Assembly (NCBI GenBank): GCA_013375395.1
Contig: JABXJW010000004.1
Coordinates: 1 to 53,148, forward strand
Length of the DNA stretch: 53,148 nucleotides
Source of the DNA: Desulfobacterales bacterium
GTDB lineage: Bacteria > Desulfobacterota > Desulfobacteria > Desulfobacterales > C00003060
Reading direction: 5' to 3'
The notes under the pieces are model-generated. The model worked only from the letters and a program-made list of their open reading frames with translations, made no database searches and was not told the DNA's origin. A program made the position numbers and the translations under genes. Shown here one piece after another: positions 1 through 53,148 of the stretch (within the stretch, counting starts at the first letter, position 1; every line of letters begins with the position of its first letter).

Positions 1-101
1 TGGAGTGCAAACGCGAAGCTTTTGACCCTGAGCCACAGAACCTTGCTTAACTTGGCAAGGCAAATGACAAACGTTTCAATCCTTGAATAATTGGCAGGTC
101 T

Positions 102-1397
102 ATGACACTGACTATAGTGATCTGTGGTTGGTACTTTAAGAATGAGGATATATACAGCAGGTTGATGGCTGAAGGTGGAAACTACAGCAATATAGACGCT
201 AAATTTTACATCGCCTCGCATAGGAAGCCGGAAGAAATTGATAAGAATATGCTGAATGGCGCTATTCAATTAGGTTGGAATGTGTTGTACTTTAGCAATG
301 AGGGGTGGGAATGGGGAGCATACCAACAATTTTTGACTTGGCAAAGGGGTAATGATGCTTTTAGTGACTATTACCTTTTTTTACACGATGACATTATAAT
401 AAAGAAATATGGTTTCTTGAAAGCATTCCTTAATAAAATTCAAGGTGGATTCAGTTTAGTGGGAAATAGCCCTACTATCTCTAAAAAAGAAGAAATAAGA
501 TCGCATTATCCAGAAGATGTGCTTTGGGCTAAAGTAAATGGCTTTCCTATAAGGTCAAGTCAGTGGAATGTTGTGCGCGGCTCTTGTTTTTTTTGCACGA
601 AAGAGGTGGCAGAGACAATCTTGATCAAAATGCCGATCAAGAACGGTACTGATCTGCTGTTTGCTAATTGTAGCCTCAGAGTTTTTGGGGGGCTAGTCAC
701 TGATAGGTTTGGAGAAAGATCTATTGGATATATAGGAGAAAAACCTAGATCAAGCGCCTATATTGATGAAGAGTTTAGAGGTAATAAGCAGATATCAAAA
801 AGTGCAAGAATTAGGTCACTAATTCGTCCATATATCAACAGGACTATGATTAAGAGAATCCTAAGAATAAAGAAAGTTTCACCGATAAAGAGAGGTATGG
901 GTTTGAAGATTAATTTGGGTTCTGGTACGAAATGTTTATATGGATATTTCAATGTAGACATAGCCAGTCCATGTGCTGAAACGAATGCTGATATTGAAAG
1001 CGTAGAGTTTAAAGATGATAGCGTGGCTGAAGTTTTGATGATTCATATTATCGAACATATTGATTGTGTGAAAGTTCCCAGTCTTTTAAGAAAAATATAT
1101 AGGTGGCTCAAAGCAGATTGTCAACTTATTGTTGAATTTCCAGGTGTTTTGAAAGTATGCAGCTTGGTTTTGAAAGGGAAAAATAAACCTGAAGAGTCAC
1201 GACAATCTCGGTTTGGAATCAGAGGGTTATACGCTGGACCTACTGAGAATATGAAGGGCCATGATTATCATAAAAGGGGTTGGACTAAGAATAATATGTA
1301 TCCGATTCTACAAGAAATTGGCTTTAGAAAAATATATGTGGAACGTCCAGAGCACATCGATACAAAAAGAGGCATTAGAATTGTCGGAGTGAAATAA
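102..1397 (+). CDS. Glycosyltransferase-like N-terminal domain fused to C-terminal class I SAM-dependent methyltransferase domain
   Basis: 431-aa ORF. N-terminal part has a GT-like HDDIIIKKYGFL segment. C-terminal part has methyltransferase-like INLGSGTKCLYGYFNVDI...IEHIDCVKVPSLLRKIYRWLKADCQLIVEFPG. Confidence 0.65.
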   Translation: MTLTIVICGWYFKNEDIYSRLMAEGGNYSNIDAKFYIASHRKPEEIDKNMLNGAIQLGWNVLYFSNEGWEWGAYQQFLTWQRGNDAFSDYYLFLHDDIIIKKYGFLKAFLNKIQGGFSLVGNSPTISKKEEIRSHYPEDVLWAKVNGFPIRSSQWNVVRGSCFFCTKEVAETILIKMPIKNGTDLLFANCSLRVFGGLVTDRFGERSIGYIGEKPRSSAYIDEEFRGNKQISKSARIRSLIRPYINRTMIKRILRIKKVSPIKRGMGLKINLGSGTKCLYGYFNVDIASPCAETNADIESVEFKDDSVAEVLMIHIIEHIDCVKVPSLLRKIYRWLKADCQLIVEFPGVLKVCSLVLKGKNKPEESRQSRFGIRGLYAGPTENMKGHDYHKRGWTKNNMYPILQEIGFRKIYVERPEHIDTKRGIRIVGVK

Positions 1398-1489
1398 AGG
1401 GGATCTTATATTGTGTCGATTTATTTGGATATTGGACTGCAGAAAACAGGTTATCATAAGCTTCCCTGAAGTACAAAAGAGGGAGTTAC

Positions 1490-2233
1490 ATGCCACCAAG
1501 CGAACCAACTGACATACCTGCGCCTACGATTGTAGTCGGCATGCACAACTCCGGTACGTCGATCCTGGCTGAGTTGCTCCATGAACACGGCCTTTTTTTG
1601 GGGGCGAACATGAGCCACTACGAGAACCGATTCTTCACAAAACAGATCAATGAACAGATGATGATGGGAGGCGGTGGCAATTGGGCGAACCTTCCTATCA
1701 TGTCGATCGATGAGGTTCTTTCTTTCAAAGACAATACCGGTCATGTCATCAGAGAGCACTGGCTCGAAGAGTTCAAGGCATTGGGCTATGATGGTGTGTC
1801 GCACTGGGGTTTCAAGGACCCCCGTACGTGCGTATTCTTACCTCTTTATTTGGAGGTGTTTCCGGACGCGAAGGTCTTACATATTGTCAGGAATCGAGAC
1901 GATGTCGCTGCTTCCCTATCGCGCAAGCGAAAGAAAGGCGTTGATCGGATGGATGATCGTGACCACTGGAAGAACCTTGCGATCCAATACGTTGACAGGG
2001 TACGTTATTGCAAAGAGCACTACTCTATCGAATACCTCGAGATTCAATACGAAGATTTTTGCCGCAACCCCGAGCCCTTGGCGGAGACTGTGTTCAACTT
2101 CGTTGGCATCGAGTTCACGAAGGACGCCAGGGACTTCGCAAACCAACGTCTCTACACATATCGCATCGGTAGTGCGAGGCCCCTCCACCAGCTCTTCACA
2201 CGATTTCGCAGATACATCGAAAGGGTTAGATAA
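1490..2233 (+). CDS. Sulfotransferase family protein (PAPS-dependent type)
   Basis: VVGMHNSGTSILAELLHEHGLFLG resembles the 5'-PAPS P-loop; WGFKDPR and VLHIVRNRDDVAASLSRKRK resemble the 3'-phosphate-binding motif. Confidence 0.82.
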   Translation: MPPSEPTDIPAPTIVVGMHNSGTSILAELLHEHGLFLGANMSHYENRFFTKQINEQMMMGGGGNWANLPIMSIDEVLSFKDNTGHVIREHWLEEFKALGYDGVSHWGFKDPRTCVFLPLYLEVFPDAKVLHIVRNRDDVAASLSRKRKKGVDRMDDRDHWKNLAIQYVDRVRYCKEHYSIEYLEIQYEDFCRNPEPLAETVFNFVGIEFTKDARDFANQRLYTYRIGSARPLHQLFTRFRRYIERVR

Positions 2234-2262
2234 TGAACCTAGACGTGGTTAATGAGTGTGAA

Positions 2263-2480
2263 ATGAAGAAACCCTTACTCAGGAGTTCAAGAAAGACGCG
2301 ATCAGGTTGGTGGCAGAGAGTTGTCACAGTGTGGTTCAAGTAGCCCGTGGTCTTGATATCGGTCAGAGAGCTTTGAGGCCTGGAGTTTAAAGAGGATTCC
2401 AATGAAGCCTTTCCTGGCAACGGTTGCATGAAGCCTGATCAGGAAGAACTGGACCAGAGATACCTGAAATCTTGAAATGA
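2263..2480 (+). pseudogene. Degenerate IS3-family OrfA (transposase helix-turn-helix) remnant
   Basis: Frame from 2277 reads TQEFKKDAIRLVAESCHSVVQVARGLDIGQRAL; shifted frame from 2383 reads EFKEDSNEAFPGNGCMKPDQEELDQRYLK. Both match the IS3 OrfA pattern (EFK..AV.LV.e...sv..vAr.Lgi ... eeAFPG.G.l.peqeEl..L) with a frameshift between them. Confidence 0.7.
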
Positions 2481-2622
2481 CACATAGGCTCAGCAGGCAG
2501 AGATAACAACAATTCACCTGGATCTCTAATTGTCTTCTATAACGGTTTTTTGAAAATTCAAAAGTCACAAAAGGGTAGTAAATATTAGCAATTCGTTTGT
2601 AAAGTTAAGCATACAAACTATC

Positions 2623-3951
2623 GTGATCCGCATCTCTCTGGTCGTGCTCAGTTTGGCAAGTGGAATTATCTACGCCCGCTGGCTGGGGCCAGAAGGTGTC
2701 GGTATCCTGGCACTGCTCGTTTTGGCCAAAAGTTTTGCTTTTCGTTATGGAAATCTTGGCTTCGGCAGCTCGTTCGCTTATTTCGTGGCGGCGAAAAAGA
2801 TCTCTGCTCAGCAGATTCGCCGAATGGTATGGCTTACCAGCGTTGTTGTGTCCTTATTCAGCGTGATGGTTCTACTTGCCGTCTGGCGCTGCGACTTTTC
2901 TCCCTGGCGAGACATCCAAACTGAACTGTTCTATCTTAGTCTTCTCTCGGTATTTCTTCAATTTTTTATCAATTTTCATCAGCGCGTACTTAGCGGGGAA
3001 CTCCGGATCAGCGCGATGAATGTCGCTAATATCATTTCCACTGTAAGCCGTATTTTGTATCTGGTAATTTTGGTAGTCGTGTTCAAACTGGGAATTCTGG
3101 GCGCAATTAGCTCTGTTGTACTGTCAGATCTGACGACCTTTATTTATCAAATTCTGCTTTCCACAAAAGGCAACGCAAATATCATAGAAATCGCCGAAAA
3201 CGACAAAACAGGTAAACCGAATGGTACAGGCGCATTGGTTGCGAGTTTATGGCGTTATGGCAGGTGGAACTACCTGGCAATGTTTTCAGCTTTCTTCATC
3301 GAAGAACTTCCATTAATACTCCTGAAGACTTTCTCAGCTAACAATGTTGCAGTCGGCCTTTTCACGAAAGCCCGGGGACTGGGACGACAATCGCGAATCG
3401 TGGCTGAGCCTGTCGCCCAGGTACTTTTTCCCTTCACCGCCGCCTCTGAGAAAGAGCTGGCAACCAAGCGTACAAACATATTATGCCGAAATTCCCTGAT
3501 GATCATGGCACTTGTCGTATCACTGATGGCGCTTTTCATCAAGCCCATCATTGTTTTTTTATACGGGGAGGAATTTCTACCCTCGGCAGACATCTTTTAT
3601 GTCTTGGTGCCGGGTATCGCTTTCTGGCCGTTAGGACGTTTTTTGGGAACTCATGTCGTGGGTTCTGGCAAGTCTAAAGTGATGTTGTTTATGAGCTTGA
3701 TCACTCTGGCGGTGACTATCCCGGTCTGCTGGTACTTGATTCCACGGTATGGTGCGATTGGCGCTGGGCTCAGTGTAAGTGCCATTTATATGGTCCGCGT
3801 TCTTCTCGGCCTGCTGGTTTACAAAAGGATCATTGGCACTCCCATTTCAGAAGTTCTTGTTCCGCGCAGGACAGATTGGGTTTATTATGAGCGTCTTCAA
3901 AAGATGGTGCGGGACAAATGGTTTAAGAAGTGGAGAGCTGCCGAATCCTGA
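2623..3951 (+). CDS. Polysaccharide flippase / oligosaccharide translocase (Wzx-like, MATE/MOP superfamily)
   Basis: Multi-TM protein; SLASGIIYARWLGPEGVGILALLVL N-terminus typical of Wzx-like flippases; located in an EPS cluster. Confidence 0.8.
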   Translation: MIRISLVVLSLASGIIYARWLGPEGVGILALLVLAKSFAFRYGNLGFGSSFAYFVAAKKISAQQIRRMVWLTSVVVSLFSVMVLLAVWRCDFSPWRDIQTELFYLSLLSVFLQFFINFHQRVLSGELRISAMNVANIISTVSRILYLVILVVVFKLGILGAISSVVLSDLTTFIYQILLSTKGNANIIEIAENDKTGKPNGTGALVASLWRYGRWNYLAMFSAFFIEELPLILLKTFSANNVAVGLFTKARGLGRQSRIVAEPVAQVLFPFTAASEKELATKRTNILCRNSLMIMALVVSLMALFIKPIIVFLYGEEFLPSADIFYVLVPGIAFWPLGRFLGTHVVGSGKSKVMLFMSLITLAVTIPVCWYLIPRYGAIGAGLSVSAIYMVRVLLGLLVYKRIIGTPISEVLVPRRTDWVYYERLQKMVRDKWFKKWRAAES

Positions 3952-4099
3952 GATCTTTCATCGGAGTTAGTTAGTTTTCGTAATGGAATTCCGTGGCAGA
4001 AAGTTGAGAAGAACTTGTTTGCTGGCATTTCGCCATGGGGCTTCATTTTAGTCATCCGTGTTGCAAAACGATTCCTTTCTGAAATGAGAAAATAGAGAT

Positions 4100-5335
4100 T
4101 TGAATATCCTATTTTGTATAAGCTCGTTAGGCATTGGGGGCCATGTCATCTCTTCCATCGCCCTTGCAAAAGAACTTCATCGCAGAGGACACAATATAAT
4201 ATATGCTTCCGAAGATGGCCAACTAAGAGAGGAATTGGAAAAATGTGGAATGAAATGGTACCCGCTTCCCTTATTCAACAGATATTCAAGAATCTTGCAA
4301 TTGATTTTTAATAATATCCCGAAGTTGCTTCACATAATTGCAAAGGAAAAAATCGATATTATTCATAATCACGAAATTAGGCGTGGACTCGTTTCAAAAG
4401 TCCCTGCCATTTTAAAGGATGTTCCAAACGTTACCACAATTGCTGGAGGCACGCTGCCTGACATTCTACCGGCAAGAGACGAAAAATTAATCGTTTTCAG
4501 TAGGGAGTTGCAGGAAGGCTTCATAAACAAATCCGGTTGGAATGGCAACAATATCTATGTAGTTGCGAATCGAATAGATACCGAAAGATTTCGACCTGGA
4601 AAAGCTAATAGCGACTTAGCCGAAAAGTTGGGAATATGCGGAAAATATAGGAATGTGCTTGTTATGTCGCGTTTTGAATACCATGGAGGAAAAGTCGAGG
4701 CATTACTAAACATCCTGAGAGCGATTCCCAATATTTACGATGAGATACCGGATCTGAAGGTTTCTATAGCTGGACACGGTTCACAACAGCGTCTTATTGA
4801 AACCGAGGTAAGCAAGATCAATCGGCAGATGCAAAAAGGGGTCATAAAACTCGTTGGAACGATCCATGAGCCAGAGGGATTATTTCCCATTTTTGACCTT
4901 GCATTTGGTATGGGGAGGACTGCTCTGGAAAGTATGTCTTGTGGTATTCCAACGCTGATCATTGGCTCTCGCGGTTTTGGGGGTGTCGTTTGCCGGGAAC
5001 AGGTTGATGAGATAGCCTATTGTAATTTTTCAGGGCGTAACGCCAAAGAAAATACCGATGAAAAAGAAGTGGCTAATACAGTCATCAAAATTCTGAAGAA
5101 TTCTGAAACAGCCCGGGAATTAAGTGCCTTTTCAAGGCAATATATACTGGAAAATTATGACATAAAAGATGGAGCAAGTAAGGTTGAAAAGATTTATGAG
5201 AAGGTCATGGATAGTTCTCCAAACAGAACCTCTTGGCAAAAGACAACGGATCTTATGAGATGGATTTATGGTATAATAGTGATATATCCTTACCTACTGG
5301 TTAGAAAAACGCGGAGAGTTTTTCAACTCCATTAG
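4100..5335 (+). CDS. Glycosyltransferase family 4
   Basis: MNILFCISSLGIGGHVISSIALAKELHRRGHNI N-terminus; GLFPIFDLAFGMGRTALESMSCGIPTLI C-terminal GT-B motif. TTG start. Confidence 0.82.
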   Translation: MNILFCISSLGIGGHVISSIALAKELHRRGHNIIYASEDGQLREELEKCGMKWYPLPLFNRYSRILQLIFNNIPKLLHIIAKEKIDIIHNHEIRRGLVSKVPAILKDVPNVTTIAGGTLPDILPARDEKLIVFSRELQEGFINKSGWNGNNIYVVANRIDTERFRPGKANSDLAEKLGICGKYRNVLVMSRFEYHGGKVEALLNILRAIPNIYDEIPDLKVSIAGHGSQQRLIETEVSKINRQMQKGVIKLVGTIHEPEGLFPIFDLAFGMGRTALESMSCGIPTLIIGSRGFGGVVCREQVDEIAYCNFSGRNAKENTDEKEVANTVIKILKNSETARELSAFSRQYILENYDIKDGASKVEKIYEKVMDSSPNRTSWQKTTDLMRWIYGIIVIYPYLLVRKTRRVFQLH

Positions 5336-5748
5336 CTCAGCTTAAATCGAATCGTTTGCGCCTCCAAAACTATATTATGAATAATATCCACCATATTTGC
5401 TTGAATCCGTTAGACCTTCCAATGCTTTCGGCAAATCTACAGAAACAAAAATAGAAGTATAGCTATGAGACTACTATCTATTGCCTATAGAAGCGGGTTT
5501 GCTTCTTATTCTCGAATAAAATGCTTTCGCACACCTCAAGTGTGGAAATTTATGGAAGAAAGTCAACGGCGGCATAATAAAAAGCGGGGAGATGGGAAAG
5601 GAGATGGGGTCACCCATTAAAGGGTAGGTCAAGAAAAATATGTGAGATTACAGATTACAATGGAAACGGTGATAATTTGAGCTAGTTGCAGCCTTAGAAT
5701 GGCATTTTGGGGGTCGGAAAGACCGGTTTAGGAGAATCATAGGTGCAA

Positions 5749-6160
5749 ATGGCAAGGGCGAAAGGACATTACATGCCTGGGCACATAATGGTACATAACT
5801 CACTGCTGCGACAACAGAGAATTCTTATTCAGATTTGGGAAGGACAGGCGACGATGGCTACAGTGGCTATTTGAGGCTAAGAAACGTTGTGGGCTGGTAA
5901 TATTGAACTACATGGTAACTTGGAATCATGTCCACCTAGTTGTCGTCGATGCCGGCGGGCGGGAAGTGATACCGAGGTCCATTCAGCTCATAGCGTGCCG
6001 GACGGGGCAGGAATACAAGCAAAGGAAGAGCCGCAAAGGTGCATTTTGGGAAGACCGCTATCATGCAACCGCAATAGAGAATCGTAGTCACTTATTACGG
6101 TGCCTTGTCTACATTGATTTGAAGATGCATTTAAAGAGAAAGATGTGCCCGGAGGGATAA
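5749..6160 (+). pseudogene. REP-associated tyrosine transposase (RAYT, Y1/IS200-like) remnant
   Basis: MARAKGHYMPGHI, then +1 frameshift near 5789, then WYITHCCDNREFLFRFGKDRRRWLQWLFEAKKRCGLVILNYMVTWNHVHLVVVD...GREVIPRSIQLIACRTGQEYKQRKSRKGAFWEDRYHATAIENRSHLLRCLVYIDLKM. HVH and downstream motifs typical of Y1_Tnp/RAYT; C-terminus missing. Confidence 0.82.
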
Positions 6161-6169
6161 CACTGACTG

Positions 6170-7567
6170 ATGCTAAATAGATGTGAATCAGAACAGATGG
6201 GAAAAAGAATCATCTTATCGTTTGTGTTTATGATCACTTTCTTTATGATAAGTGGCCTCATCTTGAAGTGTCCTCCTAAAATCGCCATCGCGGGTTCAAT
6301 AGGAATGATATTTATTGTTCCTATTATCGTAAACCCTACGTTGGGTTTGGTGCTGATTGCCGCGGTGAATCCATTTCAATGGGTATTCGCATTACCTCAG
6401 TTTGTATCGTTATCCCGAACGCTTGGTATCCTGGTGATATCTTTATGGCTTGCTCACAAGGTTGCTGCCAGGGAATCCATTAACATTTTAGGTGGCGATC
6501 AAGCCAAGTGGATTTTGGGATTGTTAGCTGTCATATTCATCTCGTGGGTATTTAGTGTAGATAAGATGCAGGGTTATATGGGAAGCCGAACCTTAATGCT
6601 GGTTATTGTATTATACCTTATGTTCATAGATATGTTTAATTCCGTTAAATATGTAAATATCCTAATCTGGTCTATTGCTTTATCAGTCGGCTTGCTATCT
6701 TTATGCGGGTTGGCCAACTATTTTTGTGGGGGGAACCTCTTCGTTTATAGTTATCAACCAGAGAGGATGTATCTGTCAGGACCATTCCCTAGACTTGGGG
6801 GATTTTCGGGTAATCCGAATGGTTATGCTATGCATTTATTAGTAGGGATCACTATTATGATTCATTTGCTCAAGTTTGCAAAGACCGTATTGCCAAAATT
6901 ACTTGTATTAATCTTTTTAGGAACTTCAGTTGCAGGTGTTTTCCTGAGTGCATCCCGGGCAGGGATATTAGGTCTGGCAATTATACTCATCCTTTATTCA
7001 TTTAGGAGGAAGGATATAAAAAGCATAGTGATTTCGGCCTTATTGTGCGGAATGATTTTTATTACTTTCAAAATGATATGGCCTTCCGTTGAAAGTCGAG
7101 TGGTAGGTTTAACATTTGGCGGCCAGGACATTACAATCCAAAATAGAATTAATAACCATATGACAGGACTTAAAATGTTTCTTGATCATCCGCTGACCGG
7201 CGTTGGCTTGTCTAACTTTACTAGGATCCGTTTCGACTATGAACATGATGTTTCCTCAGGGTACAGAGCCCCACACAGCATCTATCTCCAAATCCTGGCC
7301 GAGCTTGGAATTTTCGGGCTAATTTGCCTGATTGGGTTAATTTGTTGCACATTTAAAACTTTAAGGATTGCTTCAAAGGGGTATCGATCGATAGGCGATT
7401 TTGAGCTAGAGGAATTTTCTAAGATGGTTATGATAGGCATTTTTGCTTATTTAGTTGTGGGGATGTTTCATACTTATACCTACGACAAATATTTCTGGTT
7501 TTTAATGGCTTTGGCGCCGGTTTTAAGACGGCTTTATGAGCAAGGTCAGTTAGTAAAAGAGAGATAA
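6170..7567 (+). CDS. O-antigen ligase/polymerase (Wzy/WaaL-like)
   Basis: Multi-TM; GGFSGNPNGYAMHLLVGI, FLSASRAGILGLAI and HPLTGVGLSNF are typical of the O-antigen ligase domain. Confidence 0.85.
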   Translation: MLNRCESEQMGKRIILSFVFMITFFMISGLILKCPPKIAIAGSIGMIFIVPIIVNPTLGLVLIAAVNPFQWVFALPQFVSLSRTLGILVISLWLAHKVAARESINILGGDQAKWILGLLAVIFISWVFSVDKMQGYMGSRTLMLVIVLYLMFIDMFNSVKYVNILIWSIALSVGLLSLCGLANYFCGGNLFVYSYQPERMYLSGPFPRLGGFSGNPNGYAMHLLVGITIMIHLLKFAKTVLPKLLVLIFLGTSVAGVFLSASRAGILGLAIILILYSFRRKDIKSIVISALLCGMIFITFKMIWPSVESRVVGLTFGGQDITIQNRINNHMTGLKMFLDHPLTGVGLSNFTRIRFDYEHDVSSGYRAPHSIYLQILAELGIFGLICLIGLICCTFKTLRIASKGYRSIGDFELEEFSKMVMIGIFAYLVVGMFHTYTYDKYFWFLMALAPVLRRLYEQGQLVKER

Positions 7568-7574
7568 TCGGGGA

Positions 7575-8786
7575 ATGAAGAATGTTACAGTTTTAGTTCT
7601 TTCCTTTATGTACCCAAATTTTGTCAGAAAAAACATGGGTGTCTTTATCCATAATCAGGTAAAGGCACTAAAAGATTCCGGTTGTAATGTTGTAGTTATA
7701 GCCCCCGTTCCATGGCGACCAAGGTTATTGCGGTGGAGGAAGAAATGGCAGATTTACAAGAAGATATCACAGAGAGAATGGGTCGATGGAATTGACGTGT
7801 TCCACCCTAGATATTTCAGGCCACGAGGGGGAAATTGGGTTTACTGCTGGGAAGGGATGGCAATGTATATGGGCATCAAGAGGGTGATAAAGGAGGTTTC
7901 AAAGATCTATGATTTTGATCTCATCCACGCGAACAGAATTATTCCTGATGGGTATGCGGGTATTCTATTAGGGAAAAAGTTTCGCGTTCCGGTTGTCTCC
8001 GTGGCCCGGGGTTCGGACACCTATGAGGTACCCTTTAAGAATAGGCTAAATTATATTGCTGCCAGGAACGTACTAAAGGAAAGTGATCAGTTGGCTGCAG
8101 TCAGTGGGCAACTGGCAAGGATTATGACATCCATTGGAAGGCCAAAGTCCCAAATTAAGGTGGTCCATAATGCCTGTGATACAAATAGATTTCGATATAT
8201 GGGTGGACGGAATTTAATAAGGGAAAAAGTAGGATTATCTCAGAGGAGGTTAGTCATCCTTTTTGTAGGAACGATCCACAAAAAAAAGGGGATTTACGAG
8301 TTGTTAGATGCGTTTAATAACTTGAGGGACCATAATAAGCATATTTTCCTCGTTTTAATTGGGGAGGGAAAAAGTACATCTCAGTTGAAAGTAACAATAG
8401 AGAAAAGAGGTCTACAAAATTGCGTGAAGTTAACAGGTTATATACCTAATGATAGAATGCAACTTTGGTACAATTCAGCAGACATATTCGTTCTTCCTAC
8501 CTATCATGAGGGAACGCCAAATGTAGTAGTAGAAGCCATGGCTTGTGAATTGCCGGTTGTGGCCACGGATGTGGGTGGTATCCCCGAGATACTCAGTGAT
8601 GGGAAAACAGGAATTATCGTTAAGCCAAGGGATGCCTCAGGATTGGCAAATGCTTTAGATCGTCTTATCAATGATGCAAAACTGAGGCGAATGCTCGGAA
8701 AAAATGGGAGAAGATTCGTGGAGGAAGAACTTACCTGGGAGACGAATGCTTCTGAGTTGATAAAGGTTTATGAGTCTGTCATGTAA
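7575..8786 (+). CDS. Glycosyltransferase family 4
   Basis: FVGTIHKKKGIYELLDAF...ADIFVLPTYHEGTPNVVVEAMACELPVVATDVGGIPEIL is a classic GT4 signature. Confidence 0.92.
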   Translation: MKNVTVLVLSFMYPNFVRKNMGVFIHNQVKALKDSGCNVVVIAPVPWRPRLLRWRKKWQIYKKISQREWVDGIDVFHPRYFRPRGGNWVYCWEGMAMYMGIKRVIKEVSKIYDFDLIHANRIIPDGYAGILLGKKFRVPVVSVARGSDTYEVPFKNRLNYIAARNVLKESDQLAAVSGQLARIMTSIGRPKSQIKVVHNACDTNRFRYMGGRNLIREKVGLSQRRLVILFVGTIHKKKGIYELLDAFNNLRDHNKHIFLVLIGEGKSTSQLKVTIEKRGLQNCVKLTGYIPNDRMQLWYNSADIFVLPTYHEGTPNVVVEAMACELPVVATDVGGIPEILSDGKTGIIVKPRDASGLANALDRLINDAKLRRMLGKNGRRFVEEELTWETNASELIKVYESVM

Positions 8787-8849
8787 GTCTTTAATCCTTA
8801 GTGCTGTCCTTAATATACTAAACACTTTGAGATTTATAGGGAAAGGTAA

Positions 8850-9893
8850 ATGAGTAAAAGAAAAAGTGTAAGGATTATGAAACGGATAGGATTACTATGT
8901 CTATTTTCTATTGTTTGTTTTGCTTCCATTATTCTATATAAAGAGATAAGTTACATACCCTCTCCGATTTTGATTCCGGACGGAATGGAGATTCAATCTA
9001 ATGTTTTAGGGCATTATTATCGTGACTATAGCCAAAGGTATTCAAATATAAGCAAAAAATACATTTTTGACAGAAATGGCGTGCCAACCTATCATCTCAA
9101 GGGAAATTGTTACTATCATCCGGTGCGTATAAGCCAGTATGCTCTCGGAGCCTTTGAATATTTCCTCGATACCGGAAATAACGATGCCAAGAACGCTTTT
9201 TTAACATGTGCAGAGTGGCTTACGAATAATTTGAGAAAACATGGAAAGTTCTTTTATTGGGAATATCGCTTCGGCCATACAGACGTTCCATGGTTTTCTG
9301 CTATGGCGCAGGGACAAGGGGCTTCCGTTCTTTTGAGGGCTTTTTCTGAAACACACGATAAAAAATACTTGCATTCAGCAAGGAAGGCCATAGAACCAAT
9401 CGCGCATGACATTTCCCAGGGGGGGGTCAGTGTCCTTAAGGAAAACACTTACCTTTTTCCTCAGGAATATTCTACAAATTCTCCATCTGAGGTTCTCAAC
9501 GGAGCTATAAGTGCCTGGTTTGGCGTTTATGACTATTATCGGGCCACTGGAGACTCTGAGGTAGAGCAATTCTGTGAAGGAATTATGAACACTTTCCTAT
9601 GGTGTATAGAGGAATACGATACCAGTTACTGGTCATTGTATTGTCGTTCGCCTAAATACCTAGCCTCTCCTTATTACAACTCTGTGCATGTATGCCAACT
9701 TAAAATCCTTTATTTGATTAGCGGTGAGAAAAAGTTTTTGAAATATTCAAAAAGGTTTGAAACCTATCAAAGTAACTGGATAAATAGAACCAAGTATGTC
9801 CTTGCAAACCACTTAAGGCAAATAAAGGAGCATGAGTTTAGCGATATCTATAAATTACCTTCATTCCTTAAAGAAACATTGTTTAGGAGATAG
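8850..9893 (+). CDS. D-glucuronyl C5-epimerase-like protein, membrane-anchored
   Basis: N-terminal TM; YHPVRISQYALGAFEYFLDTGN..., FFYWEYRFGHTDVPWFSAMAQGQGASVLLRAF, SEVLNGAISAWFGVYDYYRATGD, DTSYWSLYC resemble the Glce C-terminal domain. Confidence 0.72.
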   Translation: MSKRKSVRIMKRIGLLCLFSIVCFASIILYKEISYIPSPILIPDGMEIQSNVLGHYYRDYSQRYSNISKKYIFDRNGVPTYHLKGNCYYHPVRISQYALGAFEYFLDTGNNDAKNAFLTCAEWLTNNLRKHGKFFYWEYRFGHTDVPWFSAMAQGQGASVLLRAFSETHDKKYLHSARKAIEPIAHDISQGGVSVLKENTYLFPQEYSTNSPSEVLNGAISAWFGVYDYYRATGDSEVEQFCEGIMNTFLWCIEEYDTSYWSLYCRSPKYLASPYYNSVHVCQLKILYLISGEKKFLKYSKRFETYQSNWINRTKYVLANHLRQIKEHEFSDIYKLPSFLKETLFRR

Positions 9894-9895
9894 AA

Positions 9896-10240
9896 GTGGA
9901 ACTACGGCTTTGCCCACTATGGAAAAAACGAGAGAATGAGAGGCGTTTTTCGCAGAGAGGCTGCAATGTAGTTTTCTGCCGCAATTGTGAACTGTTTTTT
10001 ATACATCCCTATCCTGAAAGGGTGGATCATGTTCATAATCGTGTATCAGATGATGATTTTCAGGAAATTGAAATCCTTGATACCGAAAGACATTACCGCA
10101 GCGAAGTTCAATTCCAAAAGAGATACTTTACTTTAATTGATCAAGAGGTTAAAGGTGGAGCCTCTATCCTTGACGTCGGTTGTGGAACCGGCCATTTGCT
10201 TGAGCGGCTCAGCATATATCGTAGTATCCTTTTCCGATAG
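9896..10240 (+). pseudogene. 3'-truncated class I SAM methyltransferase with N-terminal Cys motifs
   Basis: 114 aa; VVFCRNCELFFIHPYP zinc-like motif followed by SILDVGCGTGHLLERL motif I, then stops shortly after motif I with no remaining Rossmann fold. Confidence 0.65.
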
Positions 10241-10398
10241 AGAAGTTTTCATACAAAACAAGATTCAATCAGCGACTTAAGCGGTTTTCCTATGATAAAC
10301 CTTGATCGCAAGAACTCTTGATTTCAGCCTCTATGGGAGGCCTTGGAAGCCCCACCAAAACCTCTTGTGATCAGCACAGTCTCACCGCCTTGCGGTTG

Positions 10399-10915
10399 AA
10401 AAGGAACGGCTATTGTGAAATTGATCGGCTACTGCGCTCACCTCGTCCGCTGTAGAAACCCAGATTAATTGACACGAAAATGAGCATTTTTTGTCGGAAT
10501 AAATTGATTGGTTCATGAAACTTCCACATTATTTTGAACCGATGAAACGGCTTTAATACCTATATTTACTAGGTTGCCCGCGTTGAAATTGGTTCATTGA
10601 AACTGAAACAGGTTTTAGTTGACTATGTTTTGAAAAGTCCAAACAATTTGAGAAGCTGCCAACACATTGTCTTAACAGAGGATTCGCACAAAGCTTTTCC
10701 GAGCCCGAGCGAGGGTCGTATTCCCTCACCGTCGCCAGTCTTGCAAAGAACAGGGAGCTTTAGATCGGTGAAGGCTGCGAAGCACCCGAAGGGCTTGGCC
10801 TTTACCGATCTAAAGCTATGTCCGTGCATGGTGACAGTCACTCAAATCGGTTCAAAATAATCATGAAAAAACAGTCCATTTAAACTGAGATCCTACACCG
10901 CTAACCGTTCCTTTT
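10399..10915. repeat. Nested inverted-repeat region (MITE-like), three concentric arm pairs
   Basis: AAAAGGAACGG 10399-10409 / CCGTTCCTTTT 10905-10915; ATTATTTTGAACCGAT 10528-10543 / ATCGGTTCAAAATAAT 10846-10861 (perfect 16 bp); GCTTTAGATCGGTGAAGGC 10757-10775 / GCCTTTACCGATCTAAAGC 10798-10816 (18/19). Confidence 0.7.
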
Positions 10916-10989
10916 TGGGGCGATCTGCAGCCACGACTTAGTCATTCCACACTGCTGATTTCAAGCGTATAATACAGGGACACAAAACC

Positions 10990-12123
10990 ATGAGGCATCA
11001 TATATGTATAATCACCTCTATACATCCTGATTTTGATGCGCGAATTACAAAGCAGGCAAGATCATTGGCTGGTTATGGATATAAAGTTGATCTTGTATGC
11101 CCCTGGAATTGCCATGATGCGAACACTCCAGGTACTAATTTCCTGACTTTCAAGCGAGCTAACAGACGACTAACGCGTTTTCTTAATTATTTCAGAATAG
11201 GGAAATGTCTGCATAAGAAGCCTTATGATCTCTATCATTTCCACGATATCGATATCTTGCCGCTATTTTGCTTGGTCAAGTTCTTAGCAAAAAAGCCCGT
11301 CATATATGACGTACATGAAAACTACCCAGAACAGATGCTCGTTAAATTCTGGGTTCCTAGATATTTGAGACCGATATTATCTTTTCTTGTTAAGCACGCT
11401 CAGCGCGTCTGTGCATATTATATTCGCAACTTGATCATAGTCGTTCCCTTGCAGGAAGCTGAATTCAAAGCCTCCAGGTACAAGAAGGTTATGGTTAGAA
11501 ACTTCCCGTCGACAGATCTCCTAAAAGGAAAACAGAATGATTATGAGAGCCGGCCCGATACTATTATATTCACAGGCAAACAGAATATTAATAATGGTTC
11601 CTTATTACTCCTAGAAATAGCAGAGAAAGTTCTAAAGAAACATCCTCGTGTCCAGTTCTTGGCTATCGATTTTTTTGCCGGTAATGATGCTCTAAAGAAG
11701 GATATGCTGGATTACATTAAGGACCATAGTCTTCAGAAGAAGTTTGCATTCCTGCCGTTCAGGAGAGCGCATGAAATCATGAAGTACTTGAATAAAGCAA
11801 CAATTGCCATATCGCCCAATCTCAAAGTACCACAACAAATTATGGGGATACATACTAAACTTTTTGAGTATATGACTGGCGGTTTGCCTATCGTTGCCAG
11901 TAAGCTGCCCCATCAAGCTGAAGTAATTAGTAAGGCTAACTGTGGGTTTTTAGCTGACCCGGATTCAATCGATGAGTTTGTAGACAGGATTTGCTTTTTG
12001 ATTTCCAACCGATCAGAGGCAAAACAAATGGGCGAAAACGGGGTCAGGGCATTTTTAGAACACTACTCATGGGAAATTGAGGTCACAAAACTCAGAAAAA
12101 TGTACGATGTATTGCTAAATTAA
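10990..12123 (+). CDS. Glycosyltransferase family 4
   Basis: ICIITSIHPDFDARITKQARSLAGYGYKVDLVCPW; KPVIYDVHENYPEQ; HTKLFEYMTGGLPIVASKLP. Confidence 0.85.
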   Translation: MRHHICIITSIHPDFDARITKQARSLAGYGYKVDLVCPWNCHDANTPGTNFLTFKRANRRLTRFLNYFRIGKCLHKKPYDLYHFHDIDILPLFCLVKFLAKKPVIYDVHENYPEQMLVKFWVPRYLRPILSFLVKHAQRVCAYYIRNLIIVVPLQEAEFKASRYKKVMVRNFPSTDLLKGKQNDYESRPDTIIFTGKQNINNGSLLLLEIAEKVLKKHPRVQFLAIDFFAGNDALKKDMLDYIKDHSLQKKFAFLPFRRAHEIMKYLNKATIAISPNLKVPQQIMGIHTKLFEYMTGGLPIVASKLPHQAEVISKANCGFLADPDSIDEFVDRICFLISNRSEAKQMGENGVRAFLEHYSWEIEVTKLRKMYDVLLN

Positions 12124-12431
12124 CTGTTGCTCGAAAGGTTAGTTGGTCCTTGTCCAGCCGTTGTAAAATAACGGTTTTGTACTGTGATAAGCCTCAAAAA
12201 CCATTTTTAGCTCGTTTTTGTAACAGTGGCCGCAGTAACTTGTCTTGACAACTGGATGACACGGCCGGTCTATTTGGTATCGATTATGTACTTTTGAGAT
12301 CGCTATGTTGCAGGGAACGAGACGTCTTCCCGACGGTTTCAAATGGCTAAGAGTCTGTTTAGCTCGTTTCTTGGATTGGTGATGTAAGCTGTGAACCGCA
12401 ATCTGCTATCTATATCAAACAGGCAAAAGAG

Positions 12432-13682
12432 ATGAATATCCTGATAGTTATGCTCTACTGGTATCCTTATGAAGGGCCTTTAATGCCTATATACGGCGCG
12501 ATCTTTAAGGACCTTATGGGAGAGGGGCGCAAGGTTACCATCGTTACATCGTTTCCCCACTACCGCAAAGGCCGGCCAGAGACATGGGACGAGTATCGGG
12601 GTAAACTTTTTGAAAAAACCGCATGGGAGGGAGCTACGCTAATACGTAGTTATGTATTTGCGCCTGTATTTAAGAATACCAAGTTTGCTTTATTTTACCG
12701 AGCCTTGAATTTTATCTCCTTTAACATTTCGTGCATCATTGCCGGCATATTTATGACCGGGAAAAAAGATCTTATTTTTGCGCCGTCCTCGCCGCCCCTG
12801 ACAAACGGTATATGTGCACATATTATTGGATGTTTCAAAAAGATTCCCTTCATTTATAACGTTCAGGATGTCTATCCGGATATGGCGGTCAAACTCGGGA
12901 TTTTAAACAATAAGGGAATTATCAGGATCTTAAGAGTAGTTGAGGATTTTGTGTACAAAAAAGCCAAAAGGGTACTGGTTATTTCAGAGGCTATGAAAAG
13001 GAATTTGCTGAAGAAAACTGTCGAAGAGGATAAAATAAAAATCATTTCTAATTTTATTGATACAGATTCTATTAAGCCCATGGCTAAGGAAAATGAATTT
13101 TCATTGAATTTTGGGTTAAATAGTAAGTTTGTTGTTATGTATGCCGGGAATATAGGTTTGCCTCATGGGTTAGAATTTGTTGTAGAAGCTGCCGAGATAC
13201 TTGCAAAACACAAGAATATCGTTTTCGCATTCGTTTCCCGCGGAGAATACAAGGATGAAATGATGGGTCTGTGTAAATCAAAAGGTTTAAAGAATGTTGT
13301 TTTTTCCCCGCAACAACCGGAATATAGTGTTCCTCAGATATGGGCCTCTGCGGATGTTTCACTGGTGACCTCAAGGAAAGGGTTATCGACAGACTCTGTA
13401 CCATCGAAAACGTTTGCAATCATGGCGAGTGGACGTCCTATTATTGCCATGATTGATGAAGGCAGTGAGGTTTGGAACTTAGTTGAAAAAGCTCAATGTG
13501 GAATATGCGTTGTACCGGAGCGTCCTGATCTGTTAGCAGATGCTATTTTGAGGCTTTGTAGCGGTGAAGCGGACAGAAAAGACATGGGTGAAAACGGTCG
13601 CAGGTTTGTAGTGAAGAATTTCTCTCGTAGCGTTACAAGCCAGAAGTACGAAGAGTTGTTATTGAATGTTCTTAATGAATAA
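12432..13682 (+). CDS. Glycosyltransferase family 4 (WcaI-like)
   Basis: MNILIVMLYWYPYEGPLMPIYGAIFKDLMGEGRKVTIVTSFPHY; PFIYNVQDVYPDMAVKLGIL; VPSKTFAIMASGRPIIAMID. Confidence 0.85.
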   Translation: MNILIVMLYWYPYEGPLMPIYGAIFKDLMGEGRKVTIVTSFPHYRKGRPETWDEYRGKLFEKTAWEGATLIRSYVFAPVFKNTKFALFYRALNFISFNISCIIAGIFMTGKKDLIFAPSSPPLTNGICAHIIGCFKKIPFIYNVQDVYPDMAVKLGILNNKGIIRILRVVEDFVYKKAKRVLVISEAMKRNLLKKTVEEDKIKIISNFIDTDSIKPMAKENEFSLNFGLNSKFVVMYAGNIGLPHGLEFVVEAAEILAKHKNIVFAFVSRGEYKDEMMGLCKSKGLKNVVFSPQQPEYSVPQIWASADVSLVTSRKGLSTDSVPSKTFAIMASGRPIIAMIDEGSEVWNLVEKAQCGICVVPERPDLLADAILRLCSGEADRKDMGENGRRFVVKNFSRSVTSQKYEELLLNVLNE

Positions 13683-13852
13683 CAAAGTCTATGCTGTGAT
13701 CCATTAAGCAGTGGCAAGTCGAAAACGAGCTGTGGATCTATTCGAGGAAAAGAAGATCTTAGAGCAAACCGCGTCGGTCTACAAGGCAGCAAGGGCTTTA
13801 TAGGGGCCTGGCCACCCTACTACAAATACGAAAGACATTCCTCAATTAGACA

Positions 13853-14072
13853 GGATCAACAGGATGAACAGGATAGTGTTTTCTGCCTTTCCAGCCTGCG
13901 GCCTCTCCGAGCTGTAAGGTCTACGAGCCGGAAGCCGTAGGGACCTACGCCCTCTCCGAGGCGTAGGCTTGTCCCTCTACGAGCCGGAGGCCAGAGGGAA
14001 GAAAGGCAGAAACAAGAAATCCTTTGAATCCTGTAGCGCGAAGCATCCCGCAGGGATAATCCTGTCGGACAA
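13853..14072. repeat. Composite intergenic repeat: ACAGGAT tandem plus opposing ATCCTGT ends flanking a TACGAGCCGGAAGCC-type palindromic block
   Basis: GACAGGATCAACAGGATGAACAGGAT at the left; AATCCTGT and ATAATCCTGTC at the right; between them CTACGAGCCGGAAGCCGTAGG and CTCTACGAGCCGGAGGCCAGAGGG. Confidence 0.6.
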
Positions 14073-14119
14073 AACGAACCATCTTCCTCTTTCAATCGAC
14101 CTGACAATCTCATCTGAGA

Positions 14120-15517
14120 ATGCATATGACTTCTTACGGCAGCCAAAAGAAGAAAATCCTTCTATTTGGTGATATCCTGTTGGTGTTTATTGCCTTTTTC
14201 CTGGCTGCGTCTATCAAAGCAATTGCTTTTGAGTCGTTTCACCTCGGGCTTGTTCTGACAAGAGTTGATCGGATGGTCATTATATGTATCTCACTCTATC
14301 CAATTACCTTTTATGTCTTTGACCTGTACAACCAAAACCGGTGGAAACATAACGTCAGGCTTCTCGTTTACATAAGCTCAGCCATTCTGGTTGCCTCTGG
14401 CACTGTTGCCTTCCTTTCTTACATCTTCATTCCCAATATCGTCATAGGTAGGACAATTCTATTCTTTCATATCATCTTTAGCATATTCTTAATATTTGCC
14501 TGGCGTAAAGTATTTGAACAGGTCTTTTTGAAAGGAAATTACAGCAAAGATAAAATTCTGCTTATTGGAAATAGCTCCGTTGTAAAAGATATTGAATCCA
14601 TGGTTCGAAGAAGTGTTGCCACAGGCTCTGATCGTCTCGCTGTAATCAGGGACTATTCTGAAAATCCTGGAACGTTGTCTATGAATGGCTCGATACCTGA
14701 GAAAAACCTCTCCGACCTGGTCATCAATTCCGGTTTTAGCGCGGTGGTCGTGGCAGAGCGCCTCAAGCATTTTCCCATACTCAGAAAACAGCTTTTGGAC
14801 CTAAGATTTTCCGGCGTTGCTATCTACGATGCTCCTTATTTTTATGAGGCAGTGACTGGCAAGGTGGCAGTAAATCATGTCAAGGATTCATGGTTTTTAT
14901 TCCGTAATCAGGGCGAAGCGTTCAATCCTTTTATCTATCGGAAGATAAAGAAGATTGTTGATAAATCTCTAGCTCTAGCCGGGATAATTTTTTCATTTCC
15001 ATTGATGCTGCTGAGTGCCTTGGGCATCAAACTTACGTCGAAGGGACCGGTGTTCTTCAAACAGGAACGCCTGGGGCAAAATGAGCGGCCCTTTACTTTG
15101 TTGAAATTCCGCACAATGGTTGACAATGCGGAAAAGGGCACTGGCCCGACGTGGTCCAGTGAAAACGATCCAAGAATCACAAAAATTGGTAGGATCTTGC
15201 GGAAAACCCATCTTGATGAGCTGCCCCAAGTGTTTAGTGTGCTAAACGGGCATATGAGTTTTGTGGGGCCTCGTCCTATCCGGAGACATTTTGCTGACAT
15301 ACTGGCCAAAGACGTCCCCTACTATCGACTCCGGTTTGTCGTGAAACCCGGACTTACAGGCTGGGCTCAGGTGCGGGGAGATTACGCCGGTTCAGAAGAA
15401 GGCCAGGCCGAGAAGCTTGAGTATGACCTGTATTATATACAGAACCAGTCTATTCTGTTTGACCTTTTCATTGTGCTGAAGACGGTGCAGACGGTGTTGT
15501 TTCGGAGGGGCCAGTAA
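14120..15517 (+). CDS. Exopolysaccharide polyprenyl glycosylphosphotransferase (undecaprenyl-phosphate sugar phosphotransferase)
   Basis: N-terminal TM helices; C-terminal GPVFFKQERLGQNERPFTLLKFRTMVDNAEKGTGPTWSSENDPRITKIGRILRKTHLDELPQVFSVLNGHMSFVGPRPIRRHF...PGLTGWAQVRGDYAGSEEGQAEKLEYDLYYI. Confidence 0.93.
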   Translation: MHMTSYGSQKKKILLFGDILLVFIAFFLAASIKAIAFESFHLGLVLTRVDRMVIICISLYPITFYVFDLYNQNRWKHNVRLLVYISSAILVASGTVAFLSYIFIPNIVIGRTILFFHIIFSIFLIFAWRKVFEQVFLKGNYSKDKILLIGNSSVVKDIESMVRRSVATGSDRLAVIRDYSENPGTLSMNGSIPEKNLSDLVINSGFSAVVVAERLKHFPILRKQLLDLRFSGVAIYDAPYFYEAVTGKVAVNHVKDSWFLFRNQGEAFNPFIYRKIKKIVDKSLALAGIIFSFPLMLLSALGIKLTSKGPVFFKQERLGQNERPFTLLKFRTMVDNAEKGTGPTWSSENDPRITKIGRILRKTHLDELPQVFSVLNGHMSFVGPRPIRRHFADILAKDVPYYRLRFVVKPGLTGWAQVRGDYAGSEEGQAEKLEYDLYYIQNQSILFDLFIVLKTVQTVLFRRGQ

Positions 15518-15600
15518 AATATATAGCCACCCCAGTTAAATAGCTTCGCTTTGAACAGGGCAGACCCATGCAGACTCACGCGGACCTTTATAACTGTTCA

Positions 15601-15775
15601 CCGCAGACGCAGAGAACGCCGAGATGTAAGTTTTTCATTTGCCGGGAGGTACCGGCAAATGAAAAGCGCTCCACCGCCTTTGGCGGGATGTAGATTGCCC
15701 GCAGGGCTGAGCTTTTTTTCCTGATCGTCATCTCCCGATCAGGAAAAACTAATCTCCCTCAGCGTTCTCTGAGTC
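15601..15775. repeat. Cruciform-type intergenic repeat with nested perfect hairpins
   Basis: Outer arms CAGAGAACGC 15610-15619 / GCGTTCTCTG 15762-15771; inner hairpins TTTTTCATTTGCCGG 15631-15645 / CCGGCAAATGAAAAG 15652-15666, CCGCC-ttt-GGCGG, and TTTTTCCTGATCG 15715-15727 / CGATCAGGAAAAA 15736-15748. Confidence 0.72.
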
Positions 15776-15847
15776 TCGAACGAGCACAGCGAGCGGGCGG
15801 TTAAATAGATTTTGAGATTACGAATGGAATGATGTAGCAGAACTTGC

Positions 15848-16738
15848 TTGCACAGAAATGCAAACGATAACATGCTCCCCGCAATAAAAGTCGAACAGAA
15901 AATTGAAATAGGCGGCGTCTGTTGTTCAATAGGCTTTCTGGACGGGTTCTTTAAGAAGGAATTTGCTTCGATTTTTTCAGACTACAGGCGGTGGGGGTTT
16001 AGCTCTGAAGGAAACCCTGAAATCGGTATTATGGTTAAAGAGGGCCGCGTTGAAGCCCCCCGCAGATTGAAGGAGTATGTATTCTACCATATAGTAGACT
16101 ATGATTCCGTTTATGCGACCCTCGCCTTTGATACCAGGAGCTTTGAAGGAGAAATCGGTTTTTCCATCAAACGAGGTGACCGATTCACGCCAGTTAGAAT
16201 CGTAGAACTCACTGAAACGTTTATATTCAACGCCTATCTTTTCTACTTCCATCTCAATGATATCGGAACATTCGTTCATTCCTGCGGCATCGTGGACGGA
16301 GAAAACGGTTATCTATTTGCAGGACCGGGTGGAGAGGGCAAGTCCACAATTGCCTCATTGTCTTTGCCGAGAACTATCTTGTGTGATGACGTAATCCTTT
16401 TGCGAAAGAACGATAAGGGCAGGAGACTGGTCTTTGGCACACCTTTCTCCGGGGACCATGGTAGCGTCAATGGCGGAGCGGAATGTAAAGGAATATATTT
16501 TATTCGGAAAAGTTCTATCAATGAATTGGTTGCCACGAGCCTGATCGATGGCACTGTTGAACTGATGAGAGAAGGGGTTATGGGGGGCTTTATGTCGATT
16601 GACGGAATTCAACGCATATATCCCCAATCCAGACTGTTTGACTTCCTGCTTGACCTGCTGTCCGGGGTGCCATGTTTCAGAATGAAATTCAAGAAGGACG
16701 ATTCCTTTTGGAAGGTGATAAATGAACATGAAGACTAA
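15848..16738 (+). CDS. HPr kinase/phosphorylase-like P-loop protein of the PqqD-associated type
   Basis: FVHSCGIVDGENGYLFAGPGGEGKSTIASLSLPRTILCDDVILLRK: P-loop GPGGEGKST and CDD motif as in HprK-like proteins. Confidence 0.8.
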   Translation: MHRNANDNMLPAIKVEQKIEIGGVCCSIGFLDGFFKKEFASIFSDYRRWGFSSEGNPEIGIMVKEGRVEAPRRLKEYVFYHIVDYDSVYATLAFDTRSFEGEIGFSIKRGDRFTPVRIVELTETFIFNAYLFYFHLNDIGTFVHSCGIVDGENGYLFAGPGGEGKSTIASLSLPRTILCDDVILLRKNDKGRRLVFGTPFSGDHGSVNGGAECKGIYFIRKSSINELVATSLIDGTVELMREGVMGGFMSIDGIQRIYPQSRLFDFLLDLLSGVPCFRMKFKKDDSFWKVINEHED

Positions 16739-16991
16739 CCCAAAAAGGAAGAGCGATCTTGTCTGGCGTGAGGTGGGCGGGGAGATAGCCATAATTTCTC
16801 CTGACAACAAACACCTGCATACGCTAAATGACGTTGGGTCAAGAATCTGGCAGTTGCTCGACGGAGAAAATGATCTATCTGCCATAGCGGACATAATCTC
16901 TGCCGAATATGAGGAAGAAGAAGAGGTGGTGGAACTGGATTTGGCAGAATACGTCGAGAACCTCAGACGGCTGAAGCTCCTGGAGGGCTGA
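16722..16991 (+). CDS. PqqD family peptide-recognition (RRE-type) protein
   Basis: 89 aa; SDLVWREVGGEIAIISPDNKHLHTLNDVGSRIWQLLDGENDLSAIADIISAEYEEEEEVVELDLAEYVENLRRLKLLE is a PqqD-like pattern. Overlaps the 3' end of the HprK-like gene. Confidence 0.9.
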   Translation: MNMKTNPKRKSDLVWREVGGEIAIISPDNKHLHTLNDVGSRIWQLLDGENDLSAIADIISAEYEEEEEVVELDLAEYVENLRRLKLLEG

Positions 16992-16992
16992 T

Positions 16993-18054
16993 ATGGAAAG
17001 CTGTGAATATCTGCCCAGGCCACGGGATACCTATGAGGCGTTTATGGTAGAGAAGTATTGGAGGGTGAATCGGCCCAACAGCATCCACTTTGAACTCACG
17101 AATCGATGTAATTTAGAGTGTATCCATTGCCTTTTCACAAAAGAAAGCACAGATGAGCTGTCAACGCACGAGACATATGAAATTCTTCTTCAACTAAAGA
17201 AATTGGGCGTTTTCTATTTATCATTATCTGGAGGTGAAATCTTTATTCGAAAGGATATAGGACAGATTCTCGATTTTCTGCTGGAAAACAGATTCCTTTT
17301 GAACATCTATACTAACGGAACGCTATTGACCAACACGCTCGTAGATAAAATTGCAATCCTGCAACCCTTGAGAGTAGAAATATCTGTTTACGGAGCGACA
17401 GCCGGGATTCATGATCGGATTACCACGGTTGCCGGGTCTTTTGAAAAAACGATCGGCAGCATAAAGGCGCTTAGAGATGCTGGTGTGTCGGTCCTTTTCA
17501 AAGGCTTCCTTTTGAAGGATAACTTTCACCAGCGCTGGCAGATGATTGATTTAGCCAACGAAATACGAGTGTTATATGCCTTTGATTTTAACGTGATTCC
17601 CAGGTTAAATGGTAATATGAGCAATTTATCAGTCGGAATATCGATAGACCAGGTTAAGAGGATTCATGAAGAAGTAGCAAAAGAAGGCCTTATCTTGAGA
17701 AACCACGTTAAGATCAAAGTCAGAGATTCTCAGCTGCCTCAGGGAGGACGGGTGGTTTGCAATGCTGGGCGGATTAATGGCTGTATAGGACCTAACGGAG
17801 ATGTTTTTCCCTGCCCTGTGCTGCGGCTGACCATGGGAAATCTTATAGAGAAAACTTTTGAGGAAATCTGGAAGACCAATGAGATAGACGATATCAGGGA
17901 CATGACGCTGGATGATCTAAAGATATGCTCTGTTTGTCCGGATCTTGAGTATTGCAACCGTTGTCCGGGCGTTGCCTATCTGGAGACAGGAGATTATTTG
18001 GGACCGGCACCTCTTTCCGTATGTAGCAAGACCAAAGCCTTACCAGCCAGCTGA
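16993..18054 (+). CDS. Radical SAM/SPASM domain protein (putative peptide maturase)
   Basis: ELTNRCNLECIHCLF (CxxxCxxC); LSLSGGEIFIRKDI; SPASM-like CNAGRINGCIGPNGDVFPCPVLRLTMGNLIEKTFEEIW...CSVCPDLEYCNRCPG. Start adjoins the pqqD stop. Confidence 0.93.
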   Translation: MESCEYLPRPRDTYEAFMVEKYWRVNRPNSIHFELTNRCNLECIHCLFTKESTDELSTHETYEILLQLKKLGVFYLSLSGGEIFIRKDIGQILDFLLENRFLLNIYTNGTLLTNTLVDKIAILQPLRVEISVYGATAGIHDRITTVAGSFEKTIGSIKALRDAGVSVLFKGFLLKDNFHQRWQMIDLANEIRVLYAFDFNVIPRLNGNMSNLSVGISIDQVKRIHEEVAKEGLILRNHVKIKVRDSQLPQGGRVVCNAGRINGCIGPNGDVFPCPVLRLTMGNLIEKTFEEIWKTNEIDDIRDMTLDDLKICSVCPDLEYCNRCPGVAYLETGDYLGPAPLSVCSKTKALPAS

Positions 18055-18070
18055 AAAGGGGGTGATGCGT

Positions 18071-18253
18071 ATGAATGACAAGAAATATGAGAAACCTGCT
18101 ATTGTTACAGTGGAGGTTCCTGAGAGAACCGCTTATGCCTGTAACTTGGGAAATGAAACCTGCCCTCATGCTTCAGGCGTGGTGAATCACGCCATATGCA
18201 GCGACAATGGTGGTCAAGGTAGTGGTCTCTGGGGCATTGGGGTGTGCGACTGA
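18071..18253 (+). CDS. Candidate RiPP precursor peptide (Cys/Gly-rich, KYEKPAIV leader-like N-terminus)
   Basis: MNDKKYEKPAIVTVEVPERTAYACNLGNETCPHASGVVNHAICSDNGGQGSGLWGIGVCD; GGGGG Shine-Dalgarno-like tract just upstream; begins 17 nt after the radical SAM stop. ATG at 18065 is an alternative start. Confidence 0.7.
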   Translation: MNDKKYEKPAIVTVEVPERTAYACNLGNETCPHASGVVNHAICSDNGGQGSGLWGIGVCD

Positions 18254-18283
18254 CCTCCCCAGGCTAGCTACAGGCAGAGACAC

Positions 18284-18306
18284 AAAGGGGTGTCCGGTCC
18301 CTTTTT
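18284..18306 (+). terminator. Possible weak terminator/attenuator after the precursor peptide gene
   Basis: AAAGGG...CCCTTT stem followed by a short T run (aaaggggtgtccggtccctttttc). Confidence 0.4.
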
Positions 18307-18378
18307 CAGTCTTTTGAAACCAGGCTCAGGAAGTGCCTCTTCAATTTTTCACACTTCGGCGAAAGGAGGTGAAAAGTA

Positions 18379-19032
18379 ATGGGAAGAACAGGAAGGTTAT
18401 TCATCGTTTTGTTATTTTTTACTTTAACGGTAGCCTTGACAAACTCTGCACTGGCTAAGCTGATCCCAGACCCTGTCGGTGATACGTTTGGGGATGGCTT
18501 AATTGATATTATCAATATGGACGTCCAGTTTGACAGTGACAACCTGTACATTAGTGCGAACTTCGCATCTCAGGTGTCCGAACCGGGGACAGGAAATCCT
18601 TACGACCTTTATGGATTCATCGATCTGGATGTCGACCAGGATCCGAGCACCGGTGGTCCGGCCTGGAGTGACCTCCTCTTTGGAGCGTCTACCGATATTG
18701 GGTCGGATTACTTTATTATGTTCGACTTTACGGCGCCTCCCGATGGGTTGGTTCAGTTATATGCTTTTGGCACCCCTACTAGTCCTTTTATTGACGATGT
18801 GCCGATCAGCTTCTATACAAGGTCCTTTTCGGCAACGGTTCCTTTGGGTGTCATCGGCGATGATGGCTGGGTGAACTATGGCGCTGTATTCGGAACTATT
18901 AATGGCCCTAATGATCTTGTCCCGAACGACGGCTATGCTACGAGTCAAGCCGTTCCAGAGCCGGCCACTATGCTGTTGCTCGGCAGTGGCCTGATCGGGC
19001 TTGCCGGCTTGCGGAGGAGCTTTAACAGGTAA
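18379..19032 (+). CDS. PEP-CTERM sorting domain protein (exosortase substrate)
   Basis: N-terminal signal peptide ending ALA; C-terminal VPEPATMLLLGSGLIGLAGLRRSFNR (PEP motif, TM helix, Arg-rich tail). Strong GGAGGTG RBS. Confidence 0.92.
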   Translation: MGRTGRLFIVLLFFTLTVALTNSALAKLIPDPVGDTFGDGLIDIINMDVQFDSDNLYISANFASQVSEPGTGNPYDLYGFIDLDVDQDPSTGGPAWSDLLFGASTDIGSDYFIMFDFTAPPDGLVQLYAFGTPTSPFIDDVPISFYTRSFSATVPLGVIGDDGWVNYGAVFGTINGPNDLVPNDGYATSQAVPEPATMLLLGSGLIGLAGLRRSFNR

Positions 19033-19038
19033 ATATGT

Positions 19039-19662
19039 GTGCGGAAACGGCAACGTTCCGCAAGGAATATGCTAGCGGCATTTCTTACACCTGGGCGTGA
19101 GGAGGAAGTATTGCGGACGGAAAAGGCCAATGTGATCATTGAAATGCAGGAGGAGCTCTTTCGGAAACAGGGCGAGGGTTGGTTCCGGATCGTTTCCGGC
19201 AGTATGCGCCCACTCATAGACGCTCAGGACAGGGTACTTGCCAAACACATGGAGGCAGATGAAGTTGAGCCGGGAGATATTATCCTTTTCAAAAACAGTC
19301 ATGTTTTGGTCACCCATCGCGTCATAAGGATTTTGAGACGAAACGGGAAAACCATGATTCTTCAAAGGGGTGATGCAGGCGGCAGCGCAAGCACAGTGGC
19401 ACCTGAATCTGTCATGGGCAAAGTGGTGGCCGTTGAAAAGGATGGAAGATTGTTAAGGCTTGACTGCGGGTGGGCTAGAGTTGTAAACGCCTTTTTAGGA
19501 TTCCAGAATTGCTGCTCTTATGGACTTCATTTAAGGATTGCCGCCATTAGGGGGCGGCTAGGAGATAAGCCAGGCTTTCAGTATTTAAGAAATCTATATC
19601 GAATCTTGAGGAAACCTTTTGCTTTTCTAAATCGAGCAATAGCAAGGACCCTTCTGACATAA
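19039..19662 (+). CDS. S26-type signal peptidase-like protein (S24/S26 superfamily)
   Basis: WFRIVSGSMRPLIDAQDRVLAKHMEADEVEPGDIILFKNSHVLVTHRVIRILRRNGKTMILQRGDAG: SGSMRP serine box and VTHRV box, resembling the Ser-His (SipW/Sec11-like) branch. Confidence 0.82.
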   Translation: MRKRQRSARNMLAAFLTPGREEEVLRTEKANVIIEMQEELFRKQGEGWFRIVSGSMRPLIDAQDRVLAKHMEADEVEPGDIILFKNSHVLVTHRVIRILRRNGKTMILQRGDAGGSASTVAPESVMGKVVAVEKDGRLLRLDCGWARVVNAFLGFQNCCSYGLHLRIAAIRGRLGDKPGFQYLRNLYRILRKPFAFLNRAIARTLLT

Positions 19663-19907
19663 CCCTTCCGAATTAACGGCGGAACCCGCTTCAATCTGAG
19701 TCTTAATCAATCACTGTCCTAGCGGTAAGGAGTAAGAAGCAGGCCACAGTACGATGGTTTCCACCTACCGGGCAGGGCAAGCGAGGCAGGCGGGGTAAAC
19801 AGGGGAGGCGTGGTAAAGAGTAGGCAGTAGGGAGAGCGCAGAGGACATAAAGACTGTGTAACCCGCGCCATTCTGTCGACTGATTCCGACCCATTTTTGA
19901 GAAACCG

Positions 19908-19942
19908 AAAGGCCGCATGCAATCTTGGCTGCGGCCTTTTTT
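19908..19942 (+). terminator. Rho-independent terminator
   Basis: AAAGGCCGCA-tgcaatcttggc-TGCGGCCTTTTTT, perfect 10-bp stem plus T tract. Confidence 0.85.
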
Positions 19943-20117
19943 ATGTCCAATTTTTCTTTAACCGCCTTTTTGGGGATGGGGGCGGAGTAACACGAGTGAC
20001 GGCTGTCTAATAATAGGTCGCTGCTATGTAATTGCTGTCGCTCTTTGACTATTCAGACGAAGATCATCAGCAGTGTCGGAGACACCACGTACCAGTACAA
20101 TGTGGATGGGTTCTTTA

Positions 20118-20885
20118 CTATAGCTCAATCTCCATCAGGTCCTCAGCCAGCACAAGAGGGCCTTGGTAGGTTTTTCGGCACTGTTCGGCCACATCCACCC
20201 TGTCGCATTCAGGGTAAAAGTGGGTGAGTATAAGTTTTTTCACGCCTGCCTCAGTGGCGATCCGGCCGGCAAGAGATGGCGTAAGATGCCCTTGAACCTT
20301 CATCTCGTCCGGCAGTGCGGACTCGCAAATCAGCAAATCAGCCCCTTTGGCCAGCACTACCAGGTTTTCACAGACATCGGTGTCGCCTGAGTAGACAACG
20401 GCTTTGCCCGTGGGTGCCGTGATGCGGTAGGCGAGGCTTTCGTCCGTATGGTCCATGGGAAGGCTGTCCACGTCAAACAGGCCGCAATCGAGGTGGTCGC
20501 GGTCCTTATTGTCGAGTTCTTCAATGTTCAGCAAGCCTGGTGCAAGCTCAATCCACTGCCCAAAGGCCGATTTCAGTTTTTCATAAAAGTCTGCAAACCC
20601 CTTGGCCGCTACAATTGTAAACGGCTCCCGTCGCCTGTAGCTTTCAGGATACTTTGTGGCAAACAAAAAGGGGACAAGCTCTGCCGAATGGTCCGGATGC
20701 AGGTGGCTGTAAAAGATGTACGAGATCTCATTAATGGTGATGCCCGCCTCAAGGAGCCGTCGCATCGTGCCTGCCCCGGAATCAAACAGGAGCGCGGTCT
20801 TGTCTATTTGTATCAGAAGCGAACAAGCGCTACGCTTCAAGGACGGAACGCAGGTTCCCGAGCCGAGTATGGTTATTTTCATCAT
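20118..20885 (-). CDS. MBL-fold hydrolase, RNase Z-like
   Basis: MKITILGSGTCVPSLKRSACSLLI; FYSHLHPDHSAELVPFLFA; YSGDTDVCENL; LILTHFYPE. Confidence 0.9.
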   Translation of the reverse strand: MMKITILGSGTCVPSLKRSACSLLIQIDKTALLFDSGAGTMRRLLEAGITINEISYIFYSHLHPDHSAELVPFLFATKYPESYRRREPFTIVAAKGFADFYEKLKSAFGQWIELAPGLLNIEELDNKDRDHLDCGLFDVDSLPMDHTDESLAYRITAPTGKAVVYSGDTDVCENLVVLAKGADLLICESALPDEMKVQGHLTPSLAGRIATEAGVKKLILTHFYPECDRVDVAEQCRKTYQGPLVLAEDLMEIEL

Positions 20886-20901
20886 CTATAGTGCCGATCT
20901 G

Positions 20902-21020
20902 TTCAGTGGGTAAGGGAAACCGCTTCTCTTCGGCATCCAATACCTTTCAGTAGGTATGCAAAGATCTTGGGTGGAAATGGCTGTATGCCTGCGTTCAGCG
21001 ATTCCCCTTACCCACTGAAC
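20902..21020. repeat. 119-bp inverted repeat element upstream of the MBL-fold gene
   Basis: GTTCAGTGGGTAAGGG (20902-20917) and CCCTTACCCACTGAAC (21005-21020), perfect 16-bp arms; inner hairpin ATACCT-ttcagt-AGGTAT. Confidence 0.8.
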
Positions 21021-21049
21021 TGTTACGATAATATGGAACACCGAATCAA

Positions 21050-21697
21050 TCACCGCATGCCCCGGGCAGTGCCGATTGCCTTGTACACGACCGCACTGGC
21101 CAGGTAGGCAACGTCTTCTGCTGTAGAAAGGTAGGAGCCGACCGAGGCATCAAGATAGATGCTCCCTTCGGCCGGAAACTCCTCATCCCCTTTCCACACA
21201 GAAAGCACCACCGGCACACGGGGAAGTGCGAGGACCTTCAGTGACTTGTCTCCCGCCAGTTCCACGATCTGACCAACGGCTCCGGCTACCTTTTCCAGCA
21301 TCTCTGGGGCATGGCCGAAGCATTTCACCAGGGGAACGATGGCACGTTTCACAAAGGCCGGGTAGTAAAAGGAGCCGGACGGCGCCTCGCGGAAGGTAAT
21401 CCATTTGCCTTCAACAGGGGCGCCGGTGGCTGTGATCAAGTAGTGGAGCATGACTACCTGATCCGGGATTTTAAGCTCGTTGTCATCTTCATCAAAGGAA
21501 ATCCGTCCATCGGATAAAGTCAGATGGTATGTGTTGCCCAAATACGGAATCGTAACCCGCTTTGCTGTGGAAATGGTTTCAATTGAAAGGCCCGCATTCG
21601 CACAGCAGGCGTCTATGTCAAGTTTTTCAAGTCTATCAAGCGCCAGTGCCCGCGCTGTCTTGTAGTCTTGCTCTGTCGGCATGTTTCTGACCTCCAC
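21050..21697 (-). CDS. DUF3786-like protein
   Basis: VTIPYLGNTYHLTLSDGRISFDEDDNELKIPDQVVMLHYLITATGAPVEGKWITFREAPSGSFYYPAF matches the DUF3786 pattern as recalled. Start may be the internal Met (MPTEQDY). Confidence 0.75.
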   Translation of the reverse strand: MEVRNMPTEQDYKTARALALDRLEKLDIDACCANAGLSIETISTAKRVTIPYLGNTYHLTLSDGRISFDEDDNELKIPDQVVMLHYLITATGAPVEGKWITFREAPSGSFYYPAFVKRAIVPLVKCFGHAPEMLEKVAGAVGQIVELAGDKSLKVLALPRVPVVLSVWKGDEEFPAEGSIYLDASVGSYLSTAEDVAYLASAVVYKAIGTARGMR

Positions 21698-22450
21698 AAC
21701 TCATAAGACGGTTGTCGACCAAAAGGACTGCGACACGAAAGATTTATACATACAACAGGCTCGGCACGTCAACCATTTCATGCCGGGCACCCGGCCCTTT
21801 CACTCTTACCGTTGATACACGGCCGGTCTGGAAAAAATTGAACAAAAGAGATCCCCATTGATGGCTGACAGACGTACGGCTGTTTGGATGTATGCTGTTG
21901 GATGCCTTCCGTAGTAAATGCCAACGAGACAGAAGAGAGGCTCAGATGTTACCCTAAAGACTCCTTGACAAAGGCGAATCTTTGCTGTTAATTTTTGTGT
22001 AAGTTCCACTGTCACCGGTCAATCCCAACCAAAATGGAATAAACTGAGTACCAAGACCCGGTTCTCGCAAAGAGAGCGAGGTTTGAATGTTGCCAATCTC
22101 CCTGAAGATATGGCTAGACAGGACACACGTAATAAAGTGACTTTTCTTAGGCGAGTCATAAATTGGATTGCCAACCATATCCTTTCACCACGGATGGAAG
22201 GCACCGAGAAGTGGGAAAGGGTGAAGGAAGAAGGCAAGGCCATCCGTGAGGAAACCAGAAAGCTATCTGAATGCATCAGATAGCCCTCCGGGTGAACCGA
22301 ACCTAAGACCCTGCTTAGTGGAGAAGGGGGTCGACGCTTGAAGTATGTTCACTGAACAGGAGTACGCATGGAATAAGGAGAGCCCTCATGGGGCATCTCT
22401 TTTTGAGGTCAGGTCCGGCAATACCTCCTGACAGGTCCGTGGGAATAAGC

Positions 22451-22852
22451 ATGACAAATGATAAAGGCATAATAAACTTTGTGCGACATACGCTGGGGTG
22501 CACATGCCCGGACGAGGTATTTGACCAGATTGAATGCCGTGACGGTGGAGGTCGTACAAGCACATACACGCAGAGTATAACCCTCGGGGGACGATTACTC
22601 ATCTATATTTGGAAAACAAATGATCCGTCGCTTGTCGAAGCCGAGTTGCCGGCAATGCTTGCCGCTGGAAAGAATGAAAGAGACCGGCGTGGCCTGAACA
22701 GGTTTCGTGCCGTCATAGCAACTGATGATGTTGATCGCATCGGCTCGATTGCAAAACAGCTATTCCGGGACCTCAGCGATAAGGACGAAAAAGTGCACCT
22801 ACATGTTGTCAACATGCACGATGTCGCCAACTTGGGCAAGCAAGATGTGTAA
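22451..22852 (+). CDS. Conserved hypothetical protein with TxGCTCPDEVF motif
   Basis: MTNDKGIINFVRHTLGCTCPDEVFDQIECRDGG...; start trimmed from the ORF track (22388) to the internal ATG. Confidence 0.6.
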   Translation: MTNDKGIINFVRHTLGCTCPDEVFDQIECRDGGGRTSTYTQSITLGGRLLIYIWKTNDPSLVEAELPAMLAAGKNERDRRGLNRFRAVIATDDVDRIGSIAKQLFRDLSDKDEKVHLHVVNMHDVANLGKQDV

Positions 22853-23137
22853 GACCCGTTGCCCGTGCTTCCCCCACCGTCAGCGCCCTGGATAAGTTGC
22901 CCTGTTTCCTTGAGCACGCCTCACAAATCAAAGCGCATCGCCAATCAAAGACTCACGTCAAACTTCTGACGTTTTGTTGCCTCGCCTAAACACGGGTTTC
23001 TTTCAAAACCATAAAAAAGGTTGTTTCAATGTGACCTATGTCATTGTAATATTGTCAATATTGCCCGAGAAAACCATTGGCATGAAACCTGCTTAATCCT
23101 ATTGAGATTTCAAGGAAACAAGAAAGGAGGTCACTGC

Positions 23138-25696
23138 TTGACTGGTATCTATGAGATAAAGGATCATTACTTTGGCATTCTGAAAAGACATGCGACAAAT
23201 TTTCTTGGCCTTGGCATAACAGTCCTCTTTTTGGCACTTTGCTTGTTTCGCTTGGAGATTCTCGACAGGATGGATCTCAAGTTCTACGACGTAATGATGA
23301 ATCTAAGGGCTGATGCTAAAAGTCCAAGCAAAGTCGTCCTGGTGGACATAGACAATGATTCCATAGACAAGCTCGGCAGTTGGCCTTGGCCTCGTTCCCT
23401 TATAGCCAAGGGCATCAGAAAGATAAACTCCGGCCGCCCCAGAGTCATCGGGCTCAATTTGATCTTGAGTGAACCCGAGGATCGCGCAGGTTTGAGGGCT
23501 GTTACGGCCTTGAAGGAGTTTTTCGTCCAAAACCTTCTGGAGCAAACAGGCACTCAAGGGCAGTTGCTCCGCCTGCGCATGCTTAATGCCGAGGCGAGGT
23601 TGGACAGCGACAAAGAACTGGCCGAATCGATCATGGATTCAGGCAAAGTTGTGCTGCCGATTTTGGTCAAGGAGTCGGAGGTGGAGAACGGGGCAACAGA
23701 ATCGGGTGCTGTTCTAATTGATCAGTCGATCAGGAACATCGGACACTTCGAAGGCTCGAAATGCCGCAAAGCCGGCAAGATACTCCTGCCCCTTGGTGCA
23801 TTTTTAGAAGGCTCAAGCGGCATAGGTCACATCAGCCCCGTCTGCGACATGGACGGAAAGGTCAGGCGCGAGCGGCTCTTGTATGAGCACAACGGGCTGT
23901 GCATCCCTTCCTTCACTTTAAGATTGGCGGCCCTCTATCTAAATGTCTCGCCGGAAAATATACTGGCCGATTTGGGCTCGGTCATTTACATGGGCTCCCT
24001 TGAGATTCCCGTTGACTCGGACTCTGAAGTTTTGGTCGGCTTTAAAGGCCCTGCCGGCTCTTTTGAGAGTTACTCCTACTTCGATGTCATAAACAATGAC
24101 GTTTCGTTGAGTGTGTTCAAAGACAAGCTTGTTTTGCTGAGCGCTTCTGCTGCTCGAACTATGGAGCCGCTCAACACGCCCACCGATTCGGCCATGTCCG
24201 TGGGAGAGTTCTCAGCCAACAGCATATGGGCAATACTGAACAGACAATTTGTCAAACAGCCTTATTGGGGCTTCGACGCAGAGCTTGCGATGATACTCGT
24301 TTTGGGGCTGGTGATTACATTTGTTTTGCCAAGATTGAAGATCATACTTGCGGGCATTACCTTTTTGGTCTTCTTTATGTTGCTTATAGAGGGTTCAGTC
24401 TACTTGTTTGTATCAAATGGCCTCTGGGTCCGGGTGACTTACCCCTTCTTTCAGCTAGTCTGTGGCTATGTCGGGCTGATAAGCATCAGGCACTTTGTAC
24501 CCGAGAGCAGTGAAGAGGATCTGCATTATGTGCCCGCCGAGACAGACGTGGCGACCGGACGCTCTTTGCAGGTCAAGGGAATGCCTGGGCTGGCTTTGGA
24601 TAAATTCCGCACGGCGCCTCTGGACGACAATATGAAAGATATCCTTTACAACCTTGCCTTGGATTACGAGAGAAAGAGTCTGTTCGCCAAGGCCGCGGCC
24701 GTCTATGAGCATATAGAGGCGCACGACGGCAAGTTCAAAGACGTTCGCGAAAGAAAAAAGAAGTTGGTGCAGGCCGACGAGACCATGGTGTTAGGCGACG
24801 GTGACGCCCCTCAGGCGAGCGGCAGCGAAACAGTTTTCACTCTGGGCAGGTACAATGTGATCAGGCAACTGAGCAAAGGCGCTATGGGCACGGTTTTTCT
24901 CGGCCAGGACCCTCGCATCAAGCGAACCACCGCGATCAAGGCCTTCCGGTTTACCGATGACTTCGGGCCGGAAGAGGCCGGGAAGATGAAAGAGAACTTC
25001 TTCTTTGAGGCCAAGAGCGCAGGCACACTGTCGCATCCAAACATAGTCACCATCTACGATGCGGGCGAAGAGCAGGATCTGGCCTACATTGCCATGGAGT
25101 ATTTGGAAGGTGAGAGCCTACAAGAATATACGAAAAAGGAAAACCTGTTGCCCATGCGCAAGGTCATAGAGTATGTGGCCGCCGTCGCAGACGCCCTGGA
25201 TTACGCACACGCAAAAGGCATCGTCCACCGGGATGTTAAGCCTGCCAACATAATGCTTGCCAATACCGGCGTTATAAAGATCACCGATTTCGGCATAGCC
25301 AGGATCACAACTGCCTCCCAGACTCGGACGGGTGTGGTGAAGGGCACCCCGCATTATATGTCCCCGGAACAGATTTCAGGCGAAAAGGTGGATGGAAGGT
25401 CGGACATCTTTTCATTAGGTGTAGTGCTATTTGAGCTTTTGGCCGGAGAGCGCCCTTTCTCCGGCGATAACCTGGCCACGCTTATGCATCAAATAGTGAA
25501 CGTGCCCCACACGGACCCGAAAAAAATGAGCCCCAGAATAGTCAAACCCCTTGGGACCATAATAAACAAGGCCCTTGAGAAGGACCGGGAGAAACGCTAC
25601 CAGAAGGCATCCCAATTGGCTGCACATTTGAGAGAACTCAACAAAGCGATAAATGCCGTTATCGCCAAGAGGAGGACGAAAAGAGCGGCGCAGTAG
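23138..25696 (+). CDS. CHASE2 sensor domain Ser/Thr protein kinase, transmembrane
   Basis: CHASE2-like KFYDVMMNLRADAKSPSKVVLVDIDNDSIDKLGSWPWPRSLIA; kinase YNVIRQLSKGAMGTVFLGQD...GIVHRDVKPANIMLANTGVIKITDFGIAR...GTPHYMSPEQ. TTG start at 23138 chosen because AAAGGAGG lies just upstream. Confidence 0.92.
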   Translation: MTGIYEIKDHYFGILKRHATNFLGLGITVLFLALCLFRLEILDRMDLKFYDVMMNLRADAKSPSKVVLVDIDNDSIDKLGSWPWPRSLIAKGIRKINSGRPRVIGLNLILSEPEDRAGLRAVTALKEFFVQNLLEQTGTQGQLLRLRMLNAEARLDSDKELAESIMDSGKVVLPILVKESEVENGATESGAVLIDQSIRNIGHFEGSKCRKAGKILLPLGAFLEGSSGIGHISPVCDMDGKVRRERLLYEHNGLCIPSFTLRLAALYLNVSPENILADLGSVIYMGSLEIPVDSDSEVLVGFKGPAGSFESYSYFDVINNDVSLSVFKDKLVLLSASAARTMEPLNTPTDSAMSVGEFSANSIWAILNRQFVKQPYWGFDAELAMILVLGLVITFVLPRLKIILAGITFLVFFMLLIEGSVYLFVSNGLWVRVTYPFFQLVCGYVGLISIRHFVPESSEEDLHYVPAETDVATGRSLQVKGMPGLALDKFRTAPLDDNMKDILYNLALDYERKSLFAKAAAVYEHIEAHDGKFKDVRERKKKLVQADETMVLGDGDAPQASGSETVFTLGRYNVIRQLSKGAMGTVFLGQDPRIKRTTAIKAFRFTDDFGPEEAGKMKENFFFEAKSAGTLSHPNIVTIYDAGEEQDLAYIAMEYLEGESLQEYTKKENLLPMRKVIEYVAAVADALDYAHAKGIVHRDVKPANIMLANTGVIKITDFGIARITTASQTRTGVVKGTPHYMSPEQISGEKVDGRSDIFSLGVVLFELLAGERPFSGDNLATLMHQIVNVPHTDPKKMSPRIVKPLGTIINKALEKDREKRYQKASQLAAHLRELNKAINAVIAKRRTKRAAQ

Positions 25697-25740
25697 CTGT
25701 CAGGATTGGAACTTAGGGGCTTTGCCCTCTCCGCGCTGTA

Positions 25741-25792
25741 GGCTTCCGGTTTGTAGACCCTACGGCTCGGAAAGCTCTACGAGCCGGAAGCC
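25741..25792. repeat. Dispersed palindromic repeat, copy 2 (CCCTACGGCTCGGAAAGCTCTACGAGCCGGAAGCC family)
   Basis: GGCTTCCGG 25741-25749 / CCGGAAGCC 25784-25792; the 35-mer at 25758-25792 recurs at 32973-33007 with one mismatch. Confidence 0.82.
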
Positions 25793-25818
25793 GATTGGAG
25801 TAGTGGAGTGTTGGAGTA

Positions 25819-26625
25819 ATGGTGATCGTTCAATCAGCAGGCATTACCGACGCAGGTAGAAAGAGGAAGAGCAACGAAGATGCCATGCTGCTTGATGACG
25901 ACGGGGGGCTTTATGTTGTGGCAGACGGCGTAGGAGGCCACCGGGCGGGGGAGGTGGCCAGCAGGCTTGTTGTTGATACTATTCGGGGCCATATGGACAG
26001 TTTCAAGGGCAGCGACGCCGAAGAGTCTGCCGATTTCGACGGGACCCTCTCTATTGAGGCCAACCGGCTTCTTTCCTCAATCCAGGTGGCTAACCGGGTA
26101 GTGCACCAGGCATCCAACAGCAAGGAATCATTGCGCGGTATGGGCTCCACCGTGTCGGCGGTCTATTTCGCTGCCGACACCTTCGTAGCGGCCAACGTAG
26201 GCGACAGTCCAATCTATCTGGTCCGTGATGGGACCATAGAACTGCTGTGCGAACTCCACACGGTGATGGCAGAGCAGGCTGCTGTCGATCCCCACGGGAT
26301 CGACAGGCTGGGGAGAAATTACAGACATATGCTCACCAGGGCCATAGGGGTTGAGGAAACGGTAAAGGCCTGTATCAGTGAGATTCAGTTGTTCAAGGGC
26401 GATATCATAGTTATCGGTTCCGACGGCTTAAGCGATAAGGTCCCGTCTGAAGAGATATTGGATGTGGTCAATAAAGATAGGCCTGATAATGCCTGCCGGT
26501 CGCTTGTGGATCTGGCCAACGAACGTGGTGGAGATGACAATGCAACCGTTATTGTGCTGAAGGTAAAGGCGCTCAAACAAGAAACAGGAGGGATTCTCGG
26601 ATTGATCTCTCGGATCATCTCTTAG
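25819..26625 (+). CDS. PP2C-family protein phosphatase
   Basis: AGITDAGRKRKSNEDAMLLDDDGGLYVVADGVGGHRAGEVASR; DIIVIGSDGLSDKVPSEEI; GGDDNATVIVLKV. Confidence 0.94.
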   Translation: MVIVQSAGITDAGRKRKSNEDAMLLDDDGGLYVVADGVGGHRAGEVASRLVVDTIRGHMDSFKGSDAEESADFDGTLSIEANRLLSSIQVANRVVHQASNSKESLRGMGSTVSAVYFAADTFVAANVGDSPIYLVRDGTIELLCELHTVMAEQAAVDPHGIDRLGRNYRHMLTRAIGVEETVKACISEIQLFKGDIIVIGSDGLSDKVPSEEILDVVNKDRPDNACRSLVDLANERGGDDNATVIVLKVKALKQETGGILGLISRIIS

Positions 26626-26636
26626 AATCCTTTTTG

Positions 26637-26684
26637 TTATGTTTTTAATCCCCCGTCCGCTGCGGCGGGGGATTAAAAACATAA
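26637..26684. repeat. Perfect 19-bp-arm hairpin between the PP2C and FHA genes
   Basis: TTATGTTTTTAATCCCCCG (26637-26655) / CGGGGGATTAAAAACATAA (26666-26684); spacer tccgctgcgg. Confidence 0.85.
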
Positions 26685-26702
26685 TAAAGAAAGGGGCTTG
26701 CG

Positions 26703-27410
26703 ATGCCGACTTTGATGCTTAAGTTCCAGGGAAAGACCATTAAAGAGTATCGCCTTGAAAAAGGAAAGTCTCTGAGCATCGGCCGGAAAGACGACAATGA
26801 TGTGGTTATCGAGAACCTTGCTGTATCCGGACACCATGCCAAGATAGACTCTGTGGATGACGGTTTTTTGCTGACCGATCTGAAAAGCAAAAACGGCTCC
26901 TTTGTCAATGAAAATCTTGTCACTTCTCACTGGCTCAAACACGGGGACGTCATGACCATCGGCAAGCATAGTGTTGTTTTTGCGTACGAGGAGGGTGAAT
27001 CTCGACTCCACGAGGCTCCGGATGCGATGGACCAGACAATGGTAATGGATACCGGCAAGTATCGAGACATGCTGGCCAAGAGTCTGCCAAATGGGGCCAA
27101 ACAGGTGCTGGAAGGTGAGCCCGTCGGTATTTTGTCATTTTTGTCCGGCGGCCGGGGAGAGATGGGGATTACCAAAAAGTTGGCCAAAATCGGTAAAGAT
27201 TCTTCCTCCGACATTGTGGTGGACGGTTTCATGGTGGGGCCGACGGCAGCCACCGTAAGCAAGAGGCCAAACGGATATTATTTGAGCTATGTTGGGGGAA
27301 TGGCCAAACCAAAAGTCAACGGTGAAACCGTGAAAGAATCAGTCAAACTTGAAGAGTTTGATGTAATAGAGATAGGCTCGGTGAAACTACAGTTCATCTA
27401 TAAGGACTAG
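26703..27410 (+). CDS. FHA domain protein (two FHA-like repeats)
   Basis: KSLSIGRKDDNDVVIENLAVSGHHAKIDSVDDGFLLTDLKSKNGSFVNE; second FHA-like half KIGKDSSSDIVVDGFMVGPTAATVSKRPNGYYLSYVGGMAKPKVNGETV. Confidence 0.9.
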   Translation: MPTLMLKFQGKTIKEYRLEKGKSLSIGRKDDNDVVIENLAVSGHHAKIDSVDDGFLLTDLKSKNGSFVNENLVTSHWLKHGDVMTIGKHSVVFAYEEGESRLHEAPDAMDQTMVMDTGKYRDMLAKSLPNGAKQVLEGEPVGILSFLSGGRGEMGITKKLAKIGKDSSSDIVVDGFMVGPTAATVSKRPNGYYLSYVGGMAKPKVNGETVKESVKLEEFDVIEIGSVKLQFIYKD

Positions 27411-27479
27411 CAAAACCTCCCTTCCCTGAAGGAAGCGGGTTCTGCTGCGGCGCGCTTCGTACAAGGATGAGCGAGCAGG

Positions 27480-28934
27480 TCAAAAGGCCTTCTTTGACAA
27501 CAAGATGTTGCTGCGTGTCAGTCGCTGGATCAGGGTGTTGGAAAAGATCTTGTAGAAACTAAGTTGTGTGCCCGCGGACGTCTGGTCTATGAGCGAGGCG
27601 TTGATCTTCATCAAAATGGTATCGCGGAGCGTTTCAATAGTGGCGGTCCGTGTGGTCTTGGCCAAGTACGCCATTTCACCGAAGCAGTCACCCTGTTCCA
27701 ACACGGCCAATTGCGCCCGCTGCTTTTTGACAATAACCTTGCCGACAACAATAATGTAGAAACAGTCTTCTATCTGCCCTTCGGCAATTACGGTCTCACC
27801 GGCTTCGTGCTTGAGCCACTGAGTGGCCTTGAGGACCTCTGTCAGTTCAGTTGAAGCAAAATCTTTGAAGAAACCTATTTTCTTAATGGCATTGAGTTTC
27901 TCCGCAGAATCGATTTCTTCATCCAAGAACCTAAGACTATCGAAAGATGCAGACAGTTCCGAGGCTAATTGCGAGGCAGTCCGGTAACGTTTTGCCAAGT
28001 CCTTTTCCAAAGCCCGCGTGACTATGCGCTCCAGAGATTCGGGAACATCACGCCGGTGCTTCTTCAAGGACTCGGGGTTTTCATTGGTTATCTTGAAAAA
28101 TGTGGCCACGTCCGAGTCGGCCTCAAAGGGTTTGGTTCCTGTCAGGAGTTCATACATCACCGCGCCCAAGGAGAAGAAGTCGGACTGCGATGTCTGCGGT
28201 TCGTTGCGAATTTGTTCGGGTGAAGTGTATGAGACAGAACCGGCCAAACTTCCCTCTGGACGACGGCCAGAGGCGCCCTCCACCGCAGCAATGCCGAAGT
28301 CGGAAATCTTGGCGCCGCCTTGCGCGGAAATCATGATGTTTGTCGGTTTGATGTCGCGGTGGATGACTCCGTTTTGGTGAGCGTAGCCAAGGGCCTTGGT
28401 GCACTGGAAGATGATTTTCACCACCTTTTCGAGCGGCAGCAGGTTTTCCTTCCGGCAGTACTTTTTCAAGGTGGATCCGTCGACATATTCCATGACCAGG
28501 TAGCTCTGGTTGTCTTCCACCGCAGCATCGTACACCGATACGATGTGAGGATGCGTTAATTTACCCGCAACCTTGGCTTCGTGGAAGAATTTTTCCTGAA
28601 ACCGCTCAAGCCCCCGTGGGTCCACAGGAGGAGAGGTCAAGGTGGTTTTGATGGCCACAAGGCGATCAATAAAAGGGTCCTGGGCCAGATAGACCACACC
28701 CATGCCCCCGCTCCCCAGTTTCCGGACAACTTGGTATCTGCCTATTTTATGAGGTATTTCTGGATACTTCACGAAATCTATCCTAATCCGGGCAAGCCCG
28801 CCCGACATTCGCCTGACCTGCCTGCCAGTGCCAGGCATTGGCAGGCGGGAGCGCAGCCGATGGCGGACGGGCCGGAACCAAAAACCGGCTATGAGGCGAA
28901 TGGCAAACCCCTTAGCCCTTTGCCGGTCACTCAC
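27480..28934 (-). CDS. Ser/Thr protein kinase with C-terminal cyclic nucleotide-binding domain
   Basis: IGRYQVVRKLGSGGMGVVYLAQD...GVIHRDIKPTNIMISAQGGAKISDFGIAAV; C-terminal cNMP-like EAGETVIAEGQIEDCFYIIVVGKVIV...LEQGDCFGEMAYLAKTTRTATIET. The true start is probably downstream of the ORF start (e.g. MSGGLARIRIDF). Confidence 0.9.
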   Translation of the reverse strand: MSDRQRAKGFAIRLIAGFWFRPVRHRLRSRLPMPGTGRQVRRMSGGLARIRIDFVKYPEIPHKIGRYQVVRKLGSGGMGVVYLAQDPFIDRLVAIKTTLTSPPVDPRGLERFQEKFFHEAKVAGKLTHPHIVSVYDAAVEDNQSYLVMEYVDGSTLKKYCRKENLLPLEKVVKIIFQCTKALGYAHQNGVIHRDIKPTNIMISAQGGAKISDFGIAAVEGASGRRPEGSLAGSVSYTSPEQIRNEPQTSQSDFFSLGAVMYELLTGTKPFEADSDVATFFKITNENPESLKKHRRDVPESLERIVTRALEKDLAKRYRTASQLASELSASFDSLRFLDEEIDSAEKLNAIKKIGFFKDFASTELTEVLKATQWLKHEAGETVIAEGQIEDCFYIIVVGKVIVKKQRAQLAVLEQGDCFGEMAYLAKTTRTATIETLRDTILMKINASLIDQTSAGTQLSFYKIFSNTLIQRLTRSNILLSKKAF

Positions 28935-29200
28935 GAAAAGGCATCATGAGTCCCTATCTATATGATGTCGGGTAGTCAATGTATTTCTTGGTAATTTTGT
29001 TTCCACCAAAAAACAGTTATCATAAAACGCTCTTGACTGGAAGACTCTTTGGAGCGAACCTCACCGATTGCACAAAATGTGATAGTGTATTAGACACCAA
29101 AACCTGTTACCTTTCAAGATCCTTGACAAAAACTCGCTTTGATGGTAGAGACTTTTTTCAAATCCATACTGATCGTTCTTGACCCAAAAAAGAGGATGCC

Positions 29201-29250
29201 GTGAACCGAACGCCAAGACCCTGTTTTTCGTGAAGAAAGGTGGGGTTTTG
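29201..29250 (+). other. Leader/terminator-like motif shared with 22292-22332
   Basis: GTGAACCGAACGCCAAGACCCTG...GAAGAAAGGTGGGGTTTTGTGTTTTT versus GTGAACCGAACCTAAGACCCTG...GGAGAAGGGGGTC at 22292. Confidence 0.4.
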
Positions 29251-29379
29251 TGTTTTTCAGGCTGTTGCCAAATAACGACAATACGGATTCCATCCCGTTT
29301 TTGATACGGCCCTTGTATCTATCGTCAAACTTTGGAAACCGGGAAACTGCAGGAAGACGTGGACAACCTTAGCTAGTGC

Positions 29380-29632
29380 CCATCCATAAATGAATTTCAA
29401 AACTCTGGGCACTGATGTCAGTTTCCAATTCAGAAATGAGCAATTTTTCGCAAGGTCAAGGGTAATTCCGCAGGACTGCGGAATTGGACAGCCATCAGGC
29501 TGCCCGCAAGGGCGAGGGGCATGGATGCCCCGAGTCAAATCAAGGGATTGCGCGGAGACGTACATTGGTACGTCGCACAAGCGATCCCGCAGATTGACGC
29601 CGATATTGCGGAAAAGGGCCATTTATGGATGG
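29380..29632. mobile_element. MITE-like element with 13-bp terminal inverted repeats
   Basis: CCATCCATAAATG (29380-29392) / CATTTATGGATGG (29620-29632); internal hairpins AATTCCGCAG-ga-CTGCGGAATT and ACGTAC-attg-GTACGT. Confidence 0.75.
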
Positions 29633-29675
29633 AAACTTGCTAATATTCTTTAAGTAGACGTATCAGCTCGTGTCA

Positions 29676-31478
29676 TCATTTCAGGGTTCGCAGCTTCAAG
29701 GAGAGTTCCTCAAGCTGGGCAACCGATGCCTCGCAAGGGGCTCCAGTAAGGAGGCAGGCTGCCTTTTGGGTCTTTGGAAAGGCGATAACGTCCCGGATGG
29801 AACTCTGTTTGGCCAGGAGCATAACGACTCTGTCAAACCCTATGGCAATACCGCCATGAGGGGGAGCGCCAAAATCGAGGGCCTCCAGAAGAAAGCCAAA
29901 CTTCTTCTCATAGGTATCACGGTCGATATCCAGGGCCTCAAACACCTTTTCCTGTACTGCACGCTGATGGTTGCGGATGCTGCCGCCGCCGATTTCAATT
30001 CCGTTAAGTACAAGGTCATAGCTCCTGGATCGAACAGCAATCGGGTCATGGGTAAGCAGCCCCATAAGTTCCTCAATGGGGGCCGTAAAGGGATGGTGCA
30101 CGGCTACATGCCGTTTTTCATCCTCGTCATATTCCACCAGGGGAAATTCGGTCACCCACACAAAGTCGTATCGGCCCTGGTCGATCAAATTCAGCTTCTT
30201 AGCCAGGCGGCTTCTGAGCCGCCCCAGGGCCTCGTTCACCACTCCGGGTTGATCGGCAATGGAAAAAACAAGGTCACCGGGTTCCATGTCAAGCCGCACC
30301 TTGAGAGCCTGCTTTTGCGAATCGGTAAAGAATTTGGCAATAGGCGATTGCCAGGCATCGGGCCGGACCTTGATCCAGGCCAGGCCTTTGGCTTTGTATA
30401 TGGCCACAAACTCCGTCAGCTCATCGATCTCTTTTCGGGAAAAACCGATGCATCCTTTTGCATTAACGGCTTTTGCCAGGCCGCCGGATTTCACTACGTC
30501 TGCGAATGCCTCAAATTCAGAGGCGCCGACAATGTCAGACACATCTTTTAGCTCCAGGCCGAATCGAAGGTCAGGTTTATCCAGGCCGAATCGGCCGGTT
30601 GCCTCTTCATGGGTCAGTCGCTTGAACGGGCGCTTGATCTTTGTGCCGAGGGCCTTCTTAAAAATGGAGGCCATCATCCCTTCGGTGACCTTTATCACAT
30701 CATTTTCTGTTACAAATGACATCTCCAGGTCGATCTGGGTGAATTCCGGCTGTCGATCCGCACGAAGGTCTTCATCCCGAAAGCACCGAACAATCTGGTA
30801 ATATCTGTCAAAGCCGGCCAGCATCAGAAGTTGCTTGAAGATCTGAGGGGACTGAGGCAGCGCATAGAATTGTCCGGGATTGACCCGGCTTGGCACCAGG
30901 TAATCCCGCGCGCCTTCCGGTGTGCTCTTGGTCAGGAAAGGCGTCTCAATATCAAGGAATCCTAAGCCGTTCAGATAGGAACGAATCGCCGCAGCCGCCT
31001 GGTGCCTGATGGCAAGATTTCTCTGCAATGCCGGCCGTCGCATGTCAAGATAGCGGTAACGCAGAGCGATATTGTCGGATACCTGTGTATCGTCTTCAAG
31101 GACAAACGGCGTGGTACGCGACAGGTTCAGTATCCTCAGTTCCGATGCCATGACTTCGATCTCGCCTGTTTTCAACTTGGAATTAGTCATCCCCTCGGGC
31201 CTGGGCCTGACATTTCCCCGAACTGCAAGCACAAACTCGTTTCGAATGGCATGTGCCTTGTCGTGAACAGCCTTGTTGTACTCAGGGTTGAAAACCACCT
31301 GCGTGATCCCTTCGCGGTCGCGAAGGTCTACAAATATCAGGCCGCCATGGTCCCGCCTACGCTGGACCCAACCCATCAGTGCCACTTCTTTGCCTTTGTC
31401 TTTGGCCGTCAACTGCGAACAGTTGTGGGTTCGTTTCATCTGTCCGAGGGATTCAAGCAAGATTTTGTCTTTCATCAT
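29676..31478 (-). CDS. aspS: Aspartyl-tRNA synthetase
   Basis: [97 protein letters not shown]. Confidence 0.97.
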
Positions 31479-31538
31479 TCGCCGCCGGCCTCTTAGGCAT
31501 AGTCCCTATGCCTGATTTTTACTTCCGGTTTATCCGGA

Positions 31539-32795
31539 TTAATTCCTTGTTTTGTTGACAACAACTTCTACCAGGTCTTGGAGCCGAACCTTTTCCTGCT
31601 CCTTGGTACTCATGTTCCTCAGCTCTGCACTTCCCTCTTCCAGTTCGCGGTCACCGACGATAAGCACATACGGAGCGCCCAGTTTATTTGCCCGCCGCAT
31701 CTGGGCCTTAAGGCTCCGATCGGCAAAATCCATCTCGGTACGAACATTTTGCATTCTCAACTCTTGCAGCCAGCCGAAGGCCCTGTCCTGGGCTCCCGTG
31801 CCCAGGGCAGCGATAAAGAGATGGGGTCGCTTTTCAAGGCCCTGTCTCTGGTGCGCAAGAAGCTCGATTAATCGATCAACGCCGATGGCAAACCCGATAC
31901 CGGGTTGATCCGGCCCGCCTAAGGCCTTAACAAGGGAGTCATATCTTCCTCCGCCTGCCACTGCGTCCTGGGCCCCCAAGGCCTCGGCAAGGACTTCAAA
32001 GGCAGTGCGAGTGTAATAATCCAATCCCCTCACCAGGCGGTGGTTTGTCTGATAGGGTATTTGAAACCTTTCCAGGCTCGCCTGAACTGTCTCAAAATGG
32101 CTCCTGCATTGATCACAAAGGTGATCCAGGATCGATGGAGCATCCAGCATGGCCTCCTTGCATGCCGGCACCTTGCAGTCGAAGATCCTCAAAGGGTTTT
32201 TCTCCCGCCTCCTGAGGCAGTCCGAACACAGTTCAGCGGTGCTCTCTGTCAAGAACGATCTTAATGCCTCCTTGAAATGTGGACGGCAGGCCGCACAACC
32301 CAGGGAGTTGATATGAAGCATGATGCCGGAAAGCTCAAGGCGGCCCATTAGGGTCATCAACAGCAGGATCAGCTCTGCATCCGCCCTTGGGTCCTCCAGC
32401 CCGAAGACCTCTGCGTTTATTTGGTAAAACTGCCGGTACCGGCCTTTCTGGGGACGCTCCCTGCGGAACATCGGCCCGATCGTGTACAGTTTCCATACCG
32501 GGTCTTTTGCATACAACTTGTGCTCTATGTAAGCCCTCACGACCGAGGCCGTGGCCTCGGGCCGCATGGTGAGAGATGCACCGCTTCGATCTGCAAAGGT
32601 GTACATTTCTTTTTCCACAATATCGGTATCGGCCCCAATGCTTCGGGCAAACAGCTCGGTCTGCTCAAGGACGGGGATTCTAAGTTCGGCAAAACCGAAG
32701 TCGTCAAACAATTGGCGCGCCACATCTTCAAGATGTTGCCACAGCGCGGTTTCAGCCGGAAGAATATCCTTAAATCCCCTTACAAGCGTGATCAT
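31539..32795 (-). CDS. hisS: Histidyl-tRNA synthetase
   Basis: RGFKDILPAETALWQHLE; LTMRPEATASVVRAYIEH; GPMFRRERPQKGRYRQFYQINAEVFG; RGLDYYTRTAFE. Confidence 0.97.
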   Translation of the reverse strand: MITLVRGFKDILPAETALWQHLEDVARQLFDDFGFAELRIPVLEQTELFARSIGADTDIVEKEMYTFADRSGASLTMRPEATASVVRAYIEHKLYAKDPVWKLYTIGPMFRRERPQKGRYRQFYQINAEVFGLEDPRADAELILLLMTLMGRLELSGIMLHINSLGCAACRPHFKEALRSFLTESTAELCSDCLRRREKNPLRIFDCKVPACKEAMLDAPSILDHLCDQCRSHFETVQASLERFQIPYQTNHRLVRGLDYYTRTAFEVLAEALGAQDAVAGGGRYDSLVKALGGPDQPGIGFAIGVDRLIELLAHQRQGLEKRPHLFIAALGTGAQDRAFGWLQELRMQNVRTEMDFADRSLKAQMRRANKLGAPYVLIVGDRELEEGSAELRNMSTKEQEKVRLQDLVEVVVNKTRN

Positions 32796-32826
32796 TGGCG
32801 ATTCATATCCACAAAAGCAGGCATAA

Positions 32827-32884
32827 GGCGAGGGGCAATGGGCTAAAGGCTAAGGGTTTTGCCTCTTGCCCATTGCCCCTCGCC
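32827..32884. repeat. Perfect 17-bp-arm inverted repeat upstream of hisS
   Basis: GGCGAGGGGCAATGGGC (32827-32843) / GCCCATTGCCCCTCGCC (32868-32884). Confidence 0.85.
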
Positions 32885-32972
32885 GGTCAAATTCAAGCAG
32901 CTTGAGAACATAGCCGCAATTTCTGCCCTCCGGGGCGTAGGCCCTCCGGGCTGTAGGCCTCCGGCTTGTATA

Positions 32973-33007
32973 CCCTACGGCTCGGAAAGCTCTACGAACC
33001 GGAAGCC
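32973..33007. repeat. Dispersed palindromic repeat, copy 3
   Basis: CCCTACGGCTCGGAAAGCTCTACGAACCGGAAGCC, one mismatch to 25758-25792; embedded in CCTCCGG...CCGGAAGCCTCCGGGCC context. Confidence 0.82.
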
Positions 33008-33156
33008 TCCGGGCCAGAGGCCCGAAAAACACGAATTCTACAAATTATGGTTTTTTGCGTCAAAAGGTGGCTCTTTTAGCCCAAGACGGCCGCGTAAGTC
33101 AATGCAAATTACGAAAGCGTCAGAATTAGAATTGGTGTTTCGTTTCATATAGGCGG

Positions 33157-34605
33157 TCACTTACGCCAAAATTCCGGCACAAACAGGACAAGAACCGTGT
33201 AGATTTCGAGTCGCCCAAGGAGCATGCACAGGATGAGCAGCCACTTGCCAAGCGCCGGGATATGGGCATAATTCTCCGCGGGCCCCACCAGTCCCAGGCC
33301 AGGCCCGATGTTTCCAATGGTAGCTGCAACGGCTGCAAAGGATGTGACCACATCGACTCCCATAGCGGCAAGGAAAAAGGAGCATAGGATAAACATGCCC
33401 AGGTAAAGCATAAAATACCCCCATATGCTGTGCAGGACTTGATTCGATATGGGGCGGCCCGCCAGTTTGACCTGGGTCACTGCGCGGGGATGGATCAGGG
33501 AAAAGAGCTGCTTATACGAATGCTTCAAAAGGAGCATGATTCGCAGGCACTTCATCCCGCCGCCGGTAGAACCGGCTGATGCCCCCAGAAACATGCAAAA
33601 AAGTAAAATGCTTTGGGCAAGAGGCGGCCATCTTTCAAAATCCGCCGTGGTGTATCCGGTGGTCGTAATGATGGAGACCACCTGGAAGGCCCCGAAACGG
33701 ACAGCCTGTGAGAAGGTCTCGTATACCGCGTGATAGACATTGAAAGTGACTGCGACTGCGAAGATGGCGACTACACCCATGAAAAAACGGAACTCCGAAT
33801 TACGCCAGAACGACAGAGGATCGCCCTTCAAACATTGATAATGAAGGGAGAAGTTGATTCCGGCAAAGAGCATAAACAGGATCACCACCGTGTCGATGTA
33901 CGGACTTTGATACGATGCAATAGAGGCGTTTCGTGTGGAGAATCCCCCAGTGGCCATGGTCCCAAAGGTGTGACACAGGGCCTCAAACAGGTCCATGCCT
34001 CCCAGCATGAGCAGCGCTGTTTCCGTAGCGGAAAAAAGTACATAGACCTTCCACAAGACCATGGCCGTGTCTCTGATGCGAGGCTTTAATTTGTCAGGTA
34101 CCGGGCCCGGGACTTCTGCTTTGTAAAGCTGCATCCCTCCGATGCCCAGAAGGGGTAAGATGGCCAGGGAAAGTACAATAATCCCCATGCCGCCCAGCCA
34201 GTGAGTCAGGCTTCTCCAGAAGAGAAATCCTTGCGGCACTGCTTCTATCTGGGTCAAAACCGAAGCGCCGGTGGTGGTAAAACCTGAAATAGATTCAAAA
34301 AAGGCATCAGCAAAGCTGTTGAACACGCCCCCCCAATAATAAGGAAGTGCCCCGAAAAAACCAGCGGCGGTCCACCCGATCGCCACCACTCCCATCCCTT
34401 CGCGGTGGCTCATGATCTCGCCCTTGGAGCTTCTGAACAGAAAATAGAGTACTGCACCGCTTCCAAGGACGACTGACATCGATTTCAAGAGAGGCCCCAC
34501 ACTTCCGTCCTGGTAGTAGAGGCCGAAAAGTAGCGGGAAAAACATTGTCAAACCGAGAAAAAAGATCAAAATGCCTACCAGATGGAGTGTATAGCGGAGC
34601 CTCAT
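33157..34605 (-). CDS. trkH: Trk-type potassium uptake protein TrkH
   Basis: Multi-TM; SFADAFFESISGFTTTGASVLTQIEAVPQGFLFWRSLTHWLGGMGIIVLSLAILP; GASAGSTGGGMKCLRIMLL. Confidence 0.93.
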   Translation of the reverse strand: MRLRYTLHLVGILIFFLGLTMFFPLLFGLYYQDGSVGPLLKSMSVVLGSGAVLYFLFRSSKGEIMSHREGMGVVAIGWTAAGFFGALPYYWGGVFNSFADAFFESISGFTTTGASVLTQIEAVPQGFLFWRSLTHWLGGMGIIVLSLAILPLLGIGGMQLYKAEVPGPVPDKLKPRIRDTAMVLWKVYVLFSATETALLMLGGMDLFEALCHTFGTMATGGFSTRNASIASYQSPYIDTVVILFMLFAGINFSLHYQCLKGDPLSFWRNSEFRFFMGVVAIFAVAVTFNVYHAVYETFSQAVRFGAFQVVSIITTTGYTTADFERWPPLAQSILLFCMFLGASAGSTGGGMKCLRIMLLLKHSYKQLFSLIHPRAVTQVKLAGRPISNQVLHSIWGYFMLYLGMFILCSFFLAAMGVDVVTSFAAVAATIGNIGPGLGLVGPAENYAHIPALGKWLLILCMLLGRLEIYTVLVLFVPEFWRK

Positions 34606-35970
34606 TTAGAAGTACCCCACCTTGACCATGAGAGCCTTTTCAACCTGTGGAATGCCCTGGCGGGTAGAGAAGATGATGATTCGATCTTCCGGCAGGATGA
34701 CACTGTCACCGGCGGGGATAATGACCTCGTCCCCACGTATCATGGCTACAACCAGCGCCCCTTTGGGAAATGGTATCTGTTTGAGAGGCCTTCCAACAAT
34801 ATCGGACGTCTCCAGTGCAACGGCCTCAAGGACTTCAGCCTCTTCCCCTTTGAGCGCCTTGGCAGACAAGACCTTGCCCCGCCTAACATGCTGCAATATG
34901 GTATTGATGGCGGCAAGCCGCGGGCTGACGACGTGTTCAAGGCCAATGGCCGAAACTAGAGGAAAGTAGCTGAACTTGCTGATACGGGTCAGGGTCTTGC
35001 GCGCTCCCATCCGTTTGGCAAGAAGGGATATGAGGATGTTGGTCTCTTCGTCTCCGGTGAGTGTTACCACCACGTCCATGTCCTGGACGTTTTCCTCCTG
35101 AAGCAGGCCCTGGTCGGAGCCGTCTCCCTGCAGGATAATGATTTTGTCAAGATGTTTTGCCAGCTCTTTGCAGCGCCGTGGGTTTTTTTCGATAAGCTTG
35201 GTATGTATGGACAGATCCTCAAGGGTCTTGGCCAGCCTGAGGCCAAGGTTGCCGCCTCCTACAAGGAGGATGTGGCCAAGGGATTCAGACCTCTTTCCGA
35301 AGATCTTCAAGGCCGCCTGGAGTTCTTTTTCTTCTGAAATAAAGTAGATCAAGTCCTGTGCCAGGAGTTTATCGTCTCCGGAGGGGATAATGAGGTTTTC
35401 GTCTCTAATAATGGCTGCTACAAGGATTTTCTTCTTGCCGGTCTTGTGTTTTAGGTCAGCCAGCCTGAGCCCGGTCACCGGACAATCTTCTTCCAGGCGC
35501 ACGCCTATGAGTTTGACGCGACCGTCGGCAAATTCACCTACGTCCACGGCGCCGGGAACGACCAGGAGCTTCTCAACAGCCCTGACCGCCTCTGCTTCCG
35601 GGTTTATGAGCACATCGATGTTATAAGGGTCCTGCCTTAGGACGTCGTGATACGCAAGATATTCTTCGCTTCTGATACGGGCCAACTTAATGGTTGTACG
35701 GGATAAAACGGTGGCAAAAATGGAGGCTACCAGGTTGGTCTCATCGCTGTTGGTGACGGCCAGCAAGATGTCGGCTTCTTTTATGCCTGCCTGTTCAAGG
35801 ATAGCCGGACAACTTCCTAAGCCTTGTACGGTTTGCACATCCAGGTTTTCAAAAACGCGGCGAAGGGCATCCGCGCTCTTGTCAATAACCACCACATCTT
35901 TTTTTTCGAGGGCTAGACGGCTGGCAATGTGGAAGCCGACCTCCCCTGCGCCAACAATAACAATTTTCAA
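34606..35970 (-). CDS. trkA: Trk system potassium uptake protein TrkA
   Basis: Duplicated RCK_N/RCK_C: MKIVIVGAGEVGFHIASRLALEKKDVVVIDKSADALRR... and HILLVGGGNLGLRLAKTLEDLSIHTKLIEKNPRRCKELA. Confidence 0.95.
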   Translation of the reverse strand: MKIVIVGAGEVGFHIASRLALEKKDVVVIDKSADALRRVFENLDVQTVQGLGSCPAILEQAGIKEADILLAVTNSDETNLVASIFATVLSRTTIKLARIRSEEYLAYHDVLRQDPYNIDVLINPEAEAVRAVEKLLVVPGAVDVGEFADGRVKLIGVRLEEDCPVTGLRLADLKHKTGKKKILVAAIIRDENLIIPSGDDKLLAQDLIYFISEEKELQAALKIFGKRSESLGHILLVGGGNLGLRLAKTLEDLSIHTKLIEKNPRRCKELAKHLDKIIILQGDGSDQGLLQEENVQDMDVVVTLTGDEETNILISLLAKRMGARKTLTRISKFSYFPLVSAIGLEHVVSPRLAAINTILQHVRRGKVLSAKALKGEEAEVLEAVALETSDIVGRPLKQIPFPKGALVVAMIRGDEVIIPAGDSVILPEDRIIIFSTRQGIPQVEKALMVKVGYF

Positions 35971-36107
35971 CGGAACCGCCTCCGGATCGGTTTGCCTTGC
36001 TCGCTTGCACAGATACTATACCAGCAAAACTGTGTCAACGATGCGTCGTGCCAACGGGATCTTGATGGAAAAGGTAAGGTTCATGGCATAAACTTCGGTA
36101 AGTGCGA

Positions 36108-37658
36108 TCATTTGGGATCGTTTGCCTGCTGTGATTCTTGGTCATTAGGTTCCGGGAGGCTGATTTGGCGGGTTTTCTTTTCGGCAGGACTCAGATACAA
36201 GATCTCCGCTCCATCTCTTTTCTTGATTCCCAGTTCACTGAATTTTCTGGCCGAGGCCAACACCCTCCGTTCAAAGGAGCCTACGACCTGATTATAGCTT
36301 GATGCACATTTTTCAATGTTTCGGCCAAGCCTGTCGAGGTGCTCCGCCATGGTGCTGATTCTCTCGTATAGTTCCTTGCCCAGGTTGCTGATGAGTTCGG
36401 CGTTTTTGGCCATTGTTTCCTGTCGCCACCCGAAGGCCACGGCCTTGAGAAGAGATATAAGGGTTGTCGGCGTGGCCAATATGACGCCCTTGCTCACACC
36501 TTCCTCAATCAGTCCGGGATTGTATTGCAAGGCGGAGCTAAAGAAATTTTCCCCGGGGATAAAGAGGACCACGAATTCAGGCGTCGGCTGGAATTGCTCC
36601 CAGTAAGTCTTTTGCGACAGCTTGTTCATGTGGGCCTGGATCTGTTTGGAATGAAGGATTAGCTTATATGTTCTTTCTTCATCCGTCTCAGCTTCCAGGG
36701 CTTCCAGGTAGGCAAGTAGCGGCGACTTGGAATCGACAACGATCTGTTTTTCATTGGGCAGCCTCACGATCATGTCTGGTCGCAGCCGGCCATGCTCGCT
36801 CTGTCTGGTTTCTTGTTCGAAGAAATCGCAGTAGTTCAACATGCCGGCCAGCTCGGCAACCCTTCTGAGAGTAATTTCGCCCCACCTGCCCCGCACCTGA
36901 GGAGTTCTCAGCGCCTTGACAAGGTTGGCGGTCTCCTTCTGGAGGAACTGTTGTGTGGCAATCAGCGACTCCACCTGCTGCGACAGGCCGCCGTAAGCCT
37001 TTTCTCTCACCCTTTCCATTTCCTGGACCTGTTTGTTATATTTCTGCAATGATTCTTTGATCGGCTCGACGACCTGTTTCACCTCATTTTGGCGCAGTTC
37101 CAGGTCTCGCTTGGCCCCTTCCTGGTATTTGCCGAGGGTCGCCTTGGCCAGTTCAAGAAATGACTCATTACTGTTTTTCAACGCCGTAGCAGATATGGCC
37201 TGGAACGTATCGGTGAGATCTTTCTTGGCCTTTTCGAGCAATTGCAGCTTTTCCTCTGTTGCGATGCGCTCTTTTTCTATGATGGTTTCAAGCTCTGCCT
37301 GTTTTTCTTTCAACCCGGTGATGGTCTCAGTAAGCTGCCTAATTTCGCCCGTCTTTTCTTCAAGGGCCTGTTGCAACTGCTGCATCTGTTCAAGTTTGGC
37401 CTCTGCCGCAGAGCGCTCTTCGGAGACCTTCAGTATGCTCGCCTCTACCCCGGTCAATTTTCCTTGCAGGTCGCCTATCCTGCTGTTTCTGTCTTGAAGC
37501 TCTTTTTCCTTGCCGGAGATGACTTCCTGCAACCTTGCAATCTCGGCCCGGCCTTGGGAAAGGTCACCACCGGTCCTTGATTTTGCCACCAGCCAGGCGA
37601 TAAGCCCACCGAGAGCACCGCCAACCAAAAAAACGAGGATGTAGATTAGATAGTCCAT
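36108..37658 (-). CDS. rmuC: DNA recombination protein RmuC
   Basis: N-terminal TM plus coiled coil; LRTPQVRGRWGEITLRRVAELAGMLNYCDFFEQ; RPDMIVRLPNEKQIVVDSKSPLLAYLEALEA. Confidence 0.94.
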   Translation of the reverse strand: MDYLIYILVFLVGGALGGLIAWLVAKSRTGGDLSQGRAEIARLQEVISGKEKELQDRNSRIGDLQGKLTGVEASILKVSEERSAAEAKLEQMQQLQQALEEKTGEIRQLTETITGLKEKQAELETIIEKERIATEEKLQLLEKAKKDLTDTFQAISATALKNSNESFLELAKATLGKYQEGAKRDLELRQNEVKQVVEPIKESLQKYNKQVQEMERVREKAYGGLSQQVESLIATQQFLQKETANLVKALRTPQVRGRWGEITLRRVAELAGMLNYCDFFEQETRQSEHGRLRPDMIVRLPNEKQIVVDSKSPLLAYLEALEAETDEERTYKLILHSKQIQAHMNKLSQKTYWEQFQPTPEFVVLFIPGENFFSSALQYNPGLIEEGVSKGVILATPTTLISLLKAVAFGWRQETMAKNAELISNLGKELYERISTMAEHLDRLGRNIEKCASSYNQVVGSFERRVLASARKFSELGIKKRDGAEILYLSPAEKKTRQISLPEPNDQESQQANDPK

Positions 37659-38083
37659 TGCTCGTCCTGTTCTTTACGAAGCCGTCAAATTTTATAATCA
37701 ATTCCCGGTGCGTTGTAAACATTTTCCCAAAGATTTCATCTTTGTTTTCACTGTTTGCCCTGATTTTTCCTCCTGCCACGCCTACCCCACGGGTAGGGAA
37801 TATCGTACTTTGCCAAAAGAAGCATATCCGACAGGCACATAATTTTCAAAGGGCAAGCGCATCCAGAGAACAAAAATAGAGGCTGCAACCGATAACAGGC
37901 CGGAAGGCTATATCTGATTGGCCGGAAATTTCGCAATGAGTTTTATGTCTGATGTCCATCAATAGTATTGCAAAACCAAAAAAATTATGATTAGTATGAA
38001 AGATCAAAACAGGCTGCATCGGCGCGCACATGACATTGTTCCGTTGCGAATCTAATGAGGGTGCAGCGCAAAAGGAGGACAAG

Positions 38084-38380
38084 ATGGCTGTTAAGGTTCT
38101 AATTAAACGAACTGTACCCGGAAATAAGGCAAAAGATCTGATACCTCTTTTCAGGAAGATGAGAGGTCTTGCTGTAAACCAACCAGGCTACATTTCTGGC
38201 GAAACATTAAGGAGCCTCGATAGTCCTGAACAGTTTCTGGTCATCAGCACTTGGCAGGCATCTGATGACTGGAAAAAATGGGTGGCAAGTGAAGAAAGAA
38301 GGGAAATTCAGGACAAGATAGATTCTTTGCTTGGAGGAAAAACCGAATACGAAATCTTCCATTATGGATTTACGGAATAA
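38084..38380 (+). CDS. Antibiotic biosynthesis monooxygenase (ABM) domain protein
   Basis: AAAGGAGG RBS; MAVKVLIKRTVPGNKAKDLIPLFRKMRGLAVNQPGYISGETLRSLDSPEQFLVISTWQASDDWKKWVAS. Confidence 0.85.
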   Translation: MAVKVLIKRTVPGNKAKDLIPLFRKMRGLAVNQPGYISGETLRSLDSPEQFLVISTWQASDDWKKWVASEERREIQDKIDSLLGGKTEYEIFHYGFTE

Positions 38381-38599
38381 CCGCATGACATTGTTGCACC
38401 GTATTAAATAACAAAAGAATTTAATAGCCCGAATTTTCAGTCTTTCCCCTGCACGATATTTCAAGTCCATCGATTCACCCAAATTTTCTCCTGGAATTTG
38501 ACAAACATTGTAATATCAACTAGATATTATTTGGTGTGGAATCATGCAATAAGACAAATGCGGCTTTTCGGCACCTTAGACTGAACTTACGGAGAAAAA

Positions 38600-39088
38600 G
38601 TGAAAAGATTCAAAATAGTACCTCTATTCTTGATGATCATCCTCCAGGCTGGATGTGGAACCATGGATAACGCTCCCCACAGAAATGTACTTGAAGATAA
38701 GAGGCATGTGTTTATAGGAACATGGGAAGGTAAGCATGTGGGTCGTAAAGAGAAATTATTGCGTATATGGATACAGAACCGTTCAGAAGATGGAACCTGC
38801 TCAATTGTTTTTTTTCATCATACTGAAGAAGGACTCCAGAAATCTACACAGAAAGGTAAATGGTGGATTGAAGGTAATAGGTTTTACGAAATTGCCCCTG
38901 ATGTAATGAAAGAGCCTGACGCATACCGATTCGAAATACTCGGTGAAAATGAAATTCGTTTCAGGAGTACTGTGAAAGATTATGAATTCATTGATAAAAT
39001 GGGGGGCGCTGCTGAAATATTGACATCTAGCGTGACTTTTAGGAATTGTGTGCTTTTGTGTTTTGGAGAAGCAAAAGATGAAAGATGA
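38600..39088 (+). CDS. Putative lipoprotein
   Basis: MKRFKIVPLFLMIILQAGC lipobox; no clear family for the remainder. Confidence 0.7.
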   Translation: MKRFKIVPLFLMIILQAGCGTMDNAPHRNVLEDKRHVFIGTWEGKHVGRKEKLLRIWIQNRSEDGTCSIVFFHHTEEGLQKSTQKGKWWIEGNRFYEIAPDVMKEPDAYRFEILGENEIRFRSTVKDYEFIDKMGGAAEILTSSVTFRNCVLLCFGEAKDER

Positions 39089-41138
39089 AGATAGAACCAA
39101 AGAGCAGCTCATATGCGAATTGGGGGAATTGCGCCGGCGGATAGCCGAACTGGAACATTCAGAAGCTAAGCGCAAGCGGCAGGAGCAAGAAAGAAAAATG
39201 CTTCTAGGGTCTATTGAAATAGCTAAAGAGGCTGTGAATATCACGTCTGCGGCTGGAGTAGTGCTATACACAAATAATGCCATGGATGAACTGTTCGGCT
39301 ACAAGAAGGGAGAATTACTCGGAAAACACGTATCGGTCTTAAACTCAGGCCCCACGCCGGCAGCGGTAGCAAAACAAATAATGGATGAAATAGAAAAGAG
39401 GGGGTATTGGGAAGGGGAAATCCGCAATAGGAGAAAAGATGGTGCAGAATTTATGAGCTATGCAGCAATAGGTGCGCTTAGAGATAGAGACGGAAAAATA
39501 TCAAATTTTGTTTCGACCCAGCACGACAACACTGACCGCAAGCTGGCCGAGGATAACCTCAAAGAATCCCAGCGATATTCACGTGGGCTGATTGAAGCCA
39601 ACCTGGATGCATTGGTGACGATATCAGCCGAGGGCAAGATTACCGACGTAAACCATGCCACGGAGTTGATCACAGGGGCGTCGCGCAAGGAGATTATCGG
39701 CACGGATTTCTCAGACTATTTCACCGACCCTGATGCAGCTCGTAAAGGTTACCAGCACGTTTTCCAAGAAGGCTATGTCCGTGATTATCCTCTTGAAATC
39801 AAGCACCGTGATGGAAGAGTCACCCCCGTGCTTTACAATGCCTCTGTTTACAAAGATGCACACGGGAGCATAGCCGGCGTTTTTGCAGCTGCAAGAGACA
39901 TCACCAAGCGTAAGAAGATGAAAGAAGACTTGATTAAAGCGAAGGAAGCCGCTGAAGCCGCCAACATAGTCAAAAGTGAATTCTTGGCCACCATGAGTCA
40001 CGAATTGAGGACCCCAATGAACCCAATTATCGGGATGACCAAACTTGTCCTTCGAACGGAGCTTACGCCCAAACAGCGAGATTATTTAAGGGTGGTCGAG
40101 TCTTCGGCAGACCAATTACTGGCATTGATTAGCGATTTACTCGATTTTTCCAAGATCGAGGCACAAAAGATGGACATCAAGACTCTAGCCTTCAACATCA
40201 GAACAACGATAAACGATGTTGAAAAGATTATGAGACTTGAGGCCCGTGAGAAGGGAATTGAACTTGCCTGTTTGATAGATAAGGATGTTCCCTCACTGGT
40301 GCGAGGTGATCCTGTTAGGGTGAAGCAGATTTTAACAAGCCTTGTTGGCAACGCTGTCAAGTTCACAGAGAAAGGCGCTGTCACCATCCGTGTATCGCTG
40401 GACCCTGAAACAGATACCCACGCAAACATCAGGTTCGCTGTCACAGACACCGGCATTGGCATCTCCAATGATCGACTTGACAGCCTATTCGAATCTTTCA
40501 CCCAGGTAAATTCCGGTACGACGCGCAAGTATGGCGGAACAGGTCTTGGACTTGCCATCTCAAAAAGATTAACGGAACTGATGGGAGGGAAAATCGGTGT
40601 AGAAAGCAAAGATGGGGAAGGTTCGACATTCTGGTTTACATTGGAGTTACAAAAACAAACCGGCCGCATAGAAGTTGCTAGGAATAAACAAGGGGTTATC
40701 TCACATGAAAAAGTACCGGAAGCGCAAAAGCGCAAATTGCGAATTCTCTTGGTTGAAAACGACGTATCCAACCGGGCGGTGGCCGTCGCCATGCTCAAGC
40801 TAAGAGATCACTCGGCCATCGTGGCTAGTAACGGAAAAGAAGCTTTAGAAGTCCTAAAGAATGAAAAATTCGATCTGGTTTTGATGGATGTTCGCATGCC
40901 TGACATGAATGGTTTTGAAGCTACAAGAGTAATCCGTAACCCTGAATCCAATGTCCTGAACCACAATGTCCCCATTATCGCCATGACCGCCTACGCCTTG
41001 AAAGGTGACAGAGAGCGATGTTTGCGAGCTGGTATGGACGAATATATTTCAAAGCCGATTGATTCTCAAAGGCTTTTCAAGACTATCGATAAATTATTGG
41101 AAGATAGAGGGTCAGAGTACCAAGAAGAAGTCAAGTAA
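39078..41138 (+). CDS. Hybrid histidine kinase, PAS-PAS-HisKA-HATPase-REC
   Basis: PAS segments; HisKA MSHELRTPMNPIIGMTKL; HATPase DTGIGISNDRLDSLFESFTQVNSGTTRKYGGTGLGLAISKRL; REC LRILLVENDVSNRAVA...LVLMDVRMPDMNGFEATR. Confidence 0.95.
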   Translation: MKDEDRTKEQLICELGELRRRIAELEHSEAKRKRQEQERKMLLGSIEIAKEAVNITSAAGVVLYTNNAMDELFGYKKGELLGKHVSVLNSGPTPAAVAKQIMDEIEKRGYWEGEIRNRRKDGAEFMSYAAIGALRDRDGKISNFVSTQHDNTDRKLAEDNLKESQRYSRGLIEANLDALVTISAEGKITDVNHATELITGASRKEIIGTDFSDYFTDPDAARKGYQHVFQEGYVRDYPLEIKHRDGRVTPVLYNASVYKDAHGSIAGVFAAARDITKRKKMKEDLIKAKEAAEAANIVKSEFLATMSHELRTPMNPIIGMTKLVLRTELTPKQRDYLRVVESSADQLLALISDLLDFSKIEAQKMDIKTLAFNIRTTINDVEKIMRLEAREKGIELACLIDKDVPSLVRGDPVRVKQILTSLVGNAVKFTEKGAVTIRVSLDPETDTHANIRFAVTDTGIGISNDRLDSLFESFTQVNSGTTRKYGGTGLGLAISKRLTELMGGKIGVESKDGEGSTFWFTLELQKQTGRIEVARNKQGVISHEKVPEAQKRKLRILLVENDVSNRAVAVAMLKLRDHSAIVASNGKEALEVLKNEKFDLVLMDVRMPDMNGFEATRVIRNPESNVLNHNVPIIAMTAYALKGDRERCLRAGMDEYISKPIDSQRLFKTIDKLLEDRGSEYQEEVK

Positions 41139-41299
41139 AAAGATCAGCTTTTTTTGAGACACCGGTGATCTGAAACCCCGAGTGTAACGAGGGGGCAGCG
41201 AGGAATCTCCGAGTTTGCTTCGGCTTCGCCTCGCAACCGTTGCTCTCCTCGCAATGACCAGGTTCATGACTTTTTACGAGTGCATCAACTGTGATGGTC

Positions 41300-41459
41300 T
41301 CGTAAAAAGTCCAAATTAGACGGCAAAGTAAAAAGCGCCAAATTCAAGGTGCGCACCTCTTTTCAAGCCACCAGGCGCAATCCTGAGGAATGAGGCGTAC
41401 TTATGGTACGCCGCAGTGACGAAGGATGCAGCGCAACGCAGAAGTTGGACTTTTTACGA
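41300..41459. mobile_element. MITE-like element with 15-bp terminal inverted repeats
   Basis: TCGTAAAAAGTCCAA (41300-41314) / TTGGACTTTTTACGA (41445-41459), perfect; core GGCGTAC-ttat-GGTACGCC; an additional terminal copy at 41268-41280. Confidence 0.8.
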
Positions 41460-41480
41460 AGCCGTCAACTGTAGTTAGCA

Positions 41481-43565
41481 ATGAAATATATCTTCATACA
41501 GATAAATAAGTTGCCGAAGCTGATTCGATTTCTGTTGATCAGCGTATCCGTATGCCTGCTTGTTTTTGTGGTTATGCGCGTTGTTTTTTGGAGAGTTTTC
41601 AATAATCCGGACGACGTTATTCCCTATTCTATCTTGCTGAAGTCATTTTATGTCGGGCTCAAATTCGACTTGCGGCTGGCGTTATTGATTAATCTGCCTG
41701 TTCTGATTTTGGCCTGGATCAAGCCTGTAAATATATTCAGCACAACCTTTGGCAGAAGGCTGTGGGGCGGGTATTTGATCGCCGCAAATTCGATTGTCCT
41801 GCTCTTTTATTTTGTAGATTTCGGCTATTATGCGTATTTGCAGAGTAGAATGGACGCAACTATCTTGAGATTTCTTTATAATCCCCAGGTTTCTCTTCAA
41901 ATGGTATTGGAGAGCTACTCAGTTCTTTGGAGCGCGATTATCCTTGCGCTATTGATGCTTGCATATGCAATTGTCGTCAACCGGATAATATTGAGGGTCA
42001 AGCGGACCGAGGCGCCCGCTCTGGGCAAATGGAAAAAGATTGTGGCGGTATCATTGAGCGCCTTCATCTATCTGTTCGGAATTTATGGAAAGCTTTCGTA
42101 TTATCCCCTGCGCTGGAGTGATGCGTTTTTTTCGAACTACTATTTTGCCTCTGCCGTTTCGCTGAATCCCGTCCTAAACTTCTTTGATACATTCAAGAAT
42201 AAGAATGTGTCTTATGATGAGGCGGAGGTTAAAAAGTATTATGATACGGTTGCGACCTATTTGGGGGTGACGGATCGCGACAAGGACGGCCTCAACTTTA
42301 CCAGGATCAACGGCAAAGCAGGCGGTCATCTCGATAGGCCAAACGTGGTCATGGTCTTCTTGGAGTCCTTTGCCTTTTACAAAACCGGCGTCTCAGGCAA
42401 CCCGCTCGATCCGACGCCCAATTTTGATGCTATGACAAAGGATTCGCTCCTTTTTACACGCTTTTACACGCCGCATCCGGGAACGGCCAGATCGGTCTTC
42501 GCCGCCGTAACCGGAATACCGGACATAGAACTTATCAAAACGTCTTCCAGAAACCCACTTATTGTAAGACAACATACCATTATCAATGCATTTGAGGGAT
42601 ATGAAAAGTTCTATTTTCTCGGGGGAAGTGCGAGCTGGGGCGAGATACGCGGATTGCTTTCGCATAATATGCCGGGATTGCATATCTTTGAGGAAGGAAG
42701 TTACTCGGCTCCGCGCGTGGATGTTTGGGGGATTTCAGATCTTCATCTTTTCGAAGAAGCAAATCGAGTATTGCGGGAAACAAGAGACAATCCGTTCTTT
42801 GCTATCATACAAACCTCTGGAAATCACCGCCCTTATACAATACCGGACGACAGCAGAGGCTTTCAGCCGTTGTCGCCGGACAAGGACGATGTTACAAAGT
42901 ATGGTTTCATGTCCGTCGATGAGTTCAATGCTTTCCGTTTTTTGGACCACTCTGTGGGCTTCTTTTTGGAGACCGCCAAGAGGCAAGACTATTTCAATAA
43001 TACCATTTTTGTTTTCTTTGGCGATCATGGCTTGCCGAGACATGCATCGCACATGCATAAATCGGAAGATCGGCTTATGCTTGGAAAGTACCATGTCCCG
43101 CTGGCTATTTACGCACCTGGGCTGATACGGGGAGGGAAAGTCTACCACAAAATGGCGAGTGAAGTTGATCTCCTCCCCACGATAGCCGGCCTCGCATCGA
43201 TTCCCTATGTGAATTCAACCTTCGGCAGGGATTTACTCGATGACCGGTTTGATGCCCGCCGGCATGCGTTTACAATTGTCACCAAAGGAGGGGTAGAGAT
43301 CGGCGTAATCAGCAATAAGTTTTATTTCTTAACAAATGCAGACGGATCGAACAAAAGATTACATGAGATTTATTCCGATACCCCGCGAAAGAATCTGATT
43401 GATAAATTTCCGCAAATCGCCGCCGAACTGGAACGGATATGTCGCGGTATTTATGAAACTGCGAGATATATACGTTATCATAATTCGCCTGAAATGGTGG
43501 CCGCCAAGGCGAACTCAACGTTTACATCAGCCGGAAAACATCCCTCCGTCACTGACGAGTTGTAG
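41481..43565 (+). CDS. LtaS-like sulfatase/phosphoglycerol transferase, membrane-anchored
   Basis: Five or so N-terminal TM helices; NVVMVFLESFAFYKTGVSGNPLDPTPNFDAMTKDSLLFTRFYTPHPGTARSVFAAVTGIP; FFGDHGLPRH. Confidence 0.88.
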   Translation: MKYIFIQINKLPKLIRFLLISVSVCLLVFVVMRVVFWRVFNNPDDVIPYSILLKSFYVGLKFDLRLALLINLPVLILAWIKPVNIFSTTFGRRLWGGYLIAANSIVLLFYFVDFGYYAYLQSRMDATILRFLYNPQVSLQMVLESYSVLWSAIILALLMLAYAIVVNRIILRVKRTEAPALGKWKKIVAVSLSAFIYLFGIYGKLSYYPLRWSDAFFSNYYFASAVSLNPVLNFFDTFKNKNVSYDEAEVKKYYDTVATYLGVTDRDKDGLNFTRINGKAGGHLDRPNVVMVFLESFAFYKTGVSGNPLDPTPNFDAMTKDSLLFTRFYTPHPGTARSVFAAVTGIPDIELIKTSSRNPLIVRQHTIINAFEGYEKFYFLGGSASWGEIRGLLSHNMPGLHIFEEGSYSAPRVDVWGISDLHLFEEANRVLRETRDNPFFAIIQTSGNHRPYTIPDDSRGFQPLSPDKDDVTKYGFMSVDEFNAFRFLDHSVGFFLETAKRQDYFNNTIFVFFGDHGLPRHASHMHKSEDRLMLGKYHVPLAIYAPGLIRGGKVYHKMASEVDLLPTIAGLASIPYVNSTFGRDLLDDRFDARRHAFTIVTKGGVEIGVISNKFYFLTNADGSNKRLHEIYSDTPRKNLIDKFPQIAAELERICRGIYETARYIRYHNSPEMVAAKANSTFTSAGKHPSVTDEL

Positions 43566-43620
43566 ATGAAAAACCGATCACTTCTGTTTGGTGCAGGTCT
43601 GTTTGAAGCGTTTCGGGTCT
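43548..43620 (+). repeat. 73-bp direct repeat, copy 1: decayed sulfatase-end/pabC-start junction
   Basis: GTCACTGACGAGTTGTAGATGAAAAACCGATCACTTCTGTTTGGTGCAGGTCTGTTTGAAGCGTTTCGGGTCT, about 10 mismatches to 45091-45163. Confidence 0.9.
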
Positions 43621-43762
43621 GTTATTGTGGTATACATGGACCTGCACCCGACGTCCTGCGTCGGCCGGCGAACTTGCTCGTTATGCGGCTTGAGATAAGG
43701 TCGTAAGATAATGAAAGAACGAAAAGCAGTATCCGCGACGTAAGAAAGGGTCTCTACCGGAG

Positions 43763-44383
43763 ATGATAAGAACCGGAACAGTTTCATATTTTTTCAGGGA
43801 CCAAAAAGGGCTCGAATGTGCCTTGGATAGTGTAGACTGGTCGGCAAATCCCAAAATCTGGAGTGCGGGCTGCTCGGCAGGACAGGAGCCGTTTACGATC
43901 GCAATTATGCTTGCCGAAAGGATTACTGTATGGAAATTCAAGAATCTCAGAATATTTGCCACGGACATAGTGGAAAAATTCGGTCAGAGAATAGCTACGG
44001 GAACATACAAGGAGACGGAAGTAAACGCTGTCAAGACCAACGAGGAAAATGAACACCTGTTCAAAAAGTATTTCGAAATCCTGGATGACGGCAGGTATGA
44101 AGTGATTCCTGAAATAAGGAGGAAAGTGGTTTTTGCGCGCAATGACGTGCTGGTCGATGAGCCAATATCCGACAATTTTGAGATGATATCATGCAAGAAT
44201 GTTTTTGAATATTTCAACATAGAAGAAAAACAGAGAGTTTACAGGAAATTTTACGATGTGTTGAGACCTGAGGGAATCCTTATGATAGACCCCAAGCAGA
44301 GGAACAAAGAGTACGAGCCCCCCGGAAACCTGTTTGAAAGAATATGTAAGGACTGCGTTGAAAGGGTATACAGAAAGAGGTAA
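43763..44383 (+). CDS. CheR-type MCP methyltransferase-like protein lacking the CheR N-terminal domain
   Basis: YFFRDQKGLECAL...IWSAGCSAGQEPFTIAIMLAE...RIFATDIVEKFGQRIATGTYKE...MISCKNVFEYFNIEEKQRVYRKFYDVLRPEGILMID. Confidence 0.82.
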   Translation: MIRTGTVSYFFRDQKGLECALDSVDWSANPKIWSAGCSAGQEPFTIAIMLAERITVWKFKNLRIFATDIVEKFGQRIATGTYKETEVNAVKTNEENEHLFKKYFEILDDGRYEVIPEIRRKVVFARNDVLVDEPISDNFEMISCKNVFEYFNIEEKQRVYRKFYDVLRPEGILMIDPKQRNKEYEPPGNLFERICKDCVERVYRKR

Positions 44384-44468
44384 AGACTTGGGGCGATCAC
44401 ACCGAACGCCTGATTTATGATGTTGTAATACGAGACGTTAAATTACGTCAGGATGCATAAGGATAAAG

Positions 44469-45050
44469 ATGGAGCGATCAAGAGCACGGCGCATCGGGCG
44501 CCTGCTAGTCGGAGTATTGCTGGTCGGAGTGCTGTGCGCTGGCGCGGGTTATGGCTATTGGGTATTTGTCAATCATCGTTTCGCGCCGGTTACAGAGGGG
44601 CAATTTTACCGATCCGGAGCGATGCCGCCCGAAACGCTGCAAGATATAGTTCGACAATACGGAATCCGAACCGTAATCGACTTTCGCGAGTCTGAGTATG
44701 AGGACAAGATAGCCGCAGAGCACTCGGCGTTGTCTCGGATCGGCGTGCAACATTTTAGCCTGCCTTCGAAACAGGTCCCGTCGGACGAGACTGTTGAAGC
44801 ATTTCTCAAGATTATGGAGGATCCAAAGAACCGGCCGGTGCTCGTACACTGCAAGCACGGAGTGGGGCGGGCGGTTCTTTTCTCTGCCATCTACCGCATA
44901 GAATACGAGGGCTGGCCGAATGAGCGCGCGCGTCGCGCCTCAAGGTTAATATTGTACAAAAGTAGTTTCGATTCCAACAGAAGCAAGGGAATCTTCTTGC
45001 GAAATTACACCCCACGTTTACGGCGTGCCGGCCAGATCAAGCTGTTTTGA
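44469..45050 (+). CDS. Membrane-anchored dual-specificity/tyrosine protein phosphatase-like protein
   Basis: N-terminal TM; GQFYRSGAMPPETLQDIVRQYGIRTVIDFRE; catalytic LVHCKHGVGR (CX5R). Confidence 0.88.
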   Translation: MERSRARRIGRLLVGVLLVGVLCAGAGYGYWVFVNHRFAPVTEGQFYRSGAMPPETLQDIVRQYGIRTVIDFRESEYEDKIAAEHSALSRIGVQHFSLPSKQVPSDETVEAFLKIMEDPKNRPVLVHCKHGVGRAVLFSAIYRIEYEGWPNERARRASRLILYKSSFDSNRSKGIFLRNYTPRLRRAGQIKLF

Positions 45051-45090
45051 TATCCGTCTTAAATCGCTACAACTTGTAACAAAAAGATCT

Positions 45091-45163
45091 GTCACTGACG
45101 AGTCATAGATGAAAAACCGAACACTTCTATTTGGTGAAGGCATGTTTGAAACGTTCCGGGTCT
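45091..45163 (+). repeat. 73-bp direct repeat, copy 2: overlaps the start of the pabC-like gene
   Basis: GTCACTGACGAGTCATAGATGAAAAACCGAACACTTCTATTTGGTGAAGGCATGTTTGAAACGTTCCGGGTCT. Confidence 0.9.
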
Positions 45164-45894
45164 ATGAGGGAAGAAGGCTTGCCTTTGCAGAGGACCATCT
45201 GGACCGCATGGCCGCGGGATGTCGCTTTTTCGCGATCCTCTTCTCAAGAGGCAAGGCCATCAAAGCCTTAAAACTTGCCCTGGAGGAAATTCCTCCCGAC
45301 ACAGAGGCCCGCCTTCGGCTCACCCTCATCTCCCACGGGGATCACTGTGTGGAAAAGACAGCCTTTCAGACAGCCTGGGAGCCTTTGCCGGAGATGAAGG
45401 ACCGGCAGGCTTCAGGAGTCAGGTTGACCATGGCGCCTTTCGCCAAGTTTTCGGGCTCTCCTCTGGTCAGGTTCAAGACGACCGCCTGCCTTGAAAATAT
45501 CTTTGTCTTCAACCAGGCCCACAGCCAGGGATTCTTTGATGCCCTTTTTGTAAACGAGCGTGGCGAGATCACTGAAGGCAGCATCACGAATGTATTCTTT
45601 TTAAGCAAAGGTCATATTCTTACCCCGCCCACAGATGCGGGGCTCCTTCCCGGGGTTACCCGCAAGCAGATCATGGAAATTGCCGACGTGCTCGGCCTGC
45701 CGCTGACGGAATCAACGGTTACACCTGCGGATTTGAATCGATTCGACGGTGCTTTTGTGACAAACTCGGTGATCGAGATTCTGCCGGCCTCCTGCGTGGA
45801 CGACACCCATTACGCGATCCCCGAAATGATCACGGCACTGCAAGAGGGCTACCAAAGACGTTTGGAATCCTCTTTATTCTCCTTCGGACCATAG
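45109..45894 (+). CDS. pabC: Class IV aminotransferase / aminodeoxychorismate lyase-like
   Basis: LFGEGMFETFRVYEGRRLAFAEDHLDRMAAG; GEITEGSITNVFFLSKGHILTPPTDAGLLPGVTRKQIMEIA. Product versus branched-chain aminotransferase not fully resolved. Confidence 0.78.
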   Translation: MKNRTLLFGEGMFETFRVYEGRRLAFAEDHLDRMAAGCRFFAILFSRGKAIKALKLALEEIPPDTEARLRLTLISHGDHCVEKTAFQTAWEPLPEMKDRQASGVRLTMAPFAKFSGSPLVRFKTTACLENIFVFNQAHSQGFFDALFVNERGEITEGSITNVFFLSKGHILTPPTDAGLLPGVTRKQIMEIADVLGLPLTESTVTPADLNRFDGAFVTNSVIEILPASCVDDTHYAIPEMITALQEGYQRRLESSLFSFGP

Positions 45895-46121
45895 TCTCTT
45901 TCCAATTCCAAATCCGGCGGACATAGCCGCAGGCTTATTCCTCCCCATTGCTCTTATTGGCCTTAATACTTTAAATTGGCTTTCCTTTTCCCAAGGTCGA
46001 GCAGAAGAAGTTCTCATTAGCAAGTTGTTTCCCGGCCTTGTGCAACCTCCGGAATACTGTTGTTGAACTGCAATCGAACCGCTTCGCACAGATCCGAGAA
46101 ATGACTCACTTGGCGCGATGA

Positions 46122-46802
46122 TTAAAAAGGGATGCGTAGCAGGAGGGCGGCGCTCTTTTCGTCCAACCAAATCATTGGGACGAACTTGGCATCTTGGTTC
46201 GTCACCCTGTAAGTGTTCAGAAGTGATTTTGCCATGACCAGAGACAGCAGCACTTCCTTGCTGCAGCCGGTTTCTGCTCGTATGATGTTTGGATCGTACA
46301 TGCCATCGGAGGGATTGGCATAATTTGCAATCAGCGTGTAAACGACAAAGTCTGCGCAACTGAAAAATATCAGGGCCTTGTTATATGTGGTTGGTTTGCG
46401 ATGATAAGATTGCAGGGCGTATTCGAATGTGCAACCTGCCATCCGTTCTCCGCCGACGGCATACGGCAACTTCGATTCCTCCGGAATGTCCTTATAGGTG
46501 GATAATCCGGGGTAGAATTTGCCGTCCTTTCTTACAAAGAGATACATGTTGGAAGAATCCGCCCCCACCTCTTTAGCCACCGCTTGATGCCCCAGTTCAT
46601 GGAGAGACAAGTGTGTCATATACGCAGCGCCAATGGAAGCGACATCCTTAAGGTCAAAAGCATACGTACTCTGGGCAGGAGCTATAAGAAATAGCCATCC
46701 GGTCAGGCCCGTTGCAATCAGTATCAGGTGAGTCTTGTCCATGGTCCTTATGGAAAGCCCTCTGGGATCCATTTGACCTTTGTTTCGGCAGAAACGGCTC
46801 AA
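46122..46802 (-). CDS. Putative membrane protein with HELGH metalloprotease-like motif
   Basis: N-terminal hydrophobic segment; YMTHLSLHELGHQAVAKEVGAD; further hydrophobic helices. Start may be the internal MDKTHLILIA. Confidence 0.6.
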   Translation of the reverse strand: MSRFCRNKGQMDPRGLSIRTMDKTHLILIATGLTGWLFLIAPAQSTYAFDLKDVASIGAAYMTHLSLHELGHQAVAKEVGADSSNMYLFVRKDGKFYPGLSTYKDIPEESKLPYAVGGERMAGCTFEYALQSYHRKPTTYNKALIFFSCADFVVYTLIANYANPSDGMYDPNIIRAETGCSKEVLLSLVMAKSLLNTYRVTNQDAKFVPMIWLDEKSAALLLRIPF

Positions 46803-46983
46803 GACTTGACGACGAATCTTGTTTTTTTTGCAAAAAGCTTTTCGGGAAAATCGGGTGTTTTCTCATTACTAAAGAGTGCGTTAATTACACGACACACGCA
46901 GATAGGGCGCAATGATGAGGGCTTTGGTATATTTAGTTGGATTAAGGTGTTGCCTGGGGGGAGGACCTGGATGGATACGGCGC

Positions 46984-47769
46984 CTATGGCCGGGGAGCCA
47001 CCTCGGTGTAAGCGTAAGCGCTGTGGTTGTGGATGCTTTCAAAATTTTCCACTTCCACGCTGAACCATGTAAATCTATGATCGTTTCTCAACTTCTCGGT
47101 AACATCTCTTACCACGTCCTCTACAAACATCGGGTGATCGTAGGCCTGCTCTGTGATATATTTTTCATCTTCCCTTTTCAACAATGCATAAACATCACTG
47201 CTGGCCGAGCCTTCAACCATTTCAATAATTTCTTCGATCCAAAAAAACTCCTTAAACAGCAAGGTCACCGAAACCATGCCTCGCTGATTGTGGGCGCCCT
47301 GCCTGCTTATCTCTTTGGAGCACGGACACAGCGTGCATACGGGGACCTTGAGACAAATAAGGAGCTTGCGCTCTTTTCCGTTTATCTCCCCTATGTATTC
47401 GCAGGCGTACTCCATCATACTGGGAACACCCGAAACAGGGGCCTTTTTCTTCATAAAATATGGAAAACTTATTTCCAGATTGGCAGAGCGAGCATCAAGT
47501 GTTTCTCTTATCCTGTCAAGCATCTTGAAGAAAGTTTTCAGATTCAAGTCAGCATAATAATCATTCAGCACTTCTACGAATCTGCTCATGTGAGTCCCCT
47601 TGAACTTGTGGGGCAAGTGCACGTACATGTTGACCGTGGCTACGGTGGCCTGGGTCTTGTTGGTCCTGTCGAGGACATTCATCGGATACTTGATCCCCTT
47701 GATGCCTACCTTGCTGAGATCAACGTTGCGATGATCCGGTTGGTTTTGAACATCCTTCATCTTTGTCAT
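46984..47769 (-). CDS. folE2: GTP cyclohydrolase FolE2 (type IB)
   Basis: VGIKGIKYPMNVLDRTNKTQATVATVNMYVHLPHKFKGTHMSRFVEVL; VPVCTLCPCSKEIS...GAHNQRGMVSV. Confidence 0.95.
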   Translation of the reverse strand: MTKMKDVQNQPDHRNVDLSKVGIKGIKYPMNVLDRTNKTQATVATVNMYVHLPHKFKGTHMSRFVEVLNDYYADLNLKTFFKMLDRIRETLDARSANLEISFPYFMKKKAPVSGVPSMMEYACEYIGEINGKERKLLICLKVPVCTLCPCSKEISRQGAHNQRGMVSVTLLFKEFFWIEEIIEMVEGSASSDVYALLKREDEKYITEQAYDHPMFVEDVVRDVTEKLRNDHRFTWFSVEVENFESIHNHSAYAYTEVAPRP

Positions 47770-48143
47770 TATTCGTTGTTCGATTGGCCGTTAGATTGAA
47801 GTCCTCTGCGGTCCGTTTGATGCGGACAGGGAATTTTCGACTGCAAGGAAGGTTGCCACATTAGATTCGCGAGCCAACCACATCCGGCGGACCCAGGCGG
47901 CGTAGAATGCGCTCACTTTTGCAGCTCACAATCACATGCCTGCGCAAATTTGAATTTTAAGTAAAGCCTGCGAATATGTCAATTGGAATCCCCAAAAAAC
48001 AGCTTGACGGTGCAACGGATTTTATGGAAGGATTGGTGAAGCTTCGCACCCCGGTAAGCAAGAGACTTCTTTCCGTATGGCTCCCCACCCAGATACCACC
48101 TGGAAGTCGCCGGGCTGCATTCAGAAAACCGCAGGAGGAGATT

Positions 48144-48830
48144 ATGGCAATTAATGTTGTTGAAAAAATTGATGGATTCATCAAGCTCAGGCATGTGATT
48201 GTAAGCGTGTCGAACAAAAGCGGTCTGGAGGGCTTTATACCGGCACTGCTGGAAAGCAGCCCGGATATGCGCATATTTTCCACGGGTGGAACATATAACA
48301 GGCTCAAGGAAATCCTTGGCGACAGGGCATCTTCGTGCCTGAAGCAAGTCAGCGAATACACCGGCCAGCCCGAAACCCAGGGTGGCCTGGTCAAGACGCT
48401 CGATTTTAAGATCTATTTGGGACTGCTTACAGAGACTTACAACGATGCCCATCAGCAGGACATCCAAAGAACCGGCGCCGTCCCAATAGACATGGTGGTT
48501 GTCAACCTCTATCCATTCAAAGATACTATCTCCAAGCAGGGGGTCACAGTGGAACAGGCCAGGGGCAACATCGATATCGGAGGCCCCTGCATGATCAGGG
48601 CCTCGGCAAAAAACTTCATCAGAGTCGCAGCAGTTGTGGATCCCGGCGATTACGCAAAGATCATTTCCGAGATGAAGGCAAACGAAGGAAGGCTCTCTCT
48701 TGAACTGCGATACGGGCTGGCCAGGAAGGCTTTTGACCATACGGCCGTATACGACCGCAATATTGCAGATTTTCTGGCAGGCAAATCTTTTGACGATGTG
48801 AGCACCTGTTATCAGATCATGGAGGGTTAG
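48144..48830 (+). CDS. IMP cyclohydrolase (PurH N-terminal domain, stand-alone)
   Basis: RHVIVSVSNKSGLEGFIPALLESSPDMRIFSTGGTYNRLKEI...VSEYTGQPETQGGLVKTLDFKIYLGLL...VVVNLYPF...NIDIGGPCMIRASAKNF. ATG at 48144 preceded by GGAGGAG. Confidence 0.93.
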   Translation: MAINVVEKIDGFIKLRHVIVSVSNKSGLEGFIPALLESSPDMRIFSTGGTYNRLKEILGDRASSCLKQVSEYTGQPETQGGLVKTLDFKIYLGLLTETYNDAHQQDIQRTGAVPIDMVVVNLYPFKDTISKQGVTVEQARGNIDIGGPCMIRASAKNFIRVAAVVDPGDYAKIISEMKANEGRLSLELRYGLARKAFDHTAVYDRNIADFLAGKSFDDVSTCYQIMEG

Positions 48831-48834
48831 TACA

Positions 48835-50085
48835 ATGGCTGAGGATCTCAAAAAAATGTACAGGACCATCATGGATGATCACTTTCCTCCAAACATGGAA
48901 ATATCCTTTGTGGATGGGCAAAAGCGCCAGACGCTTTTATACGAAAAGGTGGTGTGGGTGATCGATGATGTGCAAAAGGGGCTGAGATACGGTGAAAACC
49001 CGGGGCAAGAGGCCGCCTTATATAAGCTGGCAAACGGAAACCTGGCCCTTGGAGAGGCACGAACCATTCAGCCCGGCCAATACCTGGCTTCTGATATAGA
49101 GCTGCTGCAATCGGGCAAGCACCCCGGAAAGACCAACCTCACCGATGCGGACAACTCCCTGAACATTTTGAGATACTTTACGGACAAGCCGGCCGTGGTC
49201 ATAGTAAAGCACAACAATCCCTGCGGGGTTGCGCGAGCCGCGTCCTTAGAGGAAGCATACACCAAGGCGAACATGGCCGACCGTGTGGCCGCCTTTGGCG
49301 GTTGCATCGCTGTAAACCGTGCTGTGGACAAGGCAACGGCAGATGCCATTGCCAACCAATACGCCGAAGTGGTAGTGGCCCCCGAGTTCGAGGAAGGGGC
49401 CATGGATATCTTTTCCAAAAAGAAGAATCTTCGGGTAATCAGGATCGGCAATATCAGCCGATTGCAATCATTTGTGGGTGAACGGTTTGTGGAGTTCAAG
49501 AGCCTTATTGACGGCGGCCTCATCGCCCAGTGGTCTTTTGTGCCGCAGGCCAGGTCCAAAGAGGATCTCAAGCTCGCCGAGTGCGAATACAAGGGGAAAA
49601 CGTATCGCATCAAGAGGGAACCGACCGAGCAGGAGTATCAGGACATGCTCTTCGGCTGGCTGGTGGAATCAGGGGTCACGTCCAACTCGGTCATATATGC
49701 TAAGGACGAGGTGACCGTGGGGATCGGAACCGGCGAGCAGGACCGTGTGGGCGTTGCGGAAATTGCCAGAGACAAGGCATACAGAAAGCTTGCGGACCGG
49801 TACTGTTTTGAAGAGCTGAATATTCCATACAACGAGCTTTCCGATGAGGAAAAGAAAAAAGAGATCGACCAAAGAGTGGCCAAAGAAAAAGGCGGCCTGA
49901 TTGGCGCCGCCATGGTCAGTGATGCCTTCTTCCCCTTCAGGGACGGCGTGGATGTGGGGCTGCGGGAGGGGATTTCTGCCGTGATACAGCCCGGAGGCTC
50001 GCTCAACGACTACCAGGCCATAGAGGCCTGCAACGAGGCCGACGCCACCATGGTGTACACCGGCCAGAGGAGTTTCAAACACTGA
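48835..50085 (+). CDS. purH: AICAR transformylase (PurH C-terminal domain, stand-alone)
   Basis: LRYGENPGQEAALY; DADNSLNILRYFTDKPAVVIVKHNNPCGVA; RVAAFGGCIAVNRAVDKATADAI; VSDAFFPFRDGVDVGLREGISAVIQPGGSLNDYQAIEACNEADATMVYTGQRSFKH. Confidence 0.94.
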   Translation: MAEDLKKMYRTIMDDHFPPNMEISFVDGQKRQTLLYEKVVWVIDDVQKGLRYGENPGQEAALYKLANGNLALGEARTIQPGQYLASDIELLQSGKHPGKTNLTDADNSLNILRYFTDKPAVVIVKHNNPCGVARAASLEEAYTKANMADRVAAFGGCIAVNRAVDKATADAIANQYAEVVVAPEFEEGAMDIFSKKKNLRVIRIGNISRLQSFVGERFVEFKSLIDGGLIAQWSFVPQARSKEDLKLAECEYKGKTYRIKREPTEQEYQDMLFGWLVESGVTSNSVIYAKDEVTVGIGTGEQDRVGVAEIARDKAYRKLADRYCFEELNIPYNELSDEEKKKEIDQRVAKEKGGLIGAAMVSDAFFPFRDGVDVGLREGISAVIQPGGSLNDYQAIEACNEADATMVYTGQRSFKH

Positions 50086-50109
50086 CGCTTCCGGCAGAAG
50101 GTTAAAATT

Positions 50110-50396
50110 CTCGCCCGCTCCCTTTGGTCGCTCGAGCTCTCAGAGAGCACAGAGAGCATTTTTTGCCTGATTTTTTGAGCAGGAAAAATCAGGCAAAGAG
50201 CGCGGTCCGCCGTCGGCGGACGTTATTTATTCTGCAACTGACTTCTTTGAATAAGGAATTGTCGGAATTCGCAGGCAAGACCGTTTGCCGATAATCATTT
50301 CCGGCGTGAGCGGAATGACAGTTTGAGCAAATTTCCCCTCTCAGGAAATCTGCTCAAGAACTCAGTGACTCTCTGGTCTCTGTGAGAGACAAAATG
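50110..50396. repeat. Long structured intergenic repeat with nested perfect hairpins
   Basis: TTTGCCTGATTTTT 50162-50175 / AAAAATCAGGCAAA 50184-50197; GTCCGCC-gtc-GGCGGAC 50205-50221; TTGAGCAAATTTCC 50323-50336 / GGAAATCTGCTCAA 50344-50357; imperfect outer arms CTCAGAGAGCACAGAGAG / CTCTCTGGTCTCTGTGAG. Confidence 0.72.
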
Positions 50397-50441
50397 AGAT
50401 CTAGGACCACTTACGGAGGACTAATCCCGGTTTGATGTAGC

Positions 50442-51725
50442 ATGATTTCTTCCATCGACAACCACCTGGCCGCCCTTTATCGGCTGAGACGCTTCGGCAT
50501 CAAGTTCGGGCTGGAGACGATCTCGCGCCTCGCGAAGGGGCTCGGCAACCCTCATGGGCGCTATAAGTGCATCCATGTGGCAGGCACAAACGGCAAGGGA
50601 TCGATCGGGGCGTTTCTGTCTTCGGTCCTTGTACAGGCAGGCTACAAGGTGGGCCTTTATACCTCCCCCCATCTTATTCGCTTCAATGAACGCATTCAGG
50701 TCAAAGGAGTTCCAATATCGGATAAAGACGTAGTGCAAGCAGCAGAGGCGGTTCAGCGGATTTACGCACAGGGTGAGCCTCCAACCTTCTTTGAGTGCGC
50801 CACTGCAATGGCCTTCCACCACTTTGCCCGGCAAAAGGTGGACTGGGCCATCCTTGAAACCGGAATGGGCGGTCGCTACGATGCCACCAACGTGGTCAAG
50901 CCTGAAGCCGGTGTCATCTCCAACATCAGCATTGAACACACTGAATATCTCGGAAACACCCTGGCCAAGATCGCTGCCGAAAAGGCAGGCATCATAAAGG
51001 AGGGCGTGGGTGTTGTCACGGGCGTGCGGCAAAAAAGTGCGCTAAGGGTCATTGAGCAGGCAGCCGCAGAAAAAGGGGTGCCCTTGCGCAGGCTCGGGAA
51101 ACAGATAAAGATCCGGAAAGACGGAGACGGCTCTTTTACTTATATGGGACCGAAGTTCCGCTGGCCGAATGTAAAGGTGGGACTTATCGGAGACCACCAG
51201 ATAACAAATGCAGCCCTTGCCCTGGGAGCGCTGGAACTCCTGGCGGAAAAGGGGCTGCGTCTTGCTGATGAGGCCGTTTATGCCGGCCTTGCCGCAGCCC
51301 GCTGGCCGGGCCGTCTTGAGGTTGTGTCAGAGGACCCAATGATCATTTTGGACGGCGCCCACAACCCCTCAGCCGCAAGGACCCTCAAAAAGTTCTTGGA
51401 AAACGGTATGGCATCACGCCGCTTGACCCTGGTGCTCGGCATTCTCAATGACAAGGCGTGGAAGCAGATGTTAAGAGAGCTTCTGCCGGCAGCAGACCGC
51501 GTGATTCTGACACGACCTGAATATGAACGCGCGGCAGATCCCGATGTACTGGCATCGTTTGCCGGTTCCATTAAGGAAAGCGTGGTTGTGGCACCGCGTG
51601 TACCGGATGCCGTATCTCTTGCCATGGAAAATGCCGCTGACGGTGATGCGGTTTGCATCTCAGGGTCCCTTTATACCGTGGGCGAGGCTAAGGCATATCT
51701 TGGGGGTACCTATGCTCCTTGCTAA
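50442..51725 (+). CDS. folC: Folylpolyglutamate synthase / dihydrofolate synthase
   Basis: YKCIHVAGTNGKGSIGAFLSSVLVQAGYKVGLYTSPHLIRFNERIQV; WAILETGMGGRYDATNVVKPEAGVISNISIEHTEYLGNTLAKIAAEKAGIIK; ILDGAHNPSAARTL. Confidence 0.96.
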   Translation: MISSIDNHLAALYRLRRFGIKFGLETISRLAKGLGNPHGRYKCIHVAGTNGKGSIGAFLSSVLVQAGYKVGLYTSPHLIRFNERIQVKGVPISDKDVVQAAEAVQRIYAQGEPPTFFECATAMAFHHFARQKVDWAILETGMGGRYDATNVVKPEAGVISNISIEHTEYLGNTLAKIAAEKAGIIKEGVGVVTGVRQKSALRVIEQAAAEKGVPLRRLGKQIKIRKDGDGSFTYMGPKFRWPNVKVGLIGDHQITNAALALGALELLAEKGLRLADEAVYAGLAAARWPGRLEVVSEDPMIILDGAHNPSAARTLKKFLENGMASRRLTLVLGILNDKAWKQMLRELLPAADRVILTRPEYERAADPDVLASFAGSIKESVVVAPRVPDAVSLAMENAADGDAVCISGSLYTVGEAKAYLGGTYAPC

Positions 51726-52344
51726 TGCTTATCTGGACAGGATTGATTTTTTAAGATACCTTCCTCAAACCGATTGCGCTGAGTGCGGGGCCAGCACCTG
51801 TCAGGGATTCGTCGAGGGTTTGAAGCAAGGCGAGAAAAAGCCCGCAGATTGTCCCGGGATCTCCGAAAATCTTCATTACTCTTTTCAAGTTGCCCTTAAT
51901 GCCGACAATATCCTGCCAAAATTTCCCTGCACAACGGTTCCGCAGCCCGGACCGGTAGGGTTGGTGGAAATCAATGTCCCTGGAGGCATTAGCCCCATCC
52001 TGGTCTCGGGCAACAATGTCCATACGCAGGATGTGCTGACATCGCTTCTGAGCACAACAAGAAGTGCATTTTTTATGTTTTTCGTTGACACAAAGGGACA
52101 TACGGTCGATATGGCTCTGATTTATGAGACGCTGACGGCCGGGCAGATCAGAAGAGACATCCTGAATTCAAGAGCCCTGAAAAGGAATCCTCGCCCACAG
52201 ATCATAATCCCCGGCTTGGCTGCGGCTGTTGGTAACAAGCTTAGACAATCGACAGGCTGGAATGTAATCGTCGGCCCGATCTGCGCAGCGGAATTGCCCC
52301 TGTTTTTGGCGAACCAATGGCTTCCGCCCGGCAAACGAATTTGA
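51712..52344 (+). CDS. Fe-S protein resembling the CODH/acetyl-CoA synthase gamma subunit (AcsC/CdhE) N-terminal domain
   Basis: LRYLPQTDCAECGASTCQGFVEGLKQGEKKPADCPGI 4Fe-4S motif. Start trimmed to the ATG at 51712, overlapping the folC 3' end by 14 nt. Confidence 0.72.
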   Translation: MLLANAYLDRIDFLRYLPQTDCAECGASTCQGFVEGLKQGEKKPADCPGISENLHYSFQVALNADNILPKFPCTTVPQPGPVGLVEINVPGGISPILVSGNNVHTQDVLTSLLSTTRSAFFMFFVDTKGHTVDMALIYETLTAGQIRRDILNSRALKRNPRPQIIIPGLAAAVGNKLRQSTGWNVIVGPICAAELPLFLANQWLPPGKRI

Positions 52345-52496
52345 CAACAATTCATCAACCCAAAGTGTAGATTTGCCAGTGATATCACAACAGGGTTTTG
52401 GATGCTCTCGATTGTCGATGTATAAACGAAAAAGCTCACCAGACTGCGTGGAGCGAAGCGGAATGCAGGTCTGGTGCAGTGTCGGGTTCGGCAGTT

Positions 52497-52703
52497 TTAC
52501 GCGGTCTGGCGAGACATTTCTTGATACGAAAATTCCCACAGTCCTGCATTGGCTTTTGCGTGTTCAATTGTCATACTCACGAGATTGCCTTTTTCGTCAA
52601 TGTCTACATAAATGTTTTCACTTATCTCTTTCGTCTCATAGATTTCCCTGTCTGTGAATTCAACGTGAGCAGTATCAGTGTCAGAAAAATATTTCACTTT
52701 CAT
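52497..52703 (-). CDS. DUF2283-like small protein (possible antitoxin-type partner)
   Basis: MKVKYFSDTDTAHVEFTDREIYETKEISENIYVDIDEKGNLVSMTIEHA matches the DUF2283 pattern. Confidence 0.82.
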   Translation of the reverse strand: MKVKYFSDTDTAHVEFTDREIYETKEISENIYVDIDEKGNLVSMTIEHAKANAGLWEFSYQEMSRQTA

Positions 52704-52706
52704 AGT

Positions 52707-52958
52707 TTAATCCTCCTTGTAAGACCTATCGAAGAAGGTATTATGCACCGTTTCTCCATCATCGAGCAAGATAACCCTTAAATATTTGCCTACTTCTGAT
52801 ATTTTGGCCCATTTTCTGATCCTTCCATCCGATTGAGTCTCGGTTTTTTCGGGATTCGCAATGACAAATTTTATCCATTCTTCTTTGATTTGGGCTCGAT
52901 CGGGTCTTTTCTTTGTATAATCAAAATATTGTGTTGTTTTCACTATTTCAACATCCAA
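52707..52958 (-). CDS. Small protein paired with DUF2283 (possible DUF4258-like toxin-type partner)
   Basis: MDVEIVKTTQYFDYTKKRPDRAQIKEEWIKFVIANPEKTETQSDGRIRKWAKISEVGKYLRVILLDDGETVHNTFFDRSYKED; 3-nt gap from the DUF2283 gene. Confidence 0.65.
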   Translation of the reverse strand: MDVEIVKTTQYFDYTKKRPDRAQIKEEWIKFVIANPEKTETQSDGRIRKWAKISEVGKYLRVILLDDGETVHNTFFDRSYKED

Positions 52959-53148
52959 TTAGATCATTTTCTAACGGAAGATATGTAATTGAAATCGTAA
53001 CATCTGTCAATCCGAGAGCGGGGACGTCTTGATGAACCAGTGTACTGGGTGGCTGTTATCGGAGAAAAGACTGGAAAATTCAGGCCGAAACGCCGGGGAC
53101 GCGGCAAAAACATAAGTGACGTTCTCAACATTTAAAGTTATCAAGCAG

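Follow-up and report, generated by a model that had tools for sequence, protein, structure and literature searches.

The locus and its genes

The cassette described here lies in a 53,148-nt stretch of DNA from a member of the Desulfobacterales (hereafter the window), in which positions 15848-19662 hold six open reading frames (ORFs), all verified and all on the + strand, encoding an HprK-like protein, a PqqD-family protein, a radical SAM/SPASM enzyme, a Cys-rich peptide, a PEP-CTERM protein and an S26 peptidase. A previous interpretation made from the letters of this DNA (the sequence-only reading) had described six same-strand genes and proposed a RiPP-type cassette next to an exopolysaccharide (EPS) locus, and the analysis supports these points: there is a PqqD recognition element and a single radical SAM/SPASM maturase, whose gene is immediately followed by that of a conserved precursor, and an EPS_sugtrans gene lies directly upstream. 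The features are as follows.

14120..15517, + strand: exopolysaccharide polyprenyl glycosylphosphotransferase (EPS_sugtrans, above cut-off)
15848..16738, + strand: HprK-like kinase (TTG start as called; ATG 15872 is more likely, with a better fit to the homologue)
16722..16991, + strand: PqqD-family protein (PF05402), predicted discrete RiPP recognition element (RRE)
16993..18054, + strand: radical SAM/SPASM maturase (Radical_SAM and SPASM domain matches)
18071..18253, + strand: precursor peptide of 60 aa, MNDKKYEKPAIVTVEVPERTAYACNLGNETCPHASGVVNHAICSDNGGQGSGLWGIGVCD, conserved with the G707 peptide
18284..18305, + strand: terminator-like hairpin directly 3' of the precursor gene, no better than chance in scan or fold and rejected as a terminator on that ground
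18379..19032, + strand: PEP-CTERM surface protein (PEP-CTERM model above cut-off)
19039..19662, + strand: soluble S26 peptidase, archaeal/SipW/SEC11-type (GTG start; ATG 19069 possible)

The HprK-like and PqqD ORFs overlap by 17 nt, the radical SAM ORF starts 1 nt past the PqqD stop, and the peptide ORF starts 16 nt past the radical SAM stop, with an alternative in-frame ATG at 18065; the PEP-CTERM and S26 genes are separated by 6 nt. EPS genes of the XrtA/PEP-CTERM type are found near the cassette. Neither an NTP_transf_5 gene nor a transporter or exporter gene is present at the locus, although an NTP_transf_5 gene is located elsewhere in the source genome (at C381).

Predicted precursor, maturase and tailoring proteins

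The precursor carries a leader at Y6-T20 (YEKPAI...PERT) and a core predicted to begin at A21, with Cys residues at positions 24, 31, 43 and 59 and a conserved Ser35. Inspection revealed no signal sequence in the peptide, and searches with curated models and domains returned no family match, hence no match to PqqA. This ORF did not arise by chance: its product is 50% identical (E 4e-19) to a peptide of G707, a genome that belongs to a different family within the order, and the gene is under coding constraint (pN 0.38 versus pS 0.71).

The PqqD protein matches PF05402 (E 5e-16) and is the sole match to this family in the source genome. The radical SAM enzyme matches Radical_SAM (E 2e-18) and SPASM (E 3e-10), with a CX3CX2C motif at C39/C43/C46 and SPASM Cys residues at 256, 274, 312, 315, 321, 324 and 344. 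PQQ models remain under their cut-offs (PqqE 85 bits versus 381, PqqD 36 versus 46), while the mycofactocin maturase model gives 128 bits on the radical SAM enzyme. Searches of genome contigs and viral contigs with this enzyme recovered distant radical SAM proteins without partner genes, or nothing, and none of the control loci (L008-L010 and the other radical SAM loci in the source genome) holds the cassette partners. A defence-system reading was rejected, the resemblance being to generic radical SAM/viperin sequences only.

The HprK-like protein is weakly matched in single-sequence searches (E 5e-4 to ScmC, its best named family, and 1.5e-3 to HprK_rel_B), and its orthologue at L106 is 47% identical. 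It contains a Walker A motif (GPGGEGKS) and conserved His141 and Asp177 (numbering of P0001). Its assignment to the HprK family is nevertheless secure, because the family profile matches the HPr kinase structures 1ko7 (E 2.5e-5) and 1jb1 (E 4e-4) and because, across the family, the His and the Walker Lys are invariant and the Asp residues conserved. A single-sequence AlphaFold model of the protein had a mean pLDDT of 35 and was left out of the evidence. By analogy with known peptide kinases, the protein most likely acts as a Ser kinase on the peptide itself, a role that the sequence-only reading had overlooked, as it had the correspondence of the gene set to that of linear polyphosphorylated peptides (LPP) plus a radical SAM enzyme.

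The S26 protein matches TIGR02228 slightly below cut-off (E 9e-13) and a SipW model (E 2e-8), its family profile matches SEC11 (E 8e-12), and Ser55/His93/Asp112 (numbering of P0005) are conserved. It has no hydrophobic stretch of membrane-anchor length and no membrane helix, and is predicted to be an RRE-assisted leader peptidase, occupying the place that LppS has in LPP pathways. The sequence-only reading had linked the product to the envelope through this peptidase and the PEP-CTERM protein; that link was not sustained, given a peptidase lacking a membrane anchor and a PEP-CTERM gene that has no counterpart at the equivalent loci L106/L139 and L012. For the latter reason the PEP-CTERM protein was rejected as a system component; its gene possibly shares the transcription unit, but probably lies outside the cassette.

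Conservation in Desulfobacterota

The conserved cassette thus comprises five of the six genes, the PEP-CTERM gene being left out. In G707 the order HprK-PqqD-radical SAM-peptide-S26 and the exopolysaccharide setting are as in the window, and the L139 cassette has a neighbour of the same kind as the EPS glycosylphosphotransferase gene found here. At L012 the same five genes are followed by an ABC transporter and NTP_transf_5. Phylum and class surveys of Desulfobacterota yielded 58 loci with a related radical SAM gene, with PqqD nearby in 50, S26 in 41, HprK in 40 and NTP_transf_5 in 13; the S26 gene co-occurs with HprK/PqqD across them, and the HprK gene may stand on either side of the precursor. 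The sequence-only reading had staked its proposal on the peptide being conserved next to homologous radical SAM genes, and such conservation was found. Plasmid-borne relatives that were inspected are PqqD/radical SAM or radical SAM loci, without HprK or S26.

Most of the related peptides have a [YW]..P leader, with a Cys where leader and core meet, followed by highly variable tails. A C-terminal Ser is present in 37 of 42 peptides, compared with 6.7% Ser in the rest of the tail, although the loci are related and a binomial p overstates the case. The window peptide does not have this C-terminal Ser, so that any kinase site named on it is a guess.

Proposed pathway, alternatives and known systems

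In our judgement the cassette quite probably specifies a RiPP pathway, being an unnamed single-radical-SAM branch that has its core in common with LPP; its chemical steps, from leader binding to leader removal, are predicted from sequence and by analogy. The PqqD-like protein would bind the leader and present the core, which starts near A21, for modification by the radical SAM/SPASM enzyme, most likely through Cys thioether cross-links in this Cys-rich region. The HprK-like protein would phosphorylate a core Ser (in the window peptide probably Ser35, in most relatives the Ser at the C-terminus), as suggested by the paeninodin kinase and by LppK, which phosphorylates core Ser3 (PMC13381572). 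Afterwards the soluble S26 peptidase would remove the leader, most likely after T20, by analogy with LppS, a SipW-like, RRE-dependent leader peptidase that cuts after T-1 (PMC13381572). Release and further tailoring (NTP_transf_5, ABC exporter) would depend on genes outside the window locus. The product probably acts for the envelope or a polysaccharide, because the cassette lies in an EPS locus both here and in the nearest relative. Counting against the pathway as a whole are the partial LPP leader consensus, the lack of NTP_transf_5 and a transporter at the locus, and the weak single-sequence homology of the HprK-like protein.

Among other explanations, the HprK-like protein might serve the EPS locus as a regulatory kinase and leave the peptide alone, the latter being made by the radical SAM enzyme, PqqD and S26. 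Its gene adjoins EPS genes, HprK relatives may have other roles and peptides of the window subgroup lack the C-terminal Ser, but we consider this unlikely: HprK is close by in 40 of the 58 loci, most of which show no recognised EPS neighbour in the stretch retrieved around each, the gene may precede or follow that of the precursor, and precursors are the substrates of LppK and the paeninodin kinase. That the peptide should serve as a redox or cofactor precursor of the PqqA or mycofactocin type, and not as a secreted RiPP, is very improbable. The short peptide, PqqD, the SPASM maturase with its mycofactocin-model score and the missing exporter would fit such a role; the tails, however, vary strongly among relatives, unlike those of cofactor precursors, some relatives carry ABC exporters and NTP_transf_5, and the only PqqD of the genome falls under the PQQ PqqD cut-off. 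A model in which S26 processes the peptide like a secreted protein with a signal peptide, and the peptide is tied to the surface PEP-CTERM protein, appears more remote still: the close spacing of the PEP-CTERM and S26 genes and the neighbouring XrtA/PEP-CTERM-type genes invite it, but inspection showed no signal sequence in the peptide, S26 lacks a membrane helix and keeps company with HprK/PqqD, and the PEP-CTERM gene is missing at related loci.

There is likewise very little probability that a SynChlorMet (Scm) cassette has here lost one radical SAM gene. The domain set does match that of real Scm loci (L133-L138), which hold PqqD, HprK, S26 and NTP_transf_5 and in several cases a Y..P Cys-rich precursor, and ScmC is the top named family for the HprK-like protein. 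Yet with the Scm models (TIGR04248-TIGR04251) the window reaches 19, 26, 114 and 86 bits for ScmC, ScmD, ScmE and ScmF, against cut-offs of 125, 100, 400 and 400, the first three values being those of the HprK-like, PqqD and radical SAM proteins. Trees part the ScmE and ScmF clades from the window radical SAM family (SH-aLRT 99) and place the Scm HprKs in a clade of their own (100/99), and a relative with two radical SAM genes (L121) is also below the Scm cut-off. The cassette shares PqqD, HprK-like and radical SAM/SPASM genes with Scm, which has two radical SAM enzymes from separate clades whereas the window has one; cut-offs, gene count and trees led to the rejection of Scm membership. The distinction from SynChlorMet drawn by the sequence-only reading is upheld, its proposed search for an Scm match having given none. 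No paper on Scm cassettes was found in the literature collection searched.

Paeninodin/pseudomycoidin-type lasso peptides share with the RiPP pathway proposed here a Y/W..P leader, a PqqD-like B1 protein and an HprK-like Ser kinase, often with an NTP transferase; lasso kinases target the C-terminal Ser, and the NTase adds a hexose (PMC8498205, PMC9266682). The radical SAM enzyme and S26 stand in place of the cyclase and B2 protease, and no asparagine-synthetase-like cyclase or B2 transglutaminase-like protease was found in the cassette or in the neighbouring genes that were scanned. PqqD, a SPASM maturase and a Cys-rich peptide are common to sactipeptide/ranthipeptide-type clusters, and the combination of Cys-rich core and SPASM maturase suggests thioethers of that type; HprK and S26 are present in the window but not in the plasmid-borne relatives inspected.

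Of the characterised systems, LPP (lppAKBSDN of Paenibacillus alginolyticus; Bacillota, linear products) comes closest; it was reported in May 2026 with an RRE, an HprK peptide kinase, a SipW-like leader peptidase, an NTP transferase and a Y..P leader, at loci within capsule/polysaccharide genes (PMC13381572); its proteins were compared through this published description. Common to both are the discrete RRE of PqqD fold, the HprK-like kinase gene, the SipW/archaeal-type S26 peptidase, the Y..P.[IV] leader with a Thr before the core, and the polysaccharide-locus setting; an NTP transferase and an exporter are shared by some relatives (both in L012), but not by the window locus. Relative to the LPP leader consensus YxxPxVLxHQxIxFETxxS (PMC13381572), the window leader is partial, without HQ and FET, and VFET or VFEQT is found in L035, L036 and L039. 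Whereas LPP is defined by a linear product and no cyclising enzyme, the window cassette carries one radical SAM/SPASM gene and a four-Cys core, cyclisation being only putative. Parts reported for phosphorylated peptides of Bacillota occur here with a radical SAM enzyme, terms for which are absent from that paper (PMC13381572).

The cassette brings together two fields that had been described separately, radical SAM peptide maturation and the tailoring by a peptide kinase and a SipW-type leader peptidase known from LPP and paeninodin. For the HprK and S26 genes, both in the window family and in Scm cassettes, it suggests roles that can be tested; since cassettes of this kind are common across Desulfobacterota and repeatedly lie next to polysaccharide genes, an envelope role of such peptides also becomes testable. 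A broader and rather doubtful possibility is that the RiPP product is radically cross-linked and (poly)phosphorylated, with NTP_transf_5 using the phosphate to attach a sugar, so that the peptide is joined to, or acts on, the exopolysaccharide of the neighbouring locus, and that shared Y..P leader, PqqD, peptide kinase and SipW-type peptidase modules unite LPP, Scm and the single-radical-SAM branch in one superfamily. The window cassette is best read as a RiPP pathway that resembles LPP and has a single radical SAM maturase.

Composition of the cassette and its precursor peptide

All six genes named in the sequence-only reading (15848-19662, + strand), encoding an HprK-like kinase, PqqD, a radical SAM/SPASM enzyme (rSAM), a Cys-rich peptide, a PEP-CTERM protein and an S26 peptidase, were found in the window as stated. 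The HprK and PqqD reading frames overlap by 17 nt, followed by gaps of 1 nt from the PqqD stop to the rSAM start, 16 nt from the rSAM stop to the peptide ATG (18071), 125 nt from the peptide gene to the PEP-CTERM start and 6 nt from the end of the PEP-CTERM gene to the S26 start. Domain searches with the window proteins confirmed the PqqD and PEP-CTERM assignments, both the radical SAM and the SPASM domain, and an S26 peptidase of archaeal type; the HprK-like protein by itself gave a weak match (E 5e-4), and its family profile matches the HPr kinase structures 1ko7 (2.5e-5) and 1jb1 (4e-4) amid generic P-loop matches. Its His141, Lys162 and Asp177, invariant in the HprK family alignment, correspond to the His-Lys-Asp-Asp motif residues of lasso kinases (PMC9266682), the fourth position (Asp) being possibly Asp178 or Asp200.

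The peptide proved to be conserved next to a homologous rSAM gene, being 50% identical (E 4e-19) to that of the nearest relative (L106/L139; genome G707). The pair is under purifying selection (pS 0.71, pN 0.38, with synonymous distance near saturation), and both peptides contain, to within one gap, Y.KP.I.TV..PERT.YACN..E.CPH.S.VV..A.C and a late Cys. Recurrent features across 42 peptides are a [YW]..P leader and a Cys where leader and core meet, and 37 of them (from related, non-independent loci) end in Ser; the window and L106 peptides are exceptional in ending in Asp and Arg, respectively, and their sole aligned core Ser is Ser35.

Distribution, arrangement and neighbourhood

A search of 96 close genomes revealed only one more cassette (L011/L012, genome G036: HprK-PqqD-rSAM-peptide-S26 with ABC transporter and NTP_transf_5 genes after it), and all 21 remaining genomes of the genus lack it. 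The locus is therefore sporadic in occurrence, which is common for mobile biosynthetic clusters. Among 58 family rSAM loci, gathered by phylum and class searches with fetched flanks and many on short contigs, PqqD was found within a few kb in 50, S26 in 41, HprK in 40 and NTP_transf_5 in 13; no such partners occur at L008-L010 or at the rSAM loci found elsewhere in the window's genome. Two more adjoining radical SAM genes lie on a 4.5-kb contig of the window's genome (G000:C431, L140), from which HprK, PqqD and S26 are absent. Three arrangements were distinguished.

Gene arrangements among related loci
I: HprK-PqqD-rSAM-peptide-S26; window, L106, L012, L015
II: PqqD-rSAM-peptide-HprK-S26; majority of loci
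III: HprK-rSAM-PqqD-S26-rSAM-peptide (two rSAMs); L118, L121, L122 and partial ones

Genomes G117 and G154 carry the cassette in two places (split pairs L036/L043 and L037/L046), with rSAM and peptide at L036 and L037, and HprK-PqqD-rSAM, with no peptide recognised, at L043 and L046. At L088 (G572) radical SAM genes of ScmE-like and ScmF-like type come after a type II cassette. A sub-branch (L091, L092, L094, L110, L114, L115) has rSAM and S26 beside glycosyltransferases, with no PqqD or HprK found nearby and no precursor recognised.

The proposed position beside an EPS locus was upheld: an EPS glycosylphosphotransferase gene lies directly upstream, as does one of this type in L139, where an EpsE-like polysaccharide export gene lies downstream. 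When compared with EPS proteins encoded in the window and in L139, the fetched bases of 19 loci (window counted; no formal background rate) held polysaccharide genes, a suggestive result. The PEP-CTERM protein is probably not part of the system but just encoded next to it, its gene being missing from L139 and L012. The window also encodes a D-glucuronyl C5-epimerase-like protein inside the EPS locus (8850-9893) and a protein of 891 aa that ends in a PknB-like Ser/Thr kinase domain (23021-25696).

Comparison with SynChlorMet and polyphosphorylated peptide systems

The cassette is not of the SynChlorMet (Scm) type, as no window protein reached an Scm cut-off and the rSAM and HprK clades differ: Scm loci of the phylum (L133-L138) have two rSAMs, both from other clades, and their HprKs form a separate clade. 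These loci contain S26 and NTP_transf_5 too, and several have Y..P Cys-rich peptides, so that Scm appears to be a sister branch sharing this design. L135 and L137 also encode a large protein resembling an ABC exporter.

Linear polyphosphorylated peptide (LPP) clusters of Bacillota, which sit in capsule loci, encode, besides an NTP transferase and an exporter, a discrete RRE, an HprK kinase adding one to four phosphates to core Ser3, and a SipW-like leader peptidase cleaving RRE-dependently after Thr-1; the leader is YxxPxVLxHQxIxFETxxS (PMC13381572). Compared with LPP by published description only, the Desulfobacterota cassettes have parts of the same kinds and, in addition, a radical SAM/SPASM enzyme; the literature searched, which covers few subscription journals, yielded no paper describing a version with such an enzyme. 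By analogy, Cys thioethers would be the most likely of the possible rSAM crosslinks. Lasso kinases phosphorylate a C-terminal Ser, and a hexose is added by an NTP transferase (PMC8498205, PMC9266682); the C-terminal Ser kept in most peptides fits a peptide kinase. Conserved Ser, His and Asp residues of the S26 proteins, their match to SEC11 and the lack of a membrane helix in the window protein fit cytosolic leader removal. By eye, two S26 peptidases extend into a second domain, GNAT acetyltransferase-like (L042:5754-6785) or SAM methyltransferase-like (L047:5494-6687). The HprK and S26 genes of Desulfobacterota Scm cassettes may have LPP-like roles.

Follow-up and report, generated by a model that had tools for sequence, protein, structure and literature searches.

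The linear polyphosphorylated peptides (LPP) are the closest described system to the locus reported here. Their gene set comprises a SpI-like peptidase (LppS), an HprK-like kinase (LppK), an RRE (LppB), an NTP transferase (LppN) and an MsbA-like protein (LppD), and LppK, LppS and LppB have been tested biochemically (Popov et al. 2026, PMC13381572). The precursors follow the consensus YxxPxVLxHQxIxFETxxS, are phosphorylated at Ser3, where neither S3T nor S3Y is accepted, and are cut after FET with the help of the RRE; the clusters are often found in capsule loci and have been called restricted to Bacillota (PMC13381572). Counted along this consensus, the phosphorylated Ser stands 18 residues after the leader Tyr (Tyr+18). 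The terms 'radical SAM', 'rSAM' and 'SPASM' occur 0 times in the text of that paper (PMC13381572).

Related kinases act on phosphorylated lasso peptides. For BsfK, the lasso precursor kinase motif (His, P-loop Gly/Lys, Asp) and dependence on an RRE have been reported, and the precursor BsfA, whose last residue is Asp, carries its phosphate on Ser3 of the core (PMC10368454). In the paeninodin type, PadeK acts on a conserved C-terminal Ser, to which an NTP transferase can add a hexose (PMC9266682), while in PMC4289311 HPr kinase is mentioned only in lasso clusters. In the open-access literature searched, no paper was found that brings together HPr kinase (HprK), radical SAM and a precursor peptide, and no mention of SynChlorMet was found.

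The 60-residue ORF and its operon

The window, meaning the whole stretch of 53,148 nt that was analysed, includes an operon in which all genes lie on the forward strand in the order kinase (K), PqqD (D), radical SAM (R), peptide (A), PEP-CTERM protein and S26 peptidase (S). The HprK/PEPCK-fold kinase (15872..16738, +), predicted from profile, motif and fold matches to act on a precursor peptide, starts at an ATG at 15872; a TTG further upstream, at 15848, belongs to the same ORF. It is overlapped by 17 nt by the gene for an 89 aa PqqD-type RRE (16722..16991, +; PF05402, 59.3 bits against a cut-off of 23.4), the sole PqqD match in its genome. The next gene encodes a 353 aa radical SAM/SPASM peptide maturase (16993..18054, +), recognised by PF04055 and PF13186 above cut-off, by alignment and by its relatedness to SkfB and PqqE, and 16 nt behind it starts the 60 aa ORF (18071..18253, +), here called the window peptide. 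A 217 aa secreted PEP-CTERM protein (18379..19032, +; PF07589, 30.7 bits) separates the peptide from a soluble S26-type peptidase of the SEC11/SipW (Ser-His-Asp) type (19039..19662, +; TIGR02228, 48 bits, and a match to the SipW model), which is the predicted leader peptidase. The kinase and the peptidase, neither of which an earlier note on this DNA mentions, are the defining components of the system. It is uncertain whether the PEP-CTERM protein is part of the system; other secreted proteins are often found beside the cluster in relatives. No dedicated exporter was found in the window operon, and NTP_transf_5 (PF14907) is absent from the window, the only copy in the genome being on another contig.

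Upstream of the operon lie glycosyltransferases and an EPS-type sugar transferase at 14120-15517 (TIGR03025, 367 bits), which places the cluster at the edge of an exopolysaccharide locus. This locus covers window positions 1-15517 and encodes glycosyltransferases, flippase-like and O-antigen-ligase-like proteins and an EpsB_2/WcaJ-type sugar transferase. Together with the PEP-CTERM protein it suggests an exosortase-type surface system. Positions 23021-28934 hold a signalling module, read from the sequence, with a CHASE2-like/Ser-Thr kinase, a PP2C-like phosphatase, an FHA-like protein and a second kinase with a cNMP-binding-like C-terminus.

The window peptide is read from the ATG at 18071 to the stop at 18251-18253, exactly the frame written in the earlier note. 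The Shine-Dalgarno-like AAAAGGGGG (18054..18062, +), read from the sequence, ends 8 nt before this ATG and overlaps the stop of the radical SAM gene; an alternative in-frame ATG at 18065 is too near AAAAGGGGG. The four Cys (C24, C31, C43 and C59), the Gly/Asn-rich C-terminal half and a ribosome-binding site, as described in that note, are all present, and the last residue is D60, so that the peptide, like BsfA, ends in Asp and has no C-terminal Ser. Its putative RRE-binding motif is Y6-E-K-P9-A-I11, and the K-x-Y-x-K-P-x-[IV] leader is real, its family form being [KR]-x-Y-x-x-P-x-[FIV].

The ORF is single-copy in its own genome. It is small and found no family in Pfam or NCBIfam, against which its relatives were likewise searched, as would suit a frame open by chance or a small protein of some other kind. 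However, a profile built without the window peptide finds it with E=1.4e-6 as the sole significant match among 667 window ORFs (runner-up 0.68), it follows the radical SAM and PqqD genes in a conserved gene order, and peptides with a fixed Y-x17-C spacing occur in the equivalent clusters of dozens of genomes. These observations leave practically no room for a chance ORF, and the window peptide is almost certainly the ribosomal precursor of a peptide that is modified by enzymes encoded next to it. Direct BLASTP against the peptide of a related locus (L010) gave no significance, and kinship is thus visible only through profiles and spacing.

The precursor family in other genomes

One scan of species-representative genomes with a five-sequence radical SAM alignment yielded 80 loci. 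Both the radical SAM and the kinase gene are found in 61 of these, the window included, most also having PqqD and many the S26 peptidase. The order A-S-K-D-R occurs in 18 loci, mostly of Acidobacteriota, and K-D-R-A-S in 10, including the window. The family extends over Acidobacteriota, Chloroflexota, Omnitrophota, Lentisphaerota, Pseudomonadota, archaea and others, and most of the kinase/radical SAM relatives (about 60, from many phyla) encode the same kind of peptide, a spread that points to a sizeable unexplored source of modified peptides. NTP_transf_5 is present in 27 fetched loci, sometimes fused to the S26 domain, and some relatives' loci include an ABC-2 type permease, not MsbA.

When 396 genomes of the phylum were screened with the precursor profile, matches turned up at 10 places in 9 genomes, each of them next to a K, R or S gene: full sets in G000, G437, G454 and G566, the radical SAM in G314 and G351, the kinase in G454 (second copy) and G670, and the S26 peptidase in G303 and G375. 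The G437 precursor, which lies outside the first locus, was predicted and then found (E=2.5e-18). A radical SAM search at 1e-60 in 293 genomes of the window's own order returned only the window enzyme itself, and a plasmid collection only radical SAM proteins of <60% identity.

The family pattern consists of [KR]-x-Y-x-x-P-x-[FIV], Ala at Y+15, Cys at Y+18 and a second Cys. Among small, same-strand, in-cluster ORFs with YxxPx[ILVF] in the 61 kinase and radical SAM loci, Cys stands at Y+18 in 29 of 37, against counts of 0-4 at each remaining offset between 12 and 25, and the YxxP ORFs in the clusters align without gaps from the motif to this Cys. ORFs with the same motif elsewhere in these loci, which may include precursors beyond the distance limit, have Cys at +18 in 7 of 58. 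In the set assembled by profile the figure is 46/50 (Y6/C24 of the window peptide included); it is partly circular, since the profile that brought in many of the homologues itself contains the Cys, and 29/37 is the less biased count. Ala is found at Y+15 in 40/45, Glu at Y+12 in 35/45 and Ala at Y+17 in 14/45. Most members have only two core Cys, the second mostly 8-12 residues after the first.

In the window peptide Y6, P9, E18, A21 and C24 all stand at family positions, A21 being the near-invariant Ala and C24 and C31 the invariant Cys pair. The window member is nevertheless an outlier: its radical SAM enzyme sits on a long branch, and the peptide has no C-terminal Ser, four Cys in a core that is longer than usual, and a shorter C-C spacing (6). 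The claim of the earlier note that the peptide is a modification substrate is strongly supported: the Cys is conserved in homologues, and radical SAM, PqqD, kinase and peptidase genes adjoin them. Homologues devoid of conserved Cys or of radical SAM/PqqD partners, which that note considered incompatible with its claim, are not what was found. That the window peptide is an RRE-guided radical SAM substrate is well supported.

Predicted maturation enzymes compared with those of known systems

The radical SAM enzyme has a CX3CX2C core and seven SPASM cysteines. The closest solved relatives of the five-member profile are SkfB, a sactipeptide maturase and the best match, and PqqE; 5wgg, another solved RiPP maturase, is also matched. 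In NCBIfam all scores are below cut-off, the highest being AhbD (138 bits) and MftC (128 bits), and NirJ2 likewise scores above the curated maturase models StsB (84 bits, cut-off 625), AlbA (78, cut-off 850) and SkfB (67, cut-off 300). No relative is more than 38-40% identical to the window enzyme, which occupies a long branch; its nearest row in the tree is a Methanophagales archaeon (38% identity, long branch, weak support). The closest radical SAM relative (L013) is accompanied by a peptide without Cys at Y+18. A defence library gave a weak generic viperin match only.

A radical SAM/SPASM enzyme and an RRE acting with a Cys-containing precursor are also found in sactipeptide and ranthipeptide systems (SkfA/SkfB, SCIFF/CteB), although the window family has few Cys and a thioether is here putative. 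To our knowledge, an HprK-like kinase and a SpI-like peptidase are not part of such systems. In view of the scores below the AlbA, SkfB and StsB cut-offs, the locus was not filed under these classes; the possible sactipeptide or ranthipeptide thioether links proposed in the earlier note are not established, even with SkfB as the nearest solved enzyme, while its call of a modification substrate is well supported. SynChlorMet (ScmC/D/E/F) likewise combines an HprK-like ScmC with PqqD and radical SAM/SPASM genes, but has two radical SAM genes where the window has one. Membership was rejected, as the window kinase, PqqD and radical SAM proteins match ScmC, ScmD and ScmE/ScmF far below cut-off (19/125, 26/100 and 114/400 bits, score/cut-off). 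PQQ and mycofactocin share a PqqD-like RRE and a PqqE/MftC-like radical SAM enzyme next to a small precursor; these were rejected too, the precursor being unlike PqqA or MftA and the enzyme scoring 85/381 bits with PqqE and 128/265 bits with MftC.

The kinase shows weak matches to the ScmC and HprK-rel-B profiles and has the P-loop GPGGEGKST. Its AlphaFold model (pLDDT 81) matches PEPCK and HprK/P structures in the PDB with modest TM-scores, and the His, Gly, Lys, Thr and Asp of the HprK/lasso-kinase motif are kept in 39-41 of 41 relatives. Of the 43 peptides encoded in kinase loci, 37 have Ser as their last residue, against a background of 7.7%, which suggests, by analogy with paeninodin, that this Ser may be phosphorylated. 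The family as a whole is likely to be phosphorylated, the window member, whose last residue is Asp, less surely so. A second kinase-precursor pair in two genomes of one genus (L109, L110) has no full-length radical SAM gene nearby and lies beside a Wzz/GNVR exopolysaccharide gene.

The peptidase profile matches human SEC11 (SEC11C, 8e-13), and S55, H93 and D112 are kept in 33, 36 and 36 of 36 relatives. Unlike in membrane signal peptidases, no segment of transmembrane hydrophobicity is found in any relative, and removal of the leader by the S26 peptidase is likely. At position -3 to the Y+15 site, Thr, Ala or Val occurs in 40/45, a signal-peptidase-like pattern, the window peptide having Arg there. 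As LPP are cut after Tyr+15, the offset of the near-invariant Ala, A21 is the candidate cleavage point, and the leader, placed at about residues 1-24 in the earlier note, more likely ends at A21-A23. A FET-like cleavage site at residue 19 is possible by comparison with LPP.

With LPP the window system thus shares a soluble SpI-like Ser-His-Asp peptidase, an HprK-like kinase with an intact motif, a discrete RRE with a YxxPx leader motif (seen in 50 precursors), a conserved residue at Tyr+18, the polysaccharide-locus setting and, in many relatives, an NTP transferase. It differs in the radical SAM/SPASM enzyme, in a shift of the FET-like motif by two and in spanning many phyla, in contrast to the Bacillota given for LPP (PMC13381572). 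Because Tyr+18 is Cys and not the acceptor Ser in nearly all precursors, the window peptide among them, and the window operon has neither an NTP transferase nor an MsbA-like exporter, it was not filed as LPP. With the phosphorylated lasso peptides (PadeK, PsmK/PsmN of pseudomycoidin, BsfK) it has in common the YxxPx leader, the discrete RRE, a kinase of the same motif, the conserved C-terminal Ser of the paeninodin type and the NTP transferase in relatives, but it includes a radical SAM enzyme, and no lasso cyclase or B2 peptidase is among the operon proteins. A lasso peptide was also rejected because PF13471 has just one match in the genome, a partial one located on a different contig.

Proposed pathway, alternatives and related arrangements

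The window ORF is best explained, at a probability of roughly 0.8, as a RiPP precursor matured by the surrounding genes in an LPP- or phospho-lasso-like pathway to which a radical SAM enzyme has been added. The PqqD-type protein would bind the leader at Y6-x-x-P9-x-I11, and the bound leader would serve as a ruler that puts the Tyr+18 residue, C24, into the radical SAM/SPASM active site. The enzyme would then make a change involving Cys, the simplest candidate being a thioether within C24...C31. The kinase would phosphorylate Ser/Thr, at the C-terminal Ser in most relatives and at an internal Ser/Thr in the window member, and the soluble SEC11/SipW-type peptidase would cut the leader, probably after A21 (or A23), giving a core of ~37-39 residues with C24 near its N-terminus. 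The ORF, the operon, the homologous family with its fixed spacing, the catalytic residues and the gene co-occurrence support this reading, and from them we infer every chemical step. Against it speak the outlying features of the window member, the PEP-CTERM gene that interrupts its operon, the lack of NTP_transf_5 in the window and of any dedicated exporter found in the operon, and the L013 peptide with no Cys at Y+18.

A thioether at or near C24 is the simplest guess, and the core with two invariant Cys, the full SPASM set and the nearest solved structures (SkfB, with 5wgg) would also suit a bona fide sactipeptide or ranthipeptide, with several S-to-carbon thioethers in the core and the kinase and peptidase as accessories. 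This is a tenable though minority view, given that two core Cys are few for these classes, that AhbD, MftC and NirJ2 outscore the maturase models, and that the surroundings of the Cys show no conserved acceptor residue. Somewhat less credit is due to chemistry other than a thioether (C-C cross-link, decarboxylation, epimerisation or a PQQ-/mycofactocin-like reaction), in which C24 would be an anchor or pair with C31 in a disulfide: SPASM enzymes are chemically diverse, AhbD and MftC give the top scores, and a distance of about 7-13 between the two Cys is compatible with a disulfide, but no other residue of the family is placed as strictly as the Cys, a hint that the Cys is itself acted on, and no aromatic, Glu or Val-Tyr pattern like that of PqqA/MftA is conserved. 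It is most improbable that the kinase works at Tyr+18 as LppK does, with C24 or a residue beside it accepting the phosphoryl group and the C-terminal Ser conserved for other reasons. The shared offset (PMC13381572) and the missing C-terminal Ser of the window peptide fit this, yet in every known case cited the group phosphorylated by an HprK-type kinase is a hydroxyl, LPP do not accept even Thr or Tyr in place of Ser, and Ser prevails at the C-terminus in kinase loci.

The family to which the window peptide belongs is apparently undescribed and multi-phylum, and adds a radical SAM enzyme to the LPP toolkit. It supplies a precursor family for a radical SAM/PqqD/HprK-like gene set that the nearest NCBIfam models cover weakly, and links two RiPP worlds described apart, that of radical SAM enzymes and that of HprK/SpI phosphopeptides. 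Rather more tentatively, with the odds a little under even, it may form a RiPP class of its own, spread over many phyla, whose single RRE-bound leader guides both the radical SAM enzyme, at the Tyr+18 Cys, and the kinase, at a usually C-terminal Ser possibly then glycosylated by the NTP transferase. If so, Tyr+18 would be a modification ruler common to LPP, one leader geometry being reused for two unrelated chemistries; that leader length fixes the modified residue at Tyr+18 is a testable claim.

Several arrangements related to this family were also observed. In Bacillota L058, L059, L064, L066 and L073 the PqqD-like domain is inside the radical SAM ORF, and small peptides with Y/F-x-x-P leaders and several Cys are found by L058, L064 and L073. 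In Coatesbacteria, L063:5120-5656 encodes a tandem pair of precursors, each with four core Cys, which in this count come closest to the window peptide. In 10 loci with precursors of the LExxAxxC type (L014, L017, L022, L030, L033, L065, L069, L076, L077 and L091), the cluster is adjoined by a secreted C25 (gingipain-type) peptidase, possibly a partner, target or processing enzyme. A large secreted-looking family, two members of which were scanned and gave no Pfam match, is encoded near the precursor gene in 14 loci, mostly of Acidobacteriota (L039:725-2881 and 13 others). Clusters of Nitrospira, Omnitrophota and Elusimicrobia (L071, L074, L078, L080, L082, L088, L089) contain two to four radical SAM genes each. 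The peptides of Nitrospira L082 and L089, and also those of L070 and L083, have their Cys at Tyr+20 (QAILxAC or xAVLxxC) instead of Tyr+18, and constitute a sister family with a different ruler.
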